Positions 1 through 64,000 of a stretch of 64,000 bases of DNA are shown one piece after another. The translations under genes were made by a program, and so were the position numbers. This stretch comes from an uncultured Lachnospiraceae bacterium. Its GTDB lineage: Bacteria > Bacillota > Clostridia > Lachnospirales > Lachnospiraceae. Under the pieces are notes generated by a model. It ran no database searches. It was given only the letters and a program-made list of their open reading frames with translations, and was not told where the DNA came from. The stretch is taken from assembly GCA_946552115.1 (NCBI GenBank), contig CAMNRH010000004.1:1-64000 (forward strand), given 5' to 3'. Each line of letters begins with the position of its first letter. Positions within the stretch are counted from its first letter, which is position 1.

Positions 1-121
1 CCAAAAAGGTGGATAGGAAAGAAACGGATAAGAGAATTCTTGTATGCAGTTTTGAGGGTACAAAAGAGAGGATAGCCCCTGCGGAGTAGAGAAGAGGGGT
101 TATTAATTGAATAGAGGATAA

Positions 122-193
122 TCCTCGATAGCTCAATGGTAGAGCACACGGCTGTTAACCGTGGGGTTGTTGGTTCGAGCCCAACTCGGGGAG
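122..193 (+). tRNA. tRNA-Asn (anticodon GTT)
   Basis: Acceptor TCCTCGA pairs with TCGGGGA; anticodon loop CTGTTAACC; T-arm GGTTCGAGCCC; CCA not encoded. Confidence 0.93.
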
Positions 194-203
194 CTTAGGG
201 AAG

Positions 204-231
204 CCCGTAAACAGTAGTGTTTGCGGGTTTT
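204..231 (+). terminator. Rho-independent terminator after tRNA-Asn
   Basis: CCCGTAAAC-agtagt-GTTTGCGGG stem followed by TTTT. Confidence 0.7.
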
Positions 232-361
232 CCTCGTACCGGAAACAGGCAGAGCAGAAAGACAAAACAGCAAAAAAGAACTGTTACTGAGGAGATGCTT
301 TACAAAATCGGATAAATACATTAAAATAAAAAAAGGATTACCGTGAAAGGAGTAATAAGGG

Positions 362-709
362 ATGGAAGAAAAAAGAGATGGACGGCGTATGGGTTTATCA
401 GCGCAGTTATTAATTAAGAATATGAATGGTGATACAGACAAAACAGAATCTGTAGTGATTGAGGTATTGGATGTTTCAAAAACAGGAGTAGGATTCCTCT
501 GTGACAGGCCGTTGTCTATCGGAGCAGTATATGAGACCTTCCTGAAAATATGGACAGATGAGGTGATTCATGCTTTTCTGAAAATAGTAAGAATAGAGCA
601 GACGAAAGAGGAACGGTATATTTGCGGAACAATTTTTATCGGGCTGCCTGAGATGAACGCAAAAAGAATAGAGGTATATGATTTGCTGAATCGTATCAGG
701 GAAGAATAA
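362..709 (+). CDS. PilZ domain protein (putative c-di-GMP receptor)
   Basis: RDGRR (RxxxR) near N-terminus and DVSKTG (DxSxxG) motif; RBS-like AAAGGAG upstream. Confidence 0.8.
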   Translation: MEEKRDGRRMGLSAQLLIKNMNGDTDKTESVVIEVLDVSKTGVGFLCDRPLSIGAVYETFLKIWTDEVIHAFLKIVRIEQTKEERYICGTIFIGLPEMNAKRIEVYDLLNRIREE

Positions 710-734
710 ATGAGGATAAGGAGCTATTGCCGTA

Positions 735-3272
735 ATGTTTAAAAAAACCAGAAAGTTTCTGTGGACTAGTTTTATTGGGTTGATTTTTTTATGTATTGTT
801 ATATTTGTGTTTCTGGGAAGTATTATGAGCGGAAAGAGTGAAGATGCCATCAGCGAGATTGGAACACTTTATATGGCAGAGATGAATAAGCAGCTTCAGG
901 AAAAATTCAGCTCAATTACAGAACTTCGGATAAAGCAGTTGGAGGGGATCGTCAGGCGTACTCCGCCGGAAACGGCCAGCTATGGAAAGGAAATGGTGGA
1001 TGATCTCGCGTTGAGCGCCAGTGTACGGGAATTCTCATTTTTAGGGCTTTATACAGAAGATGGCGAATGTGAAACAGTTTATGGGGATGAAGTAGAGCTT
1101 TATTCAAAGGAAGAGTTCCGGAATGTCATTGCGGATCGGAGGCAGATAATAACCAGCGGATTTAGCCCGGATGATGAGAAGATGCTGGTTATGGGTATTG
1201 CCGCAAAATATCCGATGGCCGACGGGAAGGAAAGCGCGCTTATAGTGGCAGCTTTTCCGATGAAGTATATGGAGGACGCACTTGTTCTTGATGAGGAGAA
1301 TAATATGGTGTACTCTCATATAATCCGCAGGGACGGAAGCTATGTTATAAGGAGCGGAGAAGGGTTTCGGGAAAATTATTTTAAACGGATTCAGGATATA
1401 GTCGAAGACTACGAGGGGAAGACATCCGAGCATTATGCCCGGGAATTAAAGGAAGCTATTAATCATAATGAAAATTATACGGCTCTTGTTATGGTGAATC
1501 ATATGCATAACCATTTGTATTGTTCTCCTTTGCCGGGTTCGGAATGGTATCTGATATCGGTTATGCCGTACGGGGTTTTGGATGATGCAGTCAGTAACCT
1601 GAGCAATCAGCGCCAGTATATTATGCTTGGGGCCTGCATGATTATTCTGATAGCAGTTTTGTTTATATTTATGAAATATTTCAAGTTTTCACAGCAGCAG
1701 CTGAGGGAGCTTGACAAGGCGGAAAAAGAAGCAGTCCGGGCGAATAAGGCGAAAAGTGAATTTTTGTCTAATATGAGTCATGATATCCGCACGCCGATGA
1801 ATGGAATCGTGGGGATGACCGCGATAGCTATGACGAATATTCATGACTCTATGCGGGTACAGGACTGCCTGAAAAAGATTAGTATGTCAAGCAAGCATTT
1901 ATTGGGGCTGATTAATGATATCCTGGATATGTCCAAGATTGAGAGCGGGAAATTATCGCTGAATATGGACTATATTTCTCTCAGTGATACGATGAACAGC
2001 CTTGTTAATATTGTACAGCCGCAGATTCGGGAGAAAGAGCAGCATTTTGATATTTTTATTCAGAAAATTATGGCAGAAGAGGTTTACTGTGACGGTGTGC
2101 GCCTGAATCAGATATTAATTAATCTGCTTTCAAATGCGATTAAATTTACCCCAAAGAACGGCCGGATTAACGTTTATCTGTCGCAGGAGCCGTCTCCAAA
2201 GGGAGAAGAATATGTGCGGTGCCATTTTCGGGTAAAGGATAACGGAATCGGAATGTCAAAGGAGTTTCAGGAAAAGATTTTTGAGACGTTTTCCAGAGAA
2301 GATTCTAAGGTTCAGAAGATAGAGGGAACGGGCCTCGGCATGGCCATAACCAAATATATTGTGGATATGATGGACGGCACAATTGAGATAGAAAGTTCGC
2401 GAAATGAGGGAAGCGAGTTCCATATTGTTCTGGATTTGGAAAAGGCGACGGTGAAAGTGGAGGAGATGGTGCTTCCGCCGTGGCATATGCTTGTGGTAGA
2501 TAATAATGAGGATCTTTGTCTGAGCGCGGTATCCGCTCTGGAAGATATTGGAATCAAGGCTGATTGGGCATTAAGCGGTTATGATGCGGTAAAGATGATA
2601 GAGAGCTGTCATAAAAAGCATGATGATTATCATGTTGTCCTTTTAGACTGGAAAATGCCGGATATGGACGGTTTACAGACAACGAAAGAAATCCGGCGGA
2701 TTGCCGGAGACGACATTCCGATTTTCATTATTTCGGCGTATGACTGGAGCGATATTGAAGAAGAGGCGCGTGCGGCAGGTATAAAGGGATTTATTTCCAA
2801 GCCTTTGTTTAAGTCAAATCTTTATCTGGGATTAAGCCGCTGTATAGGTGAAGAGAAAGAAGACGAAGAGACGGAAGAGAAGAAGCATGATTTTACCGGA
2901 TATAAAATTCTTCTGGCGGAGGATAATGAGTTGAACTGGGAGATCGCAGATGATATTCTCACGGAAGCAGGCTTTGAAGTAGAGTGGGCAGAAAACGGGC
3001 AAATCTGTGTAGATAAGTTTGAACACTCAGAGCCTGGCTTCTATGATGCCGTTCTTATGGATATCCGCATGCCTGTTATGACCGGATATGAAGCTGCGGA
3101 AAGAATTCGTGCACTTTCACGTTCAGATGCGGATCTTCCGATTATTGCCATGACAGCGGATGCCTTTTCAGAGGATATTCAGAAGAGTCTGGACAGCGGT
3201 ATGAATGAACACATTGCGAAGCCGATAGATATAAATAAGCTGATGAAGACGCTGAAAAAATATTTGAAATAG
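735..3272 (+). CDS. Hybrid sensor histidine kinase: extracytoplasmic sensor, HisKA (SNMSHDIRTPMNGI), HATPase, two receiver domains
   Basis: H-box, N-box (NLLSNAIKFTP), G-boxes and two REC domains (LLDWKMPDMDG, LMDIRMPVMTG) in the translation. Confidence 0.95.
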   Translation: MFKKTRKFLWTSFIGLIFLCIVIFVFLGSIMSGKSEDAISEIGTLYMAEMNKQLQEKFSSITELRIKQLEGIVRRTPPETASYGKEMVDDLALSASVREFSFLGLYTEDGECETVYGDEVELYSKEEFRNVIADRRQIITSGFSPDDEKMLVMGIAAKYPMADGKESALIVAAFPMKYMEDALVLDEENNMVYSHIIRRDGSYVIRSGEGFRENYFKRIQDIVEDYEGKTSEHYARELKEAINHNENYTALVMVNHMHNHLYCSPLPGSEWYLISVMPYGVLDDAVSNLSNQRQYIMLGACMIILIAVLFIFMKYFKFSQQQLRELDKAEKEAVRANKAKSEFLSNMSHDIRTPMNGIVGMTAIAMTNIHDSMRVQDCLKKISMSSKHLLGLINDILDMSKIESGKLSLNMDYISLSDTMNSLVNIVQPQIREKEQHFDIFIQKIMAEEVYCDGVRLNQILINLLSNAIKFTPKNGRINVYLSQEPSPKGEEYVRCHFRVKDNGIGMSKEFQEKIFETFSREDSKVQKIEGTGLGMAITKYIVDMMDGTIEIESSRNEGSEFHIVLDLEKATVKVEEMVLPPWHMLVVDNNEDLCLSAVSALEDIGIKADWALSGYDAVKMIESCHKKHDDYHVVLLDWKMPDMDGLQTTKEIRRIAGDDIPIFIISAYDWSDIEEEARAAGIKGFISKPLFKSNLYLGLSRCIGEEKEDEETEEKKHDFTGYKILLAEDNELNWEIADDILTEAGFEVEWAENGQICVDKFEHSEPGFYDAVLMDIRMPVMTGYEAAERIRALSRSDADLPIIAMTADAFSEDIQKSLDSGMNEHIAKPIDINKLMKTLKKYLK

Positions 3273-3302
3273 ATAACAGGCAATGGAAGTAATGAAGGAG
3301 CT

Positions 3303-4400
3303 ATGAGAGACTGTCAAAAAGAAAACGCAAAAAAAAGAAAAACCGGCTGTATAGTATTGGCAGCCGGTTTTGCGCTTTTTTTTCTTTCCAGAATATCCCA
3401 TTCATTTGCTCAGTGGTACAGTGAGAATGTATATTCCGTATGGGTGGGGAGTATCGGGAGAATATCGGGGGTTTTCCCCTGCTCTTTATCGGAGCTTCTT
3501 CTGTATCTGCTGTTGTTGTGGCTTGCGGTTACAGGAGCGGTGAGGATAAACCGTGCGATACGGAAGAAAGAGGAGAAAGCTGTCCTTTACAGCTGGCTTT
3601 GGAGTGCCTTTTTGCTGGCGGCTGTTTTGTTCTGCCTTTATGTGATTAATTGCGGTATAAATTATCAAAGAGCATCTTTTTCTGAAAGCTCGGGAATATT
3701 GATTCGCGAATATTCAAAAGAGGAGCTTAAAAAAGTCTGCCTTAAGCTTACGGATGAGGTGAATGCTTTAAGCAGTGAAGTAAAAAGAGATAAAAACGGA
3801 ATCATGAAAATGGATGCGGAGGCCGGAGAAAGAGCGGCGGCTGCCATGGAAAAGCTGGGAAATACATACGGCGTGCTCTCCGGATATTATCCAAAGCCGA
3901 AAGGGCTTCTTGTGCCGTGGATATTGTCGGTACAAAATCTGTCGGGAATTTATTCCCCTTTTACGGTGGAGGCTAATTATAACAGTGGTATGACAGATTA
4001 TAATGTTCCGTTTACCATGTGTCATGAATTATCCCATCTGCGTGGATTTATGCAGGAGCAGGAAGCGAATTTTATTGCATTTCTTTCATGCGGTTCATCC
4101 GGAGAGAGGGATTTTTGCTACAGCGGTAAGCTGATGGGATGGATATATTGTATGAATGTGCTTCGGAAAGCAGATTATGATGCATGGGAGGAGGTGCGGG
4201 CGGGCCTGCTGCCGGAGATCGAAGCTGACCTTGATGCGAATCACGAATTTTGGGCAGGGTATGACGGCAGGATAGCAGAGGTATCCAATCAGTTAAATAA
4301 TACATATTTAAAGGCCAACGGTCAGGCCGACGGGGTAAAGAGCTACGATAAAATGGTAGATTTGATTGTTGCGTATTACATAGACAAAGAAAAAATATAA
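3303..4400 (+). CDS. DUF3810-like membrane protein with metalloprotease-like HELSH motif
   Basis: N-terminal TM segments, CHELSHLRGF motif followed by EANFIAFLSC; family name from memory. Confidence 0.7.
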   Translation: MRDCQKENAKKRKTGCIVLAAGFALFFLSRISHSFAQWYSENVYSVWVGSIGRISGVFPCSLSELLLYLLLLWLAVTGAVRINRAIRKKEEKAVLYSWLWSAFLLAAVLFCLYVINCGINYQRASFSESSGILIREYSKEELKKVCLKLTDEVNALSSEVKRDKNGIMKMDAEAGERAAAAMEKLGNTYGVLSGYYPKPKGLLVPWILSVQNLSGIYSPFTVEANYNSGMTDYNVPFTMCHELSHLRGFMQEQEANFIAFLSCGSSGERDFCYSGKLMGWIYCMNVLRKADYDAWEEVRAGLLPEIEADLDANHEFWAGYDGRIAEVSNQLNNTYLKANGQADGVKSYDKMVDLIVAYYIDKEKI

Positions 4401-4419
4401 ATGAAACGAGGAAGTTAAA

Positions 4420-5040
4420 ATGGAAAAGAAGATGTCATGTATTGACTGTGCGGTGAAGAACTGTGATAAGATGGATAAAACATATCCGGAGTTTTGTCTG
4501 ACTAAGAATATGAAGAAAGAAGTATTTGAGACAGCGATGCCGCGCTATCAGGAGGAGGAAAATCATAAGGTGATGGTTGTGGCGGCAGAGGTGGAGTGTG
4601 AGCACTACTGCCAGTATACACGTGTAGAAGAGATTATGGCCTTTGCAAAAAAAATTGGCGCAGAGAAGATTGGAATTGCAACCTGTGTGGGCCTTTTAAA
4701 AGAGAGCCGTACACTTGCATCAATTTTAAGAAATCACGGCTTTGAAGTGTTCGGCGCGGCGTGTAAGGTGGGGACAGTTCCTAAGACGGATGCAGGAATT
4801 CCGGAAGCATGCTGTAAAATCGGGCTTAATATGTGTAATCCTATTTTGCAGGCAGAGCTTCTCAATGATGCTGGGACAGAGCTTAACATTATTATGGGAT
4901 TGTGTGTCGGGCACGACAGTCTGTTTATCAAATACTCAAAGGCGCTTGTTACAAGCGGTGTTACAAAGGACCGCGTATTAGGGCATAATCCGGCGGCGGC
5001 ACTTTATACGGCAGATACCTATTATGCGAAGATAAAGTGA
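4420..5040 (+). CDS. DUF1847-like Cys-rich putative metal-binding protein
   Basis: CIDCAVKNCDK N-terminus and conserved Cys pattern; family name from memory. Confidence 0.75.
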   Translation: MEKKMSCIDCAVKNCDKMDKTYPEFCLTKNMKKEVFETAMPRYQEEENHKVMVVAAEVECEHYCQYTRVEEIMAFAKKIGAEKIGIATCVGLLKESRTLASILRNHGFEVFGAACKVGTVPKTDAGIPEACCKIGLNMCNPILQAELLNDAGTELNIIMGLCVGHDSLFIKYSKALVTSGVTKDRVLGHNPAAALYTADTYYAKIK

Positions 5041-5069
5041 TCAGGTAAGGGTGTGTGTGGCAGACATTT

Positions 5070-6128
5070 TTATAGCTGCCCCGTTATTTTTAAAATTTGA
5101 TAGATGATATGGCAGACAAAATTTAAAATCCGATAGTATTTTTGCCTGTAAAAAAATAAGAGAAGCTTTCTGGGGAGGTTGCCTGTTCCTTTCTTGTATT
5201 TCATTGCGTTCCGATAGATTTTCACCTGCTGCATTTTTTTACATTGATTGCAGTTTTCCCTGTATGTTCCGGTACTTAACGGATGAAAAATCCCTCTTAC
5301 GAGAATATCTGTCATGTTGGATAAAACGCTGTTATAATATGCGGTATATACGTCGGGAAGCATACAGGAGCTTTTTAAAAGTGAATAAAGCTTTTTTTGA
5401 TATCGGATGTCATTTTGTAAAAAGTCCGGAAAAAATCCCCGCATGGCAGAATTGTTCCTTACCCTCACATAATAAACCTGCTTTTGGATGTAGGCGCAGG
5501 AATTCATTTTTAATAAATATTCCATATTAAAAAGTCTGTCTTCATATATTGCAAGGTCCTCTGCAAATTTCAGCCGATAACGGTCTGTCAGTGATTTTTT
5601 ATAGGCCTTTGCACAGGGGGAAGACAGGCTTATACATCCATTTTTATGAAGCTGCCGCATATTTAGCAGGCATCGGAGTAAATAAGTTCTGTCCTGTTTC
5701 TTATATGGACTGAGAAAAGATTTCCGCCGCGGATGAGGAAAGGTACGTTTTACAGACAGAGCCGGTTTCCTTTTCATTCTTTTGAAATCAAACATTAAAA
5801 GATCGTATTTTTGACAGCTTCCGTCTGCAATCCTTTCCAAAAAATCTGAGGTTATAACATCGTCTGAATCTACGAATATAATCCATGTTCCCTGGCTTTT
5901 CATCAATCCTTTGTTTCTTGCCGCTGATACACCGCTGTGCTCCTGGCGGTAATATTTTATGCGATGGTCTTTTTTACAATAATTTTTACAAATAAAGGCA
6001 CTGTTATCGACAGAACCGTCATCAATCAAAAGAAGCTCAAAATCTTCATAGGAAGAGCACAAAACAGATTCAATACACCGCTTCAGATAGTTTTCAGTAT
6101 TATAAACAGGTATTATTACAGATATCAT
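5070..6128 (-). CDS. GT2 family glycosyltransferase
   Basis: SVIIPVYNTENYLKRCIESVL and VDSDD motifs. Confidence 0.93.
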   Translation of the reverse strand: MISVIIPVYNTENYLKRCIESVLCSSYEDFELLLIDDGSVDNSAFICKNYCKKDHRIKYYRQEHSGVSAARNKGLMKSQGTWIIFVDSDDVITSDFLERIADGSCQKYDLLMFDFKRMKRKPALSVKRTFPHPRRKSFLSPYKKQDRTYLLRCLLNMRQLHKNGCISLSSPCAKAYKKSLTDRYRLKFAEDLAIYEDRLFNMEYLLKMNSCAYIQKQVYYVRVRNNSAMRGFFPDFLQNDIRYQKKLYSLLKSSCMLPDVYTAYYNSVLSNMTDILVRGIFHPLSTGTYRENCNQCKKMQQVKIYRNAMKYKKGTGNLPRKLLLFFYRQKYYRILNFVCHIIYQILKITGQL

Positions 6129-6147
6129 TTTTCCCCCGGATTATTTT

Positions 6148-6870
6148 TTAATTTTTCATATATTCCTTGTATTCGTGTAAAACCGTTTCTGTATCTCCGA
6201 TTTTGACAATTTTTCCCTTTTCAAGCCAGAGGACTCTGTCGCACAATTCTTCCAAAACAGCACTGCTGTGAGAGCAGATAATTACGGTTTTCTCTTTTTT
6301 ACTGATTAATTGTTTCATTTTTTCATAGCTTTTCTTCTGGAAACGTTCGTCGCCTACGCTAAGCACTTCGTCAATTAATACAATATCTGTTTCCAGAGTC
6401 GCGGTAATTGCAAAGCCCAGCCTGGAGTACATTCCGCTGGAGTAGGTTCTGACCGGCATATCGATAAATTCCTCTAATTCGGCGAAATCAATGATTTCCT
6501 GCTCCTTTTGTTTTATGGCGCTCTGACTGAAGCCCAGCAGCAGACCCGCGATATAGATGTTTTCCCGCCCGGTCATTTCCGGCTTAAAACCTACGCCGAT
6601 TGCCAAAAGAGCCACAGACTGGCCTCCGATATCTATCCGTCCGGAATCCGGCGCCATCATCCCCCCGATTGCTCTCAGTAATGTGGATTTCCCGCTTCCG
6701 TTGCGGCCTGTCAGGCCGAAGATTTCTCCTTTGGCAACCTCGAAGGATATATGATTGATTGCGGTATAGCTGTTTCGTTTTTCTCGTTTTCGAAAAAAGT
6801 TCCGCTGTATGGAAACATAATTCAATGTTTTATATGTAATTACCAGATTTTCAACTTTTACCGATACCAT
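6148..6870 (-). CDS. ABC transporter ATPase, polysaccharide export (TagH/Wzt-like)
   Basis: Walker A GRNGSGKSTLL, signature YSSGMYSRLGFA, Walker B LIDEVLSVGD. Confidence 0.93.
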   Translation of the reverse strand: MVSVKVENLVITYKTLNYVSIQRNFFRKREKRNSYTAINHISFEVAKGEIFGLTGRNGSGKSTLLRAIGGMMAPDSGRIDIGGQSVALLAIGVGFKPEMTGRENIYIAGLLLGFSQSAIKQKEQEIIDFAELEEFIDMPVRTYSSGMYSRLGFAITATLETDIVLIDEVLSVGDERFQKKSYEKMKQLISKKEKTVIICSHSSAVLEELCDRVLWLEKGKIVKIGDTETVLHEYKEYMKN

Positions 6871-6872
6871 GA

Positions 6873-8618
6873 TTAAATCACCTTTGTATAATTATTTTCA
6901 TTTTTATGGACCAGAATCACTCCAATAACTGATAACGCTGCAGATATGAGGAACCAAAGAAAAAGCCATAAAAAGGAAACCTTTTTTTCATATATCAAAA
7001 TGTTTCTCATAGACGCGATGAAAAAGGCAATCGGGTTGGCACGTCCGGCTATTCGTCCATATGCGCCGGGCAGCCTTCCCTCAATGGAATAAAATACTCC
7101 GCTTAAAAACATAATAAAATTCAGAATAATTCCGACAGCATAGGTCAAATCATACACATATACTCCAAAATGAATCAGAATACTGGAGCAGCCGAATGTA
7201 AATAAAAAAAATCCTGCCAAAAATGGTATTGCAGCCAGCATATGCCAATTAAATCTGACATGGAATATCAGCATCATGGCAAATTCTACTATCATTCCAA
7301 ATCCGAATTTGCAGGCATATTGATACATCATACTAAGAAGCAGCATATATTTTGGTACATATACCTTAGAGATAATCGCCTGGTTGCTTTTTACTACGGA
7401 TATGCTGGATTTGACCACTCCGCTGAAAAAACTCCACATAAGAATCCCGATAAATAAAAAGACAGGATAATCAGGCTCTGACGCCTGAAAAAAGTAGCCA
7501 AATACAATTACATAAATAATCATTGTGAGAAACGGCTCCAGAATCCACCATATCCAATTTAAATATGAGGACGCCACTTCTGACTTCAGCTGGGCTTTCG
7601 CCACATATATCGCATATCCCTGATACTTTTTCATATTTCTGAAAAATGTTAATTTAGCAGTATGTTTTCTTTTGGTCCGTCTGTTTCCGAGATAAATCCA
7701 AAACGATTCCTTTAATACTCTGCCGGCGTTTACTTCTCCGCATTGATACAGCTGGCAGAGAGCTTTTACAATCTGTTTTTTATTACCGTGTCTTACTGCA
7801 AGCCCGTATGCCCGTTTGGCTTTCCAGTATTTCATACGCTTTTTTGAGGCTTTATCTTTCATATTACAGATACCTGCAATTTCATCAATCAGCTTTTCGT
7901 ATTCGCGATATTTCCGTTCCTCCTCTGCCTGTGTCAGCTTTCTTCTGGAATGACTGCCTTCTCTGACGCATACTCCGTATAAACGCTCCTGTATTGTAGG
8001 ACATGGATGGCGGTGCATAAAAGGGAGCAGCATTTGAAAATTTTGTCCGACATCATGCTCATATTCCGGTATATGACGGTTTGGATAAATTTCAAAGAAT
8101 TGTTCGGATTTCAGCATATAGCATCCGCAGCATACAAAGGTTTTTGATTCAAGGATATCCCAAAACAAATCTTCTTTTAATAAATCTCCGGTTTTCTCAT
8201 CAGCCTTTGTACGTTCTCCGGTCTTTTGTGAAAAATAGTAGGACAGCGTTCTGACACATTGATATTCCGGATGTGCTTCAAGGAAGTTTACTCTTTTTTC
8301 TACAGATTCCGGTTCCAGTATATCGTCGCTGTCGGGCCAGATTAAATACTCGCCTGTCACATAGGGCAGTCCCTGATTAATTGCGGCGGCGGCGCATTTG
8401 TGTTTTGCCTGTACGATACGGTATCCGTAGCCTTTGTCTGAAAATTTTTCCCGGTAGCTTTCCGCCAGCAGGACAGTTTGATCCCTGGAACCGTCGTCGA
8501 CCAGTATCATTTCTATGTTTGGATATGTCTGGTTTAATATAGAATCTAACATTAGCGAAAGATGATTTTCCCCATTGTATACCGGCGTAACAACCGAAAC
8601 CTTACTTTTAACAAACAT
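6873..8618 (-). CDS. Fusion: N-terminal GT2 glycosyltransferase plus C-terminal ABC-2 type export permease (TagG/Wzm-like)
   Basis: SVVTPVYNGENHL...PDSDDILEP then ~6-TM permease domain from about residue 330; adjacent to its ATPase. Confidence 0.9.
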   Translation of the reverse strand: MFVKSKVSVVTPVYNGENHLSLMLDSILNQTYPNIEMILVDDGSRDQTVLLAESYREKFSDKGYGYRIVQAKHKCAAAAINQGLPYVTGEYLIWPDSDDILEPESVEKRVNFLEAHPEYQCVRTLSYYFSQKTGERTKADEKTGDLLKEDLFWDILESKTFVCCGCYMLKSEQFFEIYPNRHIPEYEHDVGQNFQMLLPFMHRHPCPTIQERLYGVCVREGSHSRRKLTQAEEERKYREYEKLIDEIAGICNMKDKASKKRMKYWKAKRAYGLAVRHGNKKQIVKALCQLYQCGEVNAGRVLKESFWIYLGNRRTKRKHTAKLTFFRNMKKYQGYAIYVAKAQLKSEVASSYLNWIWWILEPFLTMIIYVIVFGYFFQASEPDYPVFLFIGILMWSFFSGVVKSSISVVKSNQAIISKVYVPKYMLLLSMMYQYACKFGFGMIVEFAMMLIFHVRFNWHMLAAIPFLAGFFLFTFGCSSILIHFGVYVYDLTYAVGIILNFIMFLSGVFYSIEGRLPGAYGRIAGRANPIAFFIASMRNILIYEKKVSFLWLFLWFLISAALSVIGVILVHKNENNYTKVI

Positions 8619-8636
8619 TTACCAGTATCCTCCCTG

Positions 8637-9266
8637 TTATTTTCTGATTCCTGAGCCGTTAAGAAATCTGATATAATCAAAGTCATCCAGGTACCGTCTT
8701 TTCAGAAATTGCTCTTTAAAAAGTGTTATGACTCCTAACTCGCTGTTTTCTTCAAATCCCCGTATATAATATGCCGATGGGAATTCCGGATATTTAACAT
8801 GCGTAAAAATTACTTTATTTTCATAAGGAAGCTGTTCAAAGCGTCTGAGTGTTTCATAAGTGCAGCCGTCTTTATCTGTTCCTATAATGAAAAGATTATC
8901 CCAGTTTATTTTCTGCTTTCGTTTTTCCCATTTTTCTGCGCCTTCCGTAAAAGTATTATAGTGCACAAAGGATATTTTTATATCGCCGAGCATTCCCGCC
9001 GGGTTTTTTTCGCCTTTCACCTCAAGCATTTCCTGCTCCAGATACCATTTTAACTTTTCACATAATTTTACAAAATCATTCATTTCTATACTTAGATTAA
9101 TGGTTGGAGAAAGATAGGGAAGCTCCATATCGTAATAAATAAAAGTGCCGCTGCAATTGGAAGCTATAACAGTGAAATCCGTTGTTTTCAGCCGTTTACG
9201 TTTTCTTTTTTTATATCTGCTCCATTCCCATTCCCGAAAATTTTTCAGTGTTTTTTCAATCTTCAA
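8637..9266 (-). CDS. DUF1919-like exopolysaccharide biosynthesis protein
   Basis: SNCSGTFIYYDMELPYLSPTINL; paralog at 47013-47642. Confidence 0.8.
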   Translation of the reverse strand: MKIEKTLKNFREWEWSRYKKRKRKRLKTTDFTVIASNCSGTFIYYDMELPYLSPTINLSIEMNDFVKLCEKLKWYLEQEMLEVKGEKNPAGMLGDIKISFVHYNTFTEGAEKWEKRKQKINWDNLFIIGTDKDGCTYETLRRFEQLPYENKVIFTHVKYPEFPSAYYIRGFEENSELGVITLFKEQFLKRRYLDDFDYIRFLNGSGIRK

Positions 9267-9269
9267 TGG

Positions 9270-10355
9270 TTATTCCGCCTTTTTCATTTCAATTAGGTCC
9301 TCAAAGGACATTTCTTTATATAATTGCATAAATTTCTGCCGATTTTCCGATGCTTCTGTCGGACCGCTCAGACGCGGCTGAAGGATGTCCTCATGCCGGC
9401 ATTCAAACCAGTTTATGTTCTGCTTTACAGAATCCCATATTGCTTTTCCCCTGTCTGTGTGGAGTATGACAAGGGATGTCCCCATACCGTCGTCTATATC
9501 AGGTTTAATCCGTTCAATTCCCCAGAAATCTCCGATGGTAATATCGCTGTCTCGCTCTGCAGTACAAAATTTGCAGTTATGGCATGTCGGACGCAGGATA
9601 TGATTCGTAAAATACATTCGGCAGTAGACGTTTTGATAAAGAGAGCCGGCATACTCGACGCCGTCAATGATGTAGGAGCAGGTATGCCCGTTATCCCGGT
9701 CCCTTTTATCTCTGAAAAAGAATTCTGTCATTTTTCCGTTATGCTTATGCTCCAGGTATGTCACATAATCGCGCCATATACCGGGAGAGGGGACTCCGTA
9801 GCATACCAGATCCATAATAATAAGCTGTTCATACGGCCGTTTCAGAAACAGTCTCAGGGCATGTGCCTGACATGGGGTTCCGCAAAAAAGCACCGGGCGG
9901 TTTTCCTTTAGCCGCCGTTCAATATTTCGGTAAATTCCGGTCATGTCGCTCTGAACATATTTTGTTTTTTTTATCTGTTCGAGCCGGACAGCATCGTGTA
10001 CTTCCCGGTGTACCACTTTCATGGACGAGTCGTAACCGGCGCCATAAACGACTCCCTGACCCGAAAGGATATAATCTGCTATGACAGGGAAGATTCCGCC
10101 GGACGAACCGCTGTATCGAAAGCTTTCTTTTTTTGCCTGCGCTCCAAAATACCGGCGGTCACAGGACCTGATGTCCGGGCTTTTGATGGGACAGACTTCT
10201 GCGCATTCGCCGCAGTTCACACAGATATGATTATCGATACAGGGGTAAAAAAAGCCTTCCGTATCCTGTATCATCTGAATTGCATTTATATGGCAGATAT
10301 CCTTACATGCGCCGCATCCGCAGCAGTCCTTTTTGTCTGTGAAAAGTTTCATCAT
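9270..10355 (-). CDS. Coenzyme F420 hydrogenase/dehydrogenase beta-subunit-like (FrhB) protein with 2x[4Fe-4S]
   Basis: CCGCGACKDIC and CVNCGECAEVCP ferredoxin motifs; FrhB-like C-terminal region. Confidence 0.88.
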   Translation of the reverse strand: MMKLFTDKKDCCGCGACKDICHINAIQMIQDTEGFFYPCIDNHICVNCGECAEVCPIKSPDIRSCDRRYFGAQAKKESFRYSGSSGGIFPVIADYILSGQGVVYGAGYDSSMKVVHREVHDAVRLEQIKKTKYVQSDMTGIYRNIERRLKENRPVLFCGTPCQAHALRLFLKRPYEQLIIMDLVCYGVPSPGIWRDYVTYLEHKHNGKMTEFFFRDKRDRDNGHTCSYIIDGVEYAGSLYQNVYCRMYFTNHILRPTCHNCKFCTAERDSDITIGDFWGIERIKPDIDDGMGTSLVILHTDRGKAIWDSVKQNINWFECRHEDILQPRLSGPTEASENRQKFMQLYKEMSFEDLIEMKKAE

Positions 10356-11476
10356 AAATTCTCCAATAAAAATTTTTCCGATTGCTTCCTGTTTTTAACT
10401 GTTTTTTGTTTTACTTCATTCCAGTTAACAGCGCCGTCTATGTCCGGGATTGTATCTTCCTCATACAGCCGGCGCTCCATCCCGTGGAGCGTTAAAATAT
10501 TCCGGATTCTTGCTCCCAGGCTGCTGTGCAAAAATACCAAAAATTTTTTTTCATAAATGATACTGAAAGCGGTCATATGAAATGAATTTGTTATGATATA
10601 ATCCGCTTTATGTATATATCCCAGAAATTCCGCCGGACCGGCGGTGTATTCGATTTCAAAGGTCTCCTCTGACACGCCCCCTGTGTTCGTCCGCAGCTCA
10701 ATGACCGGAAGATTTCTGTCCTGGGACAGTTTTTTGGCATAGTCAATGATTTTGGGCTCTCTTTCTGTCATATGAACGAGGATATACCCCTGCCTGTCCG
10801 GTAATTTTTCAATTGCTTCCCAGCATTCCTTTCCTAAAAGAAATACCGGATCCAGAACGGCAGTCACATTTTTGCCGCAGCATTGTCTTATGTATGAAAG
10901 CGCCGCCTCTTCCCTGGCTGAAATAGCGTGGATACCTTTTAAAAGCTCTGAAAATTGCTGTCTGTATTCCTCCGGAAGCGCCGCGCTTCCAAGACTGGCT
11001 GCATATGCAATAACCCTTTCTTTTTTTTCGTTTTCAAACGCGCCGAAATATACGGCTCTCAATCCACATGTAATTCCGGGATTCCAGATTTGGTCGCTTC
11101 CGACGATATAGTATCTGTAAGAAAGTCCCCTGAGCTGTCTTCTGAAAAATATTTTTTTCTGTTTTCCATCAATTAAATATTGTTTTCTGAAAGCTTTCAT
11201 ATGATTGCGCAGCCTGAAAAAATCCTTTCCCATACGGCGATGAGATTTCCAGCCGCTCCTTGCCAGCCGCAGCTGCTTTTGTATATTTCCAATGGGGATA
11301 TACGGTATCCACCAGTGCCGTCCGGCCATAAAGGGAGGCTCGTAGCGGACAATATCTGTATTTATTCCACTGTCGCACAAATATTTTTTTAACCCATATG
11401 CCTGCAGCATCGCTCCATAATTATCTGCACAGTGAAATGTAATAATTCCCACATCAGCTTTATTTTTTCTGCCCAT
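10352..11476 (-). CDS. Polysaccharide pyruvyl transferase family protein
   Basis: GIITFHCADNYGAMLQAYGL, VGSDQIWNP and ITNSFH motifs. Confidence 0.93.
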   Translation of the reverse strand: MGRKNKADVGIITFHCADNYGAMLQAYGLKKYLCDSGINTDIVRYEPPFMAGRHWWIPYIPIGNIQKQLRLARSGWKSHRRMGKDFFRLRNHMKAFRKQYLIDGKQKKIFFRRQLRGLSYRYYIVGSDQIWNPGITCGLRAVYFGAFENEKKERVIAYAASLGSAALPEEYRQQFSELLKGIHAISAREEAALSYIRQCCGKNVTAVLDPVFLLGKECWEAIEKLPDRQGYILVHMTEREPKIIDYAKKLSQDRNLPVIELRTNTGGVSEETFEIEYTAGPAEFLGYIHKADYIITNSFHMTAFSIIYEKKFLVFLHSSLGARIRNILTLHGMERRLYEEDTIPDIDGAVNWNEVKQKTVKNRKQSEKFLLENL

Positions 11477-12665
11477 TTAAAAATATTCCTTTCAAAAATC
11501 TTTTATATACGGCCGGTATTCCCCATTTCAATATCCATTTCAGCCATTGATATAACCATTTTGCTTTCCATTTCAGCCATTGGCATAACCATTTTGTTTT
11601 CCACCTCAGCCATTGGCATAACCATTTTGTTTTTTTGTACATCCATTTTAATTTCCAGCGCATTGACCATGTTCTCAATATCTTTTGCCTGACATACAGG
11701 AAAGCAGGAAAAACGCGGTGAAGCGGATAGCAGTGGAAAGTGAGATAGAAATCAATTCTTTTCATCTGCTCTATCTGTGAAAAGATTGGTTTGTTTCTTT
11801 CTATATCCGCAGCTTTTTTCGCATAGGCCGTTAATCTTTTATCTCTGTTTTGCAGTCCTGTCTCGTACCATTGTATGAGGGTGCTGAGGATTGCATTTTC
11901 CCAGCACGCGGCATTTCCGATTCTTTTCTTTTTTATTTCCTCGTTACAAATACGGCATTCAACGGTGTATTTGCTTTGGCATGCTTCCACAGAAAGCAAA
12001 CCGGTTGCGCCTCCTGCATGTTTCCGGTAGTAATACCAGTCATGGAGGAGCGCAGAAACATCCGCTCCGTCCGCAAGCAATTGGTACATAAACAGTGTAT
12101 CTTCCCCTTGCGTCAGCGTTTCGTCGAATTTTACTTTTTCCGCTGCCCGGCGTAAAATCATCTTTCCGCCGATTCCAAAAAGAGCGGTGTCGGAGCTTGC
12201 AAAAATGCGGCAGTCCAGAGCATTCCCGTTTTTTATATATAAATGATTTTTTGCGGGTTCAGCCTCTGTGGAAAAGAGCCTGGGAAAGATTCCGTCTTTT
12301 ACACAATACCGTTTCACGGTGGCAACAGCCGTAGAATTTTTTTCCATCAATATGTAGAGAGCTTCCATTAACTGGGGATGTATAATATCGTCGCTGTCTA
12401 CGAAAAACAGATATTCCCCTTTTGCAGCTTTTATCCCGGCATTCCTTGCGGCCGATACTCCTTTGTGAGGCTGCTTAAGCAACTGAATCCGACAGTCCCT
12501 GGCGCATAACCTCTGGCAGACGGTTTTGCTGTTATCTTCTGATCCGTCGTCTATTAAAAGTATTTCAAAATGCGGATATGTCTGTGCTAAAACAGATTCA
12601 ACACAATCGGCAATATACGGGGACGAATTATAAACAGGAATAATAACTGAAATTACGTTTTTCAT
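11460..12665 (-). CDS. GT2 glycosyltransferase with C-terminal 11-aa tandem repeats
   Basis: SVIIPVYNSSPYIADCVESVL, VDSDD; C-terminus KWLCQWLRWKT/KWLCQWLKWKA/KWLYQWLKWIL. Confidence 0.9.
   Translation of the reverse strand: MKNVISVIIPVYNSSPYIADCVESVLAQTYPHFEILLIDDGSEDNSKTVCQRLCARDCRIQLLKQPHKGVSAARNAGIKAAKGEYLFFVDSDDIIHPQLMEALYILMEKNSTAVATVKRYCVKDGIFPRLFSTEAEPAKNHLYIKNGNALDCRIFASSDTALFGIGGKMILRRAAEKVKFDETLTQGEDTLFMYQLLADGADVSALLHDWYYYRKHAGGATGLLSVEACQSKYTVECRICNEEIKKKRIGNAACWENAILSTLIQWYETGLQNRDKRLTAYAKKAADIERNKPIFSQIEQMKRIDFYLTFHCYPLHRVFPAFLYVRQKILRTWSMRWKLKWMYKKTKWLCQWLRWKTKWLCQWLKWKAKWLYQWLKWILKWGIPAVYKRFLKGIFLNGQKK
11535..11633 (-). repeat. 3 x 33-bp tandem repeat inside the GT2 gene (11-aa repeat)
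   Basis: Units 11535-11567, 11568-11600, 11601-11633 differ by a few bases. Confidence 0.9.
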
Positions 12666-13813
12666 ACATTCTCCTTTTCACCCGCCATGATAAGCTTCAG
12701 CAAGGCTTCCCACTCATCTAATATTTTTTCCTTATTAAATTTTTCAACAGATTTTTTGGCATTTTCGCCCATTTCCCTGCGCAGCGTCCGGTTTTTCATC
12801 AACAGCGCCATCTTGTCTGCGAAAGCTTTTATGTTTTCCGGTTCAATCAGAAAGCCGGACCGTCCATGAGCTATAATTTCCTTTGGTCCTGTCTTACAAT
12901 TGTAGGAGATAACAGGAAGCGCGTAATGCATTGCTTCAATAAGTACCATTCCGAATCCTTCACTTCTTGACGGAAGTACAAAAAAGGCAGCCTTCTCATA
13001 ATAGTTTTCTATATTATCTGTAATTCCCGCAAGGCGGAACCGCTTCAGCTTTTCTTTTTGTATTATTTTTTTGAGCTTCCGTTCGTTCTCGCCCTCGCCG
13101 ACTACCAGTATCTGCCACATTGGATAGCTTTTTTCCAATAGCTTCCAGCTTCGTATCAATAAATCAAAGCCTTTGGATTCCGTAAGCCTTCCGGCGGCTA
13201 AAATAACAGAAAATTCTTTCTTTTTAGAAAAAGCAGATTCGTAAGGAACCGGATTGTAAATACGGGAAATCCCGCAGTGAAGAGAGAGGTTCTTCTGATA
13301 GCAGTTTTTATCCTCCTCAGTTAATACAATCAGCCAATCGGCATACCTGCCTGTCATCCGTCTCATAATTTTTCTGAGAACACGGTTTTTTTGAAAATGA
13401 TGATAATAGCTGAAATGTTCCCAGGAAATCCAATGTAAATTTGGAAAACGGCATTTCAATAAGAAAGAATAGCATCCCAGAATGATATCTACGTCAATTA
13501 GAAAATCCGGGCTGTCAAGCTTTAAGGTTTGAATCAGATAACAGAGATTGCCGGGTATGCCTTTTCCACAGCGATTCTTTTTCACCCAGTAAACAGGGAT
13601 TTTTTTGTTCAGTGAAAAAAAGGGTTTTCCGTCGCCCCACAGACTGATAATGGAAACCGGGTAGCCTCTGTCAGAGAGCCCGTTAGCAATCACTGTTAAA
13701 ACTCTTTCCGTACCGCCTGCGTGGCTCAGGTTTCCGATAAAAAATACAAGCCTGAAAGTCTCAGCTTTATTGCAGACTGACTTTTCCAATACAATATCCA
13801 TATCGCTCCTCAT
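12662..13813 (-). CDS. GT4 family glycosyltransferase
   Basis: SHAGGTERVL, ESKGFDLLIRSW, PSRSEGFGMVLIEAM motifs. Confidence 0.93.
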   Translation of the reverse strand: MRSDMDIVLEKSVCNKAETFRLVFFIGNLSHAGGTERVLTVIANGLSDRGYPVSIISLWGDGKPFFSLNKKIPVYWVKKNRCGKGIPGNLCYLIQTLKLDSPDFLIDVDIILGCYSFLLKCRFPNLHWISWEHFSYYHHFQKNRVLRKIMRRMTGRYADWLIVLTEEDKNCYQKNLSLHCGISRIYNPVPYESAFSKKKEFSVILAAGRLTESKGFDLLIRSWKLLEKSYPMWQILVVGEGENERKLKKIIQKEKLKRFRLAGITDNIENYYEKAAFFVLPSRSEGFGMVLIEAMHYALPVISYNCKTGPKEIIAHGRSGFLIEPENIKAFADKMALLMKNRTLRREMGENAKKSVEKFNKEKILDEWEALLKLIMAGEKENV

Positions 13814-15191
13814 CTTCCTCGTTTGCCAGTAAAATATGGCTTCCTGTAGCAGAATCTGCTATTGAAAAATATATCGTGTATTCGTTGTCTCCCAACTCGC
13901 CGCAGGGAATTTCCGCAGAGAGTGTTAAAACTGCTTCCGGCTCGTTTCCTCCGGACAATGTATTTAAGCTCTGATTTATCGGATAAACAAGAGTTTGACC
14001 GTTTTTTGTATCGCAGAGGATTATCCGGATTTTGGATTCTCTGTAAAGCGGAGCAAATCCGACATTTTTTAGCGTAACCTCTGCGGACAGGGTATCCTTT
14101 TTGTTATGATAGCTAAGGGCGGTGTCCGTAATTAACAAACGATAGCCCAGATGTCTATCTATATAGGTCAGCCCGTCTGTACCGTAAAAGCACCCCTCTT
14201 CCGTTATCAGGGTGTCTGCCCATTTTTCCATAACCTGCCGGTCATAGTCTTTGTTTAAATAGGTTACATGCATAAGTGCAAGATCCTTTATGGCATTATC
14301 CAAATCATTATAGCTGTTATCATCAATAACCTCGCCGCCGTTTGGAACCCTGCGGCAAAGCCTGTCCTGGAATTCAAGCTCTTCCTCTCTTCCCAGACGC
14401 GGAAATGCTGCGGTGTCTTTGACGTTATCGGGGCTGTAAGTTCCATAGTCGCTTTCATTTCCAAGCATCCCGTCGTTAAAAAGTCCCAATCTGCCATTTA
14501 AAGAATGATCTGCGGCGTCTTCCGGAAATAAGGTCTTACACTGCATAATGCTCCGCCACTGGGCGGGAACACGGACAGCCAGATATGTTGAGGAATCTGT
14601 TACACCGGCTAATTTTTGGGCCAATTTCTGCAGGTCACTGTCAGAATCATATTGTGTACCGTTCATTTCGCCCCAGTTTCCGATAAAAAGGCCCTGTAGG
14701 CTGAAAATATTTTTGCTGTATTTTCGCAGAATATATTCTAATTGTTCCATATGACCTGAAATAATTTCTAAAGCTTCCGGTTCGTATTGTTCATTCAGGC
14801 CTTCCCGATCATAGGTAAACCGGATAATCAGCTGCTTATCCAGAGTACCAAGCGCATCAAACAGGGCTTCGATGTTAGAGAGCCCTTTTTCAGTAATAGG
14901 CTTCTGCCGATAAGATTGCAGACATATCTGAACCAGGGTCAGCTTTGTTTCTGTGTCCTGACTGTACAATTCGGAAATGACTTTCGGATAATCTGTTTTT
15001 TTGTCGGTAATCATAAAGCTGTATAACTGATAAAAGCCCCTGTTTGGATTTGAAAGCTTTCTTGATGATTCTGTAAATGAATAGCTCTCCATCTCGACTT
15101 GCCGTGCGCAGCCGTCTGCTGAAAATATGGTAAACAGCAATATTACTATAATACTGAGAGATAATAATTTAAAATTTGCTTTATTTTTCAT
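13767..15191 (-). CDS. DUF4874/DUF4832-like predicted TIM-barrel glycosidase-type protein, membrane/lipoprotein-anchored
   Basis: N-terminal hydrophobic segment ending SADGC; NPNRGFYQLYSF, GNWGEMNG, VPNGGEV; paralog 44100-45530. Confidence 0.75.
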   Translation of the reverse strand: MKNKANFKLLSLSIIVILLFTIFSADGCARQVEMESYSFTESSRKLSNPNRGFYQLYSFMITDKKTDYPKVISELYSQDTETKLTLVQICLQSYRQKPITEKGLSNIEALFDALGTLDKQLIIRFTYDREGLNEQYEPEALEIISGHMEQLEYILRKYSKNIFSLQGLFIGNWGEMNGTQYDSDSDLQKLAQKLAGVTDSSTYLAVRVPAQWRSIMQCKTLFPEDAADHSLNGRLGLFNDGMLGNESDYGTYSPDNVKDTAAFPRLGREEELEFQDRLCRRVPNGGEVIDDNSYNDLDNAIKDLALMHVTYLNKDYDRQVMEKWADTLITEEGCFYGTDGLTYIDRHLGYRLLITDTALSYHNKKDTLSAEVTLKNVGFAPLYRESKIRIILCDTKNGQTLVYPINQSLNTLSGGNEPEAVLTLSAEIPCGELGDNEYTIYFSIADSATGSHILLANEEDEERYGYCIGKVSLQ

Positions 15192-15197
15192 TTTGTT

Positions 15198-17429
15198 TTA
15201 CTCTGTCCCTGAACGATATTGAAAAATTCCGTCATTCCTGAGGTAGTAGCATACGAAAGCATCATCCTCGTAATAGACCTCCATTTTGGATGGATGAAGT
15301 TTCATAAATCTCTGGCACCAGTGGTATGCCTTTGATTCAAGAATCGTACGGTTTTCAAAGCGTGTATAGAAAAGCCATTGATTGCCATAGTTAATCAGCT
15401 CTTTTTGCGCTTCGGTTTCGGAAACCTGCGAGGCTGTTATGTCCGGAGCCTGTACCGCTCCTGTATAGGGATATTTTTTTGAATATTTATCCCAGTAAAT
15501 ATCTTTATACTTTTCCTGCGCCAGCCAGGAAGGACCCTCAAAAAAATATGCCTGCGCGTACAGGAGAGGCTTTTTTTCCACATAAATAAATACATGTTCC
15601 GGTAAAAGAGCGTAGTTTTCGTAATTACTGTTTTCCACAAATGACAGCAGCTCTTCGTGCCATCCGTATTTGATGATTGGATACAGCTCGTCGGTGGGCG
15701 CTATAAGGACGTAGCTTTTTTCCGGAAACGTATCAATAATTGAGTTTGTCACTTCTACCGCCGAATTATAACGTGTCAGCTCAAAAAATAAATATCCGTG
15801 AAAATGTCCGGTAAATATTGTTAATGCGTATATTCCCATAACTGAAAAAACGGACAGAATCTGCAGAAGCATATCGTGAAGCCAACGGGTTAACAGGGAA
15901 AATAAAATATCCATCGGTATGATCGCGGCTGCAAGAATCATCATATGGCCGACCGAGCAAAAGCGGGAATCTGAAATGATTTCCGGAAGACCGATATAAG
16001 GCGAGGTGTAAATCAACATAAATAGAAAAGTAAACAAAATAAGCGGCGGGTATCCCTCGCAAATATCTCTTAACCATTTTAATGATTTTTTTCGGGAGAT
16101 CAGACATAGGACAATAACCGCGCCCGTTATGCAGAGGATCATATTTGCCCTTGTACTTCCGTAGAGTGAGCAGTAGCCTTTTTTATATATCGTTTCCAGC
16201 TTTTCAAACGGCAAAATCTGAAACGTCTCCTTTTTTTCAGGCAGCTCGCCAGAAGGGCTGTTTTCTTCCAGCTCGCGGGTTTCTTCCCCGTCCATGGAAT
16301 GAATTGCCCAGCTTATAGAATAATTAAAGGGAATTCCCGACGCCAGCGCGCCCGCCATCGGAATTACGGCAATCACGCATGCACATAAAACAGCCGATAT
16401 AAGAGGAAAAAGATATTTTTTTGAAAATATCCGGTCCAATTTGAATACTGCAAAGGATATGCACAGTACAAATGCCATAATTGTACAATAAAAATGGAGC
16501 ATAATAGACGCGGCTACCGACATGAGAAATAAAAACAGATTCTCATCCCGGTAATAGCCCGAAAGTTTTCCTTTCCCTTTTATCGGTCCTGCATTTTTTA
16601 AATAGCGTAAAAGGAATAAAGCGCACAAGAACTGCGTATACAGACTAAATTCCAAAGGAAGAGTAATCTGCAGACGATATATACTGTATACATGGTCGGC
16701 GCTTAAAAGGTCCAGTGTCAAAAACAGTGCCAGCGCCAGAAGCGGAGAATAACGCCAATGAAAAATTTCTCTCATCAGGAGGTAAGCGGAGATAAAAAGC
16801 ACTGCAATATGAATCCCCTGCAAAAACAGAAGACTGCTGTATACCCGGATTCCCAGAAGCGCATCCAGACAATAAATGAAGCAATGCATTGCTTCCGGAT
16901 ATACTCCGGCCGAAAAAATATTGCCCTCCATTAAGCCGTAAATCCATTCATGGTGGACGTATAAATCGCCGAAGCCATAAGAATGAAGCTGAAACGCACC
17001 GTAAGAAAAATACATCATGCCAAAAACCAGGAGTATGATCAGGACGGTATATTCTCCGGCCTTTTCCCGGAATTTCCAAATGCTTTCCTTAATCCAGAAA
17101 ACAGCGCTGTGCCACAGACGCAGCTTTCCCTGCCGGTTACTTCCCTTTGCTTTTTTTACAAACTGTATGGCAATATGAAAGAGTGCCGCTAAAAACGCTC
17201 CGTAAAACAGAAGGATTACAAGCGTCGTATTCAAAATATGAAATAATCCCAACGTTAAAATTACCGTATTTACAATTATAATCTGTACGGTAACGCAAAA
17301 ACAGAAATGATATGTTTTTTCCTTATTTTTTAAATGTGTATGAAACACAACAGAGGGCCATAGAAACATAAAAAATAAGTAGCCGAACAATACCTTGCAG
17401 TATTCGATTGTCCAATACCAGTCTTCCAT
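15198..17429 (-). CDS. Large polytopic membrane protein (GT-C-like/unknown) of the polysaccharide cluster
   Basis: Multiple TM segments; start moved to MEDWYWTIEYCKVLFGYL by alignment to MDTWYWIIEYGKVLFGYL of the paralog. Confidence 0.8.
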   Translation of the reverse strand: MEDWYWTIEYCKVLFGYLFFMFLWPSVVFHTHLKNKEKTYHFCFCVTVQIIIVNTVILTLGLFHILNTTLVILLFYGAFLAALFHIAIQFVKKAKGSNRQGKLRLWHSAVFWIKESIWKFREKAGEYTVLIILLVFGMMYFSYGAFQLHSYGFGDLYVHHEWIYGLMEGNIFSAGVYPEAMHCFIYCLDALLGIRVYSSLLFLQGIHIAVLFISAYLLMREIFHWRYSPLLALALFLTLDLLSADHVYSIYRLQITLPLEFSLYTQFLCALFLLRYLKNAGPIKGKGKLSGYYRDENLFLFLMSVAASIMLHFYCTIMAFVLCISFAVFKLDRIFSKKYLFPLISAVLCACVIAVIPMAGALASGIPFNYSISWAIHSMDGEETRELEENSPSGELPEKKETFQILPFEKLETIYKKGYCSLYGSTRANMILCITGAVIVLCLISRKKSLKWLRDICEGYPPLILFTFLFMLIYTSPYIGLPEIISDSRFCSVGHMMILAAAIIPMDILFSLLTRWLHDMLLQILSVFSVMGIYALTIFTGHFHGYLFFELTRYNSAVEVTNSIIDTFPEKSYVLIAPTDELYPIIKYGWHEELLSFVENSNYENYALLPEHVFIYVEKKPLLYAQAYFFEGPSWLAQEKYKDIYWDKYSKKYPYTGAVQAPDITASQVSETEAQKELINYGNQWLFYTRFENRTILESKAYHWCQRFMKLHPSKMEVYYEDDAFVCYYLRNDGIFQYRSGTE

Positions 17430-17451
17430 GTATCTGCGCTCCTTTCTGTTT

Positions 17452-18720
17452 TTATGACAGAGTTCCCAAAAATACCTTATCCTCAGCATCCTGATTCGCA
17501 AAACGGATAATCCGGCCGTCTCTTTTGCGCTTCATCAGAAAAAAAAGCTTTCTTTCCCCCCTTTCTGTTTCAGAAAGGGGAAGCTGTACCTGCAGAGTCA
17601 TCCGTTTAGCGCTTTCCCATCTGCGTACGTCTGTATCCGCATGTATTTGTGTTATCTTTCCTGACGCATTTTCTATCAGCAAAAAACAGTCTGCTTCTTC
17701 AAACAATCCGGAAAAGCCGCAATTTTCAATAAAAAGCTCCGCCGGCTTTTCCCTGCCGATTTTTACGTCGCGGATAAAAAAACGATAGCCCAGATGTCTT
17801 CCGATATATTCAAATCCGGTCGCACCGTTCCAGCACCCGGATTGGCTGACTTGTTCTTTTTTCCAGTAATTTAACTGTTCCGGATGATAGGTACTGTTCA
17901 GGTAGCTCAGATGCATTTTCCGCATATCTTCTGAAGCCTTCCGGTATCCGACCGGCGGGTTCCCGGCTACCGTTTCTCCGCCGTTTGGTACGGATGCCAC
18001 AAAATGCTCCTGCCATGCAAGCTCCTCCTGTCTCGATAGTGATTCATAGGTCCCCAAATCCGAGGATGATGCGAACATACCGTCATTAAACAGCCCTAAA
18101 CAATTTTTAAGAGCCGGGTCGGTTTTTTCATATTCGATAATATCGCGCCATTGCTTTGGCGTACGTACCGCGAGATAACAGCTTCCGCGAACAGCCTCAT
18201 ACAGGCTGCAAATCAATTCGGACATATTCGGAACGGAAAGAAATTTCGAGCCGTGCATTTCGCCCCAGCTGCCCACAAAAATTCCCTGCAGCACCAGGAT
18301 TTCCCGGGCATACCGGCAGATAATCCCGCCTGCCTGTTCCATATGCCTTTTTATGAGAGCAATACTCTGCGGCTCGTGTTCCATGCCTTTTCCTTCCATG
18401 TCATAGACAAAGCGGACGATCATCTGCTTGTTGTATATGCAAAATAAATCAAAAATCCGGGAAATGGATTCCAGTGCTGATTTTGATAGTTCACATGCCC
18501 GGAAAGCGCCGATATGAATCTGCAGAAGCGCCAGCTGCTCTTCCCTGTCTGTAGTTTCCAGGCATCCTTTTGCATTTTCCAATGATATCGCTCCGGAAAC
18601 AGGGAGCAAAAAGGGGTATACATGATACCATCCGCAGCCGGGATTATATAGCGGGCGGCTGCTTTCCTTAAATTCTGCCTTATGGAATTTGTTTGTTGTT
18701 TTGTTCCGTTTCCAGGTCAT
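17452..18720 (-). CDS. DUF4874/DUF4832-like protein without a signal peptide
   Basis: NPGCGWYHVYPF, GSWGEMHGSK, VPNGGET; paralog 40593-41861. Confidence 0.75.
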   Translation of the reverse strand: MTWKRNKTTNKFHKAEFKESSRPLYNPGCGWYHVYPFLLPVSGAISLENAKGCLETTDREEQLALLQIHIGAFRACELSKSALESISRIFDLFCIYNKQMIVRFVYDMEGKGMEHEPQSIALIKRHMEQAGGIICRYAREILVLQGIFVGSWGEMHGSKFLSVPNMSELICSLYEAVRGSCYLAVRTPKQWRDIIEYEKTDPALKNCLGLFNDGMFASSSDLGTYESLSRQEELAWQEHFVASVPNGGETVAGNPPVGYRKASEDMRKMHLSYLNSTYHPEQLNYWKKEQVSQSGCWNGATGFEYIGRHLGYRFFIRDVKIGREKPAELFIENCGFSGLFEEADCFLLIENASGKITQIHADTDVRRWESAKRMTLQVQLPLSETERGERKLFFLMKRKRDGRIIRFANQDAEDKVFLGTLS

Positions 18721-19483
18721 GGAAGTTCCCTCCGGAATTTTTGTTTAACAGTTTTATCCGAAATATTACGGACGGAATTTCAAAAAGCATCCGGCACATA
18801 TACCAGACGGCTGAGAACCATCCGTGCATACTCTTTCCGTCTGTTCTCGCATGCATAACTGCCGGAACCTCAGCGATATGAAAATGAAGCAGCAGCATCT
18901 GTATAATAATGTTGGCATCGGGGTATTTATCATCAAAATTTTTACCATCCGCGTAGAAAGAAAAGGCTTTTTGATTAAGACCCTGCAAACCAGTGGTTGG
19001 ATCTGCTATTTTTTCCCCTGTAATTATCCGGATAATAAAACGAAACCATATATAAGCTGCTTTTTTTAAAATACCGATTGGGAAATCGGAGCTTCCTTTC
19101 ATAAATCTGGATGCCAGTACAATATCCGGATAATATCCGTTTGCATCCTTTTCCTTAAGCCTGCGGTAAATCACAGGAATATTACACACGTCGTGCTGCC
19201 CGTCCGCATCCATCTGGATGATATAGCGATAATTCTCACGTAAGGCATATTGATAGCCAAGCCGCAGAGAGGTACCATATCCAAGACGGCGTATATTTCG
19301 GATTAATATATATTTTTCAGCCTCCGGCGTTTGTCTGGTATCGTCTGCCGAAGCATCGTCTATCACAAGAATATCCGCAATTTTTTTGATTTCCTGTCTG
19401 TGCAGCTGTTCGGAAACCTTCCGGATATTTTTTCCTTCATTGTGAGCCGGTATGATAATCAGTAATTCCTTATGTGTTTTCAT
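18680..19483 (-). CDS. GT2 glycosyltransferase (DPM1-like)
   Basis: LLIIIPAHNEGKNIRKV, DADGQHDV, DPTTGLQ; start trimmed to MKTHKELL by paralog 39824-40609. Confidence 0.9.
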   Translation of the reverse strand: MKTHKELLIIIPAHNEGKNIRKVSEQLHRQEIKKIADILVIDDASADDTRQTPEAEKYILIRNIRRLGYGTSLRLGYQYALRENYRYIIQMDADGQHDVCNIPVIYRRLKEKDANGYYPDIVLASRFMKGSSDFPIGILKKAAYIWFRFIIRIITGEKIADPTTGLQGLNQKAFSFYADGKNFDDKYPDANIIIQMLLLHFHIAEVPAVMHARTDGKSMHGWFSAVWYMCRMLFEIPSVIFRIKLLNKNSGGNFHDLETEQNNKQIP

Positions 19484-19490
19484 TGTTCTC

Positions 19491-20687
19491 TCATTCAAAC
19501 AGTCTTTGCAGTACCGATTCCTGTTCCTGCGGTATTTGCCTGACTTTTGCCATCCGACCAAGCTTTTTTCGTTTTTCTTCATCTCTTAAAAGCTCTGTGA
19601 TGCTGTCTGCAACGGCGGCAGGCTCAAGTGCGCAAAGTAAACCGTCTGATCCATCTGTAATCTGTTCCCGGTTCCCGCTGCAGTCAGAGGCTATAATTGC
19701 ACAGCCCAATGCCTGAGCCTCCTGAATCGCAATGCTTTTTCCTTCATACCGGGTTGCATGTACGTATATATCTGTCTGCTTATAATAGGGATATGGATTT
19801 TCAACTGCTCCTAAAAGCAGGAAATCTTTCTTTAGTCCAAACTCGGAAATCTTTTTTTCCAGATATTTTCTCTGATAACCCTCCCCAAGCACGTACCAGC
19901 GCACAGGGTACCCGGACAATTTCAGATGTGCCATGGCTTCAATCGCAATGTCATAGGCCTTTTGATAACTCAGCCGTCCGACAGTCAATATACGCGTGCC
20001 ATCATAGTTGTCCTGAAAGCCGCCGGCCTCCTCTGCACGGCGGGAGATAAGCTCCCGGTCTATATAATTATAAAAAACAGAAACCTTTTCCTCATATTCC
20101 GGATAAAAGGCCTGGAATCTTTTCTTTACTTCCGAAGAAACTGCAAAAATCTGTTCATATTGCCGCCAGCATGCTTCATCCATTTCTTTCGTATAGCCTG
20201 CCTTTTCGTAGTCTATATGGAGGAACGCCGCCTTTTTATGTGCTTTCACATGATCCGCTACATAATAGACCGATGCGCCCTCAAGCCACGCAATGGCTAA
20301 ATCAAATTCCATATCAAAACGCTCCGAGCCGTCCGAAATGGTTCGCCAGAGTAGTTTGGCAATCTGAAATCTCCCGGTTTTTAACATAGATTTGAAGCTT
20401 TTGAAGATATGATATAGTTTTCTGAACCAACCGCCGTTTTTCCAAAAGGCCCTGAGGACGGTCCGCACCATCTGTCTCCTGCCTTTTCCTGTGAAGACGG
20501 ATAAGTAACGAAAGGATTGATTTAAAATGTGAACATCGGGAGGGACCTGCAGGAGTATTTCTCCCTGGTTCATAAGTACATAGAGGAATATCTCACAGTC
20601 GCCGTCCAGCTTTTTCAGAAATTCCAGAAGAGCCGTTTCCGCTCCGGCTTTTCCCATCGTATTGATTACAAACAAAATTTTTTTCAT
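19491..20687 (-). CDS. GT4 glycosyltransferase
   Basis: MKKILFVINTMGKAGAETAL, VGRLSYQKAYDIAIEAM; paralog 38620-39834. Confidence 0.93.
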   Translation of the reverse strand: MKKILFVINTMGKAGAETALLEFLKKLDGDCEIFLYVLMNQGEILLQVPPDVHILNQSFRYLSVFTGKGRRQMVRTVLRAFWKNGGWFRKLYHIFKSFKSMLKTGRFQIAKLLWRTISDGSERFDMEFDLAIAWLEGASVYYVADHVKAHKKAAFLHIDYEKAGYTKEMDEACWRQYEQIFAVSSEVKKRFQAFYPEYEEKVSVFYNYIDRELISRRAEEAGGFQDNYDGTRILTVGRLSYQKAYDIAIEAMAHLKLSGYPVRWYVLGEGYQRKYLEKKISEFGLKKDFLLLGAVENPYPYYKQTDIYVHATRYEGKSIAIQEAQALGCAIIASDCSGNREQITDGSDGLLCALEPAAVADSITELLRDEEKRKKLGRMAKVRQIPQEQESVLQRLFE

Positions 20688-21027
20688 TTATTTTATCCAT
20701 TTCAGCCAACATCTGTGTGCGTTCCTGCAATAAAAGGGACAGCTGTACAGCCATCTCCTGGTTTTTTATTGACAGATGGGAGAATCGCAGGCTGATCCAG
20801 AAAGCGGCTGCTAAAATAACAATACCAATGATAAACGGCAGCAGCTTTCCTGATGAAAATATTGTTATAATCCGGTGAAATACCGGAGATACAGCTCCTG
20901 CTATTATCAAGAAGATTCCTGTAATTCCCCAGAAAGCAGTTAAATTTACTGTCAGTTTTCTTCGGGCCCTGAGCCAGACGGCGGCGGGCGGCAGCAGGAT
21001 GCCCGCTGCAAGTATTACATATCTCAT
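20593..21027 (-). CDS. Small membrane protein with C-terminal coiled segment, conserved next to pelG in both clusters
   Basis: 2-3 TM helices then a heptad-like region; paralog 38280-38705. Confidence 0.75.
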   Translation of the reverse strand: MRYVILAAGILLPPAAVWLRARRKLTVNLTAFWGITGIFLIIAGAVSPVFHRIITIFSSGKLLPFIIGIVILAAAFWISLRFSHLSIKNQEMAVQLSLLLQERTQMLAEMDKINEKNFVCNQYDGKSRSGNGSSGISEKAGRRL

Positions 21028-22490
21028 GCTTCTTTCGCGTCTCTTTCACAATCTGCTCTTTCAAAAACCAGTGAAGGAGGCTTTTGATTCTTTTCGCGTT
21101 TCAGTATAAAGCCCCGGCAGAAAATGTGGGTATCTAAATGCTTTGCTACCCAGCGAAGTCTGAAATAGGCGACTGACCACCCTGTGAAGGAGCCGATTAC
21201 AAGACCTGCTCCGTACCAGATTTCTGCCTGCTTCATAGCTGCCATACTTCCCAGAAGCGTGACAAAAAAGAAGCTTAACACGGTTAAAATTGCTCCGGTT
21301 AAATCATTGAAATAATATAAAAACAAAAGCGAAGCATACATCAAAAACAGAATAAAATATCCGGTCGCCAGGCAGGGATAGATTCTCATTACCTCTCCGG
21401 CAAATCCATACTGCGGCAGGAATACGATACAAAGCAGATAAATGACCACGGATATGATAAACTGCACACGCACCAGATTCATCAGTTCATTCCCGAGCTG
21501 ACGGAACATACGGCTTTTTGTATTCTCAATATCTATCTTTTTCCCGCCGATGACTGCCTCCGAATAAAGACGGTATTTTTCACGGAAATGCATTTCCATG
21601 TGCGTGACAAAAATAACGGTAGCAGATATATTTGTAAACATAGCGAGACAGGTTGCCATATCATAAGATTGATTAAATACAAAGCTGTCGGCGACAATTC
21701 TTCTGGCATCAGCCGTCCAAAATACAAAATTATGTATGTACAGGCCAAAGGTGTAAAAGAAGTTTGTAATCACCAGCTGCCAGTATTTTACAAAATATTC
21801 CAGTATCGGTTTGTACCGATTGCTGTTTCCTCTAAAATATCTTTTTACGGCGGTAAATTCCAGTATTGCTGTCAGTAAGAAACCTGCCGCGAGAGAAAAC
21901 AGCATACTCTCTGTCGTTTCCCATCGGCACCTGGTTCGCAGAACCCATGCAAGAAGAAATGCAATTACGATTCCGATAAAGAAAAAAAGAGAGATTCGCT
22001 CATAATCCTTACAAATAGAAAGAAAAATCATAGAATAAATAATGAATATGAGCGAAATATATGCACAAAATCCGATAAAGGAGAAAAACACACTTACTCC
22101 GCCTCTAAAATGCTCCCACAGACAAAAGGGAATTCCAAGCAGACATCCGGGTACTAATGTCATGACCAGCCCCAGATAGTAACAGGGGAGGATATCCGGA
22201 AAACGCTCTTCGTAAATCGCATCCTGCATATATTTCGATAATACGGCGTTAAATGGAGAAACAACCAGGAATGCAAAAATGAAAATATACAGTATCGTAC
22301 AGGAAAATAATTCCCGCTTCAGATAGGGCTCGTCGGCAAGTCCGAATATGTTTCCCATCAATAGAATGCCGATAATAATAATTAATATCGGAGCGATTGT
22401 AATAACGACGCTATAGGTAAATCCGGCAATATCTGCTGCAATGGATTTCTTTTGAAAAAAACGGTTTAGCTTGATTCCTATGCCTGCCAT
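21024..22490 (-). CDS. pelG: PelG-like polytopic exopolysaccharide export protein
   Basis: MAGIGIKLNRFFQKKSIAADIAGFTYSVVITIAPI; multi-TM; directly follows pelF. Confidence 0.9.
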   Translation of the reverse strand: MAGIGIKLNRFFQKKSIAADIAGFTYSVVITIAPILIIIIGILLMGNIFGLADEPYLKRELFSCTILYIFIFAFLVVSPFNAVLSKYMQDAIYEERFPDILPCYYLGLVMTLVPGCLLGIPFCLWEHFRGGVSVFFSFIGFCAYISLIFIIYSMIFLSICKDYERISLFFFIGIVIAFLLAWVLRTRCRWETTESMLFSLAAGFLLTAILEFTAVKRYFRGNSNRYKPILEYFVKYWQLVITNFFYTFGLYIHNFVFWTADARRIVADSFVFNQSYDMATCLAMFTNISATVIFVTHMEMHFREKYRLYSEAVIGGKKIDIENTKSRMFRQLGNELMNLVRVQFIISVVIYLLCIVFLPQYGFAGEVMRIYPCLATGYFILFLMYASLLFLYYFNDLTGAILTVLSFFFVTLLGSMAAMKQAEIWYGAGLVIGSFTGWSVAYFRLRWVAKHLDTHIFCRGFILKREKNQKPPSLVFERADCERDAKEA

Positions 22491-23941
22491 GATGCTTCTT
22501 CTCCCTCCACTTCTCCATTAAATGATATCTGCATTTCGTCGGCGAAGCTCTGATAAATGCTTCGGTAAGCTTCCTGCATTTGCGCAAACTGATAACCGGC
22601 TCTTACCCTTCTATAGCCATTTTCGCCCATTTGCTTACGCATTGTTTCATCATCAGCCAGTAAAAGCATTGCCTGTGCGATTTCTTCTACGTGCATAATC
22701 CGTGTGACAATCCCTGCCGGACCGTAGTCGTCATTTTCGCCAAGTATCAGTCCGCGGCAATTTCCCACATCGGTAGCAATGACAGGCTTATGCGATGCAA
22801 AGCTTTCCAGAATTGTAAGGGGCTGGCCTTCACTGATACTGGTCAGAATTGTCATATCCATCCTTCCGTAGTATTCTCTGACGTTGACCCGGCCCGTGAA
22901 TATTACGTCCGAAACACCCATTACATGCACCAGCTCAAAGCAATCCTGAGCGTATTCATTTTCTTCCCAATCGCCCATAATCCAAAGCTTCAGATTGGGC
23001 CTGGTTTCTTTTGCAAATCCAAATGCCTGGATTAAGGTCATAATATCCTTAATCGGGGCAATACGCAGTACGGCGCCGATGTTGATGCTCCCTTTGTCTT
23101 CCGCTGATTTTCCCTGAATATCCTGAAAGGTATCCACACGGATACCGTTGGATACAATCCTGATTTTTTCCGCGGGACATCCTAATTCTATCTGCAGCTC
23201 TTTTGCGTGCCTGTACAGGCTGGTAATGATATCTGCGCTGTTATAGGCAAGCGTTGACATTTTTTTAAATTGGTCAATCCATATATTTTTATAGATCCCC
23301 TGTACCCATTTTGCTTTAATCAGTTCTTCTTCACGTTCACGGGTATAAACGCCATGTTCAGATATCAAAAGGCGTCCTCCGTGAAAATATTTCGCCATAC
23401 TTCCCAATACTCCCGCATAGCCGGTACATGTACAATGGTACACGTCTGCCTGTGGAATCTCCATTTTCAGAGCAATAAATAACGGCAGATAAATCGAGCG
23501 CAGCATCCATAAAAAATCAACAAAAACCATTTGATTATAGCCTAGCTGGTAATATTCCGTGACAGCGTTAAAGAAATCCTCTCCCATTAACACATCATTT
23601 AATGAGATGTTTTTTTTGTGAAAATAGTCAAATAACGGTTCCCATTTAATTTGCTGTCCCAGCATCAGACTGATCAGGGCCTGATATTCGGTCTTGTTCA
23701 TCCGCGATTTTTTTCTGTTTCGTTTCTGACTCCAATCAGAATCATTTAAATACAGTTCATATATCCCGGATACATTTTCCGGCAGCTCGTATACATATTT
23801 TCCGCGCAGGGAACGATCTGCTACAATTGTCAGAATGATAAACTCCTGCTTTGGGTAAGAATGTATCAGGCCATGTATCCACTGGGATACCCCGCCTATC
23901 ATATAGGGGTAGCATCCCTCCGCTATTATGCAAATTTTCAT
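22478..23941 (-). CDS. pelF: PelF-like GT4 glycosyltransferase
   Basis: IIAEGCYPYMIGGVSQWIHGLI, TSISEGQPLTILESFA, TDVGNCRGLI. Confidence 0.95.
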   Translation of the reverse strand: MKICIIAEGCYPYMIGGVSQWIHGLIHSYPKQEFIILTIVADRSLRGKYVYELPENVSGIYELYLNDSDWSQKRNRKKSRMNKTEYQALISLMLGQQIKWEPLFDYFHKKNISLNDVLMGEDFFNAVTEYYQLGYNQMVFVDFLWMLRSIYLPLFIALKMEIPQADVYHCTCTGYAGVLGSMAKYFHGGRLLISEHGVYTREREEELIKAKWVQGIYKNIWIDQFKKMSTLAYNSADIITSLYRHAKELQIELGCPAEKIRIVSNGIRVDTFQDIQGKSAEDKGSINIGAVLRIAPIKDIMTLIQAFGFAKETRPNLKLWIMGDWEENEYAQDCFELVHVMGVSDVIFTGRVNVREYYGRMDMTILTSISEGQPLTILESFASHKPVIATDVGNCRGLILGENDDYGPAGIVTRIMHVEEIAQAMLLLADDETMRKQMGENGYRRVRAGYQFAQMQEAYRSIYQSFADEMQISFNGEVEGEEASWQA

Positions 23942-23964
23942 TTTATTCCTTCCTTTTCCCTGAT

Positions 23965-25764
23965 TTAAAGCTCAATAACAACATGTGCATGATCCGCCTC
24001 AATCAGATACGCATTCTTCTCCAGCATTGTAAAATCGCCGCCCTCAATATGGCTGATTCGTTCTCCGTCTGTTCTTAAAATAAACCATGCAGGTGTTACG
24101 GCGCCGTTGAAATCCAGCAAAATGGTATTTCCTTCTCTTTTTTCCGTGTAATCAAGCGCGAGGAAATTGCGGATTCTCTGGTCGCACTCAGACACGGTTG
24201 TTCCTGAGAATGTATGAAAATGCTCCCAGGAGGCCTTAATATTTGTACTGAAATCGGAAATGATTTTTTCTATATCATCCTCGGAACTCTTCGGATAGGC
24301 TGCACGGCTTAAATCCAATCCGACACTGCTGTATCCCAATGCGGTTTCGATGGCTCTGATTCGGAAATCCGTCCGAAAAGTATGACGGGCGCCGTCAGAG
24401 AGAATGCTTTGTTTTGTGACATAATCAGACTGATATCCGATAATTTCGCTGTCTTTATCATAATCTGTAACAACAGTCCGTATTGCTCCCAGCATGCTAT
24501 CCTGCAATGTGGCCTCCAGCTCTGTATCTGTTAGTTTTCCGGCATAAAAAGAGGTGAATTTATAACTCGGAAGAGAGTCCCTGACAAAGTGTTCATCCTC
24601 ATCTAATTTTTGCCCGATTAATGTATCTGAAATGCTGTCTCCGGATAATCCGGCTTCAGCGCTTTGTTCTTTCAGACGTTTCATGTAAAATTCCAGCTCC
24701 GACCGGCTCGGGAAAATATCGCTCCCATAATCATATCTTGGGGCAAGCATGCAGGTGAGGCCAAGTGTGTTTCTCCGGTAAACCGATATTACCGCCGGCC
24801 ATGCAATATTCCGAAACATCTGCGACATTGACTGTCCATACCGCTTTTGCATCTCTTCCTCATTTTCCGACGCCATTCCGGGATAGTTTGTAACAATCAT
24901 ATTCTGGGCGTTTACAACAGGATATAATTCGTATCCTGTTGATTTCGCTTTCATTGCTGACAACAGTCCCAGCCCTGTGGCATCCTCCATATAATCGCCG
25001 TTTACCGCAAATACCTGTGCGTTATCATAGCTTTTTCTCCAGATGACCGGCGGATAATCCTTTGCATCCATTTCTTTTTCTGGAATTCCCAGCATATATA
25101 CTTCTGTATTGGCGGAAAGCGAATACCATGGGAAGCTAAGCTCCATGTCCTGTTTTTTTTCGGCTTCTTCTTCTGCCCGATATACGGCTTCCCCGCCTAA
25201 GAAAAAGCCTTCATATAAATGAATTCCTTCTACGGTTGTCTCCTCTTTTCGCACCTCTTTAATTCCCAAAAGCTTTCTAAGCTTCTGACTTTCCTTTATA
25301 ACGGATACGTCCGGAAGATTACAAAAGACGAGGTCCGTTCCCTGCTCTATACACTGCTTCAGAATATCGCATGTATTTGACTGCTCCCAGTCTGTGTACT
25401 TTGCATCTATCACAAGCATGGCAGGGGAACCCTGCCCGGCAGCTTCCGCATATTCTGAGGCCGTATGATAGACGTCCAGATCCCGTTTTGTATAATTGGC
25501 CCAGTTATGGACGACCATGCTGCCGGCTTTATTTGTATCTCCGATGTATACGACTTTTTCCCGGGAATTTCCGGAAATATGTTCCGTTTTTTCATGCCCT
25601 GCCCTGTAGGCGCTTTCACGGCCGGCTAATTCTTCCTTTTTCCGGACATAAGAATTTTCTTCATATCCGTTCCAGCTTTCCAATACTGCGTTTGTAAACT
25701 GAAACAGAAAAAATACAATAAACATTACCACTGTAATTGCAAAATAATTTCTGCGTGATACCAT
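23965..25764 (-). CDS. PelA-position protein (DUF2194-like; putative PelA deacetylase-type component)
   Basis: N-terminal TM anchor, long extracytoplasmic domain; occupies the PelA position in the D-E-A-F-G order; family name from memory. Confidence 0.7.
   Translation of the reverse strand: MVSRRNYFAITVVMFIVFFLFQFTNAVLESWNGYEENSYVRKKEELAGRESAYRAGHEKTEHISGNSREKVVYIGDTNKAGSMVVHNWANYTKRDLDVYHTASEYAEAAGQGSPAMLVIDAKYTDWEQSNTCDILKQCIEQGTDLVFCNLPDVSVIKESQKLRKLLGIKEVRKEETTVEGIHLYEGFFLGGEAVYRAEEEAEKKQDMELSFPWYSLSANTEVYMLGIPEKEMDAKDYPPVIWRKSYDNAQVFAVNGDYMEDATGLGLLSAMKAKSTGYELYPVVNAQNMIVTNYPGMASENEEEMQKRYGQSMSQMFRNIAWPAVISVYRRNTLGLTCMLAPRYDYGSDIFPSRSELEFYMKRLKEQSAEAGLSGDSISDTLIGQKLDEDEHFVRDSLPSYKFTSFYAGKLTDTELEATLQDSMLGAIRTVVTDYDKDSEIIGYQSDYVTKQSILSDGARHTFRTDFRIRAIETALGYSSVGLDLSRAAYPKSSEDDIEKIISDFSTNIKASWEHFHTFSGTTVSECDQRIRNFLALDYTEKREGNTILLDFNGAVTPAWFILRTDGERISHIEGGDFTMLEKNAYLIEADHAHVVIEL
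25190..25287 (-). repeat. 98-bp tract identical (inverted) to 34002-34099
   Basis: Base-by-base comparison of the reverse complement with the right PelA-like gene. Confidence 0.93.
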
Positions 25765-25777
25765 TCTCGTTTTCTCC

Positions 25778-26734
25778 TCAGCTGAAAATACGAATCATTT
25801 CCAGCGTTTCATTATCAATAACTATTTCGGTTTTTTTCAAAGCATTGAGCGTCTGAAAGAAAGCATTTCTGTCTTTTGTCATAAAATACAGCTTTAACCG
25901 GCAGGTATATGTACAAAGCTCCTCCGGATACTGTCCGGCGAGACGCCGGCACCATTTTTCCGTGCTTTCAAATTCCTCGGTTTCCAGCAATCTCAGGCAT
26001 ACGTATTCATATCTTTTGGCAGTGAGAACAGATGCGTCTTTTTCATAGAGAGTATTAGCGGTTTCCTCCATCATCCGGACAAAACCGTTCTGCTCCAGCT
26101 GTGTAAATATTTTCTGTTCCAGATATTCATTCATATAATCAATCAAATTTTCTCCGCATTCTGTATTTTCATGATTATTAAGAAAGTCCGCGTACATTTT
26201 CCTTACATTCATGCGGAACTCATTTAATTTATCGCTCAGTATGGAGGCCGCATAGTGAGCCGTTTCAGAGTCGTCGGCGTCAAGCGCCATAGCAATGGAG
26301 GAAAGGGAACCTTTCGTCTCGCCTCTGATAATGCTCATCATCGCTGTCCGCAGACTCTTTTTATCATTCACGGCAAGTGCTTCTTCCACCGGTATTATGT
26401 TTCGCTCCTGTTCCTCGTTTGCCCTTACCTGCGTTTCGACACGCTCCTTACTAAAGGAGACATCCTCCAGATCGACGCTGAACCGGAAAAATGTCAGATA
26501 AAAAAGATGAGAGGTGAAAAAGAACAGAGGTCCGACTACCGGACAGAAAACCATCACGCAAAAACGAAGCAGATAGGTTCGTCTGTTATCCTGAAAGAGC
26601 TTTGCATTCTCATTCTTTTTTATTGTTTTTGCCGCCGCCGCAAATAGAACCCCATAAATGAGATAAAGCATGGATGCCGCTAAATTAACGATAAATATGA
26701 TTAGAAAAATATTTTCTTCTCCTGTTAATGTCAT
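25778..26734 (-). CDS. pelE: PelE-like inner membrane protein
   Basis: Two N-terminal TM helices plus helical-repeat C-terminus, overlaps pelD stop; paralog 32579-33520. Confidence 0.85.
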   Translation of the reverse strand: MTLTGEENIFLIIFIVNLAASMLYLIYGVLFAAAAKTIKKNENAKLFQDNRRTYLLRFCVMVFCPVVGPLFFFTSHLFYLTFFRFSVDLEDVSFSKERVETQVRANEEQERNIIPVEEALAVNDKKSLRTAMMSIIRGETKGSLSSIAMALDADDSETAHYAASILSDKLNEFRMNVRKMYADFLNNHENTECGENLIDYMNEYLEQKIFTQLEQNGFVRMMEETANTLYEKDASVLTAKRYEYVCLRLLETEEFESTEKWCRRLAGQYPEELCTYTCRLKLYFMTKDRNAFFQTLNALKKTEIVIDNETLEMIRIFS

Positions 26735-28911
26735 ACATCCGCCTCCCTCAGCAGGCTTTCGTATCCGGCGAGACGGAACCGCTCAATAACGCCTGTCACA
26801 TTCGCCTCATTTGTATTAGAAAGCAATACGTATAATTTTCCGTTTTCCAGTATGCCGAGATAATCGGTTGTTCTTATGTAGCTGCCGAGTATATCTGCCG
26901 CTCTGGCAAGGTCTTCATATGTTGTCTGTATCTCCAGCAGAGCACATTCGGTCAGATTTTCATGTTTGGCTTTAAAGAAAGCAATTACCAGGTTTGTAAA
27001 GGCTGTTTCGTTCAGTATATTTGTGCCTTCTATATAACGCTCGTGCCTGAGGCTTTCCAGATAACGGCTTGCACGTATAGAAGCGCTTTGAATTAATGTC
27101 CCTATAATTTTCAGCCGGTTTGTTTCCGCCAATGTCATACGCTGCCACGGGATTCCCCACAGCATCAGAATAAGCTGAAGCTTTCCTTCCGACGCCATAG
27201 CGCTGGCCATCAATGGCATATGCTCTGCCATTGTTTTATTGATATATACTCTTCCCTCTCTAAGATCGTTATACATTTCTTCCATATCGGTATAGCGAAT
27301 AGAGCTTCCAAGCTTTCTTGCATCCGCGGAAGTTGCCGAATATAACCTTGCATAGTCGTCGTTTACTACAAGATAAACCGCGACATCCCGGCTGTTCATT
27401 AATTGCCCTACCACTCGTGCAGCATAGAACAGTACTTCCTCCGAACCGTATTGCTCTAACTGTGATGTAATTTCATAAATTTTCCCGAGACTGTCTTTCT
27501 GATTTACAAGCTGTGCTTCAAAATTTTGTTTCATACGTACGTTACTGTTGTTAATTTCCGAAATGCCCTCTATTTTCTCGTAAAGATGCCGGACCTCCTC
27601 GTCATTGTCCTCACGGACATGACGGAGATGGTCGCGCATATAGCCTACAGCCATTCCCACGATAAAAAGCTGAGCCATCCACACATATGTATTGTAATCT
27701 AAGAGCACCTCGTAACCGCTGCGGAGATAGGATTGCTGAAAACAGTATCCGAGGATTGCCAAAAGGGCAGAAAAAATTGCCTGCTGCTGTCCGTGTACAA
27801 TTGCAAATAACAAAACATACAGCAAGTAAAAATCCAGCTTATTGAAATACAGGCTTCCCACCGTCTGTTCGTTCAGGAAAAAGAACAGGGCAAAACAAAT
27901 AAGACTCTCAATAAAAGGAAGCAGGGTTTTAAAAATCACCTTAATGTTATGCCATGCTTTCCCTTTCCAATTGCCCCCGGCCTCGTTGTCCTTTAAGAAT
28001 GTTTCACTGTGCATTTTCATGAACTGGACAATTTTTCCAACCCCGTCCTCATAATGATGAAATATTTTCTGCCCGAATTCGTTTTGAAAGCGGTGTCCGT
28101 CTAATATTTTTCGCTGGTTCTCACCTGCAGAATGGTCAACAAGCGTAATATTTCCGCCCATTTTTCTTTTTATAATTTCCGCAAGCTGTATTTCGGTAAT
28201 CGCTTCCATAGATGAAATGTGATAGCAGGAATAATCCGTATCTTTCTTTTCAATCACCTTGTAAATCAGCTCCACCGCATCGTTTAAATAAAGCATGGAA
28301 AACTTCTTTTTACCGCTTGCAGAAATCTTTCCTGTTTTTAATGCTTTCAGGCACATTTCGAAGCACGGGTCGCCGTCCGACTGGCCTCTTTCCGGAATAT
28401 GGTAAATATGATCCAAACGCAAAATAATTGTATTCACTCCCTGTATCTCCCGGTAGTTGCTGCAGAGGGCTTCTCCCTGCGATACAGCCGGAGCCTTAAA
28501 GCCTCTTGCCGCAACGGCTGTTTCCTCTGAAATATCATCCGCATAGGAACCGTCAAAAACCTCCTGGGAGGATAAATAGATAAATTTTCCAGAGCTGAAC
28601 ATAGAATATGATGATAAAATATTAACCATAGCCGTCGTATAGCGCAGCGCTTCCGCCTGACCGTTATATTTCCAGTCAAATCCCGTATCATATGCGCCCG
28701 TAAACAGTACGGCGTCCGGTCTGACGCTCTCTATAATGTCTTTTACATTGCTGTCTGTATAAGAAAAATTATAGGTTTCAAATACGTGCGCTCTTGCAAT
28801 CTTTTTCTTTTTTTGTCCGGTAAGCCAGTATATACGATGGTTGCTTTTATTTAGCTTAATTATTATGGCATTTACCAGTCTGCTGTCGTCGCCAATTAAT
28901 AATATATTCAT
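26731..28911 (-). CDS. pelD: PelD-like c-di-GMP receptor: N-terminal degenerate SDR/epimerase, TM helices, GAF-like, degenerate GGDEF with RxxD I-site
   Basis: SDR-like start MNILLIGDDSRLVNAI; TM block; C-terminus YIRTTDYLGILENGKLYVLL (RxxD, 5 residues, ENGKL in place of GGDEF). Confidence 0.9.
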   Translation of the reverse strand: MNILLIGDDSRLVNAIIIKLNKSNHRIYWLTGQKKKKIARAHVFETYNFSYTDSNVKDIIESVRPDAVLFTGAYDTGFDWKYNGQAEALRYTTAMVNILSSYSMFSSGKFIYLSSQEVFDGSYADDISEETAVAARGFKAPAVSQGEALCSNYREIQGVNTIILRLDHIYHIPERGQSDGDPCFEMCLKALKTGKISASGKKKFSMLYLNDAVELIYKVIEKKDTDYSCYHISSMEAITEIQLAEIIKRKMGGNITLVDHSAGENQRKILDGHRFQNEFGQKIFHHYEDGVGKIVQFMKMHSETFLKDNEAGGNWKGKAWHNIKVIFKTLLPFIESLICFALFFFLNEQTVGSLYFNKLDFYLLYVLLFAIVHGQQQAIFSALLAILGYCFQQSYLRSGYEVLLDYNTYVWMAQLFIVGMAVGYMRDHLRHVREDNDEEVRHLYEKIEGISEINNSNVRMKQNFEAQLVNQKDSLGKIYEITSQLEQYGSEEVLFYAARVVGQLMNSRDVAVYLVVNDDYARLYSATSADARKLGSSIRYTDMEEMYNDLREGRVYINKTMAEHMPLMASAMASEGKLQLILMLWGIPWQRMTLAETNRLKIIGTLIQSASIRASRYLESLRHERYIEGTNILNETAFTNLVIAFFKAKHENLTECALLEIQTTYEDLARAADILGSYIRTTDYLGILENGKLYVLLSNTNEANVTGVIERFRLAGYESLLREADV

Positions 28912-28940
28912 ATTTTTCTGCCATCCTTTTCTTTATTTTG

Positions 28941-28967
28941 TTTCGCAATAGAATTCCTATTACGAAA
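28941..28967 (+). repeat. Left inverted recombination site (IRL): TTTCGCAATAG-AATTC-CTATTACGAAA
   Basis: Inverted match to 30331-30357 with one mismatch (A at 28962); internally palindromic arms. Confidence 0.95.
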
Positions 28968-28998
28968 TCAACGCTATCATTCAACCGTCTCGTAATTA

Positions 28999-29028
28999 AT
29001 GTTACTATATAAAGCTAAAGTTTGTCAA
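28999..29028 (-). promoter_or_regulatory. Sigma-A-like promoter TTGACA-N18-TAACAT, outward toward left pelD
   Basis: -35 at 29023-29028, -10 at 28999-29004 on the minus strand. Confidence 0.6.
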
Positions 29029-29110
29029 TTAAGATAACAGTAATTTCTACTGATTTTTGCCTCGCAAAAACGAAACACTGCCTTTTACAGGTATTTTCAG
29101 TCAGAAATTT

Positions 29111-29132
29111 TAAGCCGTCAAATAAGCCGTCA
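29111..29132 (+). repeat. Direct repeats TAAGCCGTCA x2; candidate arm-type recombinase binding sites
   Basis: TAAGCCGTCA at 29111-29120 and 29123-29132, same motif at 30266-30275. Confidence 0.7.
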
Positions 29133-29149
29133 GAACAGGAGGAACTATT

Positions 29150-30268
29150 ATGGCAAGAAGAGGAGAAAATATTTATTTCAGAAAGGACGGACGCTGGGAA
29201 GGGCGTTACATTAAAAGCCGTGACTTAAACGGAAAAGCAAGGTTCGGTTCCGTTTACGGAAAGCATTACCAGGAGGTCAAAAAAAAGCTTGTTATCATTA
29301 AATCCGAGCTGTATCAAAGTGATTTCATTCCTGTTATACATGGAAACGGAAGCTTTGAAGACTGGGCGGACTACTGGCTGGAAATATTGGTATCCCCCTA
29401 CGTCAAACCGGAAACCTGTTCGGGCTACCGCCGAAGCCTGAATAAACACATTTATCCGGCATTAGGCAGAATGAATATACGTGAAATTGAGCCGCGGCAT
29501 ATCCAGGATATGGTTTTGGCTCTCCAGAAAAAACTGGCAGCCACAACCTTAAGGGGTATTTGCCGTCTTCTGAAAAGTATTTTCAATGCCGCCTGTGAAA
29601 AAAGCGTTTTATTCCATAATCCATATCAGGATATTCGTGTTCCCAAAGCAGGAAAGCGTCCGCCCCGGGTACTCACATGCCTGGAGCAGGAAAAGCTGGA
29701 AAGGAATGCACTGACGAATAATGAGCTGGAATATCTGATGTGTCTGTACACGGGAATCCGTGTCGGTGAGCTTTGCGCGCTCAGATGGCAGGATGTGGAC
29801 CTCGAAAATTCTATTCTTCATATCCGGCATTCCATTCAGCGCATTCCGTCAGATTCCGGCTTACGCAGGACACAGCTTATTTTAGGGACTCCAAAGTCGG
29901 AATCCTCCGTGCGGGATATTCCCATTCCTGAATTTCTCGGCATGCTCCTCCGGGAGAAAAGGATATTGGAAAAGACAGACGCGAAAGATCAGCTTTTTAA
30001 AGGTGTCAAGGGAGGTTATCTGGATCCCCGGACAATGCAGCAAAGAATTTCAAAGCTTGGAAAACAGCTCGGAATAAGCGGAGTTCACATGCATACGCTC
30101 CGCCATACCTTTGCCACAAGATGTCTGGAGCAGGGAATCCCGTATGAGATACTGTGCGAATTTCTGGGGCATTCCTCGCCGCAGATTACCTTGCGCCATT
30201 ATGCTCACTGTACGCCGGAAACAAAGCGGAAAAATATGGAATTCCTGAATTCAATCTTTCTTTTATAA
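29150..30268 (+). CDS. Tyrosine recombinase/integrase with N-terminal arm-binding-like domain
   Basis: N-terminal IYFRKDGRWEGRYI; catalytic R in TGIRVGELCALRW, HTLRHTFATR, LGHSSPQITLRHYAH; RBS AGGAGG upstream. Confidence 0.97.
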   Translation: MARRGENIYFRKDGRWEGRYIKSRDLNGKARFGSVYGKHYQEVKKKLVIIKSELYQSDFIPVIHGNGSFEDWADYWLEILVSPYVKPETCSGYRRSLNKHIYPALGRMNIREIEPRHIQDMVLALQKKLAATTLRGICRLLKSIFNAACEKSVLFHNPYQDIRVPKAGKRPPRVLTCLEQEKLERNALTNNELEYLMCLYTGIRVGELCALRWQDVDLENSILHIRHSIQRIPSDSGLRRTQLILGTPKSESSVRDIPIPEFLGMLLREKRILEKTDAKDQLFKGVKGGYLDPRTMQQRISKLGKQLGISGVHMHTLRHTFATRCLEQGIPYEILCEFLGHSSPQITLRHYAHCTPETKRKNMEFLNSIFLL

Positions 30269-30285
30269 GCCGTCATAAAGCGTCA
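30266..30285 (+). repeat. Direct repeats TAAGCCGTCA/TAAAGCGTCA; candidate arm-type sites
   Basis: Same motif as 29111-29132, overlapping the recombinase stop codon. Confidence 0.65.
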
Positions 30286-30330
30286 TCATATTTTCTTAAT
30301 TTCCCCATAATATCAACGAATTGTAAATTG

Positions 30331-30357
30331 TTTCGCAATAGGAATTCTATTGCGAAA
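30331..30357 (+). repeat. Right inverted recombination site (IRR): TTTCGCAATAG-GAATT-CTATTGCGAAA
   Basis: Inverted copy of IRL; perfect 11-bp arms; spacer is the reverse complement of the IRL spacer. Confidence 0.95.
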
Positions 30358-30401
30358 TTTTCGTGTAATTCCGAAAAAAATGAGGAGGATGACGGAGAAT
30401 A

Positions 30402-32582
30402 ATGAACGTATTATTAATCGGCGGTGGTAACAGACTTGTGGATGCTTTGATAAATAAGCTCAATAAAAGCAGTCATAAAATTTATTGGCTTACAGGGCAA
30501 AAGGAAAAGAAAGTTTCCCGGAAGAACGTGTTTGAAACTTATCACTTTTCCTATACGGATAGTAATGTCAAGGATATTATTGAAAGCGTGAGGCCGGACG
30601 TCGTGTTATTTACCGGGGCCTACGACACGGATTTTGACTGGAAATATAATGGTCAGGAGGAAGCGCTGCGTTATACGACGGCTGTAGTTAACATTTTGAC
30701 GGCATATTCCATGCTGGGGGAGGGAAGATTTATTTACCTGTCCTCTCAGGAGGTTTTTAACGGATCGTATGCAAATGATATTTCGGAGACGGCGGCGGTG
30801 TCGGCAAGAGGCTTTAAGGCTTCAGCCATTTCACAGGGAGAAGCTCTCTGCAGCAATTACCGGGAGATACAGGGAGTGAATACAATTATTTTGCGTTTGG
30901 ATCATGTTTATGGCCTTCCCGAAAAAGGGCAGACAGAAGGAGACCCGTGCTTTGAGATGTGTCTGGAGGCATTAAGGACAGGGAAGATTCCGGCGAACAG
31001 CAGGGAAAAGTTTTCCATGCTTTATTTGAATGACGCGGTAGAGCTGATTTATAAAGTAATAGAAAAAGACGACGCGGAGCATGCGTGCTATCACATCTCC
31101 TCAATGGAAGTGATAGACGGGATGCAGCTTGCAGAGATGGTAAGAGATAAGATGGGCGGAGAGATTGCAATTATAGACCGTCCGGTGGGAGAAAATCGGC
31201 GTCTGGTACTGGATGGACGAAGATATCAGAAAGAATTTGAACAAAGGATTTTTACCCATTATGAAAAAGGGGTAGACAGGGTTGTCCAATATATGAAGCA
31301 GTACGGCGACACGTTTCTTAAGGTCGGAGACGTGGGAGGACGATGGAGCGGCAAGGGCTGGCATACTGCTAAAAGGGTTTTTAAGAGTCTGCTTCCGTTT
31401 ATTGAGAGCCTCGTTTGCTTTATCTTATTCTTTATGCTGAATCAGCAGACGGTGGGAAGCCAGTATTTCAGCAGGCTGGACTTTTATTTACTGTATGTTT
31501 TAGTATTTGCAATTGTTTATGGGCAGCAGCAGGCGATTTTTTCGGCGCTTTTGTCCGTGCTGGGGTATTGTCTCCAGCAGGCTTATGTTCACAGCGTGTA
31601 CGAGGTGCTGCTGGATTATAATACATATGTATGGATGGCGCAGCTGTTTATTGTGGGAATGGCGGTAGGCTATATGCGCGATTATCTCAGGAATATACAG
31701 GAGGATAAGGAAGAGGAAATCCGCCGTCTTTACGAGAAAATAGAGGGCATTGCGGAAATCAATGACAGTAATGTCCGGATGAAGCAGAATTTTGAGGCGC
31801 AGATTGTAAATCAGAAAGACAGTCTTGGAAAGGTATATGAGATTACCTCGCAGCTTGATCAATACGGCCCGGAGGAGGTATTGTTCTATGCGGCCCAGAT
31901 GATGGGACGGCTGATGAACAGTCAGGATGTGGCGGTTTATCTCGTAGTAAACGATGATTATGCGCGCCTGTATTCTGCGACCTCCGCGGATGCAAGGAAG
32001 CTTGGAAGCTCAATTCAATACACGGCTATGGATGAGATGTATAACGAGCTTAGAGAGGGCAGGGTTTATGTGAATAAAACGATGGCGGGGGATTTGCCGT
32101 TAATGGCGAGCGCCGTGTTCTCGGAAGGAGATATGCAGCTGATTCTGATGCTCTGGGGAATTCCGTGGCAGCGAATGACGCTGGCAGAAGCAAATCGGCT
32201 GACTATTATAGGAACCCTGATTCAGAATGCGCTGGTTCGTGCAAGCCGTTATCTGGAAGGCCTCAGGCAGCAGCGTTATGTAGAGGGGACGAACGTGCTG
32301 AATGAGGATGCCTTTACAAAGCTGGTGATTGCATTTTTGGAGGCTCGGAATAAGGGTCTGACAGAATGCGCCCTGCTGGAAATCCAGACCGGACGTCAGG
32401 GATGCGAGCAGGCGGCGGACGTTCTGAGCAACAGTATCAGGTCGACAGATTATTTAGGTGTATTAGAAAATGGAAAGCTGTACGCGCTGCTTTCAAATAC
32501 AAATGAACACAATGTGGAAGGTGTGATGGAGCGATTCCGGATTGCAGGATATGACAGTCTGTTAAAGGAGGCGGAGGTATGA
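30402..32582 (+). CDS. pelD: PelD-like c-di-GMP receptor (paralog of 26731-28911)
   Basis: Same architecture; SIRSTDYLGVLENGKLYALL at the degenerate GGDEF. Confidence 0.9.
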   Translation: MNVLLIGGGNRLVDALINKLNKSSHKIYWLTGQKEKKVSRKNVFETYHFSYTDSNVKDIIESVRPDVVLFTGAYDTDFDWKYNGQEEALRYTTAVVNILTAYSMLGEGRFIYLSSQEVFNGSYANDISETAAVSARGFKASAISQGEALCSNYREIQGVNTIILRLDHVYGLPEKGQTEGDPCFEMCLEALRTGKIPANSREKFSMLYLNDAVELIYKVIEKDDAEHACYHISSMEVIDGMQLAEMVRDKMGGEIAIIDRPVGENRRLVLDGRRYQKEFEQRIFTHYEKGVDRVVQYMKQYGDTFLKVGDVGGRWSGKGWHTAKRVFKSLLPFIESLVCFILFFMLNQQTVGSQYFSRLDFYLLYVLVFAIVYGQQQAIFSALLSVLGYCLQQAYVHSVYEVLLDYNTYVWMAQLFIVGMAVGYMRDYLRNIQEDKEEEIRRLYEKIEGIAEINDSNVRMKQNFEAQIVNQKDSLGKVYEITSQLDQYGPEEVLFYAAQMMGRLMNSQDVAVYLVVNDDYARLYSATSADARKLGSSIQYTAMDEMYNELREGRVYVNKTMAGDLPLMASAVFSEGDMQLILMLWGIPWQRMTLAEANRLTIIGTLIQNALVRASRYLEGLRQQRYVEGTNVLNEDAFTKLVIAFLEARNKGLTECALLEIQTGRQGCEQAADVLSNSIRSTDYLGVLENGKLYALLSNTNEHNVEGVMERFRIAGYDSLLKEAEV

Positions 32583-33520
32583 CGCTGACAAGGGAAGAAA
32601 GTATTTTGCTGGGAGTTCTTGTTGTTAATCTGGTATTGGCAGCGCTTTATCTGTTGTATGGAGTGTTTTTTGCGGCGCCGGGGAAAAAGGAAGGAGAGGC
32701 TACGCGTGATGGCAGAGCCACTTATTTCCTGCGTTTTTTGGTGATGGCGCTGTTTCCGGTAGGAGGCTTTGTATTTTTTCTTTTGGCACAGCTGCTTTAT
32801 AAAACGGTTTTCCGTTTTGGCGTAAATCTGGAAGATGTTACCTTTAGCAAGGAACGTGTGGATACGCAGGTGAAAGCGGACGAGGAGCAGGAGAGGAATA
32901 TCATTCCGATAGAGGAGGCGCTCGCAGTAAATGATAAGAAAAGTCTCCGTACCGCAATGCTGAGTATTATCAGAGGAGAGGTTCAAAGCTCTCTTTCCTC
33001 AATTGCCCTTGCGCTTAATTCAGGAGATTCCGAAACTGCCCATTATGCCGCTTCGGTACTGAGCGATAAGCTGAATGAATTTCGTATGAATGTGCGGAGG
33101 CTGTATTCAGAGATTCAGGGTAATCCGGAGCAGACAGGATGCGAGGAAGAACTGATTGATTATATGGACGGTTTTTTAAAGCAAAAGGTTTTTACACCGC
33201 TGGAGCAGAACGGATATGTAAGAATGATGGCCGAAGTTGCAGATATGCTTTATCAGGAGGATATGTCCAGGCTTACGGTGGAACGCTATGAAGGCGTGTG
33301 TCTGCGGCTGATGGAGGCGGAGGAGTTCGAGGCTTCAGAGATGTGGTGCCGGCGGCTTGAGGAGGAGCATCCGGAGGCCTTGTGCGCGTATACCTGTAAA
33401 TTAAAATTGTATTTTGTATTAAAAAACAGGGAAGCTTTTTTTCAGACGCTTGACATCCTGAAAAAGTCAGATGTGGTGATTGACAGCGAAACTCTGGAGA
33501 TGATCCGTATTTTCAGTTGA
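32579..33520 (+). CDS. pelE: PelE-like inner membrane protein
   Basis: Paralog of 25778-26734 in the same position. Confidence 0.85.
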   Translation: MTLTREESILLGVLVVNLVLAALYLLYGVFFAAPGKKEGEATRDGRATYFLRFLVMALFPVGGFVFFLLAQLLYKTVFRFGVNLEDVTFSKERVDTQVKADEEQERNIIPIEEALAVNDKKSLRTAMLSIIRGEVQSSLSSIALALNSGDSETAHYAASVLSDKLNEFRMNVRRLYSEIQGNPEQTGCEEELIDYMDGFLKQKVFTPLEQNGYVRMMAEVADMLYQEDMSRLTVERYEGVCLRLMEAEEFEASEMWCRRLEEEHPEALCAYTCKLKLYFVLKNREAFFQTLDILKKSDVVIDSETLEMIRIFS

Positions 33521-33533
33521 GGAGAGAAAGAAA

Positions 33534-35333
33534 ATGGTATCACGCAGGAATTATTTTACAATTACAGTTATCATGATTGTTGTATTTTTCATGTTCCAGT
33601 TTACGAATGCCGTACTGGAAGGCTGGGATGGATATGAAGAGAATGCTTATGCCCAGGACAGAGAGAGTCTGGCCGGACGGGGAAGCGCTTATCAGCAGGA
33701 AATGAAAGAAAGCCCTGATAATTCTCGTGAGAGAATCGTCTATATTGGGCGCGCCGACGGAGCGCTTGGAAAGGTTGTGTATAACTGGGCAAATTATACA
33801 AAGCGGGAAGCAAAGATATATAACACGATAGAAGAATACGCACAGGCCGGGGAGGGCACGGTCCCGGCGATGCTTGCTGTGGATGCAGAGCATATCGACT
33901 GGGAGCAGGCTTCGGTATGCGAACGGCTGGAGGAATGGGTAGAGAAAGGGGCAGATCTTGTTTTCTGTAATCTTCCTGAGGTATCCGTTATAGAGGAAAG
34001 CCAGAAGCTTAGAAAGCTTTTGGGAATTAAAGAGGTGCGAAAAGAGGAGACAACCGTAGAAGGAATTCATTTATATGAAGGCTTTTTCTTAGGCGGGGAG
34101 GTCGTATATAGGACAGAAGATGAAGAAGAAGCCGAAAAAAGACAGGACATGGAGCTTAGCTTCCCATGGTATTCGCTTTCCTCAGATACGGAAGCATATA
34201 TGCGGGGAATTCCCGAAAAAGAAATGGATGTAAAGGATTATCCGCCGGTCATCTGGAGGAAACGTTTTCATAATGCACAGGTGTTTGCCGTGAACGGCGA
34301 TTACATGGAAGATGCGGCAGGATTAGGGATTCTGGCCGCAATGTCGGCGGAAACAAAGGATTATGAGCTTTATCCGGTAGTAAACGCGCAGAATATGGTG
34401 ATTATGAATTGTCCGGGAATGGCATCGGAAAATAAAGAGGAGATGGAAGCCCAGTATGGGCAGTCTATGGCGGAGATGTTCCGGAATATTGCATGGCCGT
34501 CTATTGTATCGGTTTACCGGAGAAATACATTGGGGCTTTCCTGTATGCTGGCGCCGCAGTATGATTACGGGGATGATCAGTTTCCCAGCCAGACGGAGCT
34601 GGAGTTTTATATGAAGCGGCTAAAGGAGCAGAGCGCGGAAGCGGGATTGTCCGGGGAAAGTGTATCGGATACGCCGATCGGACAGAAGCTGGATGAGGAT
34701 GAACGGTTTGTAAAAAAATCACTTCCGGATTACAGGTTTTCCTCTTTTTATGCGGGAGAGCTGACAGAGCTGGAATTGGATTCGGTATTCGGGGAGGAGG
34801 ATATTCTGGAAGCGGTAAGGACAGTTGCCAGGGACTATGACGGAGGAAGCGAGGTTGTCGGATATCAGTCGGAGCATATTACCAGCCAGAGTATTCTTTC
34901 TGACGGTGCGACGTATACATACCGCGAGGATTTCCGGATGAGGGGCGTACAGACGGCATTGGGCTACAGCAGTGTCGGAATGGATTTAAGCCGCGCTGTT
35001 TATCCGGCTGATGTGCAGGATGAGATAGACAGAATGATTTCTGATTTTAGCTGGAATGTCCGAACAAACTGGAAGAATTTCAGCGCTTTTTCCGGAACAA
35101 CACTTTCGGAGTCCGATCAGAGAATCCGGAATTTCCTCACGCTTGATTATGAGGAGAAACGGGAAGGAAATACCATTTTGCTGGATTTCACCGGCATGGG
35201 CGATTCAGCCTGGTTTGTTTTAAGAACAGACGGAGAACGAATCAGCCATATTGAGGGCGGCGATTTTACAATGCTGGAGGAAAACGCGTATCTGATTGAG
35301 GCCGATCAGGCGCATGTGGCAATCGAGCTTTAA
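33534..35333 (+). CDS. PelA-position protein (DUF2194-like)
   Basis: Paralog of 23965-25764. Confidence 0.7.
   Translation: MVSRRNYFTITVIMIVVFFMFQFTNAVLEGWDGYEENAYAQDRESLAGRGSAYQQEMKESPDNSRERIVYIGRADGALGKVVYNWANYTKREAKIYNTIEEYAQAGEGTVPAMLAVDAEHIDWEQASVCERLEEWVEKGADLVFCNLPEVSVIEESQKLRKLLGIKEVRKEETTVEGIHLYEGFFLGGEVVYRTEDEEEAEKRQDMELSFPWYSLSSDTEAYMRGIPEKEMDVKDYPPVIWRKRFHNAQVFAVNGDYMEDAAGLGILAAMSAETKDYELYPVVNAQNMVIMNCPGMASENKEEMEAQYGQSMAEMFRNIAWPSIVSVYRRNTLGLSCMLAPQYDYGDDQFPSQTELEFYMKRLKEQSAEAGLSGESVSDTPIGQKLDEDERFVKKSLPDYRFSSFYAGELTELELDSVFGEEDILEAVRTVARDYDGGSEVVGYQSEHITSQSILSDGATYTYREDFRMRGVQTALGYSSVGMDLSRAVYPADVQDEIDRMISDFSWNVRTNWKNFSAFSGTTLSESDQRIRNFLTLDYEEKREGNTILLDFTGMGDSAWFVLRTDGERISHIEGGDFTMLEENAYLIEADQAHVAIEL
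34002..34099 (+). repeat. 98-bp tract identical (inverted) to 25190-25287
   Basis: Direct base comparison. Confidence 0.93.
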
Positions 35334-35356
35334 ATCAGGGAAAAGGAAGGAATAAA

Positions 35357-36820
35357 ATGAGAATTTGTATAATAGCGGAAGGGTGTTATCCCTATGTAGT
35401 AGGCGGCGTGTCTGAATGGATACACGGCCTGATACGCTCTTATCCCAGGCAGGAGTTTATGATTCTTGCAATTGTGGCGGATCGTTCGCTCCGGGGCAAA
35501 TATGAATATGAATTGCCGGAAAATGTGTTGGAGGTGCATGAGCTGTATTTAAATGATTCTGACTGGGTCGGAAAGAGAAGTGGAAAAAGGCTCCGGATGA
35601 ATAAGGAAGAATATCATGCGCTTGTGAATCTGATGCTTGGACAGCAGTCGAGATGGGAACTGCTTGTTGATTATTTCCAGAAGCCGGGGGTGTCTTTGAA
35701 TGATGTGCTGATGGGCGAGGATTTTCTGAATGCGGTTACGGAGTATTACCGTCTGCAGTATAGTCAGATTGTATTTGTTGATTTTTTGTGGATGATGCGC
35801 TCAATTTATCTTCCATTGTTTACTGTTTTGAAAATGGAGATTCCGAAAGCGGATGTATACCATTGTACCTCTACCGGTTATGCAGGCGTGCTGGGAAGTA
35901 TGGCGAAATATCTTTACGGCGGGCGTTTGCTGATATCAGAACACGGCGTTTATACCCGTGAGCGTGAGGAGGAACTGATTAAGGCAAAATGGGTGCAGGG
36001 AATTTATAAAAATATATGGATTGAGCAGTTTAAAAAGATGTCAGCGCTCGCCTATGACAGAGCGGATTTGGTAATCGGTTTGTATCAGCATGCCAGAGAG
36101 CTTCAGATTGAGCTGGGATGCCCGGAGGAAAAACACAGAATTGTGCCGAATGGAATCCGGGTGGAGGATTTTCGGGATATACCCGGAAAAAAGAAAGAGG
36201 ATGAGGATAAAATCAATGTCGGCTCTGTACTGCGTGTCGCCCCGATTAAGGATATTATGACCCTGATTCAGGCATTTGGCTTTGCGAAAGAAAGAGAGCC
36301 AAGATTAAAGCTTTGGATTATGGGCGCCTGGGAGGAAGAGGAATACGCAAGAAACTGTTTTGAGCTGGTGCGCATTATGGGAATTCCGGATGTAGAATTT
36401 ACCGGCAGGGTCGATGTCAGGGAATATTATGGAAGAATGGATATGACGATTCTGACCAGTATCAGTGAAGGACAGCCGCTAACCATTCTGGAAAGCTTTG
36501 CGGCGCGTAAGCCTGTTGTTTCCACAGATGTGGGAAACTGCCGCGGTCTGATTTTTGGCGAGAATGACGATTTCGGCGCGGCGGGTATTGTCACCCGTAT
36601 TATGCATGTAGAAGAAATTGCAGACGCGATCCTTAAGCTGGCCTGGAATGAAGAGACGCGCAGACAGATGGGGGAGAATGGATACCAAAGAGTAATGAAG
36701 GGCTATCAATTCGCACATATGCAGGAGGCTTACCGGGAGATTTATCAGAGGTTTGCAGATGAGCTGCAGATACCGTTTGAGGAGGAAGAAAGCGAGGGTG
36801 AAGAAGAATGGCAGGCATAG
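35357..36820 (+). CDS. pelF: PelF-like GT4 glycosyltransferase
   Basis: IIAEGCYPYVVGGVSEWIHGLI, TSISEGQPLTILESFAA. Confidence 0.95.
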   Translation: MRICIIAEGCYPYVVGGVSEWIHGLIRSYPRQEFMILAIVADRSLRGKYEYELPENVLEVHELYLNDSDWVGKRSGKRLRMNKEEYHALVNLMLGQQSRWELLVDYFQKPGVSLNDVLMGEDFLNAVTEYYRLQYSQIVFVDFLWMMRSIYLPLFTVLKMEIPKADVYHCTSTGYAGVLGSMAKYLYGGRLLISEHGVYTREREEELIKAKWVQGIYKNIWIEQFKKMSALAYDRADLVIGLYQHARELQIELGCPEEKHRIVPNGIRVEDFRDIPGKKKEDEDKINVGSVLRVAPIKDIMTLIQAFGFAKEREPRLKLWIMGAWEEEEYARNCFELVRIMGIPDVEFTGRVDVREYYGRMDMTILTSISEGQPLTILESFAARKPVVSTDVGNCRGLIFGENDDFGAAGIVTRIMHVEEIADAILKLAWNEETRRQMGENGYQRVMKGYQFAHMQEAYREIYQRFADELQIPFEEEESEGEEEWQA

Positions 36821-38277
36821 GTGTCAAACTAAATCGTTTCTTTGAAAAGAAATCAATTGCGGCGGATGCCGCTGGAATTACCTATAGTGTTGTGATTACG
36901 ATTGCCCCGATACTTATGGTTGTGGCCGGAATTTTGTTGATGGGCAATATGCTGGAAATAGGAGAAGCGCCTTATTTGAAAAAGGAACTGTTTTCCTGTA
37001 CGATGATGTATGTCCTGATTTTTGCGCTTCTGGTAGTTTCGCCCTTTAGCGCAGTATTTTCCAGGTATATGCAGGATGCTATTTATGAGGAAAAGTATCA
37101 GGATATTCTTCCATGCTATTATCTGGGAGCGGCTATGACGGTAGGGTTGGGCTGTATTCTGGGTATTCCGTTCTGTATCCGGGAGCATTTTGTCGGCGGG
37201 GTAGACGCGTTTTTTGTATTGATTGGCTTTTGTGCTTATATTGCTATGATATTGGTGTTTTATTCCGTGACCTATCTTTCCAGCTGTAAGGATTATGAGA
37301 AGATTTCCCTTTTCTTTTTTATCGGGATAGCGGCGGCCTTTGGCCTTTCATGGATTCTTCGGTTCTGGTGTCACTGGGAAATAACAGAAAGCATGCTTTT
37401 TTCACTGATGGTTGGTTTTCTGCTTATTGCAGTGCTGGAATTTACGGCTATAAAAAGTTATTTCCGTGAGAACAGTAATAACTATAAGCCGGTATTGGGC
37501 TATTTTAAAAAATGGTGGTATCTGGTTATTACGAATTTTTTGTATGTGTTAGGACTGTATGTTCATAATTTTGTATTCTGGACGGCGGATGGAAGAAGTA
37601 TTGCGGCGGAAAGCTTTGTATTTAACCAGTCCTATGATATGGCTACCTGTCTTGCGGCAGTGTTCACAAATGTGTCTGCCACCGTTATTTTTGTCACACA
37701 TATGGAAATGCACTTCCATGAAAAATACAAAAGCTATTCGGAAGCAGTCATCGGCGGAAAAAAACTGGATATTGAGAGCGCTAAAAGTCAGATGTTCCGG
37801 CAGCTTGGAAACGAGCTGATGAATCTTGCGCGCGTGCAGTTTATGATATCTGTGGTAGCTTATTTGCTTTGCATTGTGCTGGCTCCGCAATATGGCTTTG
37901 GAGGAGTGGTTATGCGGATTTATCCATGCCTTGCGGCGGGTTACTTTATCGTATTTATTATGTACGCGGCGCTTTTGTTCCTGTATTACTATAACGACGT
38001 AACAGGTACGGTTGTTACATCACTGAGCTTTTTCCTTGTTACCCTTTTGGGCAGCATAGCTGTTATGCGGCTTCCGGAAATCTGGCATGGCATGGGGCTT
38101 GTGCTGGGCGGCTTTGCAGGATGGACGGTTGCATATATGAGGCTGCGCTGGGTGGAGAAAAATCTGGATGTGCATATTTTCTGCAAGGGAAGCATTATAA
38201 AAAGAGAAAACGCTCCGAAGCCGTCCGGCCTGGTCTATAAAAGGCAGGACAGAAATCAGGAAAAGGGAAACGTGTAA
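36808..38277 (+). CDS. pelG: PelG-like membrane protein
   Basis: Paralog of 21024-22490. Confidence 0.9.
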   Translation: MAGIGVKLNRFFEKKSIAADAAGITYSVVITIAPILMVVAGILLMGNMLEIGEAPYLKKELFSCTMMYVLIFALLVVSPFSAVFSRYMQDAIYEEKYQDILPCYYLGAAMTVGLGCILGIPFCIREHFVGGVDAFFVLIGFCAYIAMILVFYSVTYLSSCKDYEKISLFFFIGIAAAFGLSWILRFWCHWEITESMLFSLMVGFLLIAVLEFTAIKSYFRENSNNYKPVLGYFKKWWYLVITNFLYVLGLYVHNFVFWTADGRSIAAESFVFNQSYDMATCLAAVFTNVSATVIFVTHMEMHFHEKYKSYSEAVIGGKKLDIESAKSQMFRQLGNELMNLARVQFMISVVAYLLCIVLAPQYGFGGVVMRIYPCLAAGYFIVFIMYAALLFLYYYNDVTGTVVTSLSFFLVTLLGSIAVMRLPEIWHGMGLVLGGFAGWTVAYMRLRWVEKNLDVHIFCKGSIIKRENAPKPSGLVYKRQDRNQEKGNV

Positions 38278-38279
38278 AA

Positions 38280-38705
38280 ATGAAGCGTATCTTGCGGGCT
38301 TTGGGACTGTTTACAATAGCGCTCTCCGTCTGGCTTCGCGCCTTAAGAAAATTGACCGTTGATTTTACGGCTTTCTGGGGACTGACAGGTACTCTGCTGG
38401 CTGCGGCGGGATTTTTTCCCCCGCTGTACGGACGGGCAGAATCGCTGGATGCAGAACGGAAACGGCGGCTGTGTTTTTTCGGGGGTCTTTTATTATCCGT
38501 AGTTTTTTCTGCCAGTCTTATACTTTCAAGACTGGCGGTGAAAAATCAGGAACTGGCAGTCAGGCTTTCTCTGCTGGGACATGAAAAGGAACAAATGTTG
38601 GCCAGGTTGGATGAGATAAATGAAGAGGATTCTTTTTGTAATCAATACGATGGGCCAGGCAGGCGCGGAGACGGCCTTTCTGGAGTTTTTGAAGAAAATA
38701 GATGA
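38280..38705 (+). CDS. Small membrane protein
   Basis: Paralog of 20593-21027. Confidence 0.75.
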   Translation: MKRILRALGLFTIALSVWLRALRKLTVDFTAFWGLTGTLLAAAGFFPPLYGRAESLDAERKRRLCFFGGLLLSVVFSASLILSRLAVKNQELAVRLSLLGHEKEQMLARLDEINEEDSFCNQYDGPGRRGDGLSGVFEENR

Positions 38706-39834
38706 ATCGGAGCATGAGATTTTTCTCTATGTGCTTATGGGACAGGGAGAATTGTGCGAAAGACTGCCGTCTCATGTCCGGGTACTGAATAAATCCCTTT
38801 CCAATTTGTCAGTTTTGACAGATAAGGGAAGAAAGAGAATGGCATACGTTGTTTTTCGCGCATTTTGGAAACATGGAGGGTGGTGTGCGAAGCTGTACAG
38901 CATTTTTGGGAATTTCGCGTGTATGGTAAAAAGGAAACGGATACAGCCTGACAAATTATTTTGGCGGGTGCTCTCAGACGGGGCAGAACGTTTCAATATG
39001 GAGTTTGATTTAGCTGTTGCATGGCTGGAGGGCGGCTCGGTTTATTATGTGGCGGATTATGTAAAAGCGAGGAGAAAGGCGGCGTTTCTACATATTGATT
39101 ATGAGAATGCAGGATATACAAAGGAAATGGACCGGGCGTGCTGGAGACAGTATGACCGGATTCTTGCAATTTCCGGGAAGATAAAAGAACATTTTCAGGC
39201 ATTCTACCCGGAATATGAGGAAAAGGTTTCTGTTTTTCATAATTATATTAATCAGGAAGAGATTCGTTTCATGGCGAAAGAGCCGGGAGGATTTTCGGAC
39301 GATTTTGACGGAATAAGGCTGTTGACTGTTGGAAGACTGACTTATCAGAAAGGGTATGATATTGCGATAGAGGCTATGAGTATTCTGAAAAAATCGGGGA
39401 GGCAAGTAAGATGGTACGTACTCGGAGAGGGAGAACAGAGGAAATATTTAGAAAAAAGAATTGCCATGTTCGGGCTTAAGGAGGATTTTTTGCTTTTGGG
39501 CGCTGTCAATAATCCTTATCCCTATTACAGACAGGCGGATATTTATGTGCATGCGACCCGGTTTGAAGGAAAGAGTATTGCAGTTCAGGAGGCGCAGACT
39601 TTGGGCTGTACAATTGTTGCTTCAGATTGTAACGGGAACAGAGAGCTCATTATAGACGGAAAGGACGGAATACTCTGCGCTCTCAATCCTGCAGCTGTTG
39701 CGGACAGTATTGCCGGCCTTTTGGGGGATGAAGAGAAAAGGAAAAGGCTTGGGCGGATGGCAGAGGCAAGAAAAATACCGCAGGGGCAGGAGCAGCTTTT
39801 AGACGAGCTGCTGGAAGAAAGAAATGATGAGTAA
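38620..39834 (+). CDS. GT4 glycosyltransferase
   Basis: MKRILFVINTMGQAGAETAF; VGRLTYQKGYDIAIEAM. Confidence 0.93.
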   Translation: MKRILFVINTMGQAGAETAFLEFLKKIDESEHEIFLYVLMGQGELCERLPSHVRVLNKSLSNLSVLTDKGRKRMAYVVFRAFWKHGGWCAKLYSIFGNFACMVKRKRIQPDKLFWRVLSDGAERFNMEFDLAVAWLEGGSVYYVADYVKARRKAAFLHIDYENAGYTKEMDRACWRQYDRILAISGKIKEHFQAFYPEYEEKVSVFHNYINQEEIRFMAKEPGGFSDDFDGIRLLTVGRLTYQKGYDIAIEAMSILKKSGRQVRWYVLGEGEQRKYLEKRIAMFGLKEDFLLLGAVNNPYPYYRQADIYVHATRFEGKSIAVQEAQTLGCTIVASDCNGNRELIIDGKDGILCALNPAAVADSIAGLLGDEEKRKRLGRMAEARKIPQGQEQLLDELLEERNDE

Positions 39835-40609
39835 GCAAAAAGAATTGCTGGTTATTATACCGGCTTATAACGAAGAGAAAAATATACGGGAGGTATTAAA
39901 ACAGCTTAGGAAGCAGTGGATTGAGGAGCAGGCGGATATTCTTGTAATCGACGATGCTTCCGAGGATTCTACTGCCCGGATTGTGCAGGCTGAACGATAT
40001 CTTCTGATTAGAAATATATGCAGGCTGGGATATGGGAACACTCTGCGGGTAGGCTATCAATACGCGGTGACAAAGAATTATCGGTATGTGATTCAGATGG
40101 ATGCAGACGGACAGCATGATGTATGTAATATTCCTGTCATTTACAAAAAACTGGTTGAAGCAGATGTGAACGGCCTTTATCCGGATATTGTGCTGGCTTC
40201 CAGGTTTATGAAGGGAAGTTCGGATTTTCCGGTTCATTTATTAAAAAGGGCGGCCTATGCATGGTTCCGTCTTTGGGTTTATGCCGCGGCAGGAAGAAAA
40301 ATAGCGGATCCAACTACGGGCCTGCAGGGACTTAGCCGGAAGGCATTTGAATATTATTGTAATTTCCGGCATTTTGATGATAAATATCCGGATGCGAATA
40401 TCATTATCCAGATGCTGCTGCTTAACTTTAATATCGTACAAATCCCGGCAGCTATGCATGCGAGGACGGGAGGGAAAAGCATGCATAAGGGCTTTTCGGC
40501 ATTCTGGTATATGTGCCGGATGTTTTTTGAGATTCCGGCAGTCATTTTCCGGATAAAGATACTAAAAAAAGATATAAGGGCTGGTTTACAGAATGTGGAT
40601 GAGAGATAA
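39824..40609 (+). CDS. GT2 glycosyltransferase (DPM1-like)
   Basis: LLVIIPAYNEEKNIREV, DADGQHDV. Confidence 0.92.
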   Translation: MMSKQKELLVIIPAYNEEKNIREVLKQLRKQWIEEQADILVIDDASEDSTARIVQAERYLLIRNICRLGYGNTLRVGYQYAVTKNYRYVIQMDADGQHDVCNIPVIYKKLVEADVNGLYPDIVLASRFMKGSSDFPVHLLKRAAYAWFRLWVYAAAGRKIADPTTGLQGLSRKAFEYYCNFRHFDDKYPDANIIIQMLLLNFNIVQIPAAMHARTGGKSMHKGFSAFWYMCRMFFEIPAVIFRIKILKKDIRAGLQNVDER

Positions 40610-41861
40610 AAAAAGGCTTCGTTTCCGGAAAGCCAGGCTTTTGGAAAGCAGCGAAGCGTTAAATAATCCGGGCTGCGGATGGTATCATGTCTACCCATTT
40701 GTGCTTCAGGTTCCGGCAGAGCTTTCTCTGGAGGAGACAGGGGCCTGTATCGCCGATATCAGTAAAGAAGAGCGGCTTGTGCTGTTACGGATTGATATCG
40801 GTGCGTTTCGGGCTTGTGAAATTCCAGAGGAGGCATTGGAAGCTGTTTTTCGTATTTTTGATTTGTTCCGGGAGAATCAAAAGCAGATGATTGTGCGGTT
40901 TACCTATGATTCAGAGGGAAAAGGGATGAGGCGGGAGCCGCAGGAAATTGAACGGATCAAGAGGCATATGGAGCAATTAGGAGAAATTATCTGTGAATTT
41001 GCATCGGAGATTCTGGTCCTGCAGGGAATTTTTATCGGAAGCTGGGGTGAGATGCATCATTCAAAGTTTCTTACAGCTTCAGATATGGCGGAGCTGGCTG
41101 CTGCTCTGTACCGCGCTGTAAAGGGCGGCTGCTATCTTGCGGTACGCACTCCGAAGCAGTGGAGGAGCATTACGGGGTATGCAGGGACAGAGGAAGGACT
41201 GAAAAGAAAGCTGGGTCTGTTTAATGACGGAATGTTCGGCTCCTCTACGGATCTTGGAACCTATTCGGAGAATGCCAGAGAGGATGAGCTTGGGTGGCAG
41301 AGACATTTTGTGGCTTCGGTTCCGAATGGGGGCGAGGCTATAGCGGATGAGAAGCCTGTGGGATACCGGCAGGCTGCAAACGAGATGGAAAGCATGCATG
41401 TGAGCTATTTAAACAGCAGCTATCAAAAGGAGCAGCTGGATTATTGGAAGCAGGAGCGCGTGAAAGGGCCGGGATGCTTTAAAGGATTGAGCGGTTATGA
41501 ATATATCGGTCGGCATCTGGGCAGCCGTTTTGTAATCCGCGATGTAAAATTTTCCGGGGAAAGCCTGCAGCTTGTAATCGTAAATGACGGTTTTTCCGGA
41601 TTATACGAGAGGACAGAGTGCTTTCTTGTGATTGAGAAAGAGGCCGGAGGGACAGTTTGTAAAAGGATTGACGCAGATGAAACAGCATGGGAAAGTGAAA
41701 GGAAAATCTTGCTGCGGATTCCTTTATCCGGCGTGATTCCGGAGGCAGGGGAGAGCAGGATTTTTTTCCAGATGCGGCAAAAAAAGGACGGGAGAGCCAT
41801 CCGTTTTGCGAATGAGGGCGCCGATGACAGGGTGCTTCTCGGATGGTTTGGATATAGGTAG
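40593..41861 (+). CDS. DUF4874/DUF4832-like protein without signal peptide
   Basis: NPGCGWYHVYPF, GSWGEMHHSK, VPNGGEA. Confidence 0.75.
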   Translation: MWMRDKKRLRFRKARLLESSEALNNPGCGWYHVYPFVLQVPAELSLEETGACIADISKEERLVLLRIDIGAFRACEIPEEALEAVFRIFDLFRENQKQMIVRFTYDSEGKGMRREPQEIERIKRHMEQLGEIICEFASEILVLQGIFIGSWGEMHHSKFLTASDMAELAAALYRAVKGGCYLAVRTPKQWRSITGYAGTEEGLKRKLGLFNDGMFGSSTDLGTYSENAREDELGWQRHFVASVPNGGEAIADEKPVGYRQAANEMESMHVSYLNSSYQKEQLDYWKQERVKGPGCFKGLSGYEYIGRHLGSRFVIRDVKFSGESLQLVIVNDGFSGLYERTECFLVIEKEAGGTVCKRIDADETAWESERKILLRIPLSGVIPEAGESRIFFQMRQKKDGRAIRFANEGADDRVLLGWFGYR

Positions 41862-41899
41862 AAAATAGATAATAGTGGGGAAAAGGAGGAGACATCCGT

Positions 41900-44098
41900 A
41901 TGGATACGTGGTATTGGATAATTGAATATGGAAAGGTACTTTTCGGGTATCTGTTTTTTCTGTTTCTTTGGCCATCTGTAGTATTTGGCGGGCATTTAAA
42001 AGGGAAAAGCAAGACGTACCGATTCAGCTTCTGTGTCACTGTTCCGATTGTAATTGCCGGTACAGCTGTTTTGATGCTGGGGTTATTCCATATTCTTCAT
42101 CCGTTGATTATCATTGTTTTGTTTTACGGGATTTTTATTATTTTCCTTATGAAAGGAATGGTTCAGCGCGCGCCTTTCCATTGGATAAAAAGAAGTGTAA
42201 GAGGGATTCTAAAAGAGATATGGTGGAAAATCTGGAAAAGTAATGGGGAATATAAAGTTCTTGGGATTTTGCTGATCTTTGGGATGATGTATTTTTCTTA
42301 CGGGGCGTTTCAGATCCACTCCTATGGCTTTGGAGATCTATATACGCATCATGAATGGATTTATGGGCTCCAGGAGGGAAAGATCTTTTCCGGCGGCGTG
42401 TATCCGGAGGCGATGCACTGCTTTATTTATTGTCTGAACGCGTTGTTTGGAATCCGTGTGTACAGCTGTCTGTTGTTTTTACAGGGAATACATGTGGCTG
42501 TACTTTTACTGGCAGACTATCTATTGCTTAGGGAAATTTTCCATTGGCGGTACACGCCTCTGTTTGCGTTAGCGTTGTTTTTAGTGATAGATGTAGCCGG
42601 AGCCGATTTGGTTTATGGTATGTTTCGTCTGCAGATTACGCTTCCATTGGAATTCGGATTGCATACCCAGTTTTTATGCGCGTTATATCTGGTAAGTTAC
42701 TTAAGGAACAACTACAGAGTTTTGAGAAAAGGGAAGCTTTCCAGATATTGCCGGGACGAAAATCTTTTTCTGTTTTTGCTGTCGTTGACGGCGGCTGTGT
42801 CCATTCATTTCTATGTGGTTATTATGGCGTTTGTGATGTGCGCGTCCTTTGCGGTATTTCAGCTTAGGAGCCTGTTTTCAAGGGAGCGTTTTATTCCGTT
42901 AGCAGCATCGGTTATATGTGCGTGTATCATTGCGCTGGCTCCGATGGCGGGAGCCCTGGCCGCGGGGACGCCTTTTAACAGCTCGATAGATTGGGCGGTG
43001 GGCGCTATGGACGGCGGGGAAACCAGAGCCCTGGAGGAGAAGCAGGAGGACAGTTCCCTAAAGCCGGAAAAACAAGCCTTTGCTTTGTCAGAAATAGTAA
43101 AAGGTGTGTATGTGGAAGGATATGCCGAACTTTACGGAGGATATGGGGCTGCTATGATTCTCTTAGCGACGGGGGCCGGAATTGTATTTTGCATATTTTC
43201 CAGAAAAAAAGCGCCGGATTGGATGAAAGAAATCTGCTCCGGATATCCCCCGTTGATTTTATTTACGGTTTTGTTTGTGTTTCTTTATGCTGCTCCGCGC
43301 CTGGGATTTCCGGAAATCATATCGGATTCCCGCTTTTGCTCCGTGGGGCATATGATGCTTATGGCTCTTGTGATGCTTCCTGCAGATGTGGGTTTTTCTG
43401 TATTAATTAGATTTTTCCGGGTGTCTGTTCTGAAAGCAGCGTCGTATTTTGCAGTCGCGGGGATTTATGTGCTTACGTTGCTGACGGGACATTTACACGG
43501 GTATTTATTTTTTGAATTAACCAGATATAACGCGGCGGTTGAAGTGACAAACAGGATTAAAGAAAGATTTCCAGAGAAGAGCTATGTAATCGTATCGCCG
43601 ACAGACGAGCTTTATCCTACGATTGAGGACGCATGGCATGAAGAGCTGCTGACGTTTATATCGAATATTGGCGATGAAGGGTATACTTTTGAGGCGGAGC
43701 ATGCGTTTTTCTTTGTTGAAAAAAAGCCGCTTCAGTATGCCCAGGCCTATTTTTTTGAGGGTCCCCCCTGGCTGGCCCAGATAAAATATAAGGATATTTA
43801 CTGGAATAAATATTCAAAAAAATATCCGGATACCGGGGCGGCGCAGGCGCCGCAAATCAATGCGTCGGAGATATCAGAGGAAGAGGCGCAAAAAAGCCTG
43901 CCGGTCTATGATAACTCCTGGTTTTCCTATACAAGGCTTCCGGCCCGTACAATTCTGGAAGCAAAAGCGTATGACTGGTGTCAAAAATTCGCCAGGCTGC
44001 ATCCGAATAATACGCAGGTATATTATGAGGACGACGATTTTATCTGTTATTATTTCAGGCAGCTTGACAGTTCACAATACAATCTAAGGGTAGAATAG
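41900..44098 (+). CDS. Large polytopic membrane protein (paralog of 15198-17429)
   Basis: MDTWYWIIEYGKVLFGYLFF...; many TM helices. Confidence 0.85.
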   Translation: MDTWYWIIEYGKVLFGYLFFLFLWPSVVFGGHLKGKSKTYRFSFCVTVPIVIAGTAVLMLGLFHILHPLIIIVLFYGIFIIFLMKGMVQRAPFHWIKRSVRGILKEIWWKIWKSNGEYKVLGILLIFGMMYFSYGAFQIHSYGFGDLYTHHEWIYGLQEGKIFSGGVYPEAMHCFIYCLNALFGIRVYSCLLFLQGIHVAVLLLADYLLLREIFHWRYTPLFALALFLVIDVAGADLVYGMFRLQITLPLEFGLHTQFLCALYLVSYLRNNYRVLRKGKLSRYCRDENLFLFLLSLTAAVSIHFYVVIMAFVMCASFAVFQLRSLFSRERFIPLAASVICACIIALAPMAGALAAGTPFNSSIDWAVGAMDGGETRALEEKQEDSSLKPEKQAFALSEIVKGVYVEGYAELYGGYGAAMILLATGAGIVFCIFSRKKAPDWMKEICSGYPPLILFTVLFVFLYAAPRLGFPEIISDSRFCSVGHMMLMALVMLPADVGFSVLIRFFRVSVLKAASYFAVAGIYVLTLLTGHLHGYLFFELTRYNAAVEVTNRIKERFPEKSYVIVSPTDELYPTIEDAWHEELLTFISNIGDEGYTFEAEHAFFFVEKKPLQYAQAYFFEGPPWLAQIKYKDIYWNKYSKKYPDTGAAQAPQINASEISEEEAQKSLPVYDNSWFSYTRLPARTILEAKAYDWCQKFARLHPNNTQVYYEDDDFICYYFRQLDSSQYNLRVE

Positions 44099-44099
44099 A

Positions 44100-45530
44100 A
44101 TGGCAAAAAAACGTAAAGCAATCGTTATATTTTTTATCTGCAGCGCAGTCGCAATCGTACTGACGGTGGCACTTATATATTTTTTGCTTTGGGGTTGGGA
44201 ACGGGAGGTTACGGTTAGGAGCGGGAGCTTTACAGAGTCCGCCCGGGAGCTTCGAAATCCGAACAGAGGGTTTTATAAGCTGTACAGTTTCCTGATTACC
44301 GATGAAAAACAGGATTATCCGGAAATGATTTCTACATTTTATCAGGAGGATGCGGATACAAGGCTGACTTTGATTCAGATTTGCCTGAAAACCTACAGAC
44401 AGCAAAGCATTACGAAAGAAGGGCTCGCCAATATCGAAGCTTTATTTGACGCGCTGGAGGTTCTGGATAAGCAGCTAATTGTCCGATTTACGTATGATAA
44501 CGAGGGCAAAAACGAAATATATGAGCCGGAGAGCCTGGACGTGATTCTGACGCATATGGACCAGCTATCTTATATTCTGCGTAAGTACAGTGAAGAAATT
44601 TTTTGTTTGCAGGGCCTTTTTACAGGAAATTGGGGCGAAATGAATGGGACGAAATTTAACTCCGATGAGGATTTACGAAGGCTGGCGGAAAAGCTGTCGG
44701 ACGCGGCAGATCCGGCGACCTATCTGTCGGTTCGTTTACCGGCGCAGTGGAGAAGCATCATACAGTCACAGTCCTGGCAGTCGGGCAATCCCCTGGCGGG
44801 CAGACTGGGGCTTTTTAACGACGGAATGCTTGGAAACGAAAGCGACTATGGAACCTATAGAACAGGAGAATATGCAAACGACGGCCTGTCCTTTCCGCGT
44901 CTGGAAAGAAAAGAGGAACTGGAATTTCAAAATGAATTGTGCAGCCAGGTTCCCAATGGGGGAGAAGTGATTCATGATAATGTATATAACGATTTGGAGC
45001 GTGCCGTAAAGGATCTGGAAGTTATGCACGTGACCTACCTGAATAAGGCCTATGATCAGGAGGTATTAAAGAAATGGGCGGATACTGTGGTCACGGAAGA
45101 AGGGTGCTTTAAAGGGATGGACGGCCTGACCTATATAGAGCGGCGTCTGGGATACCGTCTGTCTATTGTGGACGCCAGTCTTTCTTATCAGAGTAAGAAA
45201 AGAGTTCTGACAGTGGAGGTAACTTTAAAAAACGCCGGATTTGCTCCCCTCTATAAGGAGGCGAAAGCCCAGATGATTCTATATAATGAAAAGAAAGAGC
45301 AGACGCTTGTCTATCCGGTTACTCAGGATTTGCATACGTTGACCGGAGGGGATAAAGCAGCGGATACGCTTACCCTTTCGGCAGATATTTCTTTGCGCGA
45401 GCTTTTGGAAAGAGAATATACCGTATATTTTTCAGTTCTGGACGCAAATACAGAGGAATTTATTTCATTGGCCAATGAGGAGGATGCGGAATGGCACGGA
45501 TATCGAATTGGAAAGGTCAGCCGGCAGTAA
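44100..45530 (+). CDS. DUF4874/DUF4832-like, membrane anchored
   Basis: N-terminal TM; NPNRGFYKLYSF, GNWGEMNGTK, VPNGGEV. Confidence 0.75.
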   Translation: MAKKRKAIVIFFICSAVAIVLTVALIYFLLWGWEREVTVRSGSFTESARELRNPNRGFYKLYSFLITDEKQDYPEMISTFYQEDADTRLTLIQICLKTYRQQSITKEGLANIEALFDALEVLDKQLIVRFTYDNEGKNEIYEPESLDVILTHMDQLSYILRKYSEEIFCLQGLFTGNWGEMNGTKFNSDEDLRRLAEKLSDAADPATYLSVRLPAQWRSIIQSQSWQSGNPLAGRLGLFNDGMLGNESDYGTYRTGEYANDGLSFPRLERKEELEFQNELCSQVPNGGEVIHDNVYNDLERAVKDLEVMHVTYLNKAYDQEVLKKWADTVVTEEGCFKGMDGLTYIERRLGYRLSIVDASLSYQSKKRVLTVEVTLKNAGFAPLYKEAKAQMILYNEKKEQTLVYPVTQDLHTLTGGDKAADTLTLSADISLRELLEREYTVYFSVLDANTEEFISLANEEDAEWHGYRIGKVSRQ

Positions 45531-46990
45531 AAAAGAAAGCGTGCTGCGGCTGTCAGGCCTGTCAGGATATTTGCCCGGCGCAGGCGATTCGCATGCAGGT
45601 GGATTCCGAGGGCTTTTGGTACCCGGTAAGAGACGAGGAACAATGTGTTCACTGTATGGCCTGTGAGAGGGTCTGTCCGATGGCGCATGCAGATGAAAAA
45701 AGAAGAGAACGGATGTATGTTGGCGTACAGGCGAAAGAAAACGGAGTCCGGTTTGACAGCTCTTCCGGAGGAATGTTTTCTGTCCTTGCTGATTTTGTCC
45801 TGAAGAAGCAGGGAGTGGTATACGGGGCAGGGTTTAATTCGGAGATGAGGGTCATACATAAAGGGGTATTTGATCAGAACGGTCTGAAAGATATTTTGAA
45901 AACAAAATATGTTCAAAGTGATATGGGCGGCATATACCTTGAGGTATTGGCACATTTGAGAGCAGGGAAGTGGGTGTTGTTCTGCGGGACACCCTGCCAG
46001 GTACGGGGGATGAAGCTTTTTCTGGGCGAAGACTTTCCCCGGCTGATTCTGGCCGATCTTATCTGCTACGGGGCGGCCTCCCCGGGGGTTTGGAGATCTT
46101 ACGCAGGCTATCTGGAGCGCAGAGATAAAGGAAAGCTTGAACGTTTTTCGTTCCGGGATAAGAGAAACAAAGATTCAGGGAGAACCTGCTCCTATGTGAT
46201 AAACGGAAAGGAGAGGACAGAGGCAATGGCTGCGAATCTTTACTGCAGGCTGTATTTTGCCAATTATCTGCTGCGTCCCGCCTGCCATAGCTGCGGGTTT
46301 TGTACAGTCGAAAGGGATAGTGATTTTACCCTTGGGGATTTCTGGGGGATTGAGAAAAAGGCCCCTGAGTGGAACGACGGGATGGGGACTTCACTTGTTA
46401 TGGTACATACGGAAAAGGCGGAGGAAATCTGGCGGTCTGTCAGAGAATCCGTCAGATGGATTTTATGTGAGAAGAAAGAAATCCTGCAGCCGAGGCTGAT
46501 AGAGCCGACCAAACGGGGCAGGGGGCGGAAATTTTTTATGAAAGCGTATCGGGCACTGCCTTTTTGGCTATTGGCGAAAACAGGTTTTGGTGATAAAAGG
46601 CGGCGCGAGGTGACGTTATATTTACTTTTCGGGGCGCTGACCTTTCTGATAAGTGTTTCAAGCTTTGCACTGTTTCATCTGACAATGGGCATGAATGAAT
46701 TAGCGGCTAACGTATGTTCCTGGATTGCGGCGGTATTATTTGCCTTTTTTACGAATCGGAACCTGGTATTTGAGGCTCCCACAGGCTCGTTAAAAGAATT
46801 TTTCATGCAGGCGGCTTCTTTTTTCGGAGGAAGAGCAGCAACACTTTTGATTGAGGAGGGAATCCTGTATCTGTTTATCACTGTGCTGAGATTCGCCAGT
46901 ATGCCGGTTAAGATTACCGCTCAAATTATTGTAATCGCAGTAAATTATGTGATTAGCAAGCTGGTTGTATTCAGGAAAATTCGAGAGTAA
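45491..46990 (+). CDS. Fusion: FrhB-like 2x[4Fe-4S] protein plus C-terminal GtrA-like 4-TM domain
   Basis: CCGCQACQDIC, CVHCMACERVC; C-terminal YLLFGALTFLISVSSFALF...ANVCSWIAAVLFAFFTNRNLVF...VISKLVVF. Confidence 0.88.
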   Translation: MARISNWKGQPAVKKKACCGCQACQDICPAQAIRMQVDSEGFWYPVRDEEQCVHCMACERVCPMAHADEKRRERMYVGVQAKENGVRFDSSSGGMFSVLADFVLKKQGVVYGAGFNSEMRVIHKGVFDQNGLKDILKTKYVQSDMGGIYLEVLAHLRAGKWVLFCGTPCQVRGMKLFLGEDFPRLILADLICYGAASPGVWRSYAGYLERRDKGKLERFSFRDKRNKDSGRTCSYVINGKERTEAMAANLYCRLYFANYLLRPACHSCGFCTVERDSDFTLGDFWGIEKKAPEWNDGMGTSLVMVHTEKAEEIWRSVRESVRWILCEKKEILQPRLIEPTKRGRGRKFFMKAYRALPFWLLAKTGFGDKRRREVTLYLLFGALTFLISVSSFALFHLTMGMNELAANVCSWIAAVLFAFFTNRNLVFEAPTGSLKEFFMQAASFFGGRAATLLIEEGILYLFITVLRFASMPVKITAQIIVIAVNYVISKLVVFRKIRE

Positions 46991-47012
46991 TAGCAGGGGG
47001 CAAAAGTGAGCT

Positions 47013-47642
47013 ATGTGGGTGAAAAGAGTGATAAAAGAACTGGAATGGCAGGTTTATAAACGGGAAAAGAGAAAAAGACTGAAAAATAAAAATTTTTCCA
47101 TTATATCATCCAATTGCAGTGGGACATACATGTATTATGATCTGAAGCTGCCGTATACTTCTCCTACCGTTAACCTGAGCATCGGGATGAATGATTTTGT
47201 CAGGATGGTTCAAAATCTGGAATGGTATATGGAGAGGAGTCTTACAGAGACGGAGAATAGGAGGAAAGGGTATCCGGTTGGCATGCTTGGGGACGTTGAG
47301 ATAAATTTTGTCCATTATGATACTTTCTCCGAAGCGGCGGAGAAGTGGGAAAAGAGGAAGAAAAGAATCCATTGGAATAATCTGTTTATCATAGGGACAG
47401 AAAAAGACGGCTGTACTTATGAGACTCTCAGGAGCTTTGAGCAGCTTCCATATAAAAACAAGGTGATTTTTACTCATGTCAGATATCCGGAATTCCCATC
47501 GGCATATTGTATAAAAGGATTTGAAGAAGAAAAGGAGTTAGGAGATATCACAGGTTTTCAGGAACGGTTTCTTAAGAGGCAGTACCTGGATGATTTTGAC
47601 TATGTGGGGTTCCTGAATGGCGAAGATGTTTGTGAAAGGTAA
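47013..47642 (+). CDS. DUF1919-like protein
   Basis: SNCSGTYMYYDLKLPYTSPTVNL; paralog 8637-9266. Confidence 0.8.
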   Translation: MWVKRVIKELEWQVYKREKRKRLKNKNFSIISSNCSGTYMYYDLKLPYTSPTVNLSIGMNDFVRMVQNLEWYMERSLTETENRRKGYPVGMLGDVEINFVHYDTFSEAAEKWEKRKKRIHWNNLFIIGTEKDGCTYETLRSFEQLPYKNKVIFTHVRYPEFPSAYCIKGFEEEKELGDITGFQERFLKRQYLDDFDYVGFLNGEDVCER

Positions 47643-48585
47643 GGTTTCCATTGTTACGCCGGTGTATAACGGGGAGAGGTATCTGCCGCCGATGCTGGAT
47701 TCTGTGCTGAAACAAACATATCCGGAGGTAGAGTTGATTCTGGTTGACGATGGCTCTGCAGACGGGACGGTTCAGGCGGCGGAGGAATACCGGGAGAAAT
47801 TTGCTGACAGAGGCTATGAGTATTCGATTATCCAGGCGAAGCACGGGGGCGCGGCCGCTGCGATTAATCAGGGGCTTCCTCTTGTAACGGGAGAGTATCT
47901 GATCTGGCCGGACAGTGACGACCGGCTGGAACCGGCTTCTATAGAAAAAAGAGTCCGGTTTTTAGAAAAATATCCGGAATATCAATGCGTCAGGACATTG
48001 CCTTACTATTTTTCACAGAAGACCGGAGAACGTACAAGGGATGATGAGAAAACCGGAGATTTATTAAAAGAAGATTTGTTTTGGGATATCCTTGAATCAA
48101 AAACCTTTGTATGCTGCGGCTGCTATATGTTGAAATCAGAATGTTTTTTTAAAATATATCCTGAGCGGCGTATACCAGAATATCATGTGGGACAGAATTT
48201 TCAAATGCTTTTGCCTTACATGTATCGGTATAAGTGCCTTACAATTTCGGAAAAACTGTATGGCGTCTGTGTAAGAGCAGGCAGTCATTCCAGAACAGCG
48301 CTGACTCAGGAAGAGGAAGAGCAGAAATATCGGGATTACGAAAGTCTGGTGGAAGAGATTGCAAATATTTGTGGGATTCAGGATAAAGAATCCCGGGATC
48401 GTATTTTATGCTGGAAAGCCAGACGCAGATATATGATTTCTTTAAAATATAATCGTAAGAGACAGGCAGTAAAAGCATTGGGTTTATTGTACAAATGCGG
48501 CGGATTAAAAATTTATAAGGTACTGAAAGACTCATTGTGGGCTTGTCTGGAAAATATCAGGGCGGTTAAAAAGTATAGAAGTTAA
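47626..48585 (+). CDS. GT2 glycosyltransferase (paralog of the GT2 half of 6873-8618)
   Basis: MFVKGKVSIVTPVYNGERYLPPMLDSVL; ends where the permease begins in the left copy. Confidence 0.93.
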   Translation: MFVKGKVSIVTPVYNGERYLPPMLDSVLKQTYPEVELILVDDGSADGTVQAAEEYREKFADRGYEYSIIQAKHGGAAAAINQGLPLVTGEYLIWPDSDDRLEPASIEKRVRFLEKYPEYQCVRTLPYYFSQKTGERTRDDEKTGDLLKEDLFWDILESKTFVCCGCYMLKSECFFKIYPERRIPEYHVGQNFQMLLPYMYRYKCLTISEKLYGVCVRAGSHSRTALTQEEEEQKYRDYESLVEEIANICGIQDKESRDRILCWKARRRYMISLKYNRKRQAVKALGLLYKCGGLKIYKVLKDSLWACLENIRAVKKYRS

Positions 48586-48633
48586 AATAAAAAAATTTCC
48601 GACAGATATTTTTGAAATGAGAGGGGGATTTTT

Positions 48634-49578
48634 GTGGATAAAATAGCTGTTTTAATTCCATGTTATAACGAAGAGAAAACAATTGGAAAAGTAGTGCATG
48701 ATTTTCAGTATGCTTTACCAGAGGCAGTCATCTATGTATATGATAATGACTCGGAGGATAAAACTGCTGAGATTGCAGAAAGCGCAGGCGCGGTTGTCCG
48801 GCATGAGTATCGGCGCGGAAAAGGAAACGTAGTCAGAAGAATGTTTCGTGAAATTGATGCAGAGTGTTATCTTATAACAGATGGAGATGATACTTACCCA
48901 TCTGGAGCAGCAAGGGAGATGGTGGAAAGGGTGTTTTCAAAACAGGCGGATATGGTAGTTGGAGATCGTTTGTCGTCTGCTTATATGGAACAAAACAGAC
49001 GCCCGTTTCACGGTATCGGAAATTTTCTGGTACGTAAAAGCATCAATACTTTATTTAAAAATGATATAAAGGATATTATGACAGGATATCGGGCGTTTAG
49101 CTATGAGTTTGTGAAAACTTTTCCTGTTTTATCACAGGGTTTCGAAATTGAGACTGAAATGAGTATTCATGCGGCAGATAAAAATATGTATATTGAAAAT
49201 GTAGTTATAGATTACTGGAATCGTCCTGACGGAAGCGTATCGAAATTAAATACATATTCCGATGGGATTAAAGTGGTGCGTACAATTATCAACCTGTATC
49301 GGATGTATAAGCCTGTGAAATTTTTTGGCGGAATCGCGTTGATATTAGCGGCGCTGGCAGTTGTTTTTTTTGTGCCTGTAATGAATACCTACATAGAGAC
49401 AGGACTTGTGCCGAATTATCCTACATTAATTGTGTGTGGTTTTACTGTAATTGCTGCGATTCAATCCCTTTTTGCCGGCTTGATTCTGCAGACTTTTATA
49501 CAGAAAAACAGACAGGACTTTGAGATGGATTTACAGCGGGTTGTGATATTGAAGAACTTAAAAAATAACAGGAGCTGA
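48634..49578 (+). CDS. GT2 glycosyltransferase, DPM1/GtrB-like with C-terminal TM helices
   Basis: VLIPCYNEEKTIGKVV, TDGDDTYP, DIMTGYRAF; two C-terminal TM segments. Confidence 0.92.
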   Translation: MDKIAVLIPCYNEEKTIGKVVHDFQYALPEAVIYVYDNDSEDKTAEIAESAGAVVRHEYRRGKGNVVRRMFREIDAECYLITDGDDTYPSGAAREMVERVFSKQADMVVGDRLSSAYMEQNRRPFHGIGNFLVRKSINTLFKNDIKDIMTGYRAFSYEFVKTFPVLSQGFEIETEMSIHAADKNMYIENVVIDYWNRPDGSVSKLNTYSDGIKVVRTIINLYRMYKPVKFFGGIALILAALAVVFFVPVMNTYIETGLVPNYPTLIVCGFTVIAAIQSLFAGLILQTFIQKNRQDFEMDLQRVVILKNLKNNRS

Positions 49579-49661
49579 TAATACAGATGGACTTAATTTA
49601 GCGGTGTCTTGAATGTGCTGAAACAGGTTTAGTTATAGAATGAGGAGAGAATGAAGCGGCT

Positions 49662-52121
49662 ATGAATATAAGAAAAATAACGGAGGTTCTCGAAAAAGAT
49701 ACTTTTAAGAAATTGTCTGCAGGTCTGGTATTGCCGAAGGCGATGCAGGTTTTGGTCTGTGTTTTTTTCGGTCTTTATCTGACGGTTTATGCAGAACTGT
49801 ATGTGCTGGATTCCGCCTGGAAGTGCCTGATTGTATTCGGAGGCTTTCTCGCTGTATTTGGGATTCTTACATATGCCGCCGGCCGGTTTTTCAGACTTAC
49901 CCTGCGGCCGGATATCGTGCTGCTGTCTATCGCCGCCGCTGCCCTGATCCTGGCCGGATGTAAGAATATGCTTTTTCCGCCGGAGCAGGATATATATATT
50001 TCTCTGACGGCTGAAACGGCCGGTGAAATCTGTCTGTGTGACGTGGTTGTGGACGGAGAAAATATTCCTGTGGGGCAGGCGGAGGTGGTGGAAAATTCCG
50101 GCTGGCTGTATCGGGAGCAATATGATAATTTCGTAATCTGGCCCAAGGAAGACGGGACGGAGAACCGCCTGACGCTGCATTTTTCCGCGGCGAAGGTCCA
50201 TCTTGGTTTTCCGTACACTCCTTATGCGGGCAGCGTTAGCATTGAGTCTTCCGTGAGGGGAGGCGGCACATGGGATCTGCGATGCCCCGAAAGGGACGGG
50301 GAAGAAGAGGTACAATACGCGGACCTTTTTTTCAGACGTCCTTATTCACTGTTGGAACCGCTGGTGTATGGGCTCGGAATTCTGTCCATACTTGTTTTCT
50401 TCAGTCTGCATTTCCGAAAATGGACTGCGAAATTAAAAGATTGGATCGTAGTATGGACCGCTAAATTAAAAGATGGAATCGTAATATGGAAGTCATTGCC
50501 ATCAGGCGTGAATAAATGGCTTGTGGCATATGCGATTCTTCTTTCCGCAACGGTTGTTGTGGGTGGGAAGATGAATATGGAGGGCAGTCCCTGGTTTCAA
50601 CCCATTGAGTTTGCGGATTTTTTTAAGTTTTTACTTTTATTTTTTGTTTTATCAGCGGCTGGCAGTTTTCTGATAAAGCTCGGGAATGTTAAGGGTTTGA
50701 TTGCGATACATACAGAAAGAATATCTAAAAAGTGGTGGCTGTGTGCGTGGCTCCTTTTAGCGGTATTGTGGACTCCTTATCTGCTCGCATATTACCCGGG
50801 ATTATTATCGCCGGATTCCTTTACCTCCCTGCTGCAGGTGAAGAATCTGAAGCTGTTGTATAATCATGTGCCGATCGCATATACGCTTTTGATTGCTCTT
50901 TTTGCCAGGATCGGCTGGGACGCCGGAGACGCCAACTTTGGAATCTTTTTATTTACGGTTGTGCAGACGCTGATTATGGCGGGCGTGTTGAGCTATTCGG
51001 CCTATTGGCTCAGAAAAAAAGTCAGGAACCGGATTGCCGCAGCTGCGATACTGCTCTTTTATGGACTGAATCCCATAGTGGCGCTGTATTCCATGACGAT
51101 GTGGAAGGATGTGCTCTATTCGGCATGGATTGTTTTGCTGTGTCTGTTTTTGTTTGATATGGCTATGTGTCGGGGAGAGGAGCTAAAGGACAAGAAACGT
51201 CTTGCGCAGCTGGGTGTGTTGTTCCTGTTGATATCGTTTGGACGGAACAATGGAATATATGTTGCTTTCTTTTGTTGGCTGTCCTTTCTGCTGTTTTATA
51301 AAAAAGCCGGAAAAAAACTGCTTGCTGCAGAGGGAAGTGTTATTCTGGCCATATTGCTGATTCAGGGGCCGGTGTATAAGGAGTTGGGAATTAACCAGGC
51401 CGGATTTGCGGAGTCAGTGGGCATTCCGCTTCAGCAGATATGCTATACAGTGGTGAAAGACGGCTTGCCGGAAGGGGAGGAACAGGAATTTTTGGAGAAT
51501 ATTATTCCGATAGAAGCGATTGAGAAAAGCTACTCTCCAATATCTGTCGATAATATTAAGTTTCATGAGCAATTCAATACGGTCTTTTTTGAACAAAACA
51601 AAGGGGGCTTCATAAGATTATATCTTAAACTGCTTCCCTCGCATTTTCAGTCCTATGTACAGGCGTATCTGCTGTCTACAGCCGGTTTCTGGCACATAGA
51701 ACCGAATGGCTGGATTACACATGAAAATATTTATGAAAATGATATGGGGATTTATAACGTGGATTATTTCCAGAAATATTTTCATTGTGACATGAAAGAG
51801 CGGGTATCCGGGAAAATCGCATCCCTGAAAAACAGCCCCATAACGAATGTAGGCTTTATGGTGTGGTTTACGTTCTTTTATGTAATAGCGTGTCTGTCGC
51901 AGAAGCAGCCGTGGAAAGCGGTTCTGGCACTGCCGTTAATCGGATGCTGGCTGACTCTGATGCTGGCCACACCGGTCAATGCACAGTTCCGATATGTATA
52001 CTATTATCATTTGATGCTTCCGGTCGTCGGGGTTATGCTTTTTATGAAAAGAGGGGATGAGCAGTATACCTCTGATTTACAGACCGGGTCACAGGATGAG
52101 GAGAAAACGGAGCGGCTATGA
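49662..52121 (+). CDS. DUF6020-like polytopic membrane protein with a duplicated N-terminal domain
   Basis: WTPYLLAYYPGLLSPDSF...YNHVPIAYTLL; first ~250 aa match the N-terminus of 52118-54499. Confidence 0.75.
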   Translation: MNIRKITEVLEKDTFKKLSAGLVLPKAMQVLVCVFFGLYLTVYAELYVLDSAWKCLIVFGGFLAVFGILTYAAGRFFRLTLRPDIVLLSIAAAALILAGCKNMLFPPEQDIYISLTAETAGEICLCDVVVDGENIPVGQAEVVENSGWLYREQYDNFVIWPKEDGTENRLTLHFSAAKVHLGFPYTPYAGSVSIESSVRGGGTWDLRCPERDGEEEVQYADLFFRRPYSLLEPLVYGLGILSILVFFSLHFRKWTAKLKDWIVVWTAKLKDGIVIWKSLPSGVNKWLVAYAILLSATVVVGGKMNMEGSPWFQPIEFADFFKFLLLFFVLSAAGSFLIKLGNVKGLIAIHTERISKKWWLCAWLLLAVLWTPYLLAYYPGLLSPDSFTSLLQVKNLKLLYNHVPIAYTLLIALFARIGWDAGDANFGIFLFTVVQTLIMAGVLSYSAYWLRKKVRNRIAAAAILLFYGLNPIVALYSMTMWKDVLYSAWIVLLCLFLFDMAMCRGEELKDKKRLAQLGVLFLLISFGRNNGIYVAFFCWLSFLLFYKKAGKKLLAAEGSVILAILLIQGPVYKELGINQAGFAESVGIPLQQICYTVVKDGLPEGEEQEFLENIIPIEAIEKSYSPISVDNIKFHEQFNTVFFEQNKGGFIRLYLKLLPSHFQSYVQAYLLSTAGFWHIEPNGWITHENIYENDMGIYNVDYFQKYFHCDMKERVSGKIASLKNSPITNVGFMVWFTFFYVIACLSQKQPWKAVLALPLIGCWLTLMLATPVNAQFRYVYYYHLMLPVVGVMLFMKRGDEQYTSDLQTGSQDEEKTERL
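50421..50486 (+). repeat. 2 x 33-bp tandem repeat in CDS (WTAKLKDWIVV/WTAKLKDGIVI)
   Basis: Units 50421-50453 and 50454-50486. Confidence 0.9.
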
Positions 52122-54499
52122 AGATAAGAAAAGTAACGGAGATTTTCGAAAAAAACACAGTTAAGAAACTATCGGCAGGTCTGGTATCGCCAAAGGCGAT
52201 GCGGGTTTTGGTCTGCATTTTTTCCAGCCTTTATCTGACGGCTTATATAGATCTCTATGCACTGGATTCCGCCTGGCTGTGCCTGATTGTATTCGGCTGT
52301 TCTCTCGCCGTATTCGGAATCCTTTCATGCGTGGTCGGCCGGTTTTTCAAGCTTATCCTGAGGCCGACTCCTGTGCTATTGTCGATCGCCGCCGCTGCCC
52401 TGATCCTGGCCGGATGTAAGAACATTTATTTTCCGCCCGATCTATATATTTCTCTGCGCGCTGAGACGGCCGGTGAAATCTGTCTGTGTGATGTGGTGGC
52501 GGATGGAGAAAATATTCCCGTGGGACAGACAGAGGTGGTGGAAAATTCCGGCTGGCGGTACCGGGAGCAAGAGGATAATTTCATGATCTGGCCCGAGGAA
52601 GACGGGACAAAGAACCGCCTGACGCTGCACTTTTCCGGGACAGAGGTCCATCTTGGTTTTCCGTATACCCCTTATGCGGGCAGCGTTACCATTGAGTCTT
52701 CCGCGGGGGGCGGCACATGGGATCTGCGTTATTCTGAAAGGGCTGAGGGAGAAAAGGCGCAATATGCGGACCTTTTTTTCAGACGCCCTTATTCACCGTG
52801 GAAACTGCTGGTGTATGGGATCGGGATTCTGTCAATTCTTGCTTTCCTTGGTCTGCATTTCCGAAAATGGGATTCTTTTAAAGAATGGCTTGTAATGAAT
52901 AAATGGCTTGCGGCGTATACCGTCTTTCTTTCCGTAACGTTGGTCGTAAAGGGGAAGATGAATATGGCGCAGGAGAGCATCGTTGGATTTCTTTCCGTAG
53001 ATTTTCTGCTTTTTGCGGGTATAACCGTTCTGCTGTATTATCTGATCCCGATGAAGCAGAGATGGTCTGTGCTTTTGGGGGCCAGCTTGTATTTTTATTG
53101 CTGTGCGGGCCTTGAAAAGGTGATTTTTGTATTTGCTGCGGCTGGGATTGCGTATATTACGACCCGCAGCATCGCAAAGAATTATGGCGGTATCGAACCG
53201 GACAGGAGGAAAGCGAAGAGGAGACTCCGATTGGGTGTTGCCCTCATAATCCTTTTTTGGCTGTACACGAAAATCGGGGACGCGGCGGTCAGGGCTTTCG
53301 TCTCAATATTCCACATGGGGGAAATAGAATTTCATGCGCTTGTCCCTCTGGGTATCTCCTACTATACTTTTTCCGTCATAGGATATATGGCGGACGTGTA
53401 TTGGAGAAAGGAGGAGGCGGAGAGAGACTATTTAAAGCTTCTGCTCTATATGATTTATTTTCCGCATATTTTACAGGGACCGATTTCCCGGCATAAGAGG
53501 CTGGCGTCTCAGCTGACAGAGGGGCATGCTTTTCAGTATCGGAATCTGTGCCATGGATTACAGAGAATGGGATGGGGATATTTTAAGAAGCTGGTGATTG
53601 CAGATCGTTTGGCAGTGTTCACAGGGGAAGTGTTCGGAAATTATACCTCCTACGAAGGATTGATATTTGTAATCGCTCTTGTCTGCGCCGCCATAGAATT
53701 ATATTGTGATTTTTCGGGTTGTATGGATATTGTGCTCGGTATATCGGAGGCGCTGTCTATCCGGCTGGACGAAAATTTTCAGCGGCCCTTTTTTGCCAGA
53801 AATGTGGCGGAGTTCTGGCGGAGATGGCATATTACATTGGGAGCATGGTTTAGGGACTACGTCTTTATGCCGCTGGCGGCAAGTCCGGGATTGGCGAAAT
53901 TTTGTCAGGCGGTAAAGGGAAAATTTGGGAACCGGTTCGCAAAACGGCTGATGAGCATCGTTCCCCTTGCAGTTGTATGGATGCTGACAGGATTGTGGCA
54001 TGGAACGGGAATGAATTACATCCTTTGGGGAATGTACTGGGGCGCCCTCATTATTCTTTCAACCATATTTGGGCCGGAGATGAAGAAATGGACCAAAAAG
54101 CGGAAGTGGAACACGGAATCACACTGGTTTGGAATTTTTCGGACAGTCAGAACATTTCTGCTGTTTTTGATCAGCAGGCTGCTGACTGCGCCGGGGGATA
54201 TTGGAGCTACGCTTGGAATTGTAAAGAGAATGTTCGGGGGATGGAATCCGGGAGTTTTGTTTGACGGGACGTTGTGCAGAATCGGCCTGGGTAAGCCAGA
54301 CGTGTGGGTTGGTGTGATCGCCGTGCTTATCCTGTGGACGGTTGAGCTTCTGCAGGAGAGAGGGATGAAAATCCGGGATAAGCTTAATGCCGCGCCCCTG
54401 GCACTCCGTTGGGGGGCCTATTATGCGGGAATTCTGGCGATTCTTATATGGGGCGTCTACAGCGGGGGCACGGATACGTTTGTCTATATGAATTATTGA
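52118..54499 (+). CDS. MBOAT O-acyltransferase (DltB/AlgI-like) with extra N-terminal domain
   Basis: EFWRRWHITLGAWFRDYVFMPL and LTGLWHGTGMNYILWGMYWG. Confidence 0.92.
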   Translation: MKIRKVTEIFEKNTVKKLSAGLVSPKAMRVLVCIFSSLYLTAYIDLYALDSAWLCLIVFGCSLAVFGILSCVVGRFFKLILRPTPVLLSIAAAALILAGCKNIYFPPDLYISLRAETAGEICLCDVVADGENIPVGQTEVVENSGWRYREQEDNFMIWPEEDGTKNRLTLHFSGTEVHLGFPYTPYAGSVTIESSAGGGTWDLRYSERAEGEKAQYADLFFRRPYSPWKLLVYGIGILSILAFLGLHFRKWDSFKEWLVMNKWLAAYTVFLSVTLVVKGKMNMAQESIVGFLSVDFLLFAGITVLLYYLIPMKQRWSVLLGASLYFYCCAGLEKVIFVFAAAGIAYITTRSIAKNYGGIEPDRRKAKRRLRLGVALIILFWLYTKIGDAAVRAFVSIFHMGEIEFHALVPLGISYYTFSVIGYMADVYWRKEEAERDYLKLLLYMIYFPHILQGPISRHKRLASQLTEGHAFQYRNLCHGLQRMGWGYFKKLVIADRLAVFTGEVFGNYTSYEGLIFVIALVCAAIELYCDFSGCMDIVLGISEALSIRLDENFQRPFFARNVAEFWRRWHITLGAWFRDYVFMPLAASPGLAKFCQAVKGKFGNRFAKRLMSIVPLAVVWMLTGLWHGTGMNYILWGMYWGALIILSTIFGPEMKKWTKKRKWNTESHWFGIFRTVRTFLLFLISRLLTAPGDIGATLGIVKRMFGGWNPGVLFDGTLCRIGLGKPDVWVGVIAVLILWTVELLQERGMKIRDKLNAAPLALRWGAYYAGILAILIWGVYSGGTDTFVYMNY

Positions 54500-54519
54500 G
54501 AAAAAGGAGGAAGATCATT

Positions 54520-54747
54520 ATGGAAGAAAAAATTTTGGCATTATTGTCGGAGGAATATCCGGAGATTGACTTTACCTCATCAAATGAATTGGTGGACGAC
54601 GGTATACTGGACTCTCTGTCCATCATAGGAATCATCGCCGCATTGTCGATGGAGTTTCATATTACTATTCCTTATGAAGAGATTATAGAAGAAAATTTTA
54701 ACTCTGTCGCAGGATTGGCGAAAATGGTTGAGAGGCTGCAGGCGTAA
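54520..54747 (+). CDS. Acyl carrier protein (DltC-like)
   Basis: ELVDDGILDSLSIIGIIAAL (DSL phosphopantetheine site); RBS AAAAAGGAGG. Confidence 0.92.
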   Translation: MEEKILALLSEEYPEIDFTSSNELVDDGILDSLSIIGIIAALSMEFHITIPYEEIIEENFNSVAGLAKMVERLQA

Positions 54748-54764
54748 AGGCGGAGGGAAACGGC

Positions 54765-56732
54765 ATGAACAATGGCAGAGGAAGAGTATTGGCGAAAGCG
54801 TTTTTATTCGTGTTTCTATTGGGAATCCTGATTTTGGCAAGTGCAGGGATACTGGAGGATGCAGGGAATGAATCCTGGGAGGCGATGGCGAATGTCCATG
54901 CATATCCCAATTCGTATGATGTATGTTTCCTGGGGCCCAGCACTGCGAAATGCAATGTTTCCAATCAGGAGCTGTACGAGCAATATGGAATTGCGGGAAT
55001 TTCATTGGCCGAGGATGTCCAGCCCATATATGCGGCAAGATATACGTTGGAGGAAGTGCTGAATTATCAGTCCCCTCAGGCAGTGTTTTACGATGTGAGT
55101 CCAATGTTCTATTCGGAGCAGGGAATTACGGATTGGACACAGGAGAGGCAAAATTATCTTTTAGACTCCTTTCTGGGCGGAATAAAAACTCCGCCTGTAA
55201 GATGGAACGCCTTTGAAAAGATCCGATATTACAATAAGGATGTGAAAATCTGGGATTATTTGAGATTTCCGTACATTCATGAAAATTGGGTAAATATAGT
55301 GACGGGCGAGGGGAAAAACCGTATTCCCGGGAATGCGACAGGAAATCAGGTATTGCTTGATCAGATAGATAATTTGGGAGAAACAGATGCCGGAAAAGAA
55401 TACCAATCTGCAAGAGTGATAAATGCGGACGCCGAAAAATATCTGCGTGAGATGTCTGAAATATGCAGGAAGCGAAAAACAGAGCTCGTTTTATTGTGTG
55501 AGAAGGTTTTTAGTGAGTGGGAGCATGAGGCGGTTTCCGAACTGGCGGAAAAGTACGGAATAAAATTTATTGATATCAATGAACATCTGGAGGAGATTGG
55601 TTTTTCCTATCAGGAGGATCTGCAGGATGGAAGCCATTTCAACCTGTCGGGGGCCGTCAAGTGGTCGGATTATATAGGGAAATATATTTCTGAAAATTAT
55701 GAGATTACAGACAAGAGAAACGATTCGTCATATCGGAGATTTGAGGAGGAAAGCGATTGGTTTGCGATGCAGAAAGAGTCGTTATCAAATCCCGTTTTTG
55801 GGGAATATCTCGAAATGCTGGTGAACCTGGATAAGAAAGAAAATGTCATATTTGTTTCTGTATATGACGAAGCGACGAGCGCATTGACGGCGAAGAACTG
55901 TGAACTTTTAAGAGAGCTTGGATTGGAGACGGATTTAAGAGGTCAGTATCAGAGCAGTTACGCGGCGGTGATACATGACTCGGGAATACAGGAAATGTTT
56001 GCGCCTGAGGATATGGTGAAAATTCAGGGGAATATTGACGGTTTGTATTACAGAGTTATGTCCGGCGGACTGCTGAGCGGGAACAGGGCATGCATTGAAC
56101 TGAACGGCGTGAATTATATGCAGATGGGAAGAGGGTTTAATTTCGTCGTCTGTAATCTGAAAACAGGAGAAATAACAGATTCTGTCTTTTTTGATACTTA
56201 TGCATCCGCAAATGCACATTTGATGAGGAAAACCGAGGAATTCCAAAATCGGACAGCAGAGTTTCCCGCGGGGACTTTCCGGGACTATCTCATGAAACTG
56301 GCAGAGTTGGATACCGGCGAGTATGCCGTATTTGTTTCCGTGTATGATGAGGCGACCACCTCTCTGGAAGAAATAGATGTGACGCTGATGCGTGCAATCG
56401 GCCTGGAGACGGATTTAAGGGGACAGAATCGATGCAGCTATGCGGCGGTTCTCTGCGATTCTAAAGTGCAGGAGCGTTTTGCACCGGAGGACACGGTGAC
56501 GATTGAGGGAAATATCGGCAGTTTGTCTTACAAGGTTATGTCGGGCGGGCTGTCAAGCGGGGGAAATGCCGGTATCAAGCTGAACGGAACAGAATACATA
56601 CAAAAAGGAAGGGGCTTCAACTTCGTCATTTATAATCTGGAAACGGAACGGGTGGAAGAGTCTGTCTCCTTTGATACGTATGCGATTGTGAATCCGCCCA
56701 TGGAGACAACAATGAAAACGAAAGGAAAGTAA
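54765..56732 (+). CDS. DltD/SGNH-like protein with two C-terminal FAM3/ILEI-like domains
   Basis: FLGPSTAKCN block, DGSHFNLSGAVKW; two repeats (FVSVYDEAT...GLETDLRGQ...YAAV...GRGFNFV.NL.T....SFDTYA). Confidence 0.8.
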   Translation: MNNGRGRVLAKAFLFVFLLGILILASAGILEDAGNESWEAMANVHAYPNSYDVCFLGPSTAKCNVSNQELYEQYGIAGISLAEDVQPIYAARYTLEEVLNYQSPQAVFYDVSPMFYSEQGITDWTQERQNYLLDSFLGGIKTPPVRWNAFEKIRYYNKDVKIWDYLRFPYIHENWVNIVTGEGKNRIPGNATGNQVLLDQIDNLGETDAGKEYQSARVINADAEKYLREMSEICRKRKTELVLLCEKVFSEWEHEAVSELAEKYGIKFIDINEHLEEIGFSYQEDLQDGSHFNLSGAVKWSDYIGKYISENYEITDKRNDSSYRRFEEESDWFAMQKESLSNPVFGEYLEMLVNLDKKENVIFVSVYDEATSALTAKNCELLRELGLETDLRGQYQSSYAAVIHDSGIQEMFAPEDMVKIQGNIDGLYYRVMSGGLLSGNRACIELNGVNYMQMGRGFNFVVCNLKTGEITDSVFFDTYASANAHLMRKTEEFQNRTAEFPAGTFRDYLMKLAELDTGEYAVFVSVYDEATTSLEEIDVTLMRAIGLETDLRGQNRCSYAAVLCDSKVQERFAPEDTVTIEGNIGSLSYKVMSGGLSSGGNAGIKLNGTEYIQKGRGFNFVIYNLETERVEESVSFDTYAIVNPPMETTMKTKGK

Positions 56733-56733
56733 G

Positions 56734-58794
56734 GTGATCCATATGTATGATACTTTGGTAAAACGGGTCTTATTCTGGGCGGAGAGACAGCCGGATAAAC
56801 TGGCGGTGGCATTCAAAAAGGAGCGTCTGACCTACAGGGAGCTTGCAGAAAAAATGAGAACCATAGCGGCCCGTCTTGTCCGGATGGGGATTCATAAGGG
56901 AGACCATGTGCTTTTTTCGGCGGTCTCCAGACCTGAGATGGCGGCCGTTCACCTGGGGATCCAATATTGCGGCGCAGTTGCAGTGTTTTTGGATAAGAAC
57001 GCGACGCCGGAGGACGCGGCTCTTCTTTACCGGGAGAGCGGCGCCGCGCTGCTGTTGACGGACAGGCCGATGAAAGAATATGGGATTGCCTGCAGGATTT
57101 ATTCACTGAAAGCGATCTACAATACCAGGCCGGATGGGGCAGAGGACGCGGCATCTTTGGAAGCTTTCTATACAATGCCGGGGGAATCGGAGCTTGCGGA
57201 GCTTTTATTTACCACGGGGACCACCGGCAGGCCGAAAGGGGTGATGCTGACCTATAAAGCGGTCTATCATATTTTGAATAATACGATAGAAGGAATCGGC
57301 ATTGGGAAAGAGGAACGGGTGCTGTTACCCCTGCCTTTGAATCATTCTTTTGCCCTGCGGGTGCTGCGGGCCGTGCTCTATAGGGGTGGCTCCGTCATTC
57401 TCCAGAACGGTTTTACTTTTGCAAAGGAAATTGAAAACAATCTGAATGAATATCAATGCACGGGGCTGGTGGTGGTCCCTGCTTCTATCGAAACAATTTC
57501 CAGACAGATGCAGGGCTGTTTTGCAGAGATTATAGGGCGGTTCCGGTATATTGAGGTGAGTGCGGGCTCCCTGTCCGTGGAACAGCGGAAGCGCCTGACG
57601 AAACAATTGCCCAATACCATAATTTACAATACCTGGGGTTCCTCGGAATCCGGAGGCGCGCTGTTTTTGAATGTGACGGAAGCAGTGTCAGACCCTGAGA
57701 AAGTGAGGGCGCTTGGCAAGCCGCTGTCCTGTGTACAGCTGAAGTTTCTGGATGAAGCCGGAAATGAAATAAGCGGTGGCAGCGGTCATCCGGGGCGGAT
57801 GGCCATAAAGGGAGATATGCAGATGAGCGGATACTGGGGACAGGAGGGGCTGACGGCGGAAACGATAAAAGACGGATGGCTTCTTACCGGCGATATGGCA
57901 TATCTGGATGAGGACGGCTATGTATATATACTTGGCAGAGTGGACGATATTATTAATGTAGGGGGAGAGAAAGTTTCCCCTGTGGAGATTGAAAATATTG
58001 CCGGAGAGTATCCGTATATCAGGGAATGCGCCTGCATTGGAGTACCGGATCCGAAAGGAATACTGGGCTTTGTTCCGGTTTTGTTTGTGGCGGTAAAGGG
58101 AAACGGCTATTCAGGGGATGATCTGCAGGTATTTCTGAAAGGGCGTATGGAGCGGTATAAATTGCCCGTAAAGTACATTCCCGTGCAGGAAATTCCAAAA
58201 AACCGGATGCAGAAAATTGATCGGAAGAAGCTTAGAGAGATATGGGAGCAAAAGGGAAGCGAAAGTTTGATGAATCCGGTTATACAGGCGATTCTGACCA
58301 GGAGGAGTATCCGGCGATTTCAGGAGAGAGCGATACCCCGAGAGATACTGGATATGATATTGTGCGCGGGATATTATGCGCCAAGCGGCCACAATATGCA
58401 AACATGGCGGTTTACGGTGGTGGAGGACAAGGAGAAGATCGCCCGCCTGAAAGAGGCGGCCTGTGAGACGGCAAGAGCGGCTGGCGTGTACTGCTATGGA
58501 TTTGAGAATCCGGCATGTATTGTTATAATTTCCAATGACGAGAGAAACCGTTATGGCTGTCAGGACGCTTCCTGCGCTGCGGAAAATATGTTCCTTGCGG
58601 CCCACTCCTACGGAATTGGGTCCGTGTGGCTGAACATACTGATGACTTTGAGAGGAAAAGAGCCTGTGAAACAGATCCTGGATGAGTTTGGCATACCGAA
58701 GAATCATGTGGTATGGTGTATGGCAGCGTTAGGATATCCATTGGAGGAGGGGACCCTGCTTGCAAAGAGGAAAGACGTAGTGCATTTTATATAG
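56734..58794 (+). CDS. Fusion: AMP-forming adenylation enzyme (DltA-like) plus nitroreductase
   Basis: LFTTGTTGRPKGVMLT, YNTWGSSESGG, TGDMAYLDEDGYVYILGRVDD; then ILTRRSIRRFQERAIPREILDMILCAGYYAPSGHNMQTWRF. Confidence 0.93.
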   Translation: MIHMYDTLVKRVLFWAERQPDKLAVAFKKERLTYRELAEKMRTIAARLVRMGIHKGDHVLFSAVSRPEMAAVHLGIQYCGAVAVFLDKNATPEDAALLYRESGAALLLTDRPMKEYGIACRIYSLKAIYNTRPDGAEDAASLEAFYTMPGESELAELLFTTGTTGRPKGVMLTYKAVYHILNNTIEGIGIGKEERVLLPLPLNHSFALRVLRAVLYRGGSVILQNGFTFAKEIENNLNEYQCTGLVVVPASIETISRQMQGCFAEIIGRFRYIEVSAGSLSVEQRKRLTKQLPNTIIYNTWGSSESGGALFLNVTEAVSDPEKVRALGKPLSCVQLKFLDEAGNEISGGSGHPGRMAIKGDMQMSGYWGQEGLTAETIKDGWLLTGDMAYLDEDGYVYILGRVDDIINVGGEKVSPVEIENIAGEYPYIRECACIGVPDPKGILGFVPVLFVAVKGNGYSGDDLQVFLKGRMERYKLPVKYIPVQEIPKNRMQKIDRKKLREIWEQKGSESLMNPVIQAILTRRSIRRFQERAIPREILDMILCAGYYAPSGHNMQTWRFTVVEDKEKIARLKEAACETARAAGVYCYGFENPACIVIISNDERNRYGCQDASCAAENMFLAAHSYGIGSVWLNILMTLRGKEPVKQILDEFGIPKNHVVWCMAALGYPLEEGTLLAKRKDVVHFI

Positions 58795-58814
58795 TAAAAT
58801 AAGAGGAATGTAAA

Positions 58815-60020
58815 ATGAATAAAGTGTTATTTGTAATTGCGACTTTAGATAAGGGAGGGGCAGAACGGACGTTATCTAATATAGTAACCCATTTCCCGGA
58901 CGGCTGGCAGATTGATATCCTAATAAATAATAAAGAGTGTATTGATTATCCATATAAAGGTAATATATTATCTCTTTCTCTTCCAGGTTTCGGAGAAAAA
59001 AAGTCCGTTCTATATTTATTGAAAGAAGTTGTAAAGCGAACGGTTTATTTAAAGAAGATAAAAAGAGATAATCATTATCGTGCATGTATAAGCGTTCTTC
59101 CCAGTTCAAATGTTTCTAACGTATTGTCCGGAAATAAATATTGTAAAACAATTGTTTCAATACATAGTATGAATGATAAGTGCGGAATGATCGGCAGGCT
59201 TGGAGTTTTCTTTTTTGTTAAAATATTATATCATTGTGCTGACAAAATAATAGTAGTTTCAAGGGAAATCGCAGTGAGGTTAATAAAGCAATTCAAAATA
59301 CCAGGTAACAGAGTAGATACCATAGTAAATGGATATGATAATGAATGGGCACAGGAAAAAATGAAAATGTTCCCCGAAACCGGGAGAAAAGATATTTTGG
59401 ATGGGAAAAAAGATAAAATATTAGTTACAGTGGGAAGGTTGGCCGAGCAAAAGGGACAGTGGCATTTGATACGGGCTTTTTCAGAAGTAGTGAAACAGGA
59501 ACCGGAAACCAAATTGGTAATTGTTGGGGGTGGTGTGCTGAAAAGATATTTAACGGAATTGATTCGAATGTACAGGTTGGAAGAAAAAGTTATTTTGACA
59601 GGATATTCCGATAATCCGCTTTGGTATAGCGCGCTTGCGGATGTTTTTGTATTACCGTCGCTATCGGAGGGATATCCAAACGCATTGGTCGAGGCTGTTT
59701 GCTGTGGGAAGCCATGTATTGCGGCGGATGTTCACTCCGGAGTACGGGAAATACTGGCGCCTGACCTGGACGCAGCAGGAGAAAGGACAGATCATATATC
59801 AGAGGAAGAATATGGTATATTAATTCCTGTATGCAGCGGTAAAAAGTATCAGAATAAAGAGACGCTTGAGCCCGCAGAAAAAAAGATGGCGGATGCCATC
59901 GTGATGTTACTTCGGGATGATGAAAAAAGAAAGCATTATATGCACAAGAGCGTGGAGAGAAGCAAGGATTTAGATATTAAGAAAATCATTGATAAATGGA
60001 TGGATGTTATTTTAGAGTAA
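58815..60020 (+). CDS. GT4 glycosyltransferase
   Basis: LDKGGAERTL, VGRLAEQKGQWHLIRAF, PSLSEGYPNALVEA. Confidence 0.94.
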   Translation: MNKVLFVIATLDKGGAERTLSNIVTHFPDGWQIDILINNKECIDYPYKGNILSLSLPGFGEKKSVLYLLKEVVKRTVYLKKIKRDNHYRACISVLPSSNVSNVLSGNKYCKTIVSIHSMNDKCGMIGRLGVFFFVKILYHCADKIIVVSREIAVRLIKQFKIPGNRVDTIVNGYDNEWAQEKMKMFPETGRKDILDGKKDKILVTVGRLAEQKGQWHLIRAFSEVVKQEPETKLVIVGGGVLKRYLTELIRMYRLEEKVILTGYSDNPLWYSALADVFVLPSLSEGYPNALVEAVCCGKPCIAADVHSGVREILAPDLDAAGERTDHISEEEYGILIPVCSGKKYQNKETLEPAEKKMADAIVMLLRDDEKRKHYMHKSVERSKDLDIKKIIDKWMDVILE

Positions 60021-60038
60021 AATGTGGTGAGTTTTATT

Positions 60039-61052
60039 ATGGAAGAATTGGTATCAATTATTATACCGGCTTATCAGGAGGAAAAGAGAATAGAGCGCTG
60101 TCTTCAAAGTATTGTCGCTTCGACATACCGCAATTTGGAGTTGATCGTGGTTAATGACGGCTCTACCGATAATACAGAGAAGGTTATCAAAGATTTTAAG
60201 GAAAGAAACAAGGCCAAGAGTATTTCAATAAATTTACATACGATTTCTAACGGAGGGGCGGGCCGGGCGCGCAACTATGGACTGTGTCTTACAAAAGGAG
60301 ACTATATTGGCTTTGTAGATGCAGATGATATGATTCACCCGCAAATGATAGAAAAACTTGTTCATGGCATGCGGAAAGGAAATGATCTGTCTTTGTGCGG
60401 ATTGTTATTTTGCAATGAGGAGGGAAAGCCCAAAATCCGCCAATCCTGTTTACGCAGACAAAGGAAGCAGTGTCCCCGTCAGGCGTTGGAGCTGGCAATG
60501 TGGGCGCAGATTCAGATGAGTCTTTGTACGATGCTGTTCCGCCGTGAAATAATTATGGACGCGGGAGGAAAGCCAGCTTTATTATGCCCTGAGGATATTG
60601 TGGCATTTGAAGATTTTGCGTTTATTCTCGAATATATAAGCCGTTGCAGTGGCTTTATGGAGGTTTTTCCTTTTTATGGATATTTTTACTGTAAGCGTAA
60701 AGGAAGTACAACGGGCATCAGCCGTACGGCAAAGGAGCTTTGTTATGCTTTGCAGCCTGTTTTAGACGCAGGAGACAGGGTAGACGATGCAAATTTTGTT
60801 GCGCATAAGCTCCTGTATGTATTTTTGATGATGGAATTTTGGTATAAAGAAGCGCTTAAAAGCAGCAGGCATGAATTTTCTCCGCAGTGTGAAGATTGGA
60901 GGGTTTATATGCGGGAGCTTGAACGATATGCAGATGTTTATATGAATGCTTCCAGTGTTGCTTTGTATAAGAAACTGGCCATGTGGGTTGTCAGGAAGCA
61001 TCCTGAGATGGGATGGTTTTTGGCAAAGACGGCAGGGAGATTGGTATTTTAA
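60039..61052 (+). CDS. GT2 glycosyltransferase
   Basis: VSIIIPAYQEEKRIERCLQSI, VDADD. Confidence 0.93.
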   Translation: MEELVSIIIPAYQEEKRIERCLQSIVASTYRNLELIVVNDGSTDNTEKVIKDFKERNKAKSISINLHTISNGGAGRARNYGLCLTKGDYIGFVDADDMIHPQMIEKLVHGMRKGNDLSLCGLLFCNEEGKPKIRQSCLRRQRKQCPRQALELAMWAQIQMSLCTMLFRREIIMDAGGKPALLCPEDIVAFEDFAFILEYISRCSGFMEVFPFYGYFYCKRKGSTTGISRTAKELCYALQPVLDAGDRVDDANFVAHKLLYVFLMMEFWYKEALKSSRHEFSPQCEDWRVYMRELERYADVYMNASSVALYKKLAMWVVRKHPEMGWFLAKTAGRLVF

Positions 61053-61066
61053 AGAGGAGCATAGCC

Positions 61067-61756
61067 GTGAGAAAGAAAATTTTAAAACAATTGACGGATA
61101 TAAGACCGGTGAAGTATGTGCATTGCAGGGAAAAGATGATTGCACTGACATTCGATGACGGGTATGAATATACAAAAGAGATATTAGAAAAGCTCAGGCA
61201 TCATCATGTAAAAGCTACTTTTTTTATGGTAGGGGACTGGGTTGAACAGGAACCTGCACTCTGCCGTAAAGTATCTGAGGCAGGACATGAGATTGGCAAC
61301 CACAGCTACAGCCATTGTGATATGACCCAATTATCCAGGGATGATGCGCTTGTGGAAATAAAACGGGCGCAGAATCTCATCGGAAAAATTACCGGGAAAG
61401 AATGTACATTAGTCCGTTTTCCTTATAATAAGTGTAATATGGCTTTGATGGGGGTAGTGAAAGAACAGGGATTGCAGGCCATAGGATGTTCGTTTGACAG
61501 CTTCGATTGGACGGGAATTGAGGCGGAAATGATCTGTAAAAATGTATTGGAGAGTAAAAAGTTAAAAAGAGGAGCCATTGTTTTGATGCATACGAATCAT
61601 TACAATACGGTGGAGGCGTTGGATCAGCTGATTCCGGTTTTAAAAAGAAAGGGCTATCAATTGGTAAGGGTTTCTGATATGCTTGTAAAAAATAGAAATA
61701 AAACAGATAAAGAGCTCCCTGTTTTATTGAGGGTATTCCGGGGGGAAGAATCATGA
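61067..61756 (+). CDS. Polysaccharide deacetylase (NodB-like, CE4)
   Basis: LTFDDGYEYTKEIL, GNHSYSHCDM; GTG start 61067 with upstream GAGGAG. Confidence 0.93.
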   Translation: MRKKILKQLTDIRPVKYVHCREKMIALTFDDGYEYTKEILEKLRHHHVKATFFMVGDWVEQEPALCRKVSEAGHEIGNHSYSHCDMTQLSRDDALVEIKRAQNLIGKITGKECTLVRFPYNKCNMALMGVVKEQGLQAIGCSFDSFDWTGIEAEMICKNVLESKKLKRGAIVLMHTNHYNTVEALDQLIPVLKRKGYQLVRVSDMLVKNRNKTDKELPVLLRVFRGEES

Positions 61757-62865
61757 AACAGGTAGGTATTTTAACATTTCACTGTGCGGACAATTGCGGG
61801 GCGATGCTGCAGGCCTATGGTTTGAAACAATATTTAAAAGAAAAAAAAGTGAACGCTGAGATTATTGACTATCGTCCTTTTTTTATGACAGGAAGGCATT
61901 GGTGGATTCCGTATGTACCAACGGGAAGTATACTATATCGTTTGAAATATGGGATATATGGATGGAAGAATAATTTAAAAAAAGAAAGGCTGTTTTTTAA
62001 AAAAAGGCGGAATATGAAACGGTTTCGGACAGAGTATTTGATTGAAAAAGGACAAAGAAAGCTATTTTTCACATGTCAGATGAAACATTTACCATATCAA
62101 TACTATTTAGTCGGAAGCGACCAGATATGGAATCCCGATATCACATGCGGGTTAAGAAAGGCGTATTTTGGCGATTTTGAAAACAGGGAGAAAGAGAAAG
62201 TGATTGCTTATGCGGCCAGTTTAGGCAGTGCCTCTCTTTCAGAAGAGTATGATAAAGAATTTTCAGAGAAGCTGAAGCATGTAGACAGTATTTCTGTCAG
62301 AGAGAGCGGGGCGATTCCGTATATAAAGCGATTTTGTACCAGGGAGGTTGCGGCGGTTCCGGATCCGGTTTTTCTGTTGAATAAAAGAAAATGGCAGGAG
62401 ATTGAAAAGCTGCCGGAGGAGGAAGGCTATATTTTTTTGTATGTAACGGAAAGCAATGATAAGCTGCTCCGTTATGTGAAGAAATTATCGAAAAAATGTG
62501 ATTTATCTATTATAAAAATGGGAAACGGGACAGAGCCGGAAGAGGAAGGCTTTTCAGTAGATGATACGGCAGGACCGTCTGAGTTTTTAGGGTATATTCA
62601 TAAGGCCGGCTATATAATAACCAATTCTTTCCACGGGATAGCTTTTAGCATTATCTATCAGAAAAAATTTGCGGCATTTCAGCATAGCAGTGTTGGAGAA
62701 AGAATAACGAATGTTTTGAAATATTATGGATTGGAAAACAGGCTGTATCAGGATAATAAAAATGTAAAAATAGATGATGCAATTAACTGGGGGGAAATTG
62801 AGAGGAAAACGGAACAGAGCGTGAGTCTGGCCGAGGAGTTTTTGATGGATAATATGGAACAATAA
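61753..62865 (+). CDS. Polysaccharide pyruvyl transferase family protein
   Basis: GILTFHCADNCGAMLQAYGL, VGSDQIWNP, TNSFHGIAFS; paralog 10352-11476. Confidence 0.93.
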   Translation: MKQVGILTFHCADNCGAMLQAYGLKQYLKEKKVNAEIIDYRPFFMTGRHWWIPYVPTGSILYRLKYGIYGWKNNLKKERLFFKKRRNMKRFRTEYLIEKGQRKLFFTCQMKHLPYQYYLVGSDQIWNPDITCGLRKAYFGDFENREKEKVIAYAASLGSASLSEEYDKEFSEKLKHVDSISVRESGAIPYIKRFCTREVAAVPDPVFLLNKRKWQEIEKLPEEEGYIFLYVTESNDKLLRYVKKLSKKCDLSIIKMGNGTEPEEEGFSVDDTAGPSEFLGYIHKAGYIITNSFHGIAFSIIYQKKFAAFQHSSVGERITNVLKYYGLENRLYQDNKNVKIDDAINWGEIERKTEQSVSLAEEFLMDNMEQ

Positions 62866-62896
62866 CTGCATAATACATAGTTCAGAGGAAAATACA

Positions 62897-64000
62897 ATGA
62901 TAGAGATGTTCAAATACCTGACAGGTATACTGTCAAAAAAGGAGCAAAAATTCTGGAAAATTTTGGCTGTGATGGATTTTATCAGTCCGCTTACAGATAT
63001 TATTAACTTTTCTGTTATTATATATATTATGAATGTTGTGATACAGGAGCAGCAGGCATCCAGAGAGATTGTTGGATTTACGTATTTTATGGGCATGGTT
63101 TCTGTCTTAAAAGGCCTGTTTGATTTATATAAATGTAAAATTCGCAATCAATTTATATATGACGGAGCAGAAGAATTATCAGAGAAGCTGTTCGAACTGC
63201 TGCTAAAAGAAGATTTGATGCATCATAATCAGAAGAATGTGGCCCAGGCGTTTGCTTTCGTTCGCGACGATTCGAAAAACAGTATGAATATTATTGTAGC
63301 CAGTATTGATATCTGGATCAATAGTATCACCCTGACAGGATATTTTGCAGTAATGATTTATACTTCAAAATGGCTGGGGCTGGTAAGCTGTGCCGCGTTT
63401 GTAGCGCTTGTGGCCGGATTGTTTTTCTTTTATCGAAATCAGATACAGCTGTATGGCGAAAGGTCAAGAGCATATGCGATTAAAGCAAATGCGCAGATTA
63501 CAATTGCATATGGAAATTTCAAGGAAACGAAAATTGCAGACAATGCCTCGGCTATTTTACAGAGGTATTGTGATGCAGGAGAGGAATTTACACGGGTACA
63601 AAAGCAATTTCAATATAAGAAAAGTGTAATAAGCATGTTTATGCAAAATTTTGTTATGACTGCAATGTTTCTTATATTAGCCTTTTTTTTAGGTAATCCG
63701 GGAGAAAACACGAATTATTTTCTTGCTTCCATGGTGGTATATCTTACCATGCTGATTAAAATGATACCTGTGGCATATGATATTGTAAGCGGATTGAATG
63801 ATGTAAAGTTTTTACAGAAATCATTTGATTTGTTAAAAGAAGGGATGACCAGATACTGTGAAATAAAAGAGAAAGAGAGCCGGGAAGAAAAAATCAGAAA
63901 GAAAGAATTGACGTTAAAGAAAGGGATTTTTGTTGATCATCTCACATTTTCCTATAATGAACGAAAGGAAATATTCAGGAATGCGTCTATAAGTATTCCA
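62897..64000 (+). CDS. ABC transporter with fused TM and ATPase domains (MsbA-like), truncated by window end
   Basis: Open frame from ATG 62897 (MIEMFKYLTGILSKKEQKFWKIL...), TM region then KGIFVDHLTFSYNERKEIFRNASISIP at the start of the nucleotide-binding domain. Confidence 0.85.
   Translation, partial: MIEMFKYLTGILSKKEQKFWKILAVMDFISPLTDIINFSVIIYIMNVVIQEQQASREIVGFTYFMGMVSVLKGLFDLYKCKIRNQFIYDGAEELSEKLFELLLKEDLMHHNQKNVAQAFAFVRDDSKNSMNIIVASIDIWINSITLTGYFAVMIYTSKWLGLVSCAAFVALVAGLFFFYRNQIQLYGERSRAYAIKANAQITIAYGNFKETKIADNASAILQRYCDAGEEFTRVQKQFQYKKSVISMFMQNFVMTAMFLILAFFLGNPGENTNYFLASMVVYLTMLIKMIPVAYDIVSGLNDVKFLQKSFDLLKEGMTRYCEIKEKESREEKIRKKELTLKKGIFVDHLTFSYNERKEIFRNASISIP

Follow-up and report, generated by a model that had tools for sequence, protein, structure and literature searches.

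The Hin/hix flagellar switch of Salmonella is built around Hin, a serine recombinase. Hin is also an example of a recombinase that is encoded inside the segment it inverts (PMC5903667). RecV of Clostridioides difficile acts on several switches, among them cwpV and flg, and its gene lies apart from them (PMC2784873, PMC5903667). Among invertons of gut Clostridia, group 139 has been linked to a tyrosine recombinase group, and the examples named in the text of that study are about 230 to 260 bp long with the invertase within 5 kb (PMC11892184). The Pel operon of Gram-positive bacteria has been described as pelDEADAFG (PMC7112168). Our literature search, which covered openly accessible main texts, turned up neither pel nor other Pel-type loci controlled by an invertible promoter, nor a mirrored two-copy Pel arrangement sharing such a promoter, nor an invertible promoter segment that encodes its own tyrosine recombinase.

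Here we analyze a locus of this kind in an uncultured Lachnospiraceae bacterium (GCA_946552115.1, contig CAMNRH010000004.1). The window, meaning the whole 64,000-nucleotide stretch of DNA that was analyzed, contains a segment at 28941-30357 that appears to be a self-contained invertible promoter cassette acting as a selector between two Pel-type operons and now set to the left one. On the sequence and its comparison with relatives, we give this reading a probability of roughly 0.83.

Two mirrored Pel-type operons

The operons on either side of the cassette are mirror-image paralogs of about 24 kb each (Table 1). The left operon carries pelD-pelE-pelA-pelF-pelG, GTs, DUF4832 proteins, a pyruvyl transferase, and an ABC exporter, and the right operon is followed, after a gap of 265 bp, by further polysaccharide genes up to the end of the window. 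The gene order pelD-pelE-pelA-pelF-pelG, with PelG, PelF, and an SDR-PelD, is that of Gram-positive Pel operons, PelE being assigned by position and mutual homology only. Left and right proteins are 75% (PelD), 66% (PelE), 71% (PelA), 77% (PelF), 71% (PelG), and 58% (DUF4832) identical, and dN/dS between the paralogs, where dS could be computed, is 0.08 to 0.16. This indicates that both operons are under purifying selection and so are being maintained. They diverge in their distal parts, where a GT4 and a GT2 are among the genes found only on the left, and two DUF6020-like proteins and one AMP-binding/nitroreductase protein are among those found only on the right. The right operon alone has a neighboring pair of similar membrane-type proteins of 819 and 793 amino acids (window positions 49662-54499), the first of which matches DUF6020. 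In five other species examined from the same genus, full-length pelD genes are single and have no cassette alongside; one of these species also has a partial pelD homolog. No promoter source for either operon other than the cassette is evident within the window.

Table 1. Features of the cassette and the flanking operons (positions in the window)
Feature	Position	Strand	Details
Left polysaccharide operon	5070..28911	-	19 closely spaced genes, with gaps of up to 23 bp
Left leader, IRL to left pelD	28912..28940	-	29 bp, only ribosome-binding sequence
IRL, palindromic recombination site, left crossover	28941..28967		TTTCGCAATAG-AATTC-CTATTACGAAA; full, TTTCGCAATAGAATTCCTATTACGAAA
-10 hexamer TAACAT of predicted outward promoter	28999..29004	-	also kept in L052
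-35 hexamer TTGACA of predicted outward promoter	29023..29028	-	also kept in L052
Two direct repeats AAGCCGTCA, candidate arm-type sites 5' of recombinase	29112..29132	+	29112-29120 and 29124-29132
Tyrosine recombinase, 372 aa	29150..30268	+	Phage_integrase PF00589, SAM_3 PF14659, Phage_int_M PF22022
Two direct repeats AAGCCGTCA/AAAGCGTCA, candidate arm-type sites 3' of recombinase	30267..30285	+	
IRR, palindromic recombination site, inverted relative to IRL	30331..30357		TTTCGCAATAG-GAATT-CTATTGCGAAA; full, TTTCGCAATAGGAATTCTATTGCGAAA
Right leader, IRR to right pelD	30358..30401	+	44 bp
Right polysaccharide operon	30402..54499	+	17 closely spaced genes, with gaps of up to 83 bp

Recombination sites and recombinase

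The cassette is 1,417 bp long and is bounded by two 27-bp sites, IRL and IRR, with one gene, that of the recombinase, between them. Each site is an 11+5+11 palindrome, and the two are complementary at 26 of 27 positions in inverted orientation, so that inverted repeats flank a segment holding a predicted promoter, as in invertons. The cassette abuts the ribosome-binding sites directly, with the left pelD starting at 28911 and the right pelD at 30402. An earlier, sequence-only reading of this DNA gave the correct distances between sites and start codons; the left leader, which it called mostly ribosome-binding sequence, contains only such sequence, and its placement of the site in the leader as a hairpin just 5' of the ribosome-binding site agrees with stable folds predicted in both pelD leaders. 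At IRR the hairpin is followed by TTTT and is weakly terminator-like.

The recombinase has the expected catalytic motifs (TGIRVGE, TPKSESS, HTLRH, LGHSS, and RHYAH), and its R-K-HxxR-H-Y motifs and PF00589 domain assign it to the tyrosine type rather than to the serine (resolvase-type) enzymes. Catalytic and core-binding domains are both present, as in Tn916/Tn1549-type integrases, and the nearest solved structures are Int protein entries 6emy-6en2, which we take to be the Tn1549 integrase. Copies of AAGCCGTCA occur in the window at 29112, 29124, and 30267, with a variant at 30277. GTCA/CCGTCA pairs thus stand at both ends of the gene as candidates for the arm-type repeats of such integrases. 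An excisable conjugative element is not indicated: no transfer genes adjoin the recombinase, and the two sites are inverted rather than direct.

The predicted outward promoter

The minus-strand sequence TTGACA-N18-TAACAT lies exactly where the sequence-only reading had placed it, faces left, and scores 10/12, with the -10 hexamer matching at only 4 of 6 positions. Four promoter-like matches were found at a loose threshold between 28.7 and 30.6 kb, against 3.6 expected from shuffles, and this one ranks first. The claim that it is the only strong candidate, located inside the cassette, is confirmed with a qualification: the match is the best in the region and is conserved, but taken alone a 10/12 match in the upstream region has a shuffle p of only about 0.03. 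The window sequence alone thus provides moderate, suggestive evidence for an outward promoter, and comparison makes the case strong. The statistical weight comes from conservation, because the hexamers are kept in the closest relative cassette and an outward promoter recurs in most related cassettes (see below). A start near 28992 on the minus strand would fit the hexamer positions and the 18-bp spacer. Between the recombinase stop (30268) and IRR, where that reading saw no comparable outward promoter, outward matches reach at most 8/12, which falls short of the shuffle mean (8.8) and is no better than chance. A strong promoter for the recombinase itself was not seen either; the best match toward the gene is 9/12 (shuffle p 0.49).

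The closest relative cassette is in G400, a species of the same genus, where the recombinase is 62% identical and the genomic place is quite different and not next to pel. The inverted sites of this cassette (L044/L052) are 23 bp long and perfect, and they share their arms (TTCGCAATA...TATTGCG) with the window sites but have another core. It keeps both TTGACA and TAACAT with a 17-bp spacer that differs in sequence and by one base, and in the upstream alignment the CCGTCA repeats and a site-adjacent stretch are kept as well. Its promoter faces a strong terminator-like hairpin, with the target gene on the other flank, which corresponds to an OFF setting.

A widespread cassette family

Recombinase homologs from the order, 90 of them nonredundant, were examined by one rule. 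Inverted repeats with an ungapped score of at least 13 flank 63 of the 90 recombinases and 2 of 156 control open reading frames; at a stricter score of at least 16, the counts are 61 recombinases and 1 control. No repeats were detectable under the survey rule in 27 of the 90 homologs. The repeats are near perfect, and the sequence of these palindromic core sites varies between loci and matches within a locus. An outward promoter of at least 10/12 is present in 49 of the 63 cassettes on the recombinase's 5' side, 15 to 72 bp from the site (median, 34 bp), with a perfect TTGACA in 39 cassettes, and mean promoter scores are 10.7 outward versus 9.0 toward the recombinase. Pairs of GTCA motifs, counted when 9 to 15 bp apart and within 80 bp of the recombinase, precede the gene in 41/63 cassettes (0.2 expected) and follow it in 37/63 (0.3 expected), and the GTCA/CCGTCA repeats are likely arm-type sites. 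This comparison strongly supports the earlier proposal that the cassette promoter would serve the flanking pelD genes through the sites.

It is conceivable that the promoter-like sequence is unused, that pelD expression is set elsewhere by a far promoter or a regulator, and that the site hairpins act as leader attenuators. The stability of the predicted hairpins and the fact that promoter-like matches in the region are no commoner than in shuffles agree with this, but the conservation of hexamers and position across the family, the lack of space for another promoter on either side, and the tiny gaps inside the operons make it improbable.

Family targets include chemoreceptors, phosphatases, NRPS, type VII secretion-like ATPases, surface proteins, and polysaccharides. 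Methyl-accepting chemotaxis proteins recur (L090-L097, L101, L103, and L172). One of these loci, L090, was considered as a second mirrored two-target locus and dropped because about 2 kb separate its left paralog from the site. L175 may be a second two-sided polysaccharide case, with a UDP-galactopyranose mutase operon on one side and a nucleotidyltransferase-type gene on the other. At L112 (2947-7521) and L153 the cassette is directly 5' of large FtsK/SpoIIIE-type ATPases resembling EssC, which suggests phase-variable type VII-like secretion. At L120, L121, and L137 it is directly 5' of NRPS genes, homologs of about 1,150 amino acids in three genomes, with condensation, AMP-binding, and carrier domains in L120; a phase-variable natural product is suggested. 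A conserved cassette in one genus (L126/L130-L136; G648, G726, G743, G770, and G732) has a target protein of 412 to 422 amino acids, which in L126 of G648 matches the Cas12f1/TnpB-type TNB domain (PF07282), and L163 has another TnpB-like target; a phase-switched TnpB-like gene would be unusual. In G696, the right end of contig C16 and the left end of C12 (L092 and L093) carry the same cassette, and these contig ends are an assembly break at inversion sites.

A scan of genome_contigs returned only distant relatives, of which L005 was useful, and the relatives in viral_contigs are only 27% identical; a family search at E 1e-80, which was too strict, returned nothing beyond the window. The homologs L045-L051 (29 to 35% identical) have no clean repeat pair under the survey rule. 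Among them, L046 has long inverted repeats, and in L051 (9931-15315) the recombinase, a more distant one of this type, lies among several hsdS genes in alternating orientation, an arrangement that resembles a type I restriction specificity shufflon.

Natural inversion in relatives

Inversion of a family cassette was observed between the sister species G648 (1 contig) and G726 (4 contigs). At L130 and L131 the flanks are collinear at about 97% identity, whereas the cassette aligns in inverted orientation at 91.5% identity and its breakpoints coincide with the repeats; in silico inversion of the G648 cassette restores one collinear alignment with G726. For the more distant congeners G743, G770, and G732, alignment with G648 likewise shows the cassette turned around with respect to the flank. 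This precise inversion between collinear flanks shows that the family flips in nature, in cassettes whose recombinase is only about 35% identical to that of the window. Congeneric orthologs in genus g321 and the near-identical pair L104/L105 have the same orientation and gave no evidence of flipping. In L130 (2673-2706) and at the promoter-side site of L060, a T run follows the recombination site on one side, so that the site palindrome can, as judged from its sequence, double as an intrinsic terminator for the OFF-orientation promoter.

Terminal inverted repeats are also a feature of transposons. The repeats at the ends of the cassette, together with the relationship of the recombinase to Tn1549/Tn916 integrases, would likewise fit a mobile-element remnant, an integrase inserted between two operons with no role in switching expression. 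We consider this the least probable explanation: the repeats are palindromic core sites that are locus specific yet match within a locus, an outward promoter is conserved, the cassette lies directly against ribosome-binding sites, and the precise inversion between species largely refutes a remnant for the family.

Proposed mechanism

In the most likely mechanism, the segment would be inverted by the recombinase, an enzyme of the Tn916/Tn1549-integrase type, bound to both inverted palindromic core sites and probably also to the CCGTCA arm repeats flanking its gene. A single strong sigma-A promoter, diverging from the recombinase, would fire through whichever site it faces. Since the one promoter lies inside the invertible segment, it would drive one of the two mirror-image operons at a time, and since there is a target at both cassette ends, the cassette would be a selector and not an on/off switch. 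In the assembled orientation the left pelD would be driven; after inversion it would be the right pelD, which lacks a promoter within its 44-bp leader. The outcome would be a heritable, reversible choice between two related, differently decorated exopolysaccharides. The anatomy, the conservation of sites, promoter, and arm repeats, and the inversion in relatives are observed directly; for this locus, we infer inversion, promoter activity, and the polysaccharide phenotype.

The sequence-only reading did not consider that the recombinase gene is oriented toward the right pelD and that nothing but the site hairpin lies between the two. These genes are co-directional, separated by an AT-rich site hairpin and TTTT, so read-through may blur exclusivity, and the present orientation may leave the right pelD with weak expression instead of silencing it. 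Taken further, the cassette would invert, but read-through starting at the recombinase's own promoter would also transcribe the operon on its 3' side, leaving both pel operons on in every cell at unequal strengths. The missing good terminator is consistent with this, as is the position of the target among relatives with one clear target, where the promoter faces away in 30 and toward in 7 (targets were assigned automatically, and a few assignments will be incorrect), so that in 30 the single target is on the recombinase's 3' side. That bias is unexplained if switching is symmetric; it could reflect mainly OFF populations, or cotranscription of recombinase and target may matter. We nevertheless regard strong/weak rather than exclusive control as unlikely, though the most serious of the alternatives: no strong promoter for the recombinase was seen, the arm repeats just 5' of its start could repress it, and the site hairpin is a terminator-like element, the only one found between recombinase and right pelD.

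The finding is larger than the earlier claim, in that a whole operon of about 24 kb lies on each side and the cassette is a member of a widespread family. With moderate confidence, we lean toward a self-contained, portable, order-wide family of tyrosine-recombinase cassettes of about 1.4 kb (recombinase, arm sites, core sites, and outward promoter) with diverse targets, a member of which would here alone supply a promoter to two complete mirror-image operons and make cells choose between their polysaccharides. If a selector is indeed at work here, one promoter decides between two whole exopolysaccharide pathways as a clean two-state device, and a Pel-type biofilm sugar is tied to phase variation, a link that we did not find in the literature searched. 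The family offers dozens of test cases in Clostridia, and surveys for invertons that are geared to short segments may overlook cassettes of 1.4 kb that encode their own recombinase.

Comparison with known systems

Several described switches share parts of this architecture. In the fimS/FimB-FimE system of Escherichia coli, tyrosine recombinases likewise flip an invertible promoter, but the element is 314 bp, the recombinase genes are outside it, and there is one target operon. RecV resembles the window system in combining a tyrosine recombinase with an inverting regulatory segment in a clostridium, but its switches are small and one-sided (PMC2784873, PMC5903667). Group 139 shares short inverted repeats, an invertible promoter, a nearby tyrosine recombinase, and the Clostridia as hosts; judged by the examples named in the text of that study, the window differs in having the recombinase inside a 1.4-kb segment (PMC11892184). 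The operons share with the Gram-positive Pel operon the PelD-E-A-F-G order, the SDR domain at the PelD N terminus, and the DUF4832 accessory proteins (PMC7112168), and they differ from it in being two complete mirrored copies with one shared predicted invertible promoter.

The Hin/hix switch is alike in having the recombinase gene and an outward promoter inside the invertible segment and in yielding alternative surface products. It differs in that its promoter faces one operon directly and the other is controlled by a repressor, whereas here a complete mirror-image operon lies at each end of the cassette, and in that the cassette has a tyrosine recombinase with candidate arm-type repeats. The best reading is that the cassette would be a tyrosine-recombinase counterpart of Hin.
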